A stretch of DNA of 64,000 nucleotides from Haliclystus octoradiatus (Eukaryota > Cnidaria > Staurozoa > Stauromedusae > Haliclystidae), in assembly GCA_916610825.1 (NCBI GenBank), contig OU744452.1, forward strand, positions 17,447,103-17,511,102, written 5' to 3'. Shown in pieces: positions 1 through 64,000 of this stretch. The notes below the pieces were generated by a model. The model made no database searches. It saw only the letters and a list, made by a program, of their open reading frames with translations, and had not been told where the DNA came from. A program made the translations under genes and the position numbers. Every line of letters starts with the position of its first letter. The first letter of the stretch is position 1.

Positions 1-459
1 CGCGTCAAGGCACAAGGGCTGGTGTAGTGACTTTCAGCTACTATGCCAAAATGAACATCAAAATGTCAGACCACGACAATGTTGCAGACTTTCAAGATGC
101 AGTTGACCAGTTACCGCTGATGGGATCAACAACACGAATTGACACAGGTTTGAAGCTGGTGGGTGACGAGATGTTTTCACCAAGCAACGGAGCGCAACCA
201 AGTTCAACTAACCTGCTGATTTTGCTGACAGACGGATCTCAAACTAAAGGTGCAGACGCTGTGGATCCTGGAGTGGTCGCCAGAGAACTTCGGGAACGTG
301 GCATCAAGATGATTGTCATTGGTATTGGAGCTGGAGTCAATAAAACAGAATTAAGCGGATTGGCTGGAAGCGAAAAGAGTGTCTATTATGCCACCTCGTT
401 TGACGAGCTAAAATCAGCATCATTTGTGGGCAATGTCTCTGCTCGATCATGTAAAGAAG
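1..459 (+). CDS. vWA exon A0 (partial at window edge)
   Basis: Type A vWA exon lacking its first 123 bases, so the DxSxS strand is outside the window. Codons are read from position 3 (RQGTRAGVV). The Thr loop (STTRID) and TDG motif are present. The donor GAAG|GTGAGT is phase 1. The following intron has a private base (GTGCG for GTGGG near 505). Confidence 0.95.
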
Positions 460-3400
460 GTGAGTTATTTAAAGTTTTTGTATTTGTGGTGTAAGTATTT
501 ATTTGTGCGTTTGAACAATAACGCTTCATCCTACTGTTTGGCAATATATCCTCTGCATTCAAAATTGTTTTCTTCTCATAAATTATTGTCATTAATATTT
601 CCAAATTTACTTCGATTTTTAGTGGAGAAAGTGGAAGAGACAGAATGCAATGGTTTGGCAGATATCGGATTTCTTGTGGACTCGTCTGGTAGTCTCAGGA
701 ACGAATACTTCAAAGAAAAGAACTTTGTGAAAAGTCTGAGTAGAGCCTTGAAAATTGGTCCTGGAATGAGTCAAGTCGGAGTTGTCCTCTTCAGTCACAA
801 TGCAGAATTGAAAATTAAACTATCTGATCACAATAACATTGATTCGTTCGACAAAGCTGTTGATGATTTGCCTCTACTTGGTTCGACAACACGTATAGAC
901 CTTGCATTGAAAGTTGCATACGATGAAATGTTCACCGAGAGCAACGGGGCTCGCAGGAACGTACCAAAAGTGCTTGTGCTTTTGACAGACGGGGAACAAA
1001 CGCAAGCCAGTGATTCTGTGTCTCCTGTTCTTGCGGCTACTCCTTTCCACGAGGCGGACATTAAAGTGATTGTGATCGGCATTGGTTCTGGCGTCAAACC
1101 GGCTCAGCTTGAAGACGTTGTCAAGAGCCGCAAAGATCTGTACCTGGCTGAGAACTTTGATGAATTGATATCTGACGATTTTGTCAGGAATATCACAAAA
1201 TCATCTTGTGACAAGACAGTAGGTAAGTGTGCTTGGGTATTGACATGAATCAGTTGCAGTGACGATGAAGTTTTGCTGTTTTAATGTGAATAGGATTACG
1301 TTATGGTTGATGTGATATGTGAAAATTTCACGTGTTAATGACATCAGCTGATATGTGTTTGTATTTTCTTTAGAGGCTTCTTGCAAAAGTCAGCCGTTGA
1401 ATATTGGCTTCCTTGTAGATTCATCTGGTAGCCTTCGCAACAGCTATGGCAAAGAAAAGGACTTTGTGAAATCTCTCTCGTCAGCATTTGGTTTGTCGCG
1501 TCAAGGCACAAGGGCTGGTGTAGTGACTTTCAGCTACTATGCCAAAATGAACATCAAAATGTCAGACCACGACAATGTTGCAGACTTTCAAGATGCAGTT
1601 GACCAGTTACCGCTGATGGGATCAACAACACGAATTGACACAGGTTTGAAGCTGGTGGGTGACGAGATGTTTTCACCAAGCAACGGAGCGCAACCAAGTT
1701 CAACTAACCTGCTGATTTTGCTGACAGACGGATCTCAAACTAAAGGTGCAGACGCTGTGGATCCTGGAGTGGTCGCCAGAGAACTTCGGGAACGTGGCAT
1801 CAAGATGATTGTCATTGGTATTGGAGCTGGAGTCAATAAAACAGAATTAAGCGGATTGGCTGGAAGCGAAAAGAGTGTCTATTATGCCACCTCGTTTGAC
1901 GAGCTAAAATCAGCATCATTTGTGGGTAATGTCTCTGCTCGATCATGTAAAGAAGGTGAGTTATTTAAAGTTTTTGTATTTGTGGTGTAAGTATTTATTT
2001 GTGGGTTTGAACAATAACGCTTCATCCTACTGTTTGGCAATATATCCTCTGCATTCAAAATTGTTTTCTTCTCATAAATTATTGTCATTAATATTTCCAA
2101 ATTTACTTCGATTTTTAGTGGAGAAAGTGGAAGAGACAGAATGCAATGGTTTGGCAGATATCGGATTTCTTGTGGACTCGTCTGGTAGTCTCAGGAACGA
2201 ATACTTCAAAGAAAAGAACTTTGTGAAAAGTCTGAGTAGAGCCTTGAAAATTGGTCCTGGAATGAGTCAAGTCGGAGTTGTCCTCTTCAGTCACAATGCA
2301 GAATTGAAAATTAAACTATCTGATCACAATAACATTGATTCGTTCAACAAAGCTGTTGATGATTTGCCTCTACTTGGTTCGACAACACGTATAGACCTTG
2401 CATTGAAAGTTGCATACGATGAAATGTTCACCGAGAGCAACGGGGCTCGCAGGAACGTACCAAAAGTGCTTGTGCTTTTGACAGACGGGGAACAAACGCA
2501 AGCAAGTGATTCTGTGTCTCCTGTTCTTGCGGCTGCTCCTTTCCACGAGGCGGACATTAAAGTGATTGTGATCGGCATTGGTTCTGGCGTCAAACCGGCT
2601 CAGCTTGAAGACGTTGTCAAGAGCCGCAAAGATCTGTACCTGGCTGAGAACTTTGATGAATTGATATCTGACGATTTTGTCAGGAATATCACAAAATCAT
2701 CTTGTGACAAGACAGTAGGTAAGTGTGCTTGGGTATTGACATGAATCAGTTGCAGTGACGATGAAGTTTTGCTGTTTTAATGTGAATAGGATTACGTTAT
2801 GGTTGATGTGATATGTGAAAATTTCACGTGTTAATGGCATCAGCTGATATGTGTTTGTATTTTCTTTAGAGGCTTCTTGCAAAAGTCAGCCGTTGAATAT
2901 TGGCTTCCTTGTAGATTCATCTGGTAGCCTTCGCAACAGCTATGGCAAAGAGAAGGACTTTGTGAAATCTCTCTCGTCAGCATTTGGTTTGTCGCGTCAA
3001 GGCACAAGGGCTGGTGTAGTGACTTTCAGCTACTATGCCAAAATGAACATCAAAATGTCAGACCACGACAATGTTGCAGACTTTCAAGATGCAGTTGACC
3101 AGTTACCGCTGATGGGATCAACAACACGAATTGACACAGGTTTGAAGCTGGTGGGTGACGAGATGTTTTCACCAAGCAACGGAGCGCAACCAAGTTCAAC
3201 TAACCTGCTGATTTTGCTGACAGACGGATCTCAAACTAAAGGTGCAGACGCTGTGGATCCTGGAGTGGTCGCCAGAGAACTTCGGGAACGTGGCATCAAG
3301 ATGATTGTCATTGGTATTGGAGCTGGAGTCAATAAAACAGAATTAAGCGGATTGGCTGGAAGCGAAAAGAGTGTCTATTATGCCACCTCGTTTGACGAGC

Positions 3401-6400
3401 TAAAATCAGCATCATTTGTGGGCAATGTCTCTGCTCGATCATGTAAAGAAGGTGAGTTATTTAAAGTTTTTGTATTTGTGGTGTAAGTATTTATTTGTGG
3501 GTTTGAACAATAACGCTTCATCCTACTGTTTGGCAATATATCCTGGATTCAAAATTGTTTTCTTCTCATATATTATTGTCATTAATATTTCCAAATTTAC
3601 TTCGATTTTTAGTGGAGAAAGTGGAAGAGACAGAATGCAATGGTTTGGCAGATATCGGATTTCTTGTGGACTCGTCTGGTAGTCTCAGGAACGAATACTT
3701 CAAAGAAAAGAACTTTGTGAAAAGTCTGAGTAGAGCCTTGAAAATTGGTCCTGGAATGAGTCAAGTCGGAGTTGTCCTCTTCAGTCACAATGCAGAATTG
3801 AAAATTAAACTATCTGATCACAATAACATTGATTCGTTCGACAAAGCTGTTGATGATTTGCCTCTACTTGGTTCGACAACACGTATAGACCTTGCATTGA
3901 AAGTTGCATACGATGAAATGTTCACCGAGAGCAACGGGGCTCGCAGGAACGTACCAAAAGTGCTTGTGCTTTTGACAGACGGGGAACAAACGCAAGCAAG
4001 TGATTCTGTGTCTCCTGTTCTTGCGGCTGCTCCTTTCCACGAGGCGGACATTAAAGTGATTGTGATCGGCATTGGTTCTGGCGTCAAACCGGCTCAGCTT
4101 GAAGACGTTGTCAAGAGCCGCAAAGATCTGTACCTGGCTGTGAACTTTGATGAATTGATATCTGACGATTTTGTCAGGAATATCACAAAATCATCTTGTG
4201 ACAAGACAGTAGGTAAGTGTGCTTGGGTATTGACATGAATCAGTTGCAGTGAGGATGAAGTTTTGCTGTTTTAATGTGAATAGGATTACGTTATGGTTGA
4301 TGTGATATGTGAAAATTTCACGTGTTAATGACATCAGCTGATATGTGTTTGTATTTTCTTTAGAGGCTTCTTGCAAAAGTCAGCCGTTGAATATTGGCTT
4401 CCTTGTAGATTCATCTGGTAGCCTTCGCAACAGCTATGGCAAAGAGAAGGACTTTGTGAAATCTCTCTCGTCAGCATTTGGTTTGTCGCGTCAAGGCACA
4501 AGGGCTGGTGTAGTGACTTTCAGCTACTATGCCAAAATGAACATCAAAATGTCAGACCACGACAATGTTGCAGACTTTCAAGATGCAGTTGACCAGTTAC
4601 CGCTGATGGGATCAACAACACGAATTGACACAGGTTTGAAGCTGGTGGGTGACGAGATGTTTTCACCAAGCAACGGAGCGCAACCAAGTTCAACTAACCT
4701 GCTGATTTTGCTGACAGACGGATCTCAAACTAAAGGTGCAGACGCTGTGGATCCTGGAGTGGTCGCCAGAGAACTTCGGGAACGTGGCATCAAGATGATT
4801 GTCATTGGTATTGGAGCTGGAGTCAATAAAACAGAATTAAGCGGATTGGCTGGAAGCGAAAAGAGTGTCTATTATGCCACCTCGTTTGACGAGCTAAAAT
4901 CAGCATCATTTGTGGGCAATGTCTCTGCTCGATCATGTAAAGAAGGTGAGTTATTCAAAGTTTTTGTATTTGTGGTGTAAGTATTTATTTGTGGGTTTGA
5001 ACAATAACGCTTCATCCTACTGTTTGGCAATATATCCTCTGCATTCAAAATTGTTTTCTTCTCATAAATTATTGTCATTAATATTTCCAAATTTACTTCG
5101 ATTTTTAGTGGAGAAAGTGGAAGAGACAGAATGCAATGGTTTGGCAGATATCGGATTTCTTGTGGACTCGTCTGGTAGTCTCAGGAACGAATACTTCAAA
5201 GAAAAGAACTTTGTGAAAAGTCTGAGTAGAGCCTTGAAAATTGGTCCTGGAATGAGTCAAGTCGGAGTTGTCCTCTTCAGTCACAATGCAGAATTGAAAA
5301 TTAAACTATCTGATCACAATAACATTGATTTGTTCGACAAAGCTGTTGATGATTTGCCTCTACTTGGTTCGACAACACGTATAGACCTTGCATTGAAAGT
5401 TGCATACGATGAAATGTTCACCGAGAGCAACGGGGCTCGCAGAAACGTACCAAAAGTGCTTGTGCTTTTGACAGACGGGGAACAAACGCAAGCAAGTGAT
5501 TCTGTGTCTCCTGTTCTTGCGGCTGCTCCTTTCCACGAGGCGGACATTAAAGTGATTGTGATCGGCATTGGTTCTGGCGTCAAACCGGCTCAGCTTGAAG
5601 ACGTTGTCAAGAGCCGCAAAGATCTGTACCTGGCTGAGAACTTTGATGAATTGATATCTGACGATTTTGTCAGGAATATCACAAAATCATCTTGTGACAA
5701 GACAGTAGGTAAGTGTGCTTGGGTATTGACATGAATCAGTTGCAGTGACGATGAAGTTTTGCTGTTTTAATGTGAATAGGATTACGTTATGGTTGATGTG
5801 ATATGTGAAAATTTCACGTGTTAATGACATCAGCTGATATGTGTTTGTATTTTCTTTAGAGGCTTCTTGCAAAAGTCAGCCGCTGAATATTGGCTTCCTT
5901 GTAGATTCATCTGGTAGCCTTCGCAACAGCTATGGCAAAGAGAAGGACTTTGTGAAATCTCTCTCGTCAGCATTTGGTTTGTCGCGTCAAGGCACAAGGG
6001 CTGGTGTAGTGACTTTCAGCTACTATGCCAAAATGAACATCAAAATGTCAGACCATGACAATGTTGCAGACTTTCAAGATGCAGTTGACCAGTTACCGCT
6101 GATGGGATCAACAACACGAATTGACACAGGTTTGAAGCTGGTGGGTGACGAGATGTTTTCACCAAGCAACGGAGCGCAACCAAGTTCAACTAACCTGCTG
6201 ATTTTGCTGACAGACGGATCTCAAACTAAAGGTGCAGACGCTGTGGATCCTGGAGTGGTCGCCAGAGAACTTCGGGAACGTGGCATCAAGATGATTGTCA
6301 TTGGTATTGGAGCTGGAGTCAATAAAACAGAATTAAGCGGATTGGCTGGAAGCGAAAAGAGTGTCTATTATGCCACCTCGTTTGACGAGCTAAAATCAGC

Positions 6401-9400
6401 ATCATTTGTGGGCAATGTCTCTGCTCGATCATGTAAAGAAGGTGAGTTATTTAAAGTTTTTGTATTTGTGGTGTAAGTATTTATTTGTGGGTTTGAACAA
6501 TAACGCTTCATCCTACTGTTTGGCAATATATCCTGCATTCAAAATTGTTTTCTTCTCATATATTATTGTCATTAATATTTCCAAATTTACTTCGATTTTT
6601 AGTGGAGAAAGTGGAAGAGACAGAATGCAATGGTTTGGCAGATATCGGATTTCTTGTGGACTCGTCTGGTAGTCTCAGGAACGAATACTTCAAAGAAAAG
6701 AACTTTGTGAAAAGTCTGAGTAGAGCCTTGAAAATTGGTCCTGGAATGAGTCAAGTCGGAGTTGTCCTCTTCAGTCACAATGCAGAATTGAAAATTAAAC
6801 TATCTGATCACAATAACATTGATTCGTTCGACAAAGCTGTTGATGATTTGCCTCTACTTGGTTCGACAACACGTATAGACCTTGCATTGAAAGTTGCATA
6901 CGATGAAATGTTCACCGAGAGCAACGGGGCTCGCAGGAACGTACCAAAAGTGCTTGTGCTTTTGACAGACGGGGAACAAACGCAAGCAAGTGATTCTGTG
7001 TCTCCTGTTCTTGCGGCTGCTCCTTTCCACGAGGCGGACATTAAAGTGATTGTGATCGGCATTGGTTCTGGCGTCAAACCGGCTCAGCTTGAAGACGTTG
7101 TCAAGAGCCGCAAAGATCTGTACCTGGCTGAGAACTTTGATGAATTGATATCTGACGATTTTGTCAGGAATATCACAAAATCATCTTGTGACAAGACAGT
7201 AGGTAAGTGTGCTTGGGTATTGACATGAATCAGTTGCAGTGACGATGAAGTTTTGCTTTTTTAATGTGAATAGGATTACGTTATGGTTGATGTGATATGT
7301 GAAAATTTCACGTGTTAATGACATCAGCTGATATGTGTTTGTATTTTCTTTAGAGGCTTCTTGCAAAAGTCAGCCGTTGAATATTGGCTTCCTTGTAGAT
7401 TCATCTGGTAGCCTTCGCAACAGCTATGGCAAAGAGAAGGACTTTGTGAAATCTCTCTCGTCAGCATTTGGTTTGTCGCGTCAAGGCACAAGGGCTGGTG
7501 TAGTGACTTTCAGCTACTATGCCAAAATGAACATCAAAATGTCAGACCACGACAATGTTGCAGACTTTCAAGATGCAGTTGACCAGTTACCGCTGATGGG
7601 ATCAACAACACGAATTGACACAGGTTTGAAGCTGGTGGGTGACGAGATGTTTTCACCAAGCAACGGAGCGCAACCAAGTTCAACTAACCTGCTGATTTTG
7701 CTGACAGACGGATCTCAAACTAAAGGTGCAGACGCTGTGGATCCTGGAGTGGTCGCCAGAGAACTTCGGGAACGTGGCATCAAGATGATTGTCATTGGTA
7801 TTGGAGCTGGAGTCAATAAAACAGAATTAAGCGGATTGGCTGGAAGCGAAAAGAGTGTCTATTATGCCACCTCGTTTGACGAGCTAAAATCAGCATCATT
7901 TGTGGGCAATGTCTCTGCTCGATCATGTAAAGAAGGTGAGTTATTTAAAGTTTTTGTATTTGTGGTGTAAGTATTTATTTGTGGGTTTGAACAATAACGC
8001 TTCATCCTACTGTTTGGCAATATATCCTGCATTCAAAATTGTTTTCTTCTCATATATTATTGTCATTAATATTTCCAAATTTACTTCGATTTTTAGTGGA
8101 GAAAGTGGAAGAGACAGAATGCAATGGTTTGGCAGATATCGGATTTCTTGTGGACTCGTCTGGTAGTCTCAGGAACGAATACTTCAAAGAAAAGAACTTT
8201 GTGAAAAGTCTGAGTAGAGCCTTGAAAATTGGTCCTGGAATGAGTCAAGTCGGAGTTGTCCTCTTCAGTCACAATGCAGAATTGAAAATTAAACTATCTG
8301 ATCACAATAACATTGATTCGTTCGACAAAGCTGTTGATGATTTGCCTCTACTTGGTTCGACAACACGTATAGACCTTGCATTGAAAGTTGCATACGATGA
8401 AATGTTCACCGAGAGCAACGGGGCTCGCAGGAACGTACCAAAAGTGCTTGTGCTTTTGACAGACGGGGAACAAACGCAAGCAAGTGATTCTGTGTCTCCT
8501 GTTCTTGCGGCTGCTCCTTTCCACGAGGCGGACATTAAAGTGATTGTGATCGGCATTGGTTCTGGCGTCAAACCGGCTCAGCTTGAAGACGTTGTCAAGA
8601 GCCGCAAAGATCTGTACCTGGCTGAGAACTTTGATGAATTGATATCTGACGATTTTGTCAGGAATATCACAAAATCATCTTGTGACAAGACAGTAGGTAA
8701 GTGTGCTTGGGTATTGACATGAATCAGTTGCAGTGACGATGAAGTTTTGCTGTTTTAATGTGAATATGATTACGTTATGGTTGATGTGATATGTGAAAAT
8801 TTCACGTGTTAATGACATCAGCTGATATGTGTTTGTATTTTCTTTAGAGGCTTCTTGCAAAAGTCAGCCGTTGAATATTGGCTTCCTTGTAGATTCATCT
8901 GGTAGCCTTCGCAACAGCTATGGCAAAGAGAAGGACTTTGTGAAATCTCTCTCGTCAGCATTTGGTTTGTCGCGTCAAGGCACAAGGGCTGGTGTAGTGA
9001 CTTTCAGCTACTATGCCAAAATGAACATCAAAATGTCAGACCACGACAATGTTGCAGACTTTCAAGATGCAGTTGACCAGTTACCGCTGATGGGATCAAC
9101 AACACGAATTGACACAGGTTTGAAGCTGGTGGGTGACGAGATGTTTTCACCAAGCAACGGAGCGCAACCAAGTTCAACTAACCTGCTGATTTTGCTGACA
9201 GACGGATCTCAAACTAAAGGTGCAGACGCTGTGGATCCTGGAGTGGTCGCCAGAGAACTTCGGGAACGTGGCATCAAGATGATTGTCATTGGTATTGGAG
9301 CTGGAGTCAATAAAACAGAATTAAGCGGATTGGCTGGAAGCGAAAAGAGTGTCTATTATGCCACCTCGTTTGACGAGCTAAAATCAGCATCATTTGTGGG

Positions 9401-12400
9401 CAATGTCTCTGCTCGATCATGTAAAGAAGGTGAGTTATTTAAAGTTTTTGTATTTGTGGTGTAAGTATTTATTTGTGGGTTTGAACAATAACGCTTCATC
9501 CTACTGTTTGGCAATATATCCTGCATTCAAAATTGTTTTCTTCTCATATATTATTGTCATTAATATTTCCAAATTTACTTCGATTTTTAGTGGAGAAAGT
9601 GGAAGAGACAGAATGCAATGGTTTGGCAGATATCGGATTTCTTGTGGACTCGTCTGGTAGTCTCAGGAACGAATACTTCAAAGAAAAGAACTTTGTGAAA
9701 AGTCTGAGTAGAGCCTTGAAAATTGGTCCTGGAATGAGTCAAGTCGGAGTTGTCCTCTTCAGTCACAATGCAGAATTGAAAATTAAACTATCTGATCACA
9801 ATAACATTGATTCGTTCGACAAAGCTGTTGATGATTTGCCTCTACTTGGTTCGACAACACGTATAGACCTTGCATTGAAAGTTGCATACGATGAAATGTT
9901 CACCGAGAGCAACGGGGCTCGCAGGAACGTACCAAAAGTGCTTGTGCTTTTGACAGACGGGGAACAAACGCAAGCAAGTGATTCTGTGTCTCCTGTTCTT
10001 GCGGCTGCTCCTTTCCACGAGGCGGACATTAAAGTGATTGTGATCGGCATTGGTTCTGGCGTCAAACCGGCTCAGCTTGAAGACGTTGTCAAGAGCCGCA
10101 AAGATCTGTACCTGGCTGAGAACTTTGATGAATTGATATCTGACGATTTTGTCAGGAATATCACAAAATCATCTTGTGACAAGACAGTAGGTAAGTGCGC
10201 TTGGGTATTGACATGAATCAGTTGCAGTGACGATGAAGTTTTGCTGTTTTAATGTGAATAGGATTACGTTATGGTTGATGTGATATGTGAAAATTTCACG
10301 TGTTAATGACATCAGCTGATATGTGTTTGTATTTTCTTTAGAGGCTTCTTGCAAAAGTCAGCCGTTGAATATTGGCTTCCTTGTAGATTCATCTGGTAGC
10401 CTTCGCAACAGCTATGGCAAAGAGAAGGACTTTGTGAAATCTCTCTCGTCAGCATTTGGTTTGTCGCGTCAAGGCACAAGGGCTGGTGTAGTGACTTTCA
10501 GCTACTATGCCAAAATGAACATCAAAATGTCAGACCACGACAATGTTGCAGACTTTCAAGATGCAGTTGACCAGTTACCGCTGATGGGATCAACAACACG
10601 AATTGACACAGGTTTGAAGCTGGTGGGTGACGAGATGTTTTCACCAAGCAACGGAGCGCAACCAAGTTCAACTAACCTGCTGATTTTGCTGACAGACGGA
10701 TCTCAAACTAAAGGTGCAGACGCTGTGGATCCTGGAGTGGTCGCCAGAGAACTTCGGGAACGTGGCATCAAGATGATTGTCATTGGTATTGGAGCTGGAG
10801 TCAATAAAACAGAATTAAGCGGATTGGCTGGAAGCGAAAAGAGTGTCTATTATGCCACCTCGTTTGACGAGCTAAAATCAGCATCATTTGTGGGCAATGT
10901 CTCTGCTCGATCATGTAAAGAAGGTGAGTTATTCAAAGTTTTTGTATTTGTGGTGTAAGTATTTATTTGTGGGTTTGAACAATAACGCTTCATCCTACTG
11001 TTTGGCAATATATCCTCTGCATTCAAAATTGTTTTCTTCTCATAAATTATTGTCATTAATATTTCCAAATTTACTTCGATTTTTAGTGGAGAAAGTGGAA
11101 GAGACAGAATGCAATGGTTTGGCAGATATCGGATTTCTTGTGGACTCGTCTGGTAGTCTCAGGAACGAATACTTCAAAGAAAAGAACTTTGTGAAAAGTC
11201 TGAGTAGAGCCTTGAAAATTGGTCCTGGAATGAGTCAAGTCGGAGTTGTCCTCTTCAGTCACAATGCAGAATTGAAAATTAAACTATCTGATCACAATAA
11301 CATTGATTCGTTCGACAAAGCTGTTGATGATTTGCCTCTACTTGGTTCGACAACACGTATAGACCTTGCATTGAAAGTTGCATACGATGAAATGTTCACC
11401 GAGAGCAACGGGGCTCGCAGGAACGTACCAAAAGTGCTTGTGCTTTTGACAGACGGGGAACAAACGCAAGCAAGTGATTCTGTGTCTCCTGTTCTTGCGG
11501 CTGCTCCTTTCCACGAGGCGGACATTAAAGTGATTGTGATCGGCATTGGTTCTGGCGTCAAACCGGCTCAGCTTGAAGACGTTGTCAAGAGCCGCAAAGA
11601 TCTGTACCTGGCTGAGAACTTTGATGAATTGATATCTGACGATTTTGTCAGGAATATCACAAAATCATCTTGTGACAAGACAGTAGGTAAGTGTGCTTGG
11701 GTATTGACATGAATCAGTTGCAGTGACGATGAAGTTTTGCTGTTTTAATGTGAATAGGATTACGTTATGGTTGATGTGATATGTGAAAATTTCACGTGTT
11801 AATGACATCAGCTGATATGTGTTTGTATTTTCTTTAGAGGCTTCTTGCAAAAGTCAGCCGTTGAATATTGGCTTCCTTGTAGATTCATCTGGTAGCCTTC
11901 GCAACAGCTATGGCAAAGAGAAGGACTTTGTGAAATCTCTCTCGTCAGCATTTGGTTTGTCGCGTCAAGGCACAAGGGCTGGTGTAGTGACTTTCAGCTA
12001 CTATGCCAAAATGAACATCAAAATGTCAGACCACGACAATGTTGCAGACTTTCAAGATGCAGTTGACCAGTTACCGCTGATGGGATCAACAACACGAATT
12101 GACACAGGTTTGAAGCTGGTGGGTGACGAGATGTTTTCACCAAGCAACGGAGCGCAACCAAGTTCAACTAACCTGCTGATTTTGCTGACAGACGGATCTC
12201 AAACTAAAGGTGCAGACGCTGTGGATCCTGGAGTGGTCGCCAGAGAACTTCGGGAACGTGGCATCAAGATGATTGTCATTGGTATTGGAGCTGGAGTCAA
12301 TAAAACAGAATTAAGCGGATTGGCTGGAAGCGAAAAGAGTGTCTATTATGCCACCTCGTTTGACGAGCTAAAATCAGCATCATTTGTGGGCAATGTCTCT

Positions 12401-15400
12401 GCTCGATCATGTAAAGAAGGTGAGTTATTCAAAGTTTTTGTATTTGTGGTGTAAGTATTTATTTGTGGGTTTGAACAATAACGCTTCATCCTACTGTTTG
12501 GCAATATATCCTCTGCATTCAAAATTGTTTTCTTCTCATAAATTATTGTCATTAATATTTCCAAATTTACTTCGATTTTTAGTGGAGAAAGTGGAAGAGA
12601 CAGAATGCAATGGTTTGGCAGATATCGGATTTCTTGTGGACTCGTCTGGTAGTCTCAGGAACGAATACTTCAAAGAAAAGAACTTTGTGAAAAGTCTGAG
12701 TAGAGCCTTGAAAATTGGTCCTGGAATGAGTCAAGTCGGAGTTGTCCTCTTCAGTCACAATGCAGAATTGAAAATTAAACTATCTGATCACAATAACATT
12801 GATTCGTTCGACAAAGCTGTTGATGATTTGCCTCTACTTGGTTCGACAACACGTATAGACCTTGCATTGAAAGTTGCATACGATGAAATGTTCACCGAGA
12901 GCAACGGGGCTCGCAGGAACGTACCAAAAGTGCTTGTGCTTTTGACAGACGGGGAACAAACGCAAGCAAGTGATTCTGTGTCTCCTGTTCTTGCGGCTGC
13001 TCCTTTCCACGAGGCGGACATTAAAGTGATTGTGATCGGCATTGGTTCTGGCGTCAAACCGGCTCAGCTTGAAGACGTTGTCAAGAGCCGCAAAGATCTG
13101 TACCTGGCTGAGAACTTTGATGAATTGATATCTGACGATTTTGTCAGGAATATCACAAAATCATCTTGTGACAAGACAGTAGGTAAGTGTGCTTGGGTAT
13201 TGACATGAATCAGTTGCAGTGACGATGAAGTTTTGCTGTTTTAATGTGAATAGGATTACGTTATGGTTGATGTGATATGTGAAAATTTCACGTGTTAATG
13301 ACATCAGCTGATATGTGTTTGTATTTTCTTTAGAGGCTTCTTGCAAAAGTCAGCCGTTGAATATTGGCTTCCTTGTAGATTCATCTGGTAGCCTTCGCAA
13401 CAGCTATGGCAAAGAGAAGGACTTTGTGAAATCTCTCTCGTCAGCATTTGGTTTGTCGCGTCAAGGCACAAGGGCTGGTGTAGTGACTTTCAGCTACTAT
13501 GCCAAAATGAACATCAAAATGTCAGACCACGACAATGTTGCAGACTTTCAAGATGCAGTTGACCAGTTACCGCTGATGGGATCAACAACACGAATTGACA
13601 CAGGTTTGAAGCTGGTGGGTGACGAGATGTTTTCACCAAGCAACGGAGCGCAACCAAGTTCAACTAACCTGCTGATTTTGCTGACAGACGGATCTCAAAC
13701 TAAAGGTGCAGACGCTGTGGATCCTGGAGTGGTCGCCAGAGAACTTCGGGAACGTGGCATCAAGATGATTGTCATTGGTATTGGAGCTGGAGTCAATAAA
13801 ACAGAATTAAGCGGATTGGCTGGAAGCGAAAAGAGTGTCTATTATGCCACCTCGTTTGACGAGCTAAAATCAGCATCATTTGTGGGCAATGTCTCTGCTC
13901 GATCATGTAAAGAAGGTGAGTTATTTAAAGTTTTTGTATTTGTGGTGTAAGTATTTATTTGTGGGTTTGAACAATAACGCTTCATCCTACTGTTTGGCAA
14001 TATATCCTCTGCATTCAAAATTGTTTTCTTCTCATAAATTATTGTCATTAATATTTCCAAATTTACTTCGATTTTTAGTGGAGAAAGTGGAAGAGACAGA
14101 ATGCAATGGTTTGGCAGATATCGGATTTCTTGTGGACTCGTCTGGTAGTCTCAGGAACGAATACTTCAAAGAAAAGAACTTTGTGAAAAGTCTGAGTAGA
14201 GCCTTGAAAATTGGTCCTGGAATGAGTCAAGTCGGAGTTGTCCTCTTCAGTCACAATGCAGAATTGAAAATTAAACTATCTGATCACAATAACATTGATT
14301 CGTTCGACAAAGCTGTTGATGATTTGCCTCTACTTGGTTCGACAACACGTATAGACCTTGCATTGAAAGTTGCATACGATGAAATGTTCACCGAGAGCAA
14401 CGGGGCTCGCAGGAACGTACCAAAAGTGCTTGTGCTTTTGACAGACGGGGAACAAACGCAAGCAAGTGATTCTGTGTCTCCTGTTCTTGCGGCTGCTCCT
14501 TTCCACGAGGCGGACATTAAAGTGATTGTGATCGGCATTGGTTCTGGCGTCAAACCGGCTCAGCTTGAAGACGTTGTCAAGAGCCGCAAAGATCTGTACC
14601 TGGCTGAGAACTTTGATGAATTGATATCTGACGATTTTGTCAGGAATATCACAAAATCATCTTGTGACAAGACAGTAGGTAAGTGTGCTTGGGTATTGAC
14701 ATGAATCAGTTGCAGTGACGATGAAGTTTTGCTGTTTTAATGTGAATAGGATTACGTTATGGTTGATGTGATATGTGAAAATTTCACGTGTTAATGACAT
14801 CAGCTGATATGTGTTTGTATTTTCTTTAGAGGCTTCTTGCAAAAGTCAGCCGTTGAATATTGGCTTCCTTGTAGATTCATCTGGTAGCCTTCGCAACAGC
14901 TATGGCAAAGAGAAGGACTTTGTGAAATCTCTCTCGTCAGCATTTGGTTTGTCGCGTCAAGGCACAAGGGCTGGTGTAGTGACTTTCAGCTACTATGCCA
15001 AAATGAACATCAAAATGTCAGACCACGACAATGTTGCAGACTTTCAAGATGCAGTTGACCAGTTACCGCTGATGGGATCAACAACACGAATTGACACAGG
15101 TTTGAAGCTGGTGGGTGACGAGATGTTTTCACCAAGCAACGGAGCGCAACCAAGTTCAACTAACCTGCTGATTTTGCTGACAGACGGATCTCAAACTAAA
15201 GGTGCAGAGGCTGTGGATCCTGGAGTGGTCGCCAGAGAACTTCGGGAACGTGGCATCAAGATGATTGTCATTGGTATTGGAGCTGGAGTCAATAAAACAG
15301 AATTAAGCGGATTGGCTGGAAGCGAAAAGAGTGTCTATTATGCCACCTCGTTTGACGAGCTAAAATCAGCATCATTTGTGGGCAATGTCTCTGCTCGATC

Positions 15401-18400
15401 ATGTAAAGAAGGTGAGTTATTTAAAGTTTTTGTATTTGTGGTGTAAGTATTTATTTGTGGGTTTGAACAATAACGCTTCATCCTACTGTTTGGCAATATA
15501 TCCTGCATTCAAAATTGTTTTCTTCTCATATATTATTGTCATTAATATTTCCAAATTTACTTCGATTTTTAGTGGAGAAAGTGGAAGAGACAGAATGCAA
15601 TGGTTTGGCAGATATCGGATTTCTTGTGGACTCGTCTGGTAGTCTCAGGAACGAATACTTCAAAGAAAAGAACTTTGTGAAAAGTCTGAGTAGAGCCTTG
15701 AAAATTGGTCCTGGAATGAGTCAAGTCGGAGTTGTCCTCTTCAGTCACAATGCAGAATTGAAAATTAAACTATCTGATCACAATAACATTGATTCGTTCG
15801 ACAAAGCTGTTGATGATTTGCCTCTACTTGGTTCGACAACACGTATAGACCTTGCATTGAAAGTTGCATACGATGAAATGTTCACCGAGAGCAACGGGGC
15901 TCGCAGGAACGTACCAAAAGTGCTTGTGCTTTTGACAGACGGGGAACAAACTCAAGCAAGTGATTCTGTGTCTCCTGTTCTTGCGGCTGCTCCTTTCCAC
16001 GAGGCGGACATTAAAGTGATTGTGATCGGCATTGGTTCTGGCGTCAAACCGGCTCAGCTTGAAGACGTTGTCAAGAGCCGCAAAGATCTGTACCTGGCTG
16101 AGAACTTTGATGAATTGATATCTGACGATTTTGTCAGGAATATCACAAAATCATCTTGTGACAAGACAGTAGGTAAGTGTGCTTGGGTATTGACATGAAT
16201 CAGTTGCAGTGAGGATGAAGTTTTGCTGTTTTAATGTGAATAGGATTACGTTATGGTTGATGTGATATGTGAAAATTTCACGTGTTAATGACATCAGCTG
16301 ATATGTGTTTGTATTTTCTTTAGAGGCTTCTTGCAAAAGTCAGCCGTTGAATATTGGCTTCCTTGTAGATTCATCTGGTAGCCTTCGCAACAGCTATGGC
16401 AAAGAGAAGGACTTTGTGAAATCTCTCTCGTCAGCATTTGGTTTGTCGCGTCAAGGCACAAGGGCTGGTGTAGTGACTTTCAGCTACTATGCCAAAATGA
16501 ACATCAAAATGTCAGACCACGACAATGTTGCAGACTTTCAAGATGCAGTTGACCAGTTACCGCTGATGGGATCAACAACACGAATTGACACAGGTTTGAA
16601 GCTGGTGGGTGACGAGATGTTTTCACCAAGCAACGGAGCGCAACCAAGTTCAACTAACCTGCTGATTTTGCTGACAGACGGATCTCAAACTAAAGGTGCA
16701 GACGCTGTGGATCCTGGAGTGGTCGCCAGAGAACTTCGGGAACGTGGCATCAAGATGATTGTCATTGGTATTGGAGCTGGAGTCAATAAAACAGAATTAA
16801 GCGGATTGGCTGGAAGCGAAAAGAGTGTCTATTATGCCACCTCGTTTGACGAGCTAAAATCAGCATCATTTGTGGGCAATGTCTCTGCTCGATCATGTAA
16901 AGAAGGTGAGTTTTTCAAAGTTTTTGTATTTGTGGTGTAAGTATTTATTTGTGGGTTTGAACAATAACGCTTCATCCTACTGTTTGGCAATATATCCCCG
17001 GGGGGGGTACTTGAGTACATTTCAGACGGGGGTGTGCCATTTTGGTTTTTCGGTAAGCACCCTAAAATTGCAGCTTCCCTAGAAAGCTATACCCCAAAAT
17101 TGCACTTCCTTAGAAAACTATACCCCAAAATTGTAGAAAGCAGGAAAATTTCCACAAGCCTGGGCGAACTTGTAAATCAACATCTGTGAAGTTATGCCCT
17201 TTTAGAAAAATACAAATATGTAAGATTAAGAAATTGGGTAGGCATTAATATTCGACAATAACATTATTTTCTGGAATTTTCTCATTAAAAAACATAGACA
17301 TTGGCATTAAGCTCGAAATGTTCTTTATCGTACATTTTCTATTCAAAGGCAGGACCTAATCACTAGCGCCATGAAAATTCATATTGGCTCACTGGGCTCT
17401 GAAGTTGAGCAATGATGAATGATGATAATAATTATGGAAATCTCAAGTGAAGAAATCTTTCATTCATTAGTTGAGAAGATAGGCCCAACTGATTAACAAT
17501 ACACAATAGAGAATTTCAAATGAACAGCTAAATAAGTTTATTATGACTGTTCTGTTTAGTGTTGTGAATTGCTGTAATTTCAAATGAACAGCTAAATAAG
17601 TTTATTGTGACTGCTCTGTTTCGTGTTATGAATTGCTGTAATGACTGATATATGATAATTCTGGAAGTGTTGGGATTTTCATTCAATGAAGGATCATCAA
17701 TTATTATCCTATCATAGGTTTGTTAATAATCAAGGAATATTTTTAGCAGGACTCAGAACAGAGAGAGGTGTGCAGGTGTAGGCCCCTGGCATCCTATTAT
17801 ATTATGGGATGTGACTTGACTATGCCAACATACCAACCAAAATGATAAATCACCATTACAATCTCGGTACAATCATACAATGTAGTATCTACAGTTACGA
17901 TTCGATAGGCCGCAGTCAGTATCCTACCTAGAGTGGAAACTCTAACGAGCCCTTTTTATCAACGAAGTTAAATAAAATCAAACACACACACAACACTAAA
18001 TGTGTGCCTGTGGCTCGTACCTGACTGGAAGCCTGGCGCTCTCCAGCCTCTCCTTTCTCTCTCTCCTCCTGGAAGGACTACAATTATGTATCCAGCATAC
18101 CAAAATCCCGGTGTTGGATCATTAGCTCAAGCAGGCTATGCACCGGGCCTTGCACATCCACATCCACAATTATATATTTGATAAATAACATTTTGCTTTC
18201 TAGAGATTCGTCAAATATACCATTGTGCATGCACAATAAATAAAGAAGGCCTGCTTCACATGCCCTTATGGTTCAAACTCGTTCTCAGCTGAGAAAATAA
18301 TGGAAAATGAGGCTGGTTACGTCGGGGAGTGGTGGAATTGAGGGGAAATTGGAACTTGGCAAATTACTTGAAAATCCAACATAACAATTGAAAAAAAACA

Positions 18401-21400
18401 GAACTTTTAATAATAGAAAAATATTGGAATAATGAAGTAAATTTTGAATTTTGCCAAATCTTGGACCCCAAAATTGCACTTCCTTAGAATAAATACCCCC
18501 AAAATTGCAGGCAAATTGTTAAAATGATACCCAAAAAAAATGGCACACCCCCGTATAGCGACTATATGGAAGTACCCCCCCCCGGGAATATATCCTCTGC
18601 ATTCAAAATTGTTTTCTTCTCATAAATTATTGTCATTAATATTTCCAAATTTACTTCGATTTTTAGTGGAGAAAGTGGAAGAGACAGAATGCAATGGTTT
18701 GGCAGATATCGGATTTCTTGTGGACTCGTCTGGTAGTCTCAGGAACGAATACTTCAAAGAAAAGAACTTTGTGAAAAGTCTGAGTAGAGCCTTGAAAATT
18801 GGTCCTGGAATGAGTCAAGTCGGAGTTGTCCTCTTCAGTCACAATGCAGAATTGAAAATTAAACTATCTGATCACAATAACATTGATTCGTTCGACAAAG
18901 CTGTTGATGATTTGCCTCTACTTGGTTCGACAACACGTATAGACCTTGCATTGAAAGTTGCATACGATGAAATGTTCACCGAGAGCAACGGGGCTCGCAG
19001 GAACGTACCAAAAGTGCTTGTGCTTTTGACAGACGGGGAACAAACGCAAGCAAGTGATTCTGTGTCTCCTGTTCTTGCGGCTGCTCCTTTCCACGAGGCG
19101 GACATTAAAGTGATTGTGATCGGCATTGGTTCTGGCGTCAAACCGGCTCAGCTTGAAGACGTTGTCAAGAGCCGCAAAGATCTGTACCTGGCTGAGAACT
19201 TTGATGAATTGATATCTGACGATTTTGTCAGGAATATCACAAAATCATCTTGTGACAAGACAGTAGGTAAGTGTGCTTGGGTATTGACATGAATCAGTTG
19301 CAGTGACGATGAAGTTTTGCTTTTTTAATGTGAATAGGATTACGTTATGGTTGATGTGATATGTGAAAATTTCACGTGTTAATGACATCAGCTGATATGT
19401 GTTTGTATTTTCTTTAGAGGCTTCTTGCAAAAGTCAGCCGTTGAATATTGGCTTCCTTGTAGATTCATCTGGTAGCCTTCGCAACAGCTATGGCAAAGAG
19501 AAGGACTTTGTGAAATCTCTCTCGTCATCATTTGGTTTGTCGCGTCAAGGCACAAGGGCTGGTGTAGTGACTTTCAGCTACTATGCCAAAATGAACATCA
19601 AAATGTCAGACCACGACAATGTTGCAGACTTTCAAGATGCAGTTGACCAGTTACCGCTGATGGGATCAACGACACGAATTGACACAGGTTTGAAGCTGGT
19701 GGGTGACGAGATGTTTTCACCAAGCAACGGAGCGCAACCAAGTTCAACTAACCTGCTGATTTTGCTGACGGACGGCTCTCAAACTAAAGGTGCAGACGCT
19801 GTGGATCCTGGAGTGGTCGCCAGAAAACTTCGGGAACGTGGCATCAAGATGATTGTCGTTGGTATCGGAGCTGGAGTCAACAAAACAGAATTAAACGGAT
19901 TGGCTGGAAGCGAAAAGAATGTCTATTATGCCAGCTCATTTGATGTGCTAAAATCGGAATCATTTGTGGGCAATGTCTCTGCTCGATCATGCAAAGAAGG
20001 TGAGTGCGTATCAATAATTTATACATTTTCCTAATGTTTTGTATCCAGATGCATTATGGATTGTCATGCTGTCGGGACGTTGTTATAATATTACAAATAA
20101 GAAACAGTAACTGCTGCCATTATCTTTTGTATTGAAAGAACAAATAAGGAAGTTGATAATAAACCATGAAGAGATTTATTTAAAGTACACATAAAATAAA
20201 TCAGAAAATCTTATATCATATTTTAACTCCTGTGGAATAACAACTTTTGGTTTTCTCAGTAGCCCCAAAACCTGTATGCCACTAATAATTATATAAGCAT
20301 TATACGTAATTAGAATTGATAATTATTATGTTCTATTTCCAGTTTCATCTAACTCAACCTATCCATCAGATATATTATATTTACTTGATTCATCTTCAAA
20401 AATCCCAAGTGACGTATTCAAGCAATACAAATTTATTATTTCGCAAATAATCAATACAAGGCGTTACCGTAATCGTGATGATCATGTTGGTCTTATGGAG
20501 TATAGTAGTACATCAGTATTACTACATCGGTTAAGTGTATTACCAATCAATAATATTGCCTATGATCGTCGCGGTGGAATACCTAACTTAAAAGAAGCCT
20601 TAGTATCTGCTTATAAAACCTTGTATTCTTATGTTGGTGGTAGTCGTAGAGGCGTTCCTAAAACATTAATATTATTCACAAGTTCTTCTGATGAAGAGAT
20701 TCTCCGTCATCACGATTCGTTCAAGCCGTTTATTGAATCTGGTACACGGATTATTATTATTCAAATAAAATCTCCAACAATACCATTGGATGGAAAGCCT
20801 TGGAAGGGTATGGTATCAAAATTGAAACCTGATCTAAACTTGGATGTTAATCTTGGTAATAACACAAATGACAAGATCGGTACGTATGGTTACTATAATA
20901 GAGTTGATATAGAATTACATTGTAAATTACGTCAAATTTTGAAGCAATGGTGTCTGACAATTTGTGCGTATTTGCAACATAAAATGCAATGCAATTCTCG
21001 GATCATGTCAAAAATTTTAAAATTTCACACCTGTCAGAATTGCTCAATTCTCATTCATAGAAATCAATCATTTTATTCTCCTGGGATCATGCTTTTGAAC
21101 CTCAGAAGACAAATATTGCCATCTTCAGCAAACCATATTATTTCTTTCTTTTTTCATAGTTTTACCAATTTTGCACCGAAAAATTGATATTATTTATCTT
21201 TTTGACCAAAATATAAGTGAAAAATGATACAGAAACTCCTGTTTTAATGATATCAGATCCTTGTTTTCGTGGACAGCTTCATGCTATCGAAAACAAAGCC
21301 CCTCCCAATCCAACATAATTATGGTGTTTATTCGAAAAATCGAAAAGCAACTTAGAAGTTCTATCATTCAAATGAACGTAGAAATATATTACAAAAGGAA

Positions 21401-24400
21401 AAAGGTATCAACAACTTTTAAGATGTGTTGTAGAATATTCAAGATGCTCCTGCAGTTTCATAGTATAGAATTTAAGTTTCTGAATATAATATTTTTGTTG
21501 AGGTTTACCTAGAAAAAAGTTGAATTTGCTTGGTACAATAATCATATCAAAGGGTTCCTGCCCTGAGGCGGTGTTTGTGTTCTCCAATCCTTCCATGCGA
21601 GATGTTCTGACACTCAAAAGAATCAGATGGTATTAACACATAGGGCGAGTATGTTTAAAGCTTGCGAGTGTCTCTCAATATCCCGCCTACAATAAATAGA
21701 GAACACAAGTGCAGCTGCCGGGCAGAAAACCTTTGCTGGAACAAAACGAGAAAATATACTACTTTGAAAGCGATTTGTTTTTGTATAACTTTTATTGATT
21801 TGAGCAGTTTTCTCCTATTTGTCCAGTAATCACTACTAACGCCAAAACCATGAAAATACCATGAACGTGTTGTGTTAACAGCATGAAAATGTAAAAAAGT
21901 GAAAACCACAAACTTTTCAAGTCATGGAAAAGTTTGAAAATCATGAAAACATCCATATTCCCGATGTTAAATGCGAAAATGCTATGAAAACGCAATGAAA
22001 TTTCACGATTTTTTCTTGGTTTTGGTGTCAGGACAACACGCGATGATCAACTCAAACATTTGTTTTTCTCTTTTATAGATAACTATTATGATCGTCCTTG
22101 CACAGTTCCATTGGATACTGCCTTCGTTATTGGTGCTTCTGCACAATCACCGTCAAAGTTCATTCTAACCAAATTAATGATTCGCAGTATTGTTAGCAAA
22201 TTATCTAAAAAATCATCATTTAATTCAGCTTTTTTAACTTTGGTTAATTCACAACCTCGTATAGATGCTACATCAGATCAATCCTATGATGCCATCTCTT
22301 TCATTGATAACATGATCAAATTGTCACCAAGGCAACAACAATCAAGTGTCTCATCATTATTAGAATCAATCCTTTATGCCAAGTATAACCTACTATACCC
22401 AAATGCGATGGCAAGACGCAATACTAATTCAGCGCGTGTTGTTTTCGTTGTCCTTGACGACAGCCAATCATTAGATAGTCAAACTATTGCTTTGTCAAGC
22501 ATTGCAAAAGATTTAGAACAGGATAACATACGGTTGGTTTTACTTATTTCTGGCAAGTCACATGACATGAGAGTGGTGAATTCATTGGTCGTTAGTCCAT
22601 TCGATATATTTAGACATGATTCAAATATTGATGATCAAACTGTTCAGAAAATTATTATGGCTACATGTTCATTGATAGGTAAGCATTAATCATCGTAATC
22701 TTTGTCTTTAAAACCATACTCGGCATACTAAAGTTTACCCATGCTTTATCTTTTTCTTTTCATAAATATTTGTAGCAAAATAATAACGTTTCTTTAAAAT
22801 TCGATTTATTTATATTAAGAATAGAATTTTTTAGGGTGTCAATTTGTATGTTCTAGGCTCGGTCAAAACGAATTATTCAAAGAAACATTCACCTGATTCC
22901 AAGAAACATTTTCTTGATTTCAAAAAATATTTACTTGATTCCAAGAAACATCTATTTGATTTCAAGAAATGTTTACTTGATTCCAAAAAGTGTTCAGTTG
23001 ATTTCAAGAAACATTTTCTTGATTTCCAGAAATATTTACTTGATTCCAAGAAACATCTATTTTATTTCAAGAAATATTTTCTTGATTCGAAAAGGCATTC
23101 AGTTGATTCAAAGAAACATTTACTTGATTTCAAGAAGCATGTAGTTGATTTCAGGAAATATTTACTTGATCCAAGAAACCTTTCCTTGGACTTCAGTAAA
23201 TAATGTTCTTGTTTAAGCAAATTCGAGTTTGTCTGGTCTGCTTTCTAGAAAAACGAGTTATTTCAAGAAATATGCTCTTTCTTCAAGCACCTGATATTTG
23301 AATAAAAGCTCATCACACATTTACTGTGAAGGCTCAAGCTTTCAACAGTTCACTTGTGTCCTCCAACATGCCTTGTGTAGTATTATACATGAATGCAAAC
23401 ATTTGCAAGCGCGTGATAACCCTTTTACAATGAAACAAATTTCAGAATTAAGTTTGTTTATATTGTTGAAGGTTGTTTGAATTTTGAATTAATTATTTAA
23501 TTTCAATTCAATGTTTTTTTTACTTACTATTGTCCTCGTATTAAGTGAATACTTCACAATTTTACTCTTTCTTAAAATAATTGAGACAGCTTTTGTTGAA
23601 ATCATTTCTTCAATAATACGTTGTAACAATAGTTTCCTATATTCTTCTTCAGCTTGAAGCCTCTATAAATAAGCAGTATAAAATTATAATATGTTGTAGT
23701 TTCCTATTCTTCCTCACCTTTGACGACATTTTATTGTCAAATTTACCGATGAATTATTGAAATGGTTTGTTCTACCATTTCCAAAAGCATGGACCAACCA
23801 ATCAAATTGCAGTATTACGTTCGAATTTATATGACTTCATATTTTAGAATAAAATTTCACATGTATTAAAACCCTTGCATACGCCGTTCTGTACATGCAC
23901 CGATCCTATTTCAGTTGAAAACGATTTTAGATCGACTACATGAATAATTTGTTTCAAACTACATTGTGAGAAATTCATGCATGACTTTACACCTGATAAT
24001 TTTCGAATATATCATAATAGAATCGACATGAGTACAGAACAGCGTATGAATTAGGCCTTTGCTTCCTAGAGATATGTAATGAAATCGCAAAAAGAAAAGT
24101 ATCCAAAATGCAAGCCGACATCAAATGCGAATAAAAAATTTGATTTTGATTTTTTTTTTAATATTTATTTAATAAATATTCTGCTATGCATATACATAGT
24201 TCAAAAATGATTTTAAAAATGAATTCTCAATCGATAACATAACGTAGCTTATAAAAAAAAAAATTTATATCAAATAATTGAAAAACTATCTACAACATTT
24301 TTTTTAATATTTTATATATGTGCGTGGTCCAACACCCTAGCCACTACGCTATTTAAATTGTTTCTGTTGTCAAATTTTGATTTGATGTATTTTACCCTTT

Positions 24401-27400
24401 GTAGGTCGCCCAATAATCCCCGTAGAATATCCCAATGTGTGTGAAAAACCAATGTACGTTGGTATAATAATGGATTCATCATCAACGTCAACAAAGCATT
24501 TTATCACGCAAAAAGTTCTGATCCAAAAGATTGCTGATAGCATACGTTTATCACGTCAACATTCATGCATAAGTGTAATGGCACATTCGTCACTTAATAC
24601 TTATAAACTATTTCGTTATGAAGATGGCTGTAGTGCTTCTAATATACGTTCTGGAATAGATGCTATACAGATGACAACGAAAACAAATACGCTGGAAGAA
24701 AAACTAACAATGATTACAGAAATGAATTCACCTCGTTATGGCATAACTAGAGATATACCTAAATTAATTATTGTTTTAATAGAAGCTAACGACACTCGTT
24801 CTGATAGTGTGCTAGAGAATTATGCTAGAGAAGCCAAAAAGAAAGGTCTGACCGTTGTTTTTGTTCAAATGGATAATGAGAAGTCGTATAGTGGCTTCCA
24901 GGATATAGCGTCACCATACCGAAGTGTTTACAAAACACGTGGATATTATCATCGCCTACCGGAACTAGCAAAGACTATCGTTAGACGAAATTGTTTGTCT
25001 CCACGTAAGTAGTTATTTGTGAGTATTCATGTAATCCCCCTTTTGTTCCTTCTGTGTCTCGCTAATTCTTTAATCATTAGCAAAATAGATGACAACATAC
25101 GATAAACGGACAATATATTACATTAGGTTGATTATACCCTCCAAGAGCCTCAAGGAAGACAAGCTCCAATCATATTGGATTGCCCCCCCTCATAAACTAA
25201 AATGAATGACTTGGGTCCTCTGTTTCATCAAATTTTGTAATAGCTCTGATGGCTCCAGAATCTAGTCCAAATAACATATTAGGGATGTTTAGATTTTTTG
25301 ACGAGACGAGACCTTTCACGAGTTTTATTTTGTGTAGCGTGGAGCTGAGTGGTATTCGTAATACATTTGATTGAACGTTTAGAAAACTCGTCAAACAGAA
25401 TAAACGACATCGATGTTTAGAAAAAAGACACTGCAGTAACATGAATATAAACATTTAATTGTGATACCTTACCTAAGTAAGAGCAGAATTCAGAAAAATA
25501 GTGCAAATTACAATAGTTGGTAATATTGCGGGTATGGATTTGGGGAAGAAAACAGGCTAGTCACTGTAAATACTTTGAAAACATATTGTTTTGAATAAGA
25601 TATACTTGAATTTAACTTCATTAATGTAACTTTAATGACAATATTTCATAATTTTTTACAGCCACAATGCAGACATGTCAACTAAGAGCTGATATAGTAT
25701 TTGCCATTGACATAAGCCCAGGATCAGATCTAAAACAACAACAGATGCTAGCCAAAGATCTTGCACGACGACTTGATCTTTTTAATCAAAGTAGAGTTGG
25801 TTTGATATCATATAACAGCAGATCCAGTTCATTAATGACATTTTCAAATCAACAAACGAATGGAGTATTCAATATGTTGCTCGAATCATTAAGACCAGCT
25901 CTTCCTGGTCGTCGGTTCAACGAAGCTCTCAGAGAAGCGTACGTTACATTCTTTGATGTAGCTCTTACAAATGAGATAATAAACAATGAACAACGGCAAA
26001 AAGTATTAATTTTGTTAGCATCTGGTCCTCAAAGTGGTAATACTAATGCCATGTCTATTGCTGATACTGTCCGTCCATTACAAGATGTTGCTACATTTAT
26101 TTTAACTGTGCAGTTTAATAATACCAATACATACCAGGACGAAGAAGATCTCATAAAGATTGCAACGACAAGACAAAGTGCTATATTGAAGTCTAAAAAT
26201 GAAACTATTAGTGATGTATCAAAGAGGATTGCAAATGAAATATGCTACAATTCTAAACAAGGTAATATTCCATCATATGAAATTTACACGAAATGTCGAA
26301 ATAACTTGGAAAATTTTCGAATGCTATTGTAGTGACTTGATTAGCTAACTCCTGTGTTGGGATCACGCAAGCAAACAAAAATTACAAATAATTATCGGTT
26401 TCGGTAAAATATGAGAACATTTCGGGTCAAAATAACAAGAGTTTAAGAAAATATATGTTTGAAATCAAAAAATGTGTTCTTGCTTTGTGGACAAGTCTAT
26501 ACCATATATTCTTGCTTCATACAACAACGTATTACTTTTAAGAAAACATTGTGTTAGTGTAATTTTACTCGAAATCTCATTTATTTTGATAGAAAAATTT
26601 TCTTAAGTGGAGAAAAAATATCTAACCTAAAAAAGCTGTGGTATCCCCGGGGAAGCTTCCATACTTTTGGTACGGGGACATTCTTATATTAAAGAGTACA
26701 TTTTTCAAAATTCAGAAATGTTTGATGTATAAATTTTATTTTAATGGAAATTTTTGTTTATTCGCATTTAAATCTTTCACTTAAATTATTCTCAAGGAGT
26801 ATCTTTCCTTTTTTTAAAAAAATATAAGGATATCTTTTTCATGATCTGAAACATTTTAATGGTCATTTTCCAAAAGTTCTATTTGAACAACCCCGTCGAA
26901 GTGCAATGGAAGATAGATAGATACCCCCTGGGTGTGATATATATAGAATCCGAGTTTTAGAAATATCTTGTTAGAATAATAATATGCTTTATATTTTTAT
27001 TATTGCAGCTCCATCATCTCTCAATAATTGTCAGCTACCTTTTGATATTGTTTTTGTTGTTGATTCATCTGCAAGTTTAATCAATGATTATGCCAAACAA
27101 ATTACGTTAGTTGAAAGCTTAGTAAACCGTTTCAACTTATCGCCGTCTGGTAGCAGAGCTGCAGTTGTTATATACAGTAATACAGCCCATGTTGGTGTAG
27201 ATTTTACAACAGGTCAAGATATTTCCACATTTAAGCAAGCAATGAGAAAATTACCTTTTATTGGTAGAAATACAAGATTAGATGTTGCCTTATTACTATC
27301 ACGTTCATTATTAACAAAAAGACAATATGGATCGCGTGATTATGCACGTAAACTTGTCATTGTACTAACTGATGGAGAACAAAACGAAGTATTGGGTGCA

Positions 27401-30400
27401 ACAAAACCAGAGACAATAGCACAGACAATGTTATCACGTGGTACAATGATATTACCAATTGGTGTAGGTGGTGCTGTGAATGATAAAGAACTTCGTAGTA
27501 TTTCATCGAAGGGTTTCCCTGCATTTCGTCTACAAACATTTGATGATCCGTTAGTTGATTCTGTAATTGATATGATTGTTCAATCTGCTTGCAGTCGTCC
27601 TGGTAAGTATTCCAACCTTAATCATCTCACGGAAATAAAATTTCAAGCTCAGTGTGAAACGTTAGTTCAAATCAATCAGTTACTCATGGCACGGGATCAA
27701 ATTTTAATGAAGTTGTTCTGAACCCGAATTAGTCAAAAGGTTCGAATACCATAACAGAAATCTTTGTTGATTATGTAATACACGCTGTTACGTATTGGTT
27801 TATTTGTATAATAGATCACGCCCTATTGTCTCTAGCTACCCACCGACAGTTACAAAGTTGAACATTATGCTTAGTTTTATTAAATGTATTAAAAAAAAAA
27901 AAATTAATTCCAGAGAATGAATCCTCGTAGATGAATTGCACTTCTTTTGTAATGTTTTTATTTTATGTTTCTATCACAGGACCCTCGATTGTCGATAATG
28001 GAAATCTTGCTGGTATGTATCAAAACAAATGTTGTGAAATAATCGTTCAGTCAAAGATTGACATCTAACTATTTCATTATATATATTTTCAGGTCTTTTG
28101 AATAATCAATGTATCGATGTAAGTTAACTTTTTCTTCAATTATTGTATTGTCACTACGGCGATCTTTTAATTTTCGAAATTATCTTGATATGTCATCTTT
28201 CTTTAATTTCTTTAGGATGGAAATAATCCATCTATAATAGGATTGGATCGTGATATCCGAATCTTGGAAAGTTTGCTTAATTCTGGAATGCGACCAAATG
28301 CAATTGTTAATACGCTTGATAATACTGGAACACTTGAGGTATATTATTTTACTAATATAATTCCACAGTTATATAGTATGATTATTATTAGATATTATCT
28401 ATTAGTCAAAACTGAATAGGGTACTATTCAATGATCTGCATTCTGATTGGTGGCTCAATCGTACACTATTTTCTCATAGTGTGAACGCTGGCAAGTTCCC
28501 TTGAAAATTTCAAAAAGTAAACAAGAGATTCGCAAATGTTTTTGATGAATCAATTTCATACGAGTCTTAGGCTAGGGTTATATGGACGCACCGAACTCAA
28601 TTGATTCATTCATTCAAATTAAATCTCATGATAGCGCGCTTCGTACAACATCATTCGGTTCATCAACATTCCTCAAAAAACATTAAGTGCGTCAAGCTAG
28701 CTCCGCACGTCAAGGCTTGACGTGCGGAGCTCTTCTCCATGAATTAAATTCATCGCCGCGTTATACGAGCGAGCTATCATCGCACCGAACTAAATACACT
28801 CGACTCACGGTGCCGTGACTGAGCTCCTATATCTACCTTACATGGCAATAAATCGGGGGATGTGCAAATCATAAATTATTTTAAAGGATGTTTCCATGGC
28901 AATACGATAGAAAGAACATCGCTTTTGGGATGTTGTTATGGTGACTTGTTTATATGATTGAAAGATGGCTGACAGGGAAGTTGATGTTTTCCAAAATCAT
29001 GATTTAAAACATTTTAAAAACGTTTTATTTTAGTCAATCACAATGCATCAGCACTAGAATTGGGGTCGCTTTTATCATAATATGTTATTATAATGGAAAT
29101 TTGCATTGAATTTGCTCTGAGTACTATGCCTTGATAGAACAAAAACTGTCTCCCATAAAAATGCTTGCAAACCTGTGAGATTACTACATCATACAAGTTT
29201 CAAACTATAGATAGGCAAAATAGAACGGAAAAATCGCTGAAAATGAAAAATAATGCAAACAAAACACTCTGGTTTCAAACCATGCGGTATAATTCCGAGA
29301 AAACTACTTCCTATCACGTGACATTTTGGCCAGTTTTTAAAGATCGTCGACATTCGGTTCGTCTGTATAACCCCAAATGCGAGTTTAAACAATTCGGTGT
29401 CGCACCTAATTCGAATTGAGTTCGGTGCGTCCATATAACCCTAGCCTTATAAGTTCCGTCTTTGAGAAAACAAAACAAGCAACAAAATATGAGATGAATT
29501 TGTTTAATGGTAGGCTATGCATGCACAATTTTAATCTTATTTAACAATCTTCTCGCAATTTTTTGTCGCTACTTCAGTGCAGATTAATTCGCTAATGTCA
29601 GCTAGAGTTTATAAACAACAAAATTTTATATATAAACTTCAAACATTTATATACTCATTAGTTACCTTATTAGCTTATGTTTGCTATTTTGTGGAGTTTC
29701 ATTTTTGTAGCCAATATTAATATCAAACTGTTTAGTTTTAAAAATTAAATCTGAAACACGTCGAATTAAAATTCATCCTCAAAAATAACGACGCTGCAGT
29801 CGTCATGTATGCCTTTGATTGACCTCTGTATTTAAAATTAATTATGCAAGAAGCGAATAAATAGTTGTAATCGATTTCCTTTCCATGTTTTGCTTGTACC
29901 ACTAGTTGGTTTCTACTATTTAACAATCAGACAACTTTCCCTTGTTGTCTACCGTCCTGAAAAGTCACCTCGAAAGACCTCAGTGATTATTCGACGGTAG
30001 CCAACTCGGGCTCGTTGTCTAATTATTAAATAGCAAAATATATTGCTCAATGCCAGCATTTGACGCGGTTGCTTTCATTGTATCTCCATTACTCATACAA
30101 TAATTTTGCGATGAAGCACAGCAACCTATGCAGGAATCATTTTGCTTGCTATCTACCTAAACTTTGATCTATTTAATGAGGTATTTGATTTACATTCGAC
30201 CTTCTCAAAAATAGAGCTTGATTTATTTGCACTGCATTCCTCTTTAAATGAAATTCTAATCCGACAACCCTCAATTCAAACTGATGACTGCCTTTGAAAA
30301 TATGTCTGATGGTACTGTCTACACGATTGTGAGATCCATATGCGATTGACCTAGATTATTTCGTTTCCTCTTTTTTTGTTCTATTAAATACTGATGATTT

Positions 30401-33400
30401 TACTAGATTGTATTGAATCCGAGTAACGGAAATCCTGGTTGTCTTATACCTTCATGGTGACTGCTCTGTGACTGTTACTTCAGGGGTAGAAAATATGGGG
30501 ACCACTGGGACCGGCGGTCGCAGTCACTATTATTGAACAATTAGAAGTCTTTTAATTCTTTGTTGACCTCATTTGCGACATTTTCCAAACAGTTGCCATC
30601 TTGAGGAGTGCAAAATTATTGAAAATGAGTTGTTTTGCTATATATAGATTTTCTCTTTTGGATGCAAAGAAAAACCGGGAAACAGATTGAACAACATTTT
30701 TTACAAGGTTTCATATTTTGGCATGTCTAGCTTGCCAAACTATTTCAGAAGCGGTCATTTATAACCCGCTCGAGGTTCTATTTTGTTACAATTACTAATG
30801 TTTTGTCTGTATCTTATATGCATCTATGCGAGAAAATCTATCTATAGCTTTAATTTTCTATAAATTTCTTCCCCAAATTTGGTAATAAGTTTCGTACATG
30901 AGATCTACAATGACTTATATATGAGCTTTGGAGATGCTATTTGTGTTGGCCGGAAAGACCATGGAAGAAGCTGTCCAACTTTTCATATTTGTCAAATTAA
31001 ACCATTATAAATGTCATGGTGACAAAGACTCTGCGTAATTAATTAACCCGCTTAACAGTCATGTCATTATGACACGTCTTGTCTTTTTAGTTTCATTATT
31101 ACCATAATTATTCATTTGGGATTCGATTGAATTGAAGGGAAATTGACAAGACGATAGCCTCCATAATTCCCGATTCGCTTTTACAGTAAAGTACTACATA
31201 AGGTTTCAGTTAATGTGGAATTTTAATGTGGAACATTTCAACAAAAGCAACTAAACTTTACTGAAATCTATTAATAAGTCTCTTAAGAGTTCATTGTCAG
31301 CTTCTTATTTCTCATTAATTGTTTATGCCTGTCCCCAAGGGAAAACGAAGGATAATTATATTGAACCATCCGACATCTGAACAACATTGCTACCAAATCC
31401 CACGGGAGATAGTGCCATACTTTTGGTATACGGGAACCTTTAAACATTACATAAAAACGTTCAGGGTATATACTTTTCAACTTATTTTTTACTTTTTATC
31501 TTTTTTGGCGGAATTTTTTTACTTTTTGTCAGGGTAATATGTCCTTTGTAAATATATCCGGGGCATTCTTTTCACGATCTAAAACTTTTTAGGGTCATTC
31601 TTCAAAAGTTCTGTTCTAACAACAACGTTGAAGCACTATGGAACTCCCCTTCTCTTCCCTGGGTACCAAACTCCAGCGAGACTTATTGAAAATATGTTAG
31701 GCTTTAAATAATGAAAATGATTTCAAATTTATTTTGTGTTTCTATAAACTTTGATTAACGTATTTCTTGACATTTTTTACTTAGTCTCTATTCAAGTACG
31801 AAAGAGAGATCAATAAGCTGCTGACACGATTTGCTGGGCCACCTTCATCATCTACAAGGGAACAATATGCAATGAATTATCTTACTGGTGAAAAATCTTC
31901 AGCACCTAGTTTAGGTTCTTGCTTTTCAGACCAGGTTACGACAATCATAAGAAAAATTTCTGACGGAGAGGAGTACAGTAAGTGCCTGCAATTCCATACA
32001 CATATCTTGCATGACGTCAAATTGTTCCCTTTGTGTTTGTCGCAATGCCTGTTTTCAATGCCACTTCCTGATTCCTGACAGGATGTTACCCTGGCCTGAG
32101 ATAGGTCAAAAGTCAGAACTCTTGAAATCTGAGCAAAATTCTCTTTCTCGGAAATGTTATCACTTTGGGAGGAGCATTTTTCGCAAATATGTCTGCCCCT
32201 AAAACATATTTATCGCTGCAATCGCTCAAATCATTACTCGGTTATAACAATAAAACCATGCGTTATCTATATAAATTGCCCAGAATTTCAAGAATATCAA
32301 GAACTTCACTACAAGCCTCTTTTTACGTCATTGTAACTAAAAAGTATTAAAATTGGAAAGTTTAGGTCATCGTTACCAAAAATGTGCAAAATTATGCAGG
32401 TGCTTATACCTCTCAGTTTCTGTGGTTCACTTAAAAAATACAAAAGAGCTATCTCTTCATCTAACCCTTTTCCTATGTAGAATGGTAGAAGCAATCACAA
32501 ATGGATATTTCATTCTAACTATGTTGATATTTGTTTCATTTGTAGATAAAGGAAAAGATAGTATTCTTCATGCAGCTGTAAAACAAAATTTGACAATATT
32601 TGTTGATTTATTAAGAGCAACAGGTCTTGATCAACAGTTAACTGATGGCAGTCCATATTCCTTATTTGCTCCATCAGACAATGCATTTTTATCACTTACC
32701 AGAAATCAATTAAAACAATTGGAAGATGTATGCTATCTCAAGCGTGCTCTACGATTACATTTGAGTTCAGGAAAAAGGCTGATGTCTAATATGAATAATG
32801 CTGATACAATACCTACTTTGAATGGAAAAAAGAGATTGTATGTTGGAGCTGTTGGAAAGGTATATGCATCACTCTAGTTCTCATCCTACCAACATCATGT
32901 AAATGCCGTGAAAGCGTTGCGAAAACATCATGAATATGTAAAAACGAAAAAATGAAACGATAATTTTTTTAAGCCATAAAGAAGTTTGAAAACCATAAAA
33001 ACATCCATATTCACGATAATAAAATGCCGTTTCACGCTTTTTATGTTGTTGATGTCAGTAGTTACATATTTCATGGGTCTACTTATGTACTGAAAAACAT
33101 TATTTTTTCAAAAACGTTTAGTTAATTTCTTAATAAGCTTGTGATATAAATTTTATAGGACTACTTTAAACTCCTGAATTAGCTTGCGTGTGAATGTAGC
33201 AAAGAACCAACCTGGAAAGGTTAAGAATAATACATCAATAATATATCATTGTATTGGCAATACAGTCATATTTGGATCCCTCTATGGAGAAGAAAAAAGA
33301 TCTACATTTTCCTTATTTGTCAAAAATGAAGTTTTTAGGAACACTGATGTTCAAGTTGCTAAAAATCTATGAACAAATTAAGAGCATTTCGAAGCACAAA

Positions 33401-34413
33401 TTGTTTCAAGTTAATGTCATATAATTATTCGTGTTTTTGCGTTTTTTATTACTATATGTCATCTTTTATTTTCTATTTAAATTTGAATATTTGAAGTTAA
33501 TAATTATATAGTAAAAGCAAAGTACATTTGAAAAATCATTGCTAAGTGCATCTATAAATAAATAAATAAATCTGAAACTAATTCTATTTTATTTACAAAT
33601 GAAAAATCTCATTCAAGTTTTTACAATCTGAAAGAAAATTGAAATTGGAAGTCACTGTAAACAAAAGTTAAGAACAGGTTAAGAGCAATATATTTAATCT
33701 GTAAATGCAATTAAGGGAGTTAGTGACAGTACACCCATTTTGAATTTATAATTAGACTTTGCCTCATTTTCGTGAGATAAAAAACAAATTAAGCTATTAC
33801 GATCCATCGTTCAAACCTAAATATTTTTATTTTAATCTGTATATGATTTTGTAAAACTCCTTTACGTCCCAATTCATCTTTAACACTCCCTGCTTTCTAA
33901 TTCTAGGTTAAGACAATAGATGGAATCGCTATGGATACTGTCGACCATGTCACTTTGAATGGTGTTGTTCACACTCTGAATGGTGTACTATTTCCAAGTG
34001 ATGGTATTGATTTGATTGATTTTATAAAGAGTAAACCACAGTTATCAAAACTTGTACAACTCATTCAATGCGCTGGAGTAGAGAAATTCATCAGTGCAAT
34101 GAAACCAGTGACATTATTTGCACCTGATGACGCTGCTTTTGATAAATTATCGAAATCCAAGCAAATTTCAATTGAAAATAACGCAGTCGAATGTTTAAAT
34201 ATTATTCAAAATCATATTTATATTGGTTTATTTCATACTGGATTAATTGACATTAAAGAACGTTATACAATCACATCATTAAACGGTAAACAATTGGATG
34301 TTTACAAACAAGCAACTGGAGTAATTTCAATAAACGACAAAAGTCAAATAAGTAATATTGATTTGAAAACTACAGATGGTATGTTACATATAATTGACAA
34401 AGTTTTAGAATGA
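1..34413 (+). CDS. Giant multi-vWA, double-FAS1 extracellular protein gene (5' end outside window)
   Basis: The coding sequence is a join of 36 exons, listed separately below. All introns are GT-AG and reading phase is continuous from position 3 to the TGA at 34411-34413. The order is 25 near-identical vWA domains (A0,B0 to A11,B11,A12), five diverged vWA domains (C1-C5), a linker of four exons, then two FAS1 domains. Introns in the vWA part are all phase 1, the classic symmetric arrangement for domain duplication; the linker and FAS1 part also uses phase 0. A, B and C5 domains keep a full metal-ion-dependent adhesion site (DxSxS, a Thr, and TDG). vWA and FAS1 domains both act in extracellular adhesion and matrix proteins, so a very long secreted or surface adhesive protein is inferred. 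There is no collagen triple helix, EGF repeat or transmembrane segment in the window. The signal peptide and start lie upstream. Certain as a vWA-FAS1 gene; the exact role is unknown. Confidence 0.9.
623..1222 (+). CDS. vWA exon B0
   Basis: Reference type B domain, 200 codons. The acceptor is TTTTTAG|TGGAG and the donor GTAG|GTAAGT, both phase 1. MIDAS residues: DSSGS at about 20-24 of the domain, STTRID and LLTDGE. One Cys lies near each end (residue 9 and the SSC near the end), the usual disulfide that closes a vWA domain. It alone in the array has Thr instead of Ala in LAATPF. Confidence 0.95.
1374..1955 (+). CDS. vWA exon A1
   Basis: First complete type A domain, 194 codons. It begins with the split Glu codon (EASCKSQPL). 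Domain residues 16-20 are DSSGS, followed by GSTTRID and LLTDGSQ, so the MIDAS is intact. Cys are at residue 4 and in the terminal RSCKE. It differs from other A exons by silent changes (GAA for GAG in KEKD; GGT for GGC in VGN). Confidence 0.95.
2119..2718 (+). CDS. vWA exon B1
   Basis: Type B domain. Private Asp-to-Asn change (SFNKAV). The following intron has a private G (TTAATGGCATC). Confidence 0.95.
2870..3451 (+). CDS. vWA exon A2
   Basis: Type A domain with the consensus protein sequence. It is followed by the short-form intron, here with a private base (CCTGGATTC for CCTGCATTC). Confidence 0.95.
3613..4212 (+). CDS. vWA exon B2
   Basis: Type B domain with a private Glu-to-Val change (YLAVNFDE). 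The downstream intron carries GAGGATG (for GACGATG), shared only with the intron after B10. Confidence 0.95.
4364..4945 (+). CDS. vWA exon A3
   Basis: Type A consensus domain. The intron after it has TTATTCAAAG, a variant shared with those after A7 and A8. Confidence 0.95.
5109..5708 (+). CDS. vWA exon B3
   Basis: Type B domain with a private Ser-to-Leu change (DLFDKAV) and a silent AGA in the RRN motif. Confidence 0.95.
5860..6441 (+). CDS. vWA exon A4
   Basis: Type A domain. Two private silent changes (CCGCTG in QPL; CATGAC in DHD). Followed by the short-form intron. Confidence 0.95.
6603..7202 (+). CDS. vWA exon B4
   Basis: Type B consensus domain. The downstream intron has GCTTTTTTAA, shared only with the intron after B11. 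Confidence 0.95.
7354..7935 (+). CDS. vWA exon A5
   Basis: Type A consensus domain, short-form intron after it. Confidence 0.95.
8097..8696 (+). CDS. vWA exon B5
   Basis: Type B consensus domain. The following intron has a private T (GAATATGATT). Confidence 0.95.
8848..9429 (+). CDS. vWA exon A6
   Basis: Type A consensus domain, short-form intron after it. Confidence 0.95.
9591..10190 (+). CDS. vWA exon B6
   Basis: Type B consensus domain. Private C just after the donor (GTAAGTGCGC). Confidence 0.95.
10342..10923 (+). CDS. vWA exon A7
   Basis: Type A consensus domain, long-form intron with the TTATTCAAAG variant. The whole A7-B7 unit looks the same as A8-B8. Confidence 0.95.
11087..11686 (+). 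CDS. vWA exon B7
   Basis: Type B consensus domain with no private change seen. Confidence 0.95.
11838..12419 (+). CDS. vWA exon A8
   Basis: Type A consensus domain. It shares its intron variant with A7, which suggests these two neighbouring units are the most recent duplicate pair. Confidence 0.95.
12583..13182 (+). CDS. vWA exon B8
   Basis: Type B consensus domain with no private change seen. Confidence 0.95.
13334..13915 (+). CDS. vWA exon A9
   Basis: Type A consensus domain, long-form intron with TTATTTAAAG. Confidence 0.95.
14079..14678 (+). CDS. vWA exon B9
   Basis: Type B consensus domain with no private change seen. Confidence 0.95.
14830..15411 (+). CDS. vWA exon A10
   Basis: Type A domain with a conservative Asp-to-Glu change (GAEAVDP), the only amino-acid difference among A1-A11. 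Short-form intron after it. Confidence 0.95.
15573..16172 (+). CDS. vWA exon B10
   Basis: Type B consensus protein with a silent change (ACT in EQTQ). The downstream intron shares GAGGATG with B2. Confidence 0.95.
16324..16905 (+). CDS. vWA exon A11
   Basis: Type A consensus domain. Its donor lies in GTGAGTTTTTC, a private variant. The intron that follows is 1761 bp, which is exactly 163 plus the 1590-bp inserted element and its 8-bp duplicated target. Confidence 0.95.
16997..18586. mobile_element. 1590-bp non-autonomous TIR element in the A11-B11 intron (8-bp TSD)
   Basis: The interrupted intron can be compared with eleven uninterrupted copies, so the ends are exact. The element starts CCCGGGGGGGGTACTT and ends with the inverse, one G longer. 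A second inverted block follows, GGGGGTGTGCCATTTT at both ends. AATATATC is duplicated at 16989-16996 and 18587-18594. Subterminal CCCCAAAATTGCA-type repeats lie inside both ends. No transposase reading frame is seen. The 8-bp duplication suggests hAT-like or Merlin-like mobilisation, but the ends do not match the usual hAT CAGTG start. Confidence 0.93.
18667..19266 (+). CDS. vWA exon B11
   Basis: Type B consensus domain, the last of its type. Its downstream intron shares GCTTTTTTAA with B4. Confidence 0.95.
19418..19999 (+). CDS. vWA exon A12, boundary copy
   Basis: Last type A domain. The first half matches the array except for one Ala-to-Ser change. From about 19671 differences accumulate: REL to RKL, IVIG to IVVG, LSGL to LNGL, KSVYYAT to KNVYYAS, DELKSAS to DVLKSES. 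The intron after GTGAGT no longer resembles the array introns. The MIDAS is intact. This marks the edge of the homogenised block. Confidence 0.94.
20343..20879 (+). CDS. vWA-like exon C1, degenerate
   Basis: 179 codons, phase 1 at both ends (acceptor TATTTCCAG|TTTC, donor ATCG|GTACGT). The fold signature is visible (ILYLLDSSSK, VGLMEYSS, KTLILFTSSSD) but the metal site is eroded: the fifth MIDAS position is Lys, the Thr loop is GGIPN and TDG is replaced by TSS. Both domain-closing cysteines are absent. It is also shorter than the 200-codon norm. More AT-rich than A/B exons. Confidence 0.85.
20880..22078 (+). other. Intron C1-C2
   Basis: 1199 bp, AT-rich. It carries a short inverted-repeat element near its 3' end (about 21837-22030). 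Small open frames here show no recognisable domain. Confidence 0.8.
21837..22030. mobile_element. Short fold-back element, GCCAAAACCATGAAA family, copy 1
   Basis: The left end reads TAACGCCAAAACCATGAAA. The right end, read in reverse, is TGACACCAAAACCAAGAAA. The inside is rich in CATGAAAA words. A related copy lies in the FAS1 intron at about 32886-33059. No coding capacity. Confidence 0.6.
22079..22678 (+). CDS. vWA-like exon C2, degenerate
   Basis: 200 codons, phase 1 at both ends (acceptor CTTTTATAG|ATAAC, donor ATAG|GTAAGC). Flanking Cys are present (DRPC, MATC). The DxSxS motif has become GASAQ, so the first metal-binding Asp is lost. The TDG position reads LDD. Recognised as vWA by length, phase, position and the hydrophobic strand pattern (ARVVFVVLDD, NIRLVLLISG). 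Confidence 0.8.
22866..23200 (+). repeat. 21-bp-period imperfect minisatellite
   Basis: About 16 diverged copies of a roughly 21-bp word of the type CAAGAAACATTTACTTGATT. As the period is a multiple of three, it stays open in two forward frames, giving a spurious heptad peptide (DSKKHLL-like and ISRNIYL-like). There is no splice or start context to support translation. Confidence 0.85.
23868..24061. mobile_element. TIR element, GCCGTTCTGTACATG family, copy 1
   Basis: Left end has CATACGCCGTTCTGTACATG; right end has its degenerate inverse (GTACAGAACAGCGTATGAA). The same ends bound a 267-bp element at 53177-53443. Non-coding MITE-type repeat. Confidence 0.7.
24405..25004 (+). CDS. vWA-like exon C3, degenerate
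   Basis: 200 codons, phase 1 at both ends (acceptor CTTTGTAG|GTCG, donor CCAC|GTAAGT). Cys near both ends (PNVC, RRNC). Domain core: GIIMDSSSTS, a near-intact DxSxS with Thr fifth, but the TDG position is EAN and the Thr loop is TKTNT. Metal binding is likely weak or lost. Confidence 0.85.
25005..25661 (+). other. Intron C3-C4
   Basis: 657 bp with a good TTTTTTACAG acceptor. No gene, RNA or repeat element recognised. Confidence 0.7.
25662..26261 (+). CDS. vWA-like exon C4, degenerate
   Basis: 200 codons. The split first codon CCC joins C from C3 to CC here. Cys at MQTC and EIC. The first motif is IDISPGSD (Gly at the fifth position), the Thr loop is PGRRFNEAL and TDG has become ASG. The donor CAAG|GTAATA is phase 1. 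Confidence 0.85.
26262..27008 (+). other. Intron C4-C5 with G-rich-end MITE
   Basis: 747 bp. Holds one member of the G-rich-ended MITE superfamily at about 26645-26932; otherwise AT-rich. Confidence 0.75.
26645..26932. mobile_element. G-rich-ended MITE, intron C4-C5
   Basis: Left end CCCCGGGGAAGCTTCCATAC then TACGGGG; right end, read in reverse, CCCAGGGGGTATC then CTTCCAT and CGACGGGG. The order G-run, CTTCCATA, CGGGG is shared with the 1590-bp element in the vWA array. Ends approximate. Confidence 0.65.
27009..27602 (+). CDS. vWA exon C5, intact metal site
   Basis: 198 codons, phase 1 (acceptor TATTGCAG|CTCC, donor CCTG|GTAAGT). DSSAS, GRNTRLD and VLTDGEQ show a complete MIDAS. Cys at NNC and SAC. 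Although it lies after four degenerate domains, it is the closest of the C group to the array domains, so function has been kept here. Confidence 0.93.
27980..28012 (+). CDS. Linker exon 1 (11 codons)
   Basis: A 33-bp microexon, phase 1 at both ends: acceptor TATCACAG|GACC, donor GCTG|GTATGT. Encodes GPSIVDNGNLA. Supported only by splice sites and phase continuity. Confidence 0.6.
28093..28118 (+). CDS. Linker exon 2 (phase 1 to 0)
   Basis: 26-bp microexon, acceptor ATTTTCAG|GTCT, donor CGAT|GTAAGT. Encodes GLLNNQCID and moves the reading phase from 1 to 0. Confidence 0.6.
28216..28338 (+). CDS. Linker exon 3
   Basis: 41 codons, phase 0 at both ends; acceptor TTTCTTTAG|GATGG, donor GAG|GTATAT. 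Starts DGNNPSIIGLDRD. A short hydrophilic, probably helical linker with no recognised domain. Confidence 0.7.
28570..29446. mobile_element. PIF/Harbinger-like non-autonomous element (877 bp, TTA duplication)
   Basis: Terminal inverted repeats of about 33 bp begin GGCTAGGGTTATATGGACGC at both ends with no mismatch in that stretch. TTA flanks both sides (28567-28569 and 29447-29449), the target preference known for PIF/Harbinger elements. An inner hairpin (about 28695-28728) has arms around CTCCGCACGTCAAG. No transposase is encoded. Confidence 0.85.
29915..30034. repeat. 120-bp fold-back repeat
   Basis: CTATTTAACAATCAGACAAC at the left is matched by GTTGTCTAATTATTAAATAG at the right; inner TTGTCTACCGTC pairs with GACGGTAGCCAA. 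MITE-like. Confidence 0.65.
31398..31665. mobile_element. G-rich-ended MITE, linker intron
   Basis: Left CCATACTTTTGGTATACGGG and right AAGCACTATGGAACTCCCC with a CCCTGGG end; internal ATCTAAAACTTTTTAGGGTC matches the copy at 26645-26932. Ends approximate. Confidence 0.6.
31785..31977 (+). CDS. Linker exon 4
   Basis: Acceptor TTTACTTAG|TCTC, donor TACA|GTAAGT; phase 0 to 1, 64 codons plus one base. Begins SLFKYEREINKLL and contains GSCFSDQV. Polar sequence, no known domain. It joins the vWA part to the FAS1 part. Confidence 0.8.
31978..32545 (+). other. Intron before FAS1-1
   Basis: 568 bp. Acceptor CATTTGTAG. Several small overlapping open frames show no recognised domain. Confidence 0.7.
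32546..32859 (+). CDS. FAS1 domain 1, first exon
   Basis: Fasciclin domain, phase 1 to 0. DSILHAAVKQN opens the domain and YSLFAPSDNAF is the conserved H1 motif (TxFAPtnxAF). HLSSGKRL fits the central His region and IPTLNGKK follows. The domain is completed by the first codons of the next exon. FAS1 domains mediate homophilic or integrin-linked adhesion in periostin, TGFBI and fasciclin. Confidence 0.93.
32860..33906 (+). other. Intron inside FAS1-1
   Basis: 1047 bp. Carries the second GCCAAAACC-family fold-back (about 32886-33059); the rest is AT-rich. Phase 0 donor AAG|GTATAT and acceptor TTCTAG|GTTAAG. Confidence 0.75.
32886..33059. mobile_element. Short fold-back element, GCCAAAACCATGAAA family, copy 2
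   Basis: Shares CATCCATATTC, AAGTTTGAAAA and the terminal CAACATCATG / GTTGATGTCAG pattern with 21837-22030. More diverged than copy 1; ends approximate. Confidence 0.5.
33907..34413 (+). CDS. Last exon: end of FAS1-1 and all of FAS1-2
   Basis: 168 codons plus TGA. Residues 1-30 give the H2 end of domain 1 (DHVTLNGVVHTLNGVLFP). Domain 2 follows: LSKLVQLIQCAG, H1 motif VTLFAPDDAAF, NHIYIGLFH, ITSLNGKQ, and the H2 motif TDGMLHIIDKVLE at the very end. Both FAS1 domains are of usual length (about 130 residues). No GPI signal or transmembrane tail follows, so secretion is more likely than anchoring. Confidence 0.94.
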   Translation, partial: VKTIDGIAMDTVDHVTLNGVVHTLNGVLFPSDGIDLIDFIKSKPQLSKLVQLIQCAGVEKFISAMKPVTLFAPDDAAFDKLSKSKQISIENNAVECLNIIQNHIYIGLFHTGLIDIKERYTITSLNGKQLDVYKQATGVISINDKSQISNIDLKTTDGMLHIIDKVLE

Positions 34414-34651
34414 TGGAACATTTAATTATAGCTTTAAAAATAACGCTGGCTTAATAATTACATGCATCATATATATATCTAACTAAATGGATGATGAAAC
34501 TCAAGTTTGGAAAATACATCAGTATTTCCATGGCAAATTCACTATTTTTATTTGAAATTCATTATTTGTAGAGGAATATTCCACCTCTACTGATACAACA
34601 ACAAAATTAATAATCATTATTTAACCTACCCATGAAACAAACATAAAACAA

Positions 34652-34731
34652 ACGACGTCGTCAGGAAGTCTTCACGTTGTCCTATTTCTGACGCCAATTC
34701 ATGGCGTTGTGATTTGTCCTGACGACGTCGT
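34652..34731. repeat. Small fold-back with ACGACGTCGTCAGGA arms
   Basis: ACGACGTCGTCAGGA at 34652-34666 is matched exactly in reverse at 34717-34731. CpG-rich in an AT-rich setting, about 240 bp after the FAS1 stop, so possibly in the 3' untranslated region. Confidence 0.75.
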
Positions 34732-35036
34732 GTATTTACTGGGTATCGAATGTATATCTTTATAAAGACATTCAATTTTATATGTATATTATATTGTGGT
34801 CAATGATTATGTAATACTTCTAAGCTGTAATTTATAAACCGACGTGACTTTCAGGATATCTGATATATAATAGGATTAATCTTATTTAAAGATTGGATTT
34901 GACAAGTATGCTTTTATAGACTGTAGAAACACAAGTGTATTCGTTTCTTATATAAGCAGTTGATTGCTAAAACTGAATTTGTATTTCTTTGAAAATGTGT
35001 CTTTGGAGTTGCTATAATATGAATTTGAATAATTAT

Positions 35037-35042
35037 AATAAA
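35037..35042 (+). terminator. Candidate polyadenylation signal for the vWA-FAS1 gene
   Basis: AATAAA, about 625 bp after the stop codon; no canonical signal was noticed closer. AT-rich sequence makes chance occurrence likely. Confidence 0.3.
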
Positions 35043-38000
35043 ACGTTTTGCTTAATAAGTTTGATAAGAAGACAAGCGATAAAATAGACTTGATTTGGCG
35101 ACGTTTAGTCATAATACTAATAAAGGCCATTGGGTATGACATATAAAATGTCATATTAGTATAATGAATAATTATAACTTCGTGTTATTAAACTTAACCA
35201 GGGAAATTCAAACGCTGTTTTGGTTAAATATCTAAGTATTTGAATATAGATTTGAATTGAGCCATCTAAAATGTAGCCGTATTGTATTATTGTATTCATT
35301 TTATTATAATCTTGATTTGATTATGAGTTCCAATAGTTTCAAAAAAATGTTTTACTCTAATTGAAAATCGTAACAGAGATACCGCACATTGAGATCATAA
35401 TAAGTGACTTCCAAATACTGTTGCCGTTCAGTTTTTTTAATCAAATCTCATACCTAGGAACTACATAAAATTTGATATTTTAATATTCTCTTTCCCTTAT
35501 GCCATAACGAAGCCGATGATTTGCAGCAATAGCTAAGGTTCAGCACAAATATTATAATGTTTAACGGAACTTCTTGTCTTTCTACTTTCTCTGTAAATCA
35601 TGACGCACTGAAGCCCTCAAATATGCAAATACCACGCCCTTTTTTCAGTAAAAATTGGCACAAATCCCTATATACAGGTTGCATATCACTCGGTTTATAA
35701 AGAACATGATTTGAAACGAATACTCCTTTCGTTGAATGAGTATACCAGCTTTTAAATATCGGTAAATTCATTCATGGGCAAAACAAAGAAGAGTCAGATC
35801 ACATTATCTAGTTAATAGGCAGCCTATATTATTTCATAAGCGCAGTCTGCTAGAATAAATGTAATAGTAGTTAGTAAATATAATCAGGCACAATGAACAG
35901 CATATTGCCAAATGTAGCCCAAAAAATGGCAAAAACATATAACATGCAGAATTTGATGTAAGCCCGGATGTACGTTTGAAGAAGTTCCTCTTGAAATACA
36001 TCTGACGTTACATGAAAAATGTCTATTCCCATGGCAGGATTTAAAAGGCCATAAGTTAAAGCAACATGCCAACAGTTTTTTAAATCCAAAAAAACAAACT
36101 TTATCTGGTATTACTGACATGAAAAACTGACGACCATGTACTAAAATTCGTTTGATCTTCTAATTCGCTTGACCTATATCAATGAAATACCTCAGGTTAT
36201 TGGTTTGGTTTATAATTACAACCGTTTCTATTTTTCAAATGTCACATATCACATGCTATTTTATCACCATATAACTATGATATTTATTATTTCAACGTTT
36301 GACTTATAATATCATAATATGTAGCGATTTACACAGCTCACACGAAAATAATAATTCTTGGTAAGAAATATTTTGCTTGTTTCACATTTATTTCATTTGT
36401 TTTAATTAAGGAAATAATTTCTTGCTCCAAGCAAAATGCAATGTTCATGCACAGCTCTAAGCGTACAAGTATACAAATCACTTGTAAATTGGCCAGAAAG
36501 AATAGTTTAGGCTCAAATCAAGCGACACAAACTTGAAACAAGAACAAATATTCTTACCAAGAACAAAATCATTCCAATTTTCTCTTGTGCGTTCATAGTC
36601 CTATGCAAAATCTCGTTGTATATCGCGAAGATTAGACTGCAAAGTACTCTTTCATACACAGTCATTAATGAGACATTGAAGGTTTGTTGTTTTCTTTCCA
36701 CTATATTTTCAAGCTCTTTCATGTTACAAAAACTTTTATTTCAAGATATTTTCTCTATCCCAAAGGAGTCCGTTGATTCCGTTACAATGCTGAAAATACT
36801 ATGGCATATGGAATAAAAATATGTAACCCAAATCAAAAACTCCGAAATTAATAAAACAGAACCACGTGGGTGAGTATATTTAACATTACATGAGTGAATA
36901 ATTAACATTAATTTAAATAGTAATTAACATAAAATAATTTATAATTAACAGTAAAATCCAAGAGTAATTATTAAAAGTGGAATAAGTACATCAAGAGTAG
37001 TTAAATAAATGAACATGGTGTTATTTTAGGATTGTGCCATAACTATAAAATCAAAGAAGATTATAGACGATGTCAGCGTTGGGAAAGAGCTTTGAATGAA
37101 GCGGCTTTGACCCCATCTAGCTTTTTATGTTGTGAGATATGTTCTGAACAGAGAACATTGTGCCTAAAACTTTAGTAGCAAAATCAACGACAATTAGTTG
37201 AGTTTCACCATAATGAGAAACAGTAGACCCCAAACTCAGCAAATGTATTTGTTCTTAAAAAAAGTAATGTATATAGAGAATTAGCAAATCAAACCGATCT
37301 TCGATTGTGGACCCCTTTATAGCTATGAATTCAGATCGGGTGCACATTTACAGTCTTCACATTTAATCTTATAAATAGCAGCGTGAAATTCTTGCTAATT
37401 CAAAACCACATGAATATAATTTGTGTCATGTCAAAATCTGTTCTCTATACATTATTTGAAGATACAAACATACCATTATATGTATTTGTATTTTGTAATT
37501 GGCTTATATTTTTATCTGCGCGCGTTGTACTGTTATATATTGTTATATAAAGTGTGTGCTCAATAAGGATTTTCAACTTAGTAATGCATTCGCTATTGAA
37601 ATTAAAATCCCCTCGAGATACACAAATGAGAAATCCTTCGAATCTATATAGATTGAACTGTATTAAGCACCATTTTAAACTTCCTTTAAAATATTATAGA
37701 AATCTTTTGATGAAAATGTGACAGAATCTTCCGATACATAATTAATTCTCCCATGTATATATGAGGTATTATCCTTTCAATATATACCATAATATATATA
37801 CTGTCATCATTATTTTATGTGATAGTGTCCTTTGAGTATTATAGAAGTCCATCGTTTGGCATGTATTCATAAAAGATTAAATTCGATTTTGCTAATTCTA
37901 TTTTGAAATAACTGTGTGCTTAATTGTTCGGCACTTCGAAAGCCATTCCATAACTAATAGCCGCTTATTCTGTCATAAAATGCCGATATCCTTATATATT

Positions 38001-38528
38001 TAGATGATGTAAATCATAAGACTTCATGGTTCGCAAAATTGACACATTTCTAACTGCACGTAAAAATAATTGATAAATCTCCATACACCCATAGAATCCA
38101 GAATAACTCACAATTACATCATCGCATGTAACGATATCGAACGACCATACTGCAACGTAAATGAGTTTTGTACTGTGTGTATAATATTCTTATAAAATTA
38201 CTGCGTCTATGAGATGAAGTCAAAATCCAGCTCTTTCTGATTGATGTTTACTTAAGACAATCTGACAATAATCGGTGATTCTTTCGTTGCTAGAATAATT
38301 GTTAAGCTTCTATGCGATAGAGTTCATATACAGGACCTCAACACTATTCATGTGAATTATCTAAGATCGATTATATGTTTGGCCAGGTTATTAACACTGA
38401 CGGCGGCTCTAAACAATCGATGTTAAGAATAATTTATTGATATATATACATATATATAGATTTTTGTAAAACGTTATCTTACTGATTGAACATAGCGTTC
38501 AATGCAAAATATAGCAGAGATTATATTA

Positions 38529-38686
38529 TAAAAGTCAGAGAATCAGACAGTCATGTTTGCTACTTGAAGTTTCACGCCGAGGCGATCATTAGGCAATCTA
38601 AATAACTAGTTGAATAGATTGCCTGATGATCGCCTCGGCGTGAAACTTCAAGTAGCAAACGTGACTGTCTGATTCTCTGACTTTTA
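38529..38686. repeat. Near-perfect hairpin (71-bp arms) with hammerhead-like core
   Basis: Arms 38529-38599 and 38616-38686 match at 69 of 71 positions with a 16-base loop; both mismatches would be G-U pairs in the plus-strand RNA. The right arm reads CTGATGA, a short GC stem (CGCC TC GGCG), then GAAAC, the order of conserved blocks in hammerhead ribozymes, which are known in Penelope-like element termini. A related single arm is at about 48028-48080. Confidence 0.8.
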
Positions 38687-40139
38687 TTATTATATATATA
38701 TAGGTCTGTATATATGTTGTATGTTGTATATATGTAATACACAGTTTGAAAACATCAGAACAAAAATTATAACATTATTTATGTATTAATTAATTAATTA
38801 AACCAGTGTGTACATAGGCTATGCTGATTAACATAATGGTTGATAATAATTATTTTCAAAAGGCTGTATCGCCTCATTTCGAATTTTTATTTACTGTCGA
38901 AGAATCGTTAATAGACTTTACTTTCAAGTTAGGGAAAATCAATACTTAATTATTAAGGAATTAGTAAGAATTTATTACATTACTATTCTTGATGTCACTA
39001 AATTATTTTAATTGATACCATCCTGATACTATCTAAATGACCATAATCAAGAAATCATAACACTATCACGTTTCAAACTTTTTTGTTGTATATTTATGAA
39101 ATGAAGAGATGGTTTTGAGTTTAAAAGCTAGTTTAGATCAATAACAGTTTTCCTTGCTACAATTATACTTAAATCTTAAAGACAGCGAGTTTGTTTAAGA
39201 CTTAACTGTAAATATAATAGGATAGAATATGCAATCCCTATTGTAATTTTCAATTTCTGAAAGAAATTCATTTTTGACGGTTGAAGTTTTAACAGATAGA
39301 AAATCGTTCTATCAAAATTGATGCATTCAGAATGGATGAAAAAAGGTTTTGACAGCTCTAACCTTATCGCTTACATAAGTAACACCAAAATGGGATTTCA
39401 TTAGAGTATAATCTGCCGTTGTAATTTGAGTATTGATGCTACGTCTTACATTGTTATTAAAATAGGTATATTACCCGTTAATTTCAACCCGTGTGTGGTA
39501 CCCCTGAAATATCATCATATCAATCACTTGGCTTTGTATTACACAGTAATTGATTAGAATTCAAATCCACGGAGAATCGACCGATAATATATTTTTTACT
39601 TTTTTTGTTTAACTTAATCATAAATTATTATTATTATTAACTTGGAATACATTGAAATGATTTAGCAAAGACATTATCGCTAGTTTTTGTGAAGTGGATA
39701 AGAAAGAGTTTTAGTCAATATTGATCAAATCAAAGACGCATTGTTAGTTTGTAGAACAGCGTGTCTGCCCTTGTCGGGGTGTCTCGATCAATTCAGAGTT
39801 TTCATTTTACGCTTCTGTTCAACTTCCCACCTGGCTAGATCAATTACGGAGTTACATCTTTTTTGCTTTGGTAAAACCTACAAACGAATCGACAACAAAA
39901 TATGGAATTTACGTTATCTAATCAAATTATAATCGATAGCCAATTCAAGACAAGTTGACAACAAGCTCATCAATCATCAATATACTCCTAATAAAACAAT
40001 AATACTCTCTTGAATTCGACAACGAAGAATTGAACTACGTAATATATTACTTGGAAAGAATTGCAGTTTTGGAATAATATTATTTTGGTGCTACAAACCA
40101 AATTCAACACATAATATTTTATCATCTGTGGAGGATGTT

Positions 40140-40704
40140 ATGACTATGTTTCAGTTTACCCCAAACATAAACGAAACAATGACAAAATTGGCAATAAACA
40201 CCCCACCAAGACTAACACATTTGCCGCCATCTTTTGATGATCGCCCATCAATGTTAGATTTACAAAATTCCTCCTCATCATCATTATCTCAAATGGCTAA
40301 ATCTCAATATTCTAACAGTATACGACCAAATTATGAAACATCCCCACCTTTTCAATATCATCATGAAGGAATTATTGATAGAATTGGATGTTCTATGGCA
40401 CCTAATACTGCTTTCAACACATCCCCACCAAATGCAAATCAATATACTGGAGGAGAACAACACACATCTCGACAACAACAGCAACATATTAATGATATTA
40501 ACAATTATCAAAGAATGGATTCGACAAATGGTGCTTATAGACAATCAATTGAACATTATTATCGTACTAATATTGAATACTATTCACCGTATTACGGACC
40601 AAACGATGCAACTCATGATCAATGTTTTCAACCTAATTCTGCATGTTCCTCAATGCAATTTCAAAGGGAAATACATACAGCAAATGGTACAAGATATATG
40701 GAGG
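40140..40704 (+). CDS. Mox: Mox/MEOX-like homeobox gene, exon 1
   Basis: Codes for residues 1-188 and the first base of codon 189. The first in-frame ATG is 40140 (MTMFQFTPNINETM); a second ATG is two codons on. This half is low in complexity: Ser run (SSSSSLSQ), Gln/His stretch (RQQQQH), many Asn, Tyr and Pro, as is usual for the transactivating N-terminus of MEOX proteins. Donor GAGG|GTAAGT, phase 1, matches the acceptor of the homeobox exon. Assignment rests mainly on exon 2; the link to it on phase, strand and the 294-codon total, close to MEOX proteins (about 250-300). Confidence 0.75.
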
Positions 40705-43700
40705 GTAAGTTTTTATATGATTTTTTATGCAATACAAATATGTATTTCATGTTCAAATTATACAATTTGTTCTTACAAGTATGTAAAACGAAACGTTCCA
40801 ATCGCACACACATTTCATATCCACCCCAAATCACCCTGGTTAATATTAATTTCTTTATAGAAAACTTATACTTCATTGCCTGATTAACTAACTTCTATCA
40901 TTATATCACAATGACGTTTAAAACTGTAGAAATCTTCATGAAAGTGAACAGTCTAATTACTTAACGATTGATTATACCCTTCAATAATATATTTCTCATT
41001 TTCTAAACCGATAAAGAACAAATTTAGTGAGTTATTAATATACTGTAACATTTCTCCCTATATTTTAGCATTGTTTATTAAATGTTTTTATAATAATTTG
41101 TCACAGATAGTTTTAAAATTATTGTTTACAGTCCTGTAAGAAAATAGGAACTTTTTTGCGAAGTTTTTTTCAAAAAGTTCATGACCTATTTAGACTGTTT
41201 CTCATATGTTCACTCAGATCTAAAAAAAACTTACACACAAACAAAGTTTGAAGAATGAGGAAATTGAATTAAATTGCATGAAATTCTGCTGTCTTTCTTT
41301 CTGCAATGGAAAGAAAATTCTAGATTATTCTACCATTTATTTCTAAAATATGCACTCAATTAATTCTCCGTAATTTCGTATACATATTTCTGTAGTATTT
41401 ATATTATAACTTTAAAACCAGTTTTCAATTAATATATTCCATTTAACTATACATTGCAAGGATACATAAAATTGCCAGTAATTTGAATTTTATATTTTCA
41501 TCATTGCAAAGTTCTAGTTTTGCCTTAAATATGAATCAATATAAAAAGTACCATTTTACTATAAACTAAAATTGAATCAGATGTTTCTGGATTGTTATTA
41601 TTCGGTTTATTACTTTAATTATTTCAAAGATCATTATAATATCTTTTAGTATATTGTTTTAACATGTAAAAGTATTAAAACATCGTTCTATATGTGATAT
41701 ATTATAAATTCTTTTTGAGTGTAGATGTTTGTTGTTGGTGAATTTGTTTGTCCGATGTTCTCAACTGTTGTAACTGCTATGCAAATATTAAGGAAACAAA
41801 AATTCTATTTTTTATAAGATTTGAAAATTCTACTATGACCTCAACAATAGAAGTAAGATAATTGCAATGATGACTTTTAATGAAGAAATTGTACTGAGTC
41901 ATGCGCAAAGAACCTTCGAGACTATTCCTGTGATTATTCCTAAAACATTTCTAGATGAAATCCACGTATAAATTAACATCAAAGACATGGGAATAACTGT
42001 TGTATATCTTATGCCAATTTCATATAGTATTTGGGAAAAGTAATTAATAATGGCAGTATTTTAATTTTTGGCCTTGATAATTACTTGCGTAATTATTTAC
42101 TTTTTTGAGGAGATAATTTATTTCAAAGCAATTATGTATCTTCTTGCTGATTATAGCTAGTTTATTCATTTAATTTTGCGTTGTATATAATTATATTAAA
42201 CTCTACTGCTCAAATGCGCAAGCTATATATATTCATGATCTCTCTACGAATAATTAACAACTTTTTGATTCGAGCGTTTTGGGTAATTGCAAAGCATATA
42301 TTGTATATAATACATAGAATAAAATTACTAAAAAGGAATAAGACATAATTAAATCGATGCTTACAAATCTATAGTGGATGTCATTAATTTTTTTTAAATT
42401 TGAAGTGGAATTGACCTCTCATATGATATTAGGAAATAGTTTTATCTTGACATAAGCTCATACTATTTTCATTCTATCCGACATAAGTTTATAGACGCTG
42501 TTGACGGTCCGTATTGACTTTAAATGTTAGCAATTTCTCCACTTTCCTATAGCGTTGTGCTATAAGAGGTATAGAAGACCACAACTGTAACTTTTGTAAG
42601 AAATATTTAAGAAGTACTTAAAGTTTTTTTTTATCATAACAATGAAGACTTTTCTTTATTCTTATTTAGTTAATTTTTAGTACATACTTGATGTTTTTTA
42701 TGAACAATTTGTTAACTTTTCGACCTAGACGTGAACTAAAGCGGTCAATGACAAAACAAACATGGCGGTGTATTCTTTCGACTACAAACTTATCTAGAGA
42801 CAGAATTTCATTGCTCAAATTGGTGATTTGTTTGCGCTCGAAGTAAATCTATTTGCCTTATGGTTCCAACGAGGATTGAAATAGTATACAATGTCAATGA
42901 TAGATTTTATTTGTTGATAGTCAAAAGTCTTCTGGAGTTTAAAGAAGTTTATCTCAAAAACTAAACCAAGAAAAGAAACATCTGCGTAATGTACAAAGTT
43001 TAATCATCAGATTTTGTTAATTGGTCGAAAGAGTACCATAATATAGTCAAATGTTTACATCTCAATTTAAATTTACTTAAATATGTTTGCAAACCGTTAT
43101 ATTTATATCTATATATATATAAACACTTTCGACAGGCGTTCGCAGAAAAAGAAATTAAGTTTAGCTACTGTTAAATTGGGTGTAATAAATACCGCAAGAG
43201 ACTATATTTAAATAAACTTACTTGAAAGAATAAACAATTATACGGTATAAATTATGAATCAATAAACAACAATACATTTCCGTTTTCATCAGGTTTAGTC
43301 GAATTCACACAAGAAACAATTTTTATGTTCGCGTAAACAACAGCCAAAATTAAGTTTCGTAATATGAAATATCTAATATATCAGTTTAATAAATTCATAA
43401 TAATATTATTCCAAAGTTTCAACTTTTGGTTTCAAGTTTTCTCAGACTTTGTTTGTTCCGAATATGTTGATTTATGAAGTGTAAGAAGATATCAGGAAAT
43501 TAAACGTTGGCTTTTGAACTCAGAGACCTATTTGAAGAATCTAGACTCGCCTTCTTGATTCGGTGCTGTATCTAGATAATGATTCCGCATTATTCCATAT
43601 CCGAATATAATAAAGTTATGCACTCATTGCATATACTATACACTCAATGATCATCGAAATGTTTTCTAACATAATTTATGAAAATAAACGCATACATATT

Positions 43701-45188
43701 CCCATACGGGACGATATAGAGGAGTTGACATAAAAGTACAAATATTTCTGCTAAGCGATTTATATGGAATGCTTTCATTTCCACGTTTCTTCTTGTTTAA
43801 GAATTACACTTATACCAAATATAAGAACAACCTTTTAAGAACAATCAAAAGCTAGAATTTTTATAATTCTTGTTTCTTTTTTGATTTATTTATTTTGCAA
43901 ATAAAAGTCAACATATCGAATGTGAGATATGTACAGTGTTCTGCTTCTGCCATGAAAACATAAATAAACCGTATAGTTGTAACCGAGCACATTCACTAGG
44001 TATAAGAAGAATAATTTCAGAAAAATGCCAGCCTTTCAACATTGCAAGTGAAATAACAGACACTCGCCTTTAATTATATAAACTTGTATTCGTTTCAAAC
44101 TACCATCATTTACTGTATATAATCTATCATATATCGCAATCAATATGATAGACTAGCATATTGATCGTAATAATAAAAATTTATATAAAGATAAAATTGT
44201 ATAGCGCAATACTTCTAGCTGTTCATGAATTCTAGTCCTATATACAGTCAAAACGATTGAAAATAAAAAAAGTTATAAATCAACTGAATCGGAAAAAAAT
44301 TGGTCAAAACCGTTTTTGAGCTTTCTTTAATAATTTCGAAGAAGATGCACAGTATAAACATTTCTTGACATTTTGGTATGTTGCAAGCAATAATATCACT
44401 AAGTCTCTTATAAATGCATTTCCTATAAATATTATAAGCTCTATGCTCAGTCTTCTACGGTGCAAATATCGACTTGTTACTCCGAAATAAAACTGGAAGA
44501 GGGTACAAAAACGGTCTCTTTATATAACTTATTTAGTGATTATAGTGAAACTAATTTCGACATGTGTAGTAATTAATCATTTTGCTACAGGGTGAAGAAC
44601 ACAAGTTTGTCTAAAAATGTTTATTTCTTCTTCTTCGATCAAAAGAGTCAATTATCACGCCCCATTTGTTTAATATTTATTGCAAGACAAAATCAAATAG
44701 CTTATCATATAATTTAGCCGACATACTAACTGTCCTATAATGTAAACGAGCAGTACTGCTCATGTTGGCTTACGAATTAAATTACAATATACAAACAATA
44801 CTGTAATGAATCATAATATAACATTGTTTGTGATTGTTATTTAAAAGTATGTTGATTATGGCTGAAATACGTTCTTCTTATTTAACTTAAAATTTGTTTT
44901 AATTGGGAGGGGGGCTTTCTTGAATTCCTGTATAACATTCGTAGCCAAAGTTTGTAATTATACGTATAGGTATGCATAACGTACATTCATAATATAGCAT
45001 GTTTAAACTGATTAATTTTTATACAGCTCATTTATATTAATCTACTGTCACGAAATGTAACGAATTTTCTACTGACTATTAATGTTTCCATTATAATGTG
45101 CATTATTTATTGTTTTGCCTGCTGGAGTTTTAAAGAGTTTCGAATGACCAGCAGCCTTTGCTTTGTTTTGTTGTCTTGATCACAAGAA

Positions 45189-45245
45189 ACGAGGCTAATC
45201 CTCTGGAAAGTGACGTCAGCGCTCACGTCAGAGGATTGTCCTCGT
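45189..45245. repeat. 57-bp hairpin with nested TGACGT arms
   Basis: Outer arms ACGAGGCTAATCCTCTG and its reverse differ at two bases; inner TGACGT and ACGTCA also pair. GC-rich compared with the surroundings. Confidence 0.6.
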
Positions 45246-47005
45246 GGTTGTTGCTACGGAAAGACACGACAGAAAGCTACAGAAAGCTCGAGAAAATAGT
45301 CTGGTTTATCAATTTCAGTTTTGGATAAATCTCAATTATTACTTGTCGAAACGCAAAGTGTATGGCTATAGATAGCCAACAAATGTATACGGCTCAAAAA
45401 TAAATAGCGGAATGGGAGTCACAGACCAATTATCTGTCTGAGAAGTTTGACGCAAATCAAAACAACTTGGATAAAATGTACTTTCAAATCAACACTAAAT
45501 AAATTCATATGATTCTAAATTTTACAATTTACGTGCATAAATATTGCAGAAAAACAATGCAATATAAAACATACATAGGTATGTAACTAACTATTTTTAG
45601 ACGAAGCCTACGTGTAACGTGTTTACAAATATAATTTTGAGTCAATGATCAAAGTATCCGTATTAAAAATCGAATTCACCTGGCCTAGTGTTAAAATTTC
45701 ATTTTGTTTCGGCGATAAATTTCGATTTTGAATGCTAACAAATCTCTTCCTGTTCTTTCAATCCCTAATATTCTTGTGTCAAGTAAACACCAACATGAAA
45801 TTTTGAATCAGTCGAGTTCAGTTGTAGCTTTCAACTCTGTCATCCTTCCTCAATTCGTATGACGCTAGTAGCAAGTGAATTGATTTTTGTGGGACACATT
45901 TATTCAAGCGTCGAAAGCCCTTACGACGTCCACCTCTACTGCTCTTGTAACTTTCCAAACCAGCTCATTGATAAATAACTTAGCAGAGATGCTTCCATGT
46001 TCGTTTTACGAAATGTTTTGCAAAATCGCGTGTGTGTGCAAAGGAGACACAAAGGCGGGCCGTGTATCATGAAAACGAGTGATTGAAATCTGGGTCCAGA
46101 TTTCAAAGACAAAAATATACAAAGGCTGCTGGTCATTTTATGGTCTTTAATGTTATGATTTTAAAGTTTTTGTGCAGAAAGAAAGTTCAAAGTTCGAATG
46201 TTTTTCAAATAATGCGTGAAGGCTTATAGAGAAATGATACGTTATTTGTAATTGTTGAATTTATTCAAAATTTAACTTTGCAAACCAGATATTTTTTGTT
46301 ACATAATATGTAGCTAACCACCGTTAAAATGATAAAATTAATACATGTATATATAATAATATCAGTCAATTATTATTCTCAACTTCAACAAATTTTTATA
46401 TTTTATGAAAAATTATCCGACTTACGTGAAGGTTAATTTAGTATACTGTGCTATAGCTATTGCAAAAATGATAAATCTATATAGTATTGTTTTGAATAGC
46501 AGGAATTCTATTGAAAATAAACTATAAACCAGACCGAATTTACACATGAGAATGCTGCAACTTCAAATACACAATGATTTTGTAACAGACAATTCCATAA
46601 CAGATTGTATAGTATTTGAAATAGGATCATTTCAAATATTTTGAGAAAAATACGGTTCAGGCTTGATAACTTTTCAGCTATGAGAAAAAGTTTTTTCTTG
46701 TATTAAGTAAAAAAATTTTCAATTTAATGAAAAAACTGCTCATTTTAAGCAAGAATATTTCATGTGATAGATTTTCGTACTAGAAAATCGGCATTATGCA
46801 AGAAATTCTAACAAGTATCATTTTGGAGTCAGAATTTCAATTTCAATTATCTCAACGTTCTACTTCTATAATCATTGCTGAAGATGGTAAAAAGATCATT
46901 TTTAAAGATCTATCGAGGCTATCCCAACAATAATGATGGTCTAGCACAGAAAGCTATCTACATAACATTCCCGATACAGGTTCAAACCGATCCGAACATA
47001 TTTCT

Positions 47006-47558
47006 GTTACATGCCACGTTCGTATACTTGTTATCGTATGCTTGTTGCGGAATATTTCTGTGTTTTTTTTAACGTCACTGGGACCACGTGTCATGGAGTT
47101 CATTGCAACATGCGTAGGGGAACGTGTGTTTATTGGTGGCTATTGTTCAGCGTTCTTAATTTACTTGCAACTTTCGAAAGACATGATATTTCAACTCCCG
47201 CTTTAATAAAATTGAATTATTTTATATGCGGTATTAAGTTTAAATCAACACTCATAATGATACATTTGTACCTCTTACTTTAGAGAAATGTACAGATAAA
47301 TGAAAAATCAAAGATAACATATACACACCGACTATATATATGCATTGAATGCCTGTCAGGTCCCCTATGTGGAGGAGGCTTACCACTATGCTAACAGTCT
47401 TTGGGGGCTATTTCCATACTTTTCTTATATGGGAAGATTCAAATATTAAATAGAATAATATGAACTCCATGACACGTGGTCCCCGTGACGTTTAAAAAAC
47501 AGAAATAATCCGCAACAAGCATACGATAACAAGTATACGAACGTGGTACGTAACAAAA
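47006..47558. repeat. Long inverted repeat, ~100-bp arms
   Basis: 47006-47104 and 47459-47558 are inverted copies with a few mismatches and a short indel. Shared words include CGTTCGTATACTTGTTATCG and ACCACGTGTCATGGAGTTCA. The right arm lies inside a MITE of the G-rich-ended superfamily. Open frames on both strands here are by-products of the repeat. Confidence 0.75.
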
Positions 47559-47749
47559 ATAGTACTTTTTGACGCATGCTTTTTGATTTATTGTCTGCTT
47601 TTCCCCCTTTTTCCTTTAACGGTAATAATCCTTCGTGAAAAATTATTTTGGTATATTTTACATGATCGGAAAGTTGTATGGTCATTCTACCAAACTCTAT
47701 TTGAATTTTGAACGACCCCATCGTAACGCAATGGAAGTTAAGGCCCCGA
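47400..47749. mobile_element. G-rich-ended MITE, Mox intron copy 1
   Basis: Left GGGGGCTATTTCCATACTTT; right half with ACGACCCCATCGTAACGC then AATGGAAG matches copies at 26645 and 31398. A box-A-like TAGCGTAGTGG (minus strand) lies at its right edge. Confidence 0.55.
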
Positions 47750-48027
47750 TAGCCACTACGCTAACCAGAGTTCGATAAAATTGGGAAGTCTGGCTATGAG
47801 AGTCCCGGAAGGCTAGCACAAGTCCAGAATGAAACAGAAGAAATAATTGTATCCAAGTTGCTTCAATCAGAGGAAGAATCGTTTGCTTTATTTTCTTGGA
47901 CAGCGCGGTAAAACTGTGCAGTTTTTATCATATTTTTATGAAGAAAACCGTAAAATAAGAAGCTTTGTAAACGTTTACATGATGAAATTATATAAAATTA
48001 GAATCAAAAATGAAACATTCTAGATTT

Positions 48028-48080
48028 CCGCTACTTAGTTTCACATCATAAGGTGATCATCAGGCGATTTATTTCAACTA
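48028..48080 (-). repeat. Diverged single copy of the hammerhead-like arm
   Basis: Read on the minus strand: CTGATGA, 14 bases with a weak ATCA/TGAT stem, then GAAAC and TAAGTAGC. It aligns with the right arm of the 38.6-kb hairpin, flanks included. Confidence 0.5.
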
Positions 48081-48984
48081 TCATATAAAAATTTCATCTC
48101 TATCCTATATAAGCTACTATGTTTAACAGTTGATTGGTTACTGGTTATGCTATTGTTTATTAAATTATGTCGATTGTATAAAATTGAACATGATGATATT
48201 ACCCGGAAAAGTTTGAAAAAAAAAATTGAAATCCCGGAAGGAAAAATATTTTATCGGACCCTGACGCGAACAGATGATATTAATGAGTAATTACATCCTA
48301 CATTTGAATTATTTTTGACTATAAATGTATGACCTCCATATGATACTAAGCAATTATATACCCTATAGCAGTTTGACTGGGATAACGGGATTAACTAATG
48401 CGATTGTTTTAAAGGAGAAAAGCAGTTTGAGTTTTTCTGGATAATCAAATGTATGACGTTTGATTAAACGTTGTCTATTTTTACAGTATCACTCATGTAT
48501 ATGTTCAAATAAAGAGATTTTTATAAAGGAAAATATTGTCATGCAACAATTACATTTCGGATTTAATCCAGCATCTAATGAATTTTTATTTAAGAAGTAT
48601 TAAAATATTATATGTTAGTATGATGTTTATTATTTTATTTGCCAGAATGATTTCAAAAATAAAACTAGGTTAAATGAAACAATATTAAAACAATCTATCA
48701 ATATTTCCGTCTTAACTGATTTAAATTTGAAGAGTATATATTTTAAATTTTAAAACGTTTTGTTTAATATAAGAAGTGCTGAAATTGAATAAAAGCCAAT
48801 GGTTTATAAAGTCATGCCCTTTCATAAATCTTGATATAAATATACCTTATACGGTATATATTTATGAAAAGATTGTCAACAAATAGTTTTCAAAAAAATA
48901 TTGTTAAGCATTTTACTAACTTTAGATATTATATGAATGCGAAGTTTCAATGAAAAAATTGTCGAGAGAGTTTCATTGCAGTTT

Positions 48985-49206
48985 CCCCTCGGGGGGAGGG
49001 GATTAACTCCAATACGACAAATATATTTTCGAATATGTATAGAATTTCGATAAAAAAATTAAAGTTGAAGAACTTGATAAAAAAAAAATTAAAAATGGAA
49101 GAATTTTTTGGGTAGTATTTACAGGATTTTTGGAATTCTTTTGCTACTTCACTTCTTTCCAAAGTGGCTTCCTCGTTCATGCAGAGTTGGAGTAAACCCC
49201 CGGGAG
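48985..49206. mobile_element. G-rich-ended MITE, Mox intron copy 2
   Basis: Left CTCGGGGGGAGGGGATTAAC; right, in reverse, CCCGGGGGTTTACTCCAACT. The internal CTCTGCATG word recurs in the 53.8-kb copy. Ends approximate. Confidence 0.5.
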
Positions 49207-50675
49207 CTACCAAATACACCAATCATAGCCAGTACGATTTCTCATTTTTCTTACTGAAAAATGACAGCATGATAGTATGACACAGTGTTGAAACAGCCCT
49301 GGAAAGTTGTCTTGATTCTATATCACAAATTTAAATGCGTCAGATATTATTGGATAAGTAATCAACACTATAGTTCGAATTCAGTCAGTTTATATGTCAA
49401 CAAGACGATATAGAATACACACTACTCTATTGTTTATACTACTATATATAGATTTGTACTGTACTACCCGTAGGTTAATTGATTCATAAATAATGAAATG
49501 GAGGGCATTAATTAATGAATGAATTTTAATGTATTACTAAGAAGGAAAAAGGTGTCATAATGTTCAAAAAGAAGAAAGAGAGATTAACAAAATATACTTG
49601 TTTAAAATCGAAACAAGACTTTGTATAAAATAAAGAACAAATTGAATATATCAGCTTATCCTTGAGAAATTCGACGCAGCTTTATAGTTAAACCCACCAA
49701 TCCCTGTTGAGTATTCGTACGTATCCATGACTATCAAATCTGTTGAGCTCGTTTAAACTCTGCAAGATGGCAGCGCGGCATGGTCACATGTATTAGGGAC
49801 TATGAATCATTTTAAGTAAAGATTTATAATCCGTTTTAAAAAACACTGAACACAACAAATTGGATCAATATCATCCATGATGTTCTTAGTCATGCCACAA
49901 CGGATTTGACCTTATTTAAATCGACCAAAGCATTGAAAAGGGTTTGAAAACAAAAATTGACTGATGTTCAATCATAATATATTAGCATTAGCGTAGGCTC
50001 AATATTTGAGCCTATATTTTTGTTGTATAAAAGCCAGCTGCCGTGAATTTATAAATTTATTAGAAATTATAAGACGGGATAGATAACATTATAATTCTAA
50101 ATTACTTATTCCTAAATTCATTCATGTATATTTCAATTGCATATATGAAATATTATACAATTCTGTTTTATTAGTTTCGATAGTGTTCAATGTTCAATAA
50201 TAAAAACATTTATGACGATTATTGTCGTTACACTACAGAAGATAATGCTCATAATTGACTATGATTATCATTTGACGGTAATGCAACAATAATTGATTGA
50301 TTGTAATCAACGTTTTGATTGAATTTGAATTTTAATTCATATTGCATTTGTTTGAAATGTATTTTAGTGTCAATTATCCATAACTTGTCACATTTTGATC
50401 TTCGACAGGATGTTTATAGTAAATTTATAAAAGGCTCACATTGTTATTTAGCCTCGTGGTAGAATCGATGACTTAAGGAGTTAAGACTGGTCCGTACATT
50501 GTTCGCTCTCTGTATTACTGTAACACGTGAAAATCTATTGAAAATGAATTATTTAATTGTGGCTTACTCGAAAACTCTTTCCCGCGATATGAAATAGTAT
50601 TGCTTCTAAAGCCCTTTTAATTGTAAAATTACGTGAAATGTAACTGGTATACTTGAGGAAGCATCATCCATTTAC

Positions 50676-50904
50676 AAGAGTTGGGACACTGTTTCATGTG
50701 CCGATCTCTGCTCTGATTTGGCAAATGCCAGTCACGTGATTTTATGGACGCCATTTACGTTCTGTCAAATCCAGACTCGCGAAATTTGAACAAAGCGCGC
50801 AAAATAATATCATGAATTCGAAAAACTTTTTGTTGGAAAAACCTCATTTTCAATGGAAAAATATGGTGATTTTAAAGCCTCAAAAGTGGCGTGTCCCAAC
50901 TCTT
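50676..50904. mobile_element. 229-bp TIR element, AAGAGTTGGGACAC ends
   Basis: AAGAGTTGGGACAC at the left and GTGTCCCAACTCTT at the right are exact inverses; the interior has no coding capacity. Target duplication not clear. Confidence 0.7.
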
Positions 50905-51187
50905 ATAAATAGATGGTTCTGGCTTCGATCGCCTAATAATGTCAACGCTTTCTGATTCCTTACATCCGATCCCATATATGGAAATCAGACATAATTGGAC
51001 ACAATTCCATTATATTGGATAGCCATCCGATCGCAGTGGCTTTCATACTTGTGATTTTCATATTTTTCACACATACATTTCAATCGAATTTTACTGTTAC
51101 TGTTTACTGTAACATTTTCAATTGTATAATGCCGTAAGCACCATGGCTTGTTTCTGACGAGGGATATAATGAATGTACTGAAGATCC

Positions 51188-51255
51188 GCCCACGCGGAAT
51201 CAAATCTCAGTCTCCCACAATTCGCATGGTAACTCTGCCTTTGGGCTACAATAAA
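51188..51255 (-). repeat. tRNA-derived SINE relic
   Basis: Minus strand: box A TAGCCCAAAGG and, at suitable spacing, box B-like GATTTGATTCC. No proper cloverleaf is apparent, so a decayed SINE head rather than a working tRNA gene. Confidence 0.35.
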
Positions 51256-51748
51256 TGTACTGTGGTATATATAGTGTATGGATTTAGCACAAATGGTAAA
51301 ACTACCGGATCCAGGATCAGAGACGCTGGATATTGTTTAATAAGTTGTGATGGTAGATGATATCGAATCGTCCAAGTCCGGGCTGGCACTTCTGGATTGG
51401 TGCTATACGAGATATGCAATTTTCTAGATTACCATTTTGGCATCATGACGGCAGGCTTAGGTGTACAATCTTATAGTTTCCTTTGCAAAATTACAAGCTC
51501 TAGCTGCGAATTCGGCTCACATATTGCTGGAAGGTATATATACTCATTTAGTTATATTTATTTTTATTTTTTTATTACCATCTTTATCTCCATTGTGTCA
51601 ATATTTTACGGTATTTTTACATTTTCAAAATCTGACTAAGGATTGATACATTTACAATTGCTGATCATCATTATTCTATCAGAATTTAGCTGTATAAATA
51701 ATGATATGAAGTTGTCGACATTTGCGTATGTAAAATGCTCAATGATGA

Positions 51749-52123
51749 ATATCTGAGATTCCGCAAAAAGAACAATGCCCATTAGAAAGCAAGTGCCAAA
51801 CATCAATCATCGTTTACAAGGCCACTGTTGCCACGCCTGATGATTGGGAAGGCTGTGCCTACAGGACGTGCCTAACAGAAAGAACCCTCAAGCAGCGATA
51901 CAGCCACCAAAAGATGAGATTCAAATCTGAAAAAATAAAAATGCAGGACAGAACTTCAAACGCAGCGCAGTCAGCGCAGGTGAAATCCCACACTAAAGGC
52001 TTTCATCTAGACGAAGGAATCTGTGTCAGTCCATCAGGTCTCTTTCCGTCATCGATAGTGATCGATATAAATGCTTTGTGTGATACCTGGGACTTTTGCG
52101 TGCCGTGTCCATCTGCCAGCTGA
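51749..52123 (+). pseudogene. Penelope-like element relic (GIY-YIG endonuclease fragment)
   Basis: Frame open from the stop at 51746-51748 to a stop at 52121-52123. It begins with EIPQKEQCPLESKC, then IIVYKATVATP, then YRTCLTERTLKQRYSHQK. This is the pattern Cys-rich lead, VYKATV, and (Y)xGLTExxFKxRYxxHK found in the C-terminal GIY-YIG domain of Penelope-like retroelements. The Gly of GLTE is replaced by Cys, and the part after about 51960 is no longer recognisable. No reverse transcriptase was seen upstream, so this is a truncated dead copy. Confidence 0.6.
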
Positions 52124-53176
52124 TTTTTTACACTAAGCCGGATGGAAATACACAGGAAGTATTGCGCCATCAAACTAAAAATGATTACTGATTGACGAAT
52201 ACACAGATCGAATCACCTTACGTTCCATAATTCGCTAATTGTTGATTGGCTTAATTGTGGCAGTGAAAATTGTGTATGGTAACGTGAAATTGTCAGCAAC
52301 AATAATACGAGATTCGATCTATTACATTACGACGCTCGGCACCAAAGACATAGCGATTAATCAATTTTATACAGAGTGAATTTTGGACAGACCCTGGCAT
52401 AGCGGATTAATTTGATTTGGTATATAGTGTAATTCAACTAGCTAACCAAATGTATGAAAACCACTTCGTTTGGATGGCTATCCGATGTAATGGAGTCGCA
52501 GCCTAACTCGTTTGGAATGGCGTTGTTATCGGGGCTACTATATGTGTGATTTCATGCGTGAATCGCTTTGGAACGACTCGTGTCTATAATAATAATGTCA
52601 TCTGTTGTGAAGCCCTTTTACTCGTTCAATTTAAGGTTTCCAGATGGCTCAGGATTTACGAACCAGGATTAGTGACCTATAGGATTGAGAGTAATTTAAC
52701 AGACATGTACTGAACTTCCAAAATAATTTTGACTTAATGTTTAATAGCTTCAATGCAAATTTGTTATTGATAAAAGCAGATTTCCGATTCCAATTTGATT
52801 AAATAATGCATCATCAAGTGTCAATGATATAGGCTGATGTAGGCGTAGGTGTTGGTTCAACCTCGAATGCGGGTATAAGTAGGATGAACGAGAAGGATCT
52901 AGACAGTTTCTACATGTGTTCATATACATGTAAAACTTTTCAATCATTAATTTCAACAACCGCACATTCGCAGTTTGAACATTTTTTTAAATCCAACATT
53001 GTTAAGCTCGTAAAAGCAAATACAATGAAAGTCACACTTTCTCTACACAAGCTTAACAATGTTGAGCTGTTTGGAGCATTTGTTGCGTTCATTTAGCCAT
53101 CCAACCCAATATCTGCTCACATCCGCCGTGTAGCCGACGCCCTTGTAGAGCAGATGTTGCATGGGGTGGCAAAATG

Positions 53177-53443
53177 AAGGCCTGGTTCATACGCCGTTCT
53201 GTACATGTGCCGATCCTATTCTGCTCTAGCCAAAGACTTCAGAGCGGCGTATGACTCGAATAAGAACGCCTCCAATACTTGGATCGTGAACAGGCGTTCC
53301 GAACGCCTTCATCAAGTGTGAACTCATGCATAAAACCCTTGGAACGGCGTCTGAAATCAAATTGGTTTATGTTGTCGATCTGAAGGCGTTCTCAACCGGA
53401 ATAGGATCGGCACATGTACAGAACGGTGTAGGAACCAGGCCTT
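53177..53443. mobile_element. TIR element, GCCGTTCTGTACATG family, copy 2
   Basis: 267 bp. Ends of about 44 bp: AAGGCCTGGTTCATACGCCG and its inverse with few mismatches, continuing through TTCTGTACATGTGCCGATCC. The inside has a pair of facing GGCGTTC words. Non-coding. Confidence 0.8.
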
Positions 53444-53765
53444 TCAAAAAGACTCTTTAAAATATCTTTAAAAATGGCAAATTGAGTTATTGATAGGATG
53501 GGCAATACTTCATCGTATAGATCAGCTATAAACAAAAAAATTGAGCGTCAAAATGATACCTCAAAGAGCTTTCATGAGGAAGCATACGCAAAAAATGTTT
53601 TCTGCGTAAAAAAATCCCCCCCGGGTGAAAATGATACAAGATATATTGAAACTGTCGCAAATACCTGTGTTTTTGATTTATTGCTGATCTAAATGATGAA
53701 GTAAGTTGAGTTATCGATGGTAGATCTTGAATGATCCTCACTTACAAAATTTTCCTCAAAATACA

Positions 53766-54088
53766 CTTGAGGGGAGTAACTCGCATTTGACGTTTATATA
53801 TGGGGACGTACAACTTTATTTCAAGGGTCCATTTTCCAGCTGAGGAAATGCCTTTTGGGTAGAATATTTTAGATTTTTTCTACTTTTTGAATTTCTAGAG
53901 AATTTTGAAAACAATAAATTTTGAAATTGACAGAAATTAACAAAAACAAATTAAAATTGAAGATTTTTTTTAGATTTTTAAACTTTTTGCGCAGCAAGTT
54001 CTTGAAACTTGGATAGCTTTACAGGATTTTGGATGCTTCAATTTTATCCGAAGTGGCAACCCCCGTCCATGCAGAGCTACGCCCCGCA
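53766..54088. mobile_element. G-rich-ended MITE, Mox intron copy 3
   Basis: Left TGAGGGGAGTAACTC then ATATGGGGACGT; right, in reverse, GCGGGGCGTAGCTCTGC then GGACGGGGGTTGCCACTT. Internal TTCCAGCTGAGGAAATG aligns with 59041-59052. Ends approximate. Confidence 0.55.
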
Positions 54089-55648
54089 ACCGGACGAAAT
54101 GAATATTCAAATATAGAATGAAATAATAAATGGAATCAAATTACAAGATAAAAATAATATAGGCAATCTTTATAATCATAATTGAGGTGTATCGATAAAT
54201 TGATAATGAATTTCAGGATCGTCTTCATCTATATTCAAATGTATATATTGTTCAAAATAAGAAGATGTTTCATGTAGAAAGACATAACCACAAAGTAAAA
54301 CTAAAATACTATAATAAAATATTTGAAATCCGTTAATTATATCAGTGATTCATAAAAATTCAAAATATGTAATGTCCATTATGTTATGTATATATGATGT
54401 ATTTGTTATATGATATTCAGCGTTTGAATATCATCTGAATATTATTGCATGCCATTTCTGGCAGCAAACCAATTATTGTGGAAGTAGAACTCGAACCTAT
54501 GATGACTCATAATTCCATAAATCACAGGACGTATAGTCTCGCTATAGTTCGGAATGTAGCTGTTTCCAACGTTGATGTTTTCGGCTCTTGTACGTCTCAA
54601 ATTCAATAAATCTTCAACGTAAGAGGAACGGGATGTTCAATTAGTTAAAGAACATAAAATCTGTGTACTATAGTCCAATGGAAAAATTCAACCAATCTTT
54701 AGCTATGAGATAGTTATTGGAAATGGTCTACAATTATAATATTATTCATTATGATATTCTGAACTGATTACATCTAAAAAACATTTTAAAATGCGCACCA
54801 GAGCTAGTTCCATGATCTTTTCATTTCTATCAAGGTTTAAGCTAAGAGTCTGGAACTAGTTTCAGACAATATCAAATATTTAATGACTCGTATCGAATGA
54901 CGATAATCTAACAGTCCAAGTGATCCTATGATTGGTAATTTTTTTCATTGGACTATACTACTACGCAGATTGTAGATTTTCTCAATAATTAAAAAACCGT
55001 CATAATGATCTGCACTTTTTTACGTATACAATAATAATTACCTGCTTCATTGAGTATTACTCAAATAATAAACACACTATACTATACACTATGAATAGAT
55101 TTTATCGAAAACCAATAAATTTTGGTTGTTAAAATTGTTCCTTTCTTTGCAATTATTGAAGTAGTTTATAATTATGTATGTTCCAATCAAAGAACAGAAC
55201 TAGGAAATATGCAAAACTAGAACGTCAGGTCATTTTTAGATTGGCAGTGGATGAGAACAATCGACTAATCCAAAGTCAACATGAGAAAAAAATCAACTGG
55301 AAAGTATTCTGACTATTGCGCCTGCGTATACGCTTGCTTTCAATGTTCAAGACATCTCCAGACATGAAAATCTTATCTAATTTCCCCAGCATCCGTCCGA
55401 CTCTTGAAAAGTTTTCAGTCAAAATCTTTTTCAATCCGTTCGACAAGTCGAGACGGCGATTACCACCCATTATCGACCATCCAACTACGTTCGACTGCAT
55501 GGGTAACGATCCAACTTTTGTTGGTTCGACAAAGTCGAGCAGAGTCAAAACGACAAAGTTGGATCGTTTGCTCGGGCTTACGCCTCCAATTGAAAATTTG
55601 AAAGTGTCATGTTATCCTATTTGATCGTTGTGATTTTCTTTTCAACAG

Positions 55649-55968
55649 ATAATTCGATCTGTGGAGTGAACGCAACTACGACGTCAGCAACGTCAAAAGC
55701 TCGCAAAGAAAGAACGGCATTTACCAAACAACAAGTTCGAGAATTAGAAAATGAATTCACACGTAATAATTATTTAACAAGGTTACGACGTTATGAGATT
55801 GCTGTAACATTGAACTTAACAGAAAGGCAAGTTAAAGTATGGTTTCAAAATAGACGAATGAAATGGAAACGTGTACGCGGAAGTAGAAATAAACATGTTC
55901 AAATAAAGAAAGAATCAGTCGATTCCGAACAAGAAGGTTCTATAGAGGAAGAGGAGAAATGCCAATAA
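55649..55968 (+). CDS. Mox: Mox/MEOX-like homeobox gene, exon 2 (homeodomain)
   Basis: Acceptor TTTTCAACAG|ATAATT joins in phase 1 to give Asp189. The homeodomain is residues 206-265 (55699-55878), starting [12 protein letters not shown]. Diagnostic MEOX residues are present: KERTAFTK in the arm, [14 protein letters not shown] in helices 1-2, and [20 protein letters not shown] in helix 3, with W48, F49, Q50, N51. Q50 fits an Antennapedia-class TAAT binder. The tail is acidic ([11 protein letters not shown]), after a basic stretch. MEOX proteins are nuclear transcription factors of mesoderm and muscle patterning in bilaterians. The homeobox has no intron here. TAA at 55966-55968. Confidence 0.93.
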
Positions 55969-56253
55969 GGATAATATTTGAATTTATTTATATAAAATTA
56001 AATATAGAAGGCAGCATATATTGCGTTTTATTCAGAGAGTTGTTGACGTTTTACGATATGATATTAACTATATATAGAACATATGGAATACCTTACAAAG
56101 GTTTTAATCATTTCATTTTTGAACATATTATATATATATATATATAAACTTTGAGTTTTAATAATTAAATTAATCTTAATGAGATATACGTTGAAAAGAT
56201 GCAAAAATGGCTCAAAGAGCAAATAACCTCCTTTGTAAATCTGAAAGATTTTA

Positions 56254-56259
56254 AATAAA
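56254..56259 (+). terminator. Candidate Mox polyadenylation signal
   Basis: AATAAA about 285 bp after the stop, followed by a GT-rich stretch (TTGTGTTG). Confidence 0.45.
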
Positions 56260-57589
56260 ATTCATTGTGTTGTATATATCACGCATAAGTTATCTACTTA
56301 ATTTAACAAATAATGTTGAGGATATACGATTATTTGAACTAGAATTATCCCTTCCTTATCACAAAAGGATTCAGAAAACTTCGTTTAGGGTTCAATAATG
56401 TCGACGTCTGATAATCATTCAATCTTGTCCTGCAACCAGTTTTCCACCTTCTGCTAACTAACTTTGTTCAAAGACTTAAAACAGAATACTGACGAGGCTA
56501 TGCTATATGGAGAACAAAGATGGTTGACGAAAAGTGCTTTGGCAAAACTATGAATTCTGAGCCCTTTAACCGAACAAAAATACTCCATTGACTGTTAGGA
56601 GCCAATCATCTTTGAGTTAATGAACAGGAGAGGTCTTTCTGTGATTGTTCAGGTTTTCAGGTACAATACGGCGTAATGGAATGAGGCTACAAAGTGCATG
56701 TTTACTGTAACGCTCTTCTCGTTGACATTTGCAATAATTTAAATGTTTCATCTAAACAATATGTTCTTATTCTCATAGTAGAAAGATAGCTAAAATAGAA
56801 TATGTTATTTTATCTCTATGGTGTATGTTGCCATTGCGTTCGATTTATCAAAATGGAGCAGCGTTTGTCTATGACAACGTATCATCTGATAATGAAAATT
56901 GCCAGGAGATAATTATCTGTAAAGAATGTAATGAAGATACTAATAGAATCTTTTTGTACCGCGGTTAGTAATCTTTCCGAATTAATATAAATTTTGATCA
57001 TTTGAAAGAATAAACACCTGGCGTTCATAACAACGTCACATTTGTGCACGATAGGTCGCGTACTATTGAACTCGACGGCGGACCGTCATTTTTTAAGACA
57101 TTCTCGCTTTTTCCTTACAGGTCCTCTCATATAAATCTATCTCGGTATAAGTCTATAAATGGCCCATAAAAAACTGTGCGCCAGTTTCTCGTTTTCTAGC
57201 CTCGTTTTGTTTAGTATTGATATGGTGATTGTAATGATCGAGAGCCTCTAAAAAACATTAATTACCTTCGTATAAGTTTCAAAACGGAATCAAATGTATA
57301 ATTAATCATAAGTAAAAGGCAATACAAAAAGGCGAGAGGGAAATAGACATTTAGTATAGTTATGTTATAACACGCATTAGCATAACATGATGTGGCATCG
57401 CCTCTCTAAAGATGGAAGGTATCATTTTCAGTATTTTACAAACTGCATTAGTCTGATGGACAAATCCAAAACTGCATACACGATCGTGTGAACGAATAAG
57501 ATTATCACAGTTTTCATATTATGAGAACTTAAATTCAATGTCATATATACTGTGTTCAACTTACTAAATCTCTACTTAACATAAAATCA

Positions 57590-57595
57590 TTTATT
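57590..57595 (-). terminator. Candidate polyadenylation signal of the minus-strand gene
   Basis: AATAAA on the minus strand, 35 bases after its TAG stop. Confidence 0.45.
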
Positions 57596-57629
57596 CTTAT
57601 CTACATTTTCAACAAAGGATAGCGGATAT

Positions 57630-57856
57630 CTACAAATTAGTTTTGAACATTGGCAAGCCGTAAACAATGAAGTTGAATTCGTCTTTTGATATATTAGGAG
57701 ACAATTCTTCCGTTTTTGATTGGCCATCTTCAACCGCTGTAACATTTCCATTGGTTGATTTGATGACAGTGTTAATTCCATCCTTCATTTGTATTGGTGT
57801 ACGTTTTCGATGTTCAGTAATACATTGACCAATACTTGAGTTACCAATAACAAGCC
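57630..57856 (-). CDS. CHAT-like gene, terminal exon
   Basis: Acceptor TATTTACAG|GGCT. 75 codons: LVIGNSSIGQCITEHRKRT, a charged low-complexity stretch (residues 25-58), then EFNFIVYGLPMFKTNL and TAG. Confidence 0.8.
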
Positions 57857-60800
57857 CTGTAAATAAGAGTACAGAATAACCTATTGTATAGCGTCCATCT
57901 CTGTAGAGCAGCCAAACCTACTATGCAGGTATATCTTTTTGATATAAGAACAACAAGGTTTGGAAATAATGTTTCGAAATTTTTAAGCCACCTGAATATA
58001 CTGAATATATTGATAATTGAAGAAATAAAAATTTTACTTATATCTTGAATACAGTCCGAAACATTGTACAAACCTTGAGGTGTTGATATTTGGTTAACAC
58101 AAATCATTAAGTCCCGGCTCACATCATTTGCTCAATATTAATTATGTATAGATCGTCGTATAGAGCACTTGTTAGTTCCATTCAGCCACCCATGCAACAT
58201 TTGCTTTGCCAGTGCTCTACACGGCTCAACATTGTAGAGCGGATGTTGAGCAGATATTTGATAGGGTGATTTAATGAGCCCAACAAGAGACACAGCTCGA
58301 CATTGTTTAGCTCGTGTAGAGCAAATGTTGCATTCATTTAGCCGGGGCTTTATTCAATAAGGCTGATTTATGCAATTATAGAACGTTTGGTTTCTCTTCT
58401 CAATTCTTATAGGGCGTCTATAGATTATTACCTGTAAGAAAGTTTCTGTTCTTCAACACTTACCTTCAAACAGTTGAGATGTAAAAGTTTTATAGGACTG
58501 TAGTGAATCTTTCCATTGGTTTTGAACAATACAAGGAACACCAGCAAGTGATAGTAACATTGCGGTTTCCACAGGATTTTCCAAAGTAGTAGCAGTAACA
58601 CTGTAATAGAATCAAGCTAGGACGATGATACATGTATATGCTATATAGAACAGTTTTGGAAACAATTATAATATAAGATTTGAATTGAATTGAAACAAGC
58701 AACATATTCTTACAAGAATTATAATCCGGGGGGGGGGTAACTCCAAGTGCCAAATGATTGGGGGGTGCCACTTTGGAAAAATGTGAAGTACCCGAGAAGT
58801 CCCAAAAATCCTTTAAAAGCTATCCAAAATGTTTTAAAAAATTGAAAATGCTACCCAAAAAGTCCAGAGAGCTCTATGTAAGCTCTATGCGCGGATGCCT
58901 TTCATTTTTATGGGCAAAAATCCACATCCAGATTTCAGTGTTCAGCCTTCAAATTAAGTTTTTTCCCAAATTCTCTAGAAAATCGAAATGGGATCCAAAA
59001 CGTTTAATATCCTAAAAATTCCTACCCAAAAAGTATATTTCTCAGCTGGAATATGGACCCAAAAAAGTGGCACGTCCCCGTATAGCAGCAGTACGAGAGT
59101 TCCCCCCTCCGGGATTATAATTTTCTTGTTGAAACAAGGTTGATTGATTGATTGACTTTTATTTGTATTGGCTTTCATACATGAAGATAAATGATAGAAT
59201 GCCACAACAATCACTAACGCATAAGATGTATAGCTAGGCTATTCAATGTATATACTTGATGGATACAATAATAATGCCATATTTATTTAGATTTTTTTGA
59301 CATTTCAGACATACCTTTTTTGTTTGTCTGATGTCCTGGTAAGAGGAAATTCAGAAATGCCACCTCCAATGTCAATTGTAACAGCTAAATGACAATCTGC
59401 AGATAAAAACAAAATTCATGTATCGTTTCAATTTCATAACGCAAAAAGACAATTTTCAGAATTATCAAGTTCATCATTTTTTCAGTTTATGGGTACAGTT
59501 TTTCCAAATTAATTTCAGATGTTTTCAAGATAAATTAAATGTTTAACGGTGAATTGCAAAAGATGGGACAAACATGGAATACACCTCTACATTTCTGAGA
59601 ATGATCTGGAATCCTGGGCCTGGAATAAACACGTAGTTAAATTAAATTTTGACCTAAAAGAGAAGCGAAAATGACGGTTAAAGGAGCGCTGAATATATAC
59701 ATGTTATTAAAATTTCGATCATGGACCGTCGTTCTTAATATTATGAATCAAAGTGAAGATAGTATCGTGGTGTTTACATACCTGATAAATTCATTTGAGA
59801 TATTAGGAAATGTGGAATCGAAGTAAGGATGTTTCCTTGTCCAGCATAAAGCAAAGCTGAAGCATCATGCAATAGGTTATACACATCGAGGAAGCTGAGG
59901 AAAAAACAGATCTAAATATATATATATATATTTAGCAGCAGACAAGTACATGTTTCTGGCCATTAGCCTTCATCTATATATATTATATCTATATATCTAT
60001 ATCTATATATATATATTTATATATATTAGGACCTTAAATATAGGAGTTAACGAAAATTTTATTCCAATATAATTTCAAGGTAACTAAATTTTCCTAGCGG
60101 ACTTCTTTATGAACATTTTCTCTTGGTCAATTTCTTATCTTGAAATCACGTAAGCTATAGTATAACTTTTCCCAATGAGTGATTGCAGGAAGAGGGTGAT
60201 ACATTGTGGCTATACGAGGACGCGTCTTTTTCAGGGGTTCTATATCAAGATTCTCATGAAATTTTACCCAATAAATTTAGAACATTACCGACATTTCTAA
60301 ATATTTGAAATAAAACTTGTACTCCACTCTATAATTATATTAATGAAACATATAGACATTTTCATATGTCCATATTAAACTAACTTAGAATACATGTATA
60401 CCCAAAGTCATTATATCACACACGGGATATAAGCTATTTGATTTATCGTATAGCTTATCATTGTATATCATGTGTTTAAATAAATCTCTTTATTATTAAA
60501 CAAAAAACAAAGAAACATTTTAGAGCTATCTGAATAAAAAATTGGAATATATTCTATAATTAACGCACCTTGGTAAACCGTGTTCATCATTTATCCCTGA
60601 CCATTTCCCGCATACATTTTTCATATTGGACATCATGTCATCAACTACTCCAAACGGATGACGATCACCTGAAGTATGAAAATTGGAAGTGAACAACATG
60701 CAGATAAATATGTGATTTTTTCTTGTAAGAATATTTTAAGATCAGGTTTTGTAATGTTGAGAAAAATATTCTTATTTTTAGTCAAAACTTCTATCATTTT

Positions 60801-63155
60801 GACCTTCAAAAGACTCACATTTGGAAATTATATACACATTATATTTTTAATTTCTTGAACATTTTCAAATTCAATCTCTGCAACCGGATTTTTTTTTGGG
60901 ATTTTTCATTCATCCACAAACCGGGTAAGCTTGCAGCTTTTTTTCACAGGGGTGGTTGGTTAGATTGGTTAGTATTTTTTAAAGCTTGTGTGCGCTTAAT
61001 AGCCGGATGCCAGTGATGTGAGAATTACTTTTCAAAAGTAATAAATTACATTACAAATTACTTTTCCTCAAATGTAACTAATTACATTACTAATTACTTC
61101 AGCCTAAAAAGTAATTGATTACAATTACTAATTACTTTCCCAAAAAAAGTAATTAATTACTAATTACTTCATGATTACTTTAACTTGTGAAACAAAAGAT
61201 ATTGCCTCCCTTTCGATAATGACATGTCTCGTTTTGACAATTATGGCGGCCATCTTGTTTTTTACGAAGGGGAACGATCGATTCAATAATATTAATTTAA
61301 TACTGGTGACTGCAGCAGAAGATAAATTGACGTTGAAAACTTTATAATAAGGTTGCCAAATAAATGGTTTCATTTGATTTATTAAAATGGTTTATTTTTG
61401 TTGGATCAATCTATTCATATAGCCATAAATTTTACATCATCTTTTCAATATTCGAAACTCACTCAAATAAAAAGTGAAAAACTATTGAATCTATTGATCA
61501 ACAGAACAATGTCAGATCAGAGAAGAATAGGTTATGGGATAGGGTTTATTGGTCATATATCACACAATTCACCTGGTTTGAATAGCTCTCGTGAAAGCTG
61601 CAAATAATGTGAGATTGCATCGCAGAATGAACAATAAAAAGCGGAACTTAGTGACAACAACGCCTTTGAAAATTATCACAAGACAACAAAGCAAATATTT
61701 TGTAATCATAAAAGTAATTTGAAAAGTAACGTCAATTACTTTCTCTCAAATAATACTCGTTACTTCAAAAAGTAATCAATTAGATTACTTATTACTTTTC
61801 TCAAAAAAGTAACTAATTACTCCTAAAATTACTCCAAAAGTAACGAGTAACGAGTAACGCGTTACTTTAGTAACGAGTATTTACAACACTGCCGGATGCC
61901 CCCCTCTTCCTGACGCCAACCTATAGTTCTCCGGCCAGGGATTGAACCCGAGACCCTGCGGGCCGTGGTCAAACGCCCTAGCCACTACACCAAGGCCGCG
62001 CGGAATATAGATATTGATAGACAATCCTATAGGAGCGTGATGAAACGAAGTATTTCCAACGAAGTATTCCAAATTCTACTGCTACGGAATAGCAACACCG
62101 AAAAAAAATATGTTACAGTTTGAATTTTTTCTCACGAGTTCCATATTGATTGACCTATTCACAGAATCTTACAATTATAGCATATCATGATCATATCTTG
62201 CGACAAAGAAAGGTTAATATTTATCCCAAATGATGTAAACCTAAACAATAGATCATACAAGTCCCGAAAACAATTGACAAGGATAAGTGCTATCCTTCAG
62301 ATCCTGAGATACGATCCATTAACCAGATTTTCAATAGCTCTAACTTTAGTCCTTCATACGTTTACTAAGATTTTTGTTAAAACTGCAACCAACACATTTT
62401 TAACACAGATTCAGATAGCTGATGTTAAACAAGGAAGAATGGTGAAAAGTATTTTCTATCTTGGGTGCATAAATTTGAAAGATAACGTTTCGCTTACCTG
62501 ATTTTTGAAAATTTTTGTGTGGGTCAATGATATCTGATTTATTAAATTAAGATAAATAACCTCGGTGGAATAACACAATATTTTTTTAACAGTTATTTCA
62601 TCTGCACAATGAATTCCAGTCAACAGGGACAAAAAATCATTGCAAATAAGTCAATACAATGGTAAAACGAAGAAAAACATCTGAAGCATCTCATACCCGT
62701 AATATGAAATTCATTTGGGAGGTATTTAAAATTGTCCTTCGCTGCAATTCGATTTATTGAGAAACAATTTGAACAGAAGGCTATATTGAACAAATTATTC
62801 AAATTGTTAAATATCATCAAGAAAATGCAACATTATAACCAGTTTATGGACGTTGAATGGTCCAATTTTTATGAAGTTGTTCAGGATTCTTCATGAGCAT
62901 TTTATGAACAGTTTATGAAATCGTATGAAAAATTCATGAACAAGTTCATAAAAATTAGTCAATTTAAGGTCCATAAGCAATATTGAACTGTTTTTCACAG
63001 CGTATAAGTACCGTAATTGTAAACAAGTGAAATTAATTAAATTATGTTAATTTCACTTATTAATTAGTTATTGATTAGTTATTGATTAGGATACATTTCA
63101 AAGTTGATAAATCCAATTGAATCCCATCCTTGCTGACGACATATTCTTTTCTTGG
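57630..63155 (-). CDS. Minus-strand gene, last seven exons: CHAT-like C-terminal domain protein
   Basis: Exons on the minus strand: 63155-63095, 62533-62498, 60668-60569, 59894-59782, 59396-59315, 58600-58464, 57856-57630. All introns are GT-AG and phases agree, giving 251 codons to TAG. Product features in order: IQLDLSTLKYIIDPHKN, HPFGVVDDMM, DASALLYAGQGNIL, HLAVTIDIGGG, then NPVETAMLLSLAGVPCIVQNQWKD and SIGQCITEHRK, ending FIVYGLP. The LSLAGVP..V..QWK block, followed by SIGQCI, resembles the C-terminal part of CHAT (caspase-like, TPR-associated) domains; the usual catalytic His-Cys pair is not clear. Large TPR proteins of cilia such as CFAP46 are one idea only. The N-terminus lies beyond the window. 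Gene structure is strong for the last five exons, less so for the first two. Confidence 0.7.
58179..58350. mobile_element. Fold-back element, ATGCAACATTTGCT family
   Basis: Left CAGCCACCCATGCAACATTT; right, in reverse, CGGCTAAATGAATGCAACAT. Inner GCTCTACAC and GCTCAACATTGT words face each other. Related fragments lie at about 53050-53170. Sits in the last intron of the CHAT-like gene. Confidence 0.6.
58464..58600 (-). CDS. CHAT-like gene, penultimate exon
   Basis: Acceptor TCTATTACAG|TGTT, donor GAAG|GTAAGT; 45 full codons carrying NPVETAMLLSLAGVPCIV and NQWKDSLQSY, the most domain-like part of the gene. Confidence 0.85.
58726..59113. mobile_element. 388-bp G-rich-ended MITE with 8-bp TSD
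   Basis: Starts CCGGGGGGGGGGGTAACTCC and ends with an inverse CCCGGAGGGGGGAACTC. ATTATAAT is duplicated at 58718-58725 and 59114-59121. Inner TACGGGGACGTGCCACTTTT at the right corresponds to GGGGGGTGCCACTTT at the left, the same order as the 1590-bp element. Confidence 0.9.
59315..59396 (-). CDS. CHAT-like gene exon (HLAVTIDIGGG)
   Basis: Acceptor TTATCTGCAG|ATTG, donor AAAG|GTATGT; 82 bp. Encodes CHLAVTIDIGGGISEF and PLTRTSDKQK. Confidence 0.8.
59782..59894 (-). CDS. CHAT-like gene exon (LLHDASALLYAGQG)
   Basis: Acceptor TTTTCCTCAG|CTTC, donor TCAG|GTATGT; 113 bp. Encodes FLDVYNLLHDASALLYAGQG then NILTSIPHFLISQMNLS. Confidence 0.8.
59895..60568 (-). repeat. Intron with TA/ATCT simple repeat
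   Basis: 674 bp; about 59982-60027 is a run of ATAT and ATCT words. Nothing else recognised. Confidence 0.6.
60569..60668 (-). CDS. CHAT-like gene exon (HPFGVVDDMM)
   Basis: Acceptor TCATACTTCAG|GTGA, donor CAAG|GTGCGT; 100 bp. Encodes DRHPFGVVDDMMSNM then KNVCGKWSGINDEHGLP. Confidence 0.8.
61011..61891. mobile_element. 881-bp hAT-like non-autonomous element (8-bp TSD)
   Basis: Begins CAGTGATGTGAG and ends with CTCGTTAC..TTGTAACACTG-type inverse (CAGTGTTGTAAATACTC when read in reverse); CAGTG is the standard hAT terminus. CCGGATGC is duplicated at 61003-61010 and 61892-61899. Both subterminal regions carry many copies of AATTACTTTT / AGTAAC, typical of hAT transposase-binding repeats. No transposase gene. 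Confidence 0.9.
61931..61999 (-). repeat. tRNA-derived SINE head (box A and box B)
   Basis: Minus strand: box A TGGTGTAGTGG at 61992-61982 and box B GGTTCAATCC at 61948-61939. The rest does not make a convincing cloverleaf, so a SINE promoter rather than a tRNA gene. Its body runs to lower coordinates and is broken by the hAT-like element: GCATCCGG resumes at 61010. The far end is not defined. Confidence 0.7.
62498..62533 (-). CDS. CHAT-like gene microexon (IIDPHKNFQKS)
   Basis: 36 bp, acceptor AATAAATCAG|ATAT, donor TCAG|GTAAGC. Weak polypyrimidine tract, but phase fits both neighbours and the joined peptide reads STLKYIIDPHKN. Confidence 0.5.
62843..62977. repeat. 135-bp fold-back repeat (TTATGGAC ends)
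   Basis: TTTATGGACGTTGAATGG and AATTTTTATGAAGTTG at the left pair with TTCATAAAAATTAGTC and AGGTCCATAAG at the right. Interior is rich in TTCATGAA words. Confidence 0.55.
63095..63155 (-). CDS. CHAT-like gene, most upstream visible exon
   Basis: 61 bp, acceptor CACGTTGCAG|CCAA, donor AAAT|GTATCC (weak). Encodes PRKEYVVSKDGIQLDLSTLK. Phase 0 in, phase 1 out, joining to give Tyr. Confidence 0.45.
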
Positions 63156-64000
63156 CTGCAACGTGAAATCAAATCAAAATATAAAAGTTCATTAATAAAT
63201 GGTTACCACATCACTCTTGTGAGTGGGTTATCGGAATTTAGATCCACGAGTTTGTTGTTAGAGAACGAGTGGGTCTAAATTTCGATGGCCCACGAACAAG
63301 AGGAATATAATCATTTTAATAATCATGTCAATTAACCTTTGTCTGGAACATCAATTATCTCTCATCAATTTCACTACTCATTTCAATGATTAGTTTTTTA
63401 ATTTAATGGGTCATTGATTTTTCATTAAGTACAATTTCAATGAAATTGTTACGAATATCATTTAAAAATATAACGTCAAGAATTCAACATAACTGTTTTT
63501 CAAACATGTTTGCAATATTAGAAATATATAGTAAAAGTTACATTTGAATATAGCGAATCCCAAGCTGTTAAGTTTTTTTAATTTCTCAATTGAATCTTCA
63601 ATTACAGAGTATACATTTAAATTAATTTTATGAAAAAATATTCAATCTGTCGCAGCTAGTCGCCATTTTCAAAACATGTGTTCTAGTTGTTTGGTTAAAA
63701 CCGTGCAGGTATAGGTCTATAACCGCACACGTGCGGGTATAGACCTATACCTGCACGCTTTCATTGATTGCTATGGAATTTCGTGGGTTGTCTTGACATA
63801 ACTGCTAAAACGTGGTATAAATCCACCAATCATGACTCAAGTTTTTTTCAAGTGATTATTAATTATAATTATCTCTCTTTTGCTAATTTATTTGCCTATG
63901 AGCATGCAGACTACAACGCTTCTCAAGGAAAGTGAGAACACTTTATACCTTCCTCATTAAACGTTTCAGCCTGGTCCTGCACGAAGACTGGGATCTATTC
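63156..64000. other. Window end, presumed intron of the minus-strand gene
   Basis: AT-rich; apart from the palindrome at 63702-63757 nothing is recognised. Confidence 0.5.
63702..63757. repeat. 56-bp palindrome without a loop
   Basis: Arms of 28 bp starting CGTGCAGGTATAGGTCTATA match at 26 positions; the centre is ACACGTG. No spacer. Confidence 0.85.

Follow-up and report, generated by a model that had tools for sequence, protein, structure and literature searches.

A uniform array of von Willebrand factor A exon pairs in a probable giant gene of the stalked jellyfish Haliclystus octoradiatus

Introduction

The KIV-2 repeat of the human LPA gene is a coding array in which each unit holds two exons and two introns, with the units in tandem within one gene. 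According to the excerpted text of PMC11462820, the units are highly similar and make up as much as 70% of the protein, and a title in its reference list describes the exons and introns as highly conserved. The same excerpt gives a kringle domain, a 5.6-kb unit and a range of 1 to about 40 units, and this polymorphism is demonstrated. At the level of the protein domain, the mussel byssus protein PTMP1 has two von Willebrand factor A (vWA) stretches in a 454-residue chain and no array. Collagen VI alpha-3 has a row of vWA domains and carries a collagen triple helix. A cnidarian protein with vWA repeats and no collagen has also been described; the excerpt of PMC12549020 reports WAP domains and makes no mention of fasciclin, near-identical units or introns. 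A literature search for Haliclystus and von Willebrand gave a single match, a ctenophore genome, and the phrase 'VWA domains' was in none of the matches listed for concerted evolution.

Here we describe a vWA array on chromosome 7 of Haliclystus octoradiatus. Near-identical exon-plus-intron units within one gene, the hallmark of a KIV-2-type coding VNTR, were found, with a single transcript predicted. In contrast to KIV-2, the unit is a vWA pair of 1.5 kb and the array is known from one assembly.

Results

The window is the whole 64,000-nucleotide stretch that was analyzed, and negative positions lie upstream of it. The array occupies 22.4 kb, from -2364 (C8:17444738) to 19999, and consists of 14 B and 14 A exons with one vWA domain per exon, for a total of 28 repeat domains (Table 1). 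Its two-domain units are mostly 1494 or 1496 bp, the A exons are 582 bp and the B exons are 600 bp (B1, 597 bp). Within the window, exact 24-mers recur with spacings of 1494, 1496 and 2990 bases across approximately 1-16950 and 18590-19740. The preliminary description had counted 25 vWA domains in positions 1-19999. Exon mapping gave the same count (12 whole A exons, part of a further A exon that starts at -122, and 12 B exons), and the full array is larger. A DNA search of the genome with one unit, which skips common words and so gives a lower bound, returned two matches, both inside the array. The transposon-like element in the A13-B14 intron has an identical copy at C7:18140663-18142247.

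Table 1. Positions of the repeat array and downstream exons in the window
Feature	Position	Strand	Remarks
A2 vWA exon, 3' part	1..459 (whole exon -122..459)	+	array goes on upstream to B1 at -2364
B3 vWA exon	623..1222	+	
A3 vWA exon	1374..1955	+	representative A domain, used for the structure model
Intron i1 of unit 3 (A-to-B)	1956..2118	+	representative; core copies of i1 diverge pairwise by 0.995% on average
B4 vWA exon	2119..2718	+	representative B domain
Intron i2 (B-to-A)	2719..2869	+	representative; core copies of i2 diverge pairwise by 0.78% on average
A4 to A13	2870..16905	+	ten A exons alternating with nine B exons (B5-B13); phase 1-1; intron lengths 161/163 and 151 bp
Transposon-like insertion, A13-B14 intron	16998..18586	+	1.6 kb; terminal inverted repeats; 9-bp target duplication AATATATCC
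B14 vWA exon	18667..19266	+	
A14, final repeat exon	19418..19999	+	edge copy, divergent in part; 8 residues changed; 17 bases changed, 15 of these at base 353 or later
vWA-C1	20343..20879	+	divergent; broken metal site; without cysteines
vWA-C2	22079..22678	+	very divergent; broken metal site; no Pfam match; identified as vWA from exon size, phase, cysteines and alignment
vWA-C3	24405..25004	+	divergent; broken metal site
vWA-C4	25662..26261	+	divergent; broken metal site
vWA-C5	27009..27602	+	intact metal site (DSSAS)
Linker exons L1, L2, L3	27980..28338	+	L1 27980-28012; L2 28093-28118; L3 28216-28338
Linker exon L4	31785..31977	+	
FAS1 exon a	32546..32859	+	fasciclin domain 1
FAS1 exon b	33907..34413	+	fasciclin 1 ends here (assigned by eye); then fasciclin 2 and the stop codon

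The units are nearly the same through exons and introns. Pairs among the 12 complete units A1-A12 differ in 0-10 columns, gap columns included, and units 9 and 10 are identical, which confirms the near-identity across twelve units noted in the preliminary description. Its claim of a single amino-acid difference among the A domains holds for the 11 complete domains A3-A13 (D126E in A12), with A14 apart at 8 residues; 12 of the 14 A domains are identical. Pairwise divergence in the core is 0.16-0.18% in exons and 0.78-0.995% in introns. Variable sites in the core units amount to 8 of 270 synonymous, 12 of 312 intronic and 5 of 906 nonsynonymous sites. Synonymous and intron sites are equally similar (P = 0.65), two intron types are interleaved along the array, and the edge copies B1 and A14 diverge mostly toward the outer sides of the array. 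These three features back the earlier view that the array is very young or under continuing conversion, and the introns show that it is young or homogenised. Nonsynonymous change is less frequent than synonymous change (pN/pS 0.19; Fisher P = 0.003); thus, the protein is under constraint in addition to homogenisation.

The repeat exons belong to a gene model with a single open frame of 7,302 residues in 41 exons, without the first exon, and with GT-AG at all junctions between them. In this frame, two other vWA domains precede the array, and five divergent vWA domains and then two fasciclin domains follow it. Seven vWA exons flank the array (two upstream; five downstream, reaching 27602), making 35 in the gene, which ends at 34413 and has a predicted product of about 790 kDa, first exon excluded. 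Fasciclin (FAS1) profiles from Pfam matched two exons (E 3.3e-14 and 9.6e-24). A reading as collagen was ruled out, since the 7,302 residues hold no Gly-X-Y run longer than 2 triplets and no collagen triple helix. A reading as a membrane protein was also ruled out, since the model has no membrane-like segment. A first exon with a signal peptide was sought upstream and not found: splicing of a candidate at -7761 creates a stop codon, and a candidate at -11185 was weak and not accepted. That the units are joined in one gene, as first proposed, agrees with the open frame and the splice phase, and the joined transcript is a modelled one. Judged from the sequence, the 35 vWA exons and the fasciclin exons probably form one giant gene.

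One A and one B domain matched Pfam PF00092 with 117 and 120 bits, over the curated cut-off of 23.8. B1, N1, N2, C1, C3, C4 and C5 were also above this cut-off, and C2 had no match. A structure model of the A domain (pLDDT 89.7) was closest to the solved fold of PTMP1 (TM 0.89, 32% identity), with further PDB matches to collagen VI alpha-3 and vWF A3. As modelled, the A domain is a vWA fold of the PTMP1/collagen VI type. PTMP1 was the top sequence match for A and the second for B. Its two domains score alike against A (70.4 and 68.9 bits), and a one-to-one pairing of A with either was rejected. Collagen VI alpha-3 had the top whole-chain score for B and the second for A, but its 181 bits with B sum many domains, and its best single domain reaches 29.6 bits. 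By pattern, the MIDAS residues (DxSxS, T, D) are intact in 31 of the 35 vWA exons and absent from C1-C4. The flanking cysteine pair is in 34 of the 35. The dozens of intact metal sites foreseen in the preliminary description thus appear as metal-site residues in place in all 28 repeat domains.

A second array lies at C10:~955-987 kb and has 16 tandem Kazal-vWA-vWA units, mostly 1651 or 1673 bp, with introns that differ by 1.0-2.8%. Its vWA domains share 23-31% protein identity with B, and their metal sites are degenerate by eye. The pN/pS of this array is 0.66, which is not significant. In one exon at its edge, the first 300 bases match the array with 95% identity (98% for bases 61-300), and identity falls to 50% in the 270 bases that follow. 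The second array is only distantly related to the first, shows the same pattern of uniformity and has a break in similarity within an exon.

Discussion

The explanation that we moderately favor is a giant gene for a secreted, vWA-rich matrix protein, in which a B-A pair was amplified and kept uniform, forming a multivalent rod. The product would be secreted. After amplification of the B-A exon pair, unequal crossing-over and/or gene conversion would act on neighboring units to maintain their uniformity, with selection purging amino-acid changes on top of homogenisation. The resulting long rod may present repeated metal-dependent faces to a repeated ligand, such as collagen, in the mesoglea or the attachment disc, and the fasciclin end may provide an additional contact with the matrix. 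Alleles could differ in unit number and hence in rod length. A secreted multivalent rod with a matrix or adhesive role, evolving like the human LPA KIV-2 repeat, is the most likely product.

Another possible explanation, which we rate as less probable, is a single recent amplification burst with passive divergence since, in which homogenisation is no longer running. Differences among the core units amount to just 13 substitutions in coding sequence and 12 in introns, and with so few changes a single recent burst cannot be distinguished from continuing conversion. Divergence is low throughout, the 5 informative columns show no four-gamete conflict among core units, and the edge copies could be pre-burst units. 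However, A14 and B1 are intermediate in divergence, identical units 9 and 10 sit beside units with up to 10 differing columns, the intron types are interleaved, and a second array shows the same pattern. These observations suggest, but do not prove, repeated events.

Regarding function, the repeat product could be a component of cnidocysts, mucus or glands, and not a rod of the mesoglea or attachment site. We consider this unlikely, since the combination of vWA and fasciclin domains and the similarity to PTMP1 and collagen VI fit a matrix or attachment use. Near-identical tandem units are a known assembly difficulty, and the copy number of 14 was derived from a single assembly, but expansion of a shorter true array or collapse of a longer one is very improbable given zero N in the 114 kb examined, a HiFi assembly with 68-fold coverage and a contig N50 of 1.5 Mb (excerpt of PMC9975415), distinguishing variants in most units and a transposon in one. 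The array clearly exists, and doubt about the assembly concerns the exact unit number only.

Returning to the secreted rod, one cnidarian genome holds two distantly related vWA arrays, both uniform through their introns. The first has intact metal sites and constrained amino acids, whereas the second has degenerate sites and no significant constraint. This contrast allows testing of how tandem protein repeats stay uniform and what selection contributes. As a tentative extension, which we hold with less than even confidence, Haliclystus may twice, separately, have made a vWA pair into a coding array of variable copy number. Active recombination would keep each array uniform, and rod length and valency would differ between individuals and respond fast to selection, as a cnidarian counterpart of KIV-2. 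If the product is in the attachment disc, it would give bioadhesion research a long natural polymer built from a single metal-dependent binding pair.

The codon composition of the repeat exons is not simply predicted by either the burst model or the continuing-conversion model. Their GC3 is approximately double the value in the remaining vWA exons of this gene. GC-biased gene conversion was rejected as the cause since the measured array introns are not raised in GC (0.276 and 0.351 vs 0.32-0.33 in the flanks). The codon comparison with actin and tubulin left out rows L031-L034 and L038. Four of the ten tubulin rows came from the wrong strand; L035, L037 and L039 among them were reread together with another tubulin exon, and L036 has the wrong-strand reading only. 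Translational selection was rejected since overall codon usage in the repeat exons is unlike that of actin and tubulin (correlation 0.19, vs 0.57 for the other exons). Among two-fold codons, the C-ending fraction is 0.54 in the repeat exons vs 0.50 in actin and tubulin, and 0.22 in the other vWA exons.

Organization of the array and the gene

The analysed genome consists of 33 contigs with 261,861,806 bases. The window occupies positions 17,447,103-17,511,102 of a contig (C8) that is 21,348,345 bp long and matches chromosome 7 (21.35 Mb). In the mitochondrial contig (18,316 bp, of which 15,000 bases were analysed), AGR codons fall where arginine is expected, and a DNA-polymerase-like open frame and two tRNA genes were found; the gene order looks medusozoan. 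The published assembly is described as 262 Mb in 33 scaffolds with an 18.3 kb mitochondrion, an N50 of 28,991,210 bp, an N90 of 20,733,292 bp, and a figure-legend total of 261,898,343 bp (PMC9975415), which exceeds the analysed total by 36.5 kb.

Exons were mapped in the window, 40 kb upstream, and 10 kb downstream. From -2364 (negative coordinates lie upstream of window base 1) to 19999, 14 A exons (582 bp) alternate with 14 B exons (600 bp; 597 bp in B1), each encoding one vWA domain. Exact repeats with a spacing of 1494/1496 bp extend over ~1-16950 and, after a transposon-like insertion, over 18590-19740. The preliminary description had counted 25 vWA domains in 1-19999, and the same number was found here, one being partial. 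At the protein level, 12 of the 14 A domains are identical, while A12 has one change and A14 has eight. Among the B domains, nine of 14 share a single protein sequence, B3-B6 each carry one substitution, and B1 has 93% identity to B4.

Judged from sequence alone, the exons were modelled as a single transcript. It contains two upstream vWA exons (N1 and N2), the 28 repeats, five divergent vWA exons (vWA-C1 to vWA-C5), four linker exons, and two fasciclin-domain exons. Exon phases are consistent across the model, with all vWA exons in phase 1. The frame has 7,302 codons plus a stop and no internal stop, excluding an unlocated first exon. The modelled protein has a calculated mass of 790 kDa, with ~76% contributed by the repeats, and contains 51 N-glycosylation motifs and 75 cysteines. 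No RGD motif was found in its 7,302 residues. vWA-C2 had no Pfam match; its position, its phase, its cysteines, and 14% identity to A in an alignment mark it as a probable vWA exon.

The longest open frame in the insertion is 77 aa. The insertion has at least 51 genome-wide matches among those listed, counting itself and pieces (40 of 142 candidates were scored). Since one copy elsewhere is 100% identical over 1,585 bases, the insertion appears to have been recently mobile.

Features in and around the array (window coordinates)
Feature	Position	Description
Two upstream vWA exons	-4948..-4316 and -3311..-2706	
Transposon-like insertion	16998-18586	Terminal inverted repeats, 9-bp target duplication
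Tandem repeat	22875-23188	21-bp unit, 15 copies; intron between vWA-C2 and vWA-C3
Two terminal exons	Gene end at 34413	Two fasciclin domains
Homeodomain	55594-55968	Pfam E 2.6e-23; part of a downstream gene; presumably Meox-like

Uniformity of exons and introns

Divergence was calculated for the core of the array, leaving out the edge copies A14, B1, and the first B-to-A intron. Mean pairwise divergence was 0.159% for A exons (n=13), 0.179% for B exons (n=13), 0.995% for A-to-B introns (n=12, without the intron carrying the transposon), and 0.78% for B-to-A introns (n=13). Variable sites numbered 8/270 synonymous, 5/906 nonsynonymous, and 12/312 intronic, the last figure being transferred by hand from the divergence analysis with a 2-bp indel excluded. 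Synonymous and intron variability did not differ (P=0.65), and nonsynonymous variable sites were rarer than either (P=0.003 and P=0.0001, respectively; pN/pS 0.19). This parity bears out the earlier argument that selection does not account for the uniform introns, and the nonsynonymous deficit indicates additional selection at the protein level.

Among the 12 complete units, a 2-bp intron insertion is present in units 2, 3, 5, 9, 10, and 11 and absent from 1, 4, 6, 7, 8, and 12. Units 9 and 10 do not differ at all. On average, units separated by lags 1-8 differed at 4.75-6.4 columns, and those separated by lags 9-11 (6 pairs) at 6.7-8.0. A four-gamete test on these 12 units, with five informative columns, found no conflict. 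At the edges, 38 of the 43 changed columns in B1 lie in its first 146 bp, and 15 of the 17 changes in A14 lie from base 353 on. This is the pattern expected from unequal exchange or conversion, and edge units that pre-date an amplification burst could look the same.

Third-position GC content

GC3 was 0.40-0.45 in the repeat exons (5 of 28 measured), about twice that of the gene's seven other vWA exons (0.17-0.28). By counts, one A plus one B exon had 166/392 versus 307/1383 for the seven others (P=2e-14). Outside the gene, the closest paralogue (45% identity to B) had 0.34. As references, an actin exon had 0.45, nine stop-free tubulin pieces 0.25-0.44, and one tubulin piece with a stop 0.28. 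GC content is not raised in those array introns that were measured, and the whole codon usage of the repeat exons departs from that of actin and tubulin.

Predicted function

The preliminary description expected intact metal sites, and the DxSxS, T, and D residues are in place in 28/28 repeat domains, as well as in N1, N2, and vWA-C5 (31/35 in total). A structure model of the A domain, built from 8 window sequences (pLDDT 89.7), best matched the fold of PTMP1 from mussel byssus (TM 0.89, 32% identity). By sequence, A ranked PTMP1 first and collagen VI alpha-3 second, and B gave the reverse order. Collagen VI alpha-3 scores are sums over many domains; its best single domain scored 29.6 bits for B, and none passed 1e-5 alone for A.

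In mussels, PTMP1 is reported to link collagens with the remaining components of the byssus (PMC4597212). In the sea anemone Exaiptasia, the pedal disc shows upregulation of two genes that contain vWA domains and are annotated as collagens (PMC6626399). H. octoradiatus lives attached to seaweed (PMC9975415), and the H. tenuis pedal disc has an enlarged surface (PMC5088631). Given the metal sites, the likeness to PTMP1 and collagen VI, and the attached habit, our best guess is that the product would be a secreted multivalent rod, in the mesoglea or the attachment disc.

A second array and known systems

Another contig, C10, carries an array of 16 units at ~955-987 kb, each made of two vWA exons and an exon judged Kazal-like by eye; the spacing between units is mostly 1651 or 1673 bp. 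No stops were found in the 16 units. Mean divergence was 0.75-1.3% in exons and 1.0-2.8% in introns, excluding one intron of ~6 kb. Its vWA proteins are only 23-31% identical to B, so this array was homogenised independently. An extra vWA exon lies at the edge of the array. Its identity to the consensus is 95% in the first 300 bases (98% in bases 61-300) and 50% in the following 270, which marks a recombination break inside the exon. The metal sites look degenerate (DASEQ, GASGD), and pN/pS was 0.66, which is not significant (P=0.15), compared to 0.19 in the window's array. By eye, open frames similar to laminin-G and EGF modules lie 3' of the array (region C10:933000-1002999).

Long vWA rows and coding repeats uniform through introns are known separately. 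The former occur in collagen VI and in the WAP/vWFA repeats of Nematostella (PMC12549020); the latter are exemplified by LPA KIV-2 (PMC11462820). Narrow literature searches returned no report of the two combined, of a double occurrence in one genome, or of a fasciclin end. Elsewhere in this genome, a cluster of 16 partial vWA matches, among those listed, spans ~140 kb (C2:33409262-33545971), some with in-frame stops.
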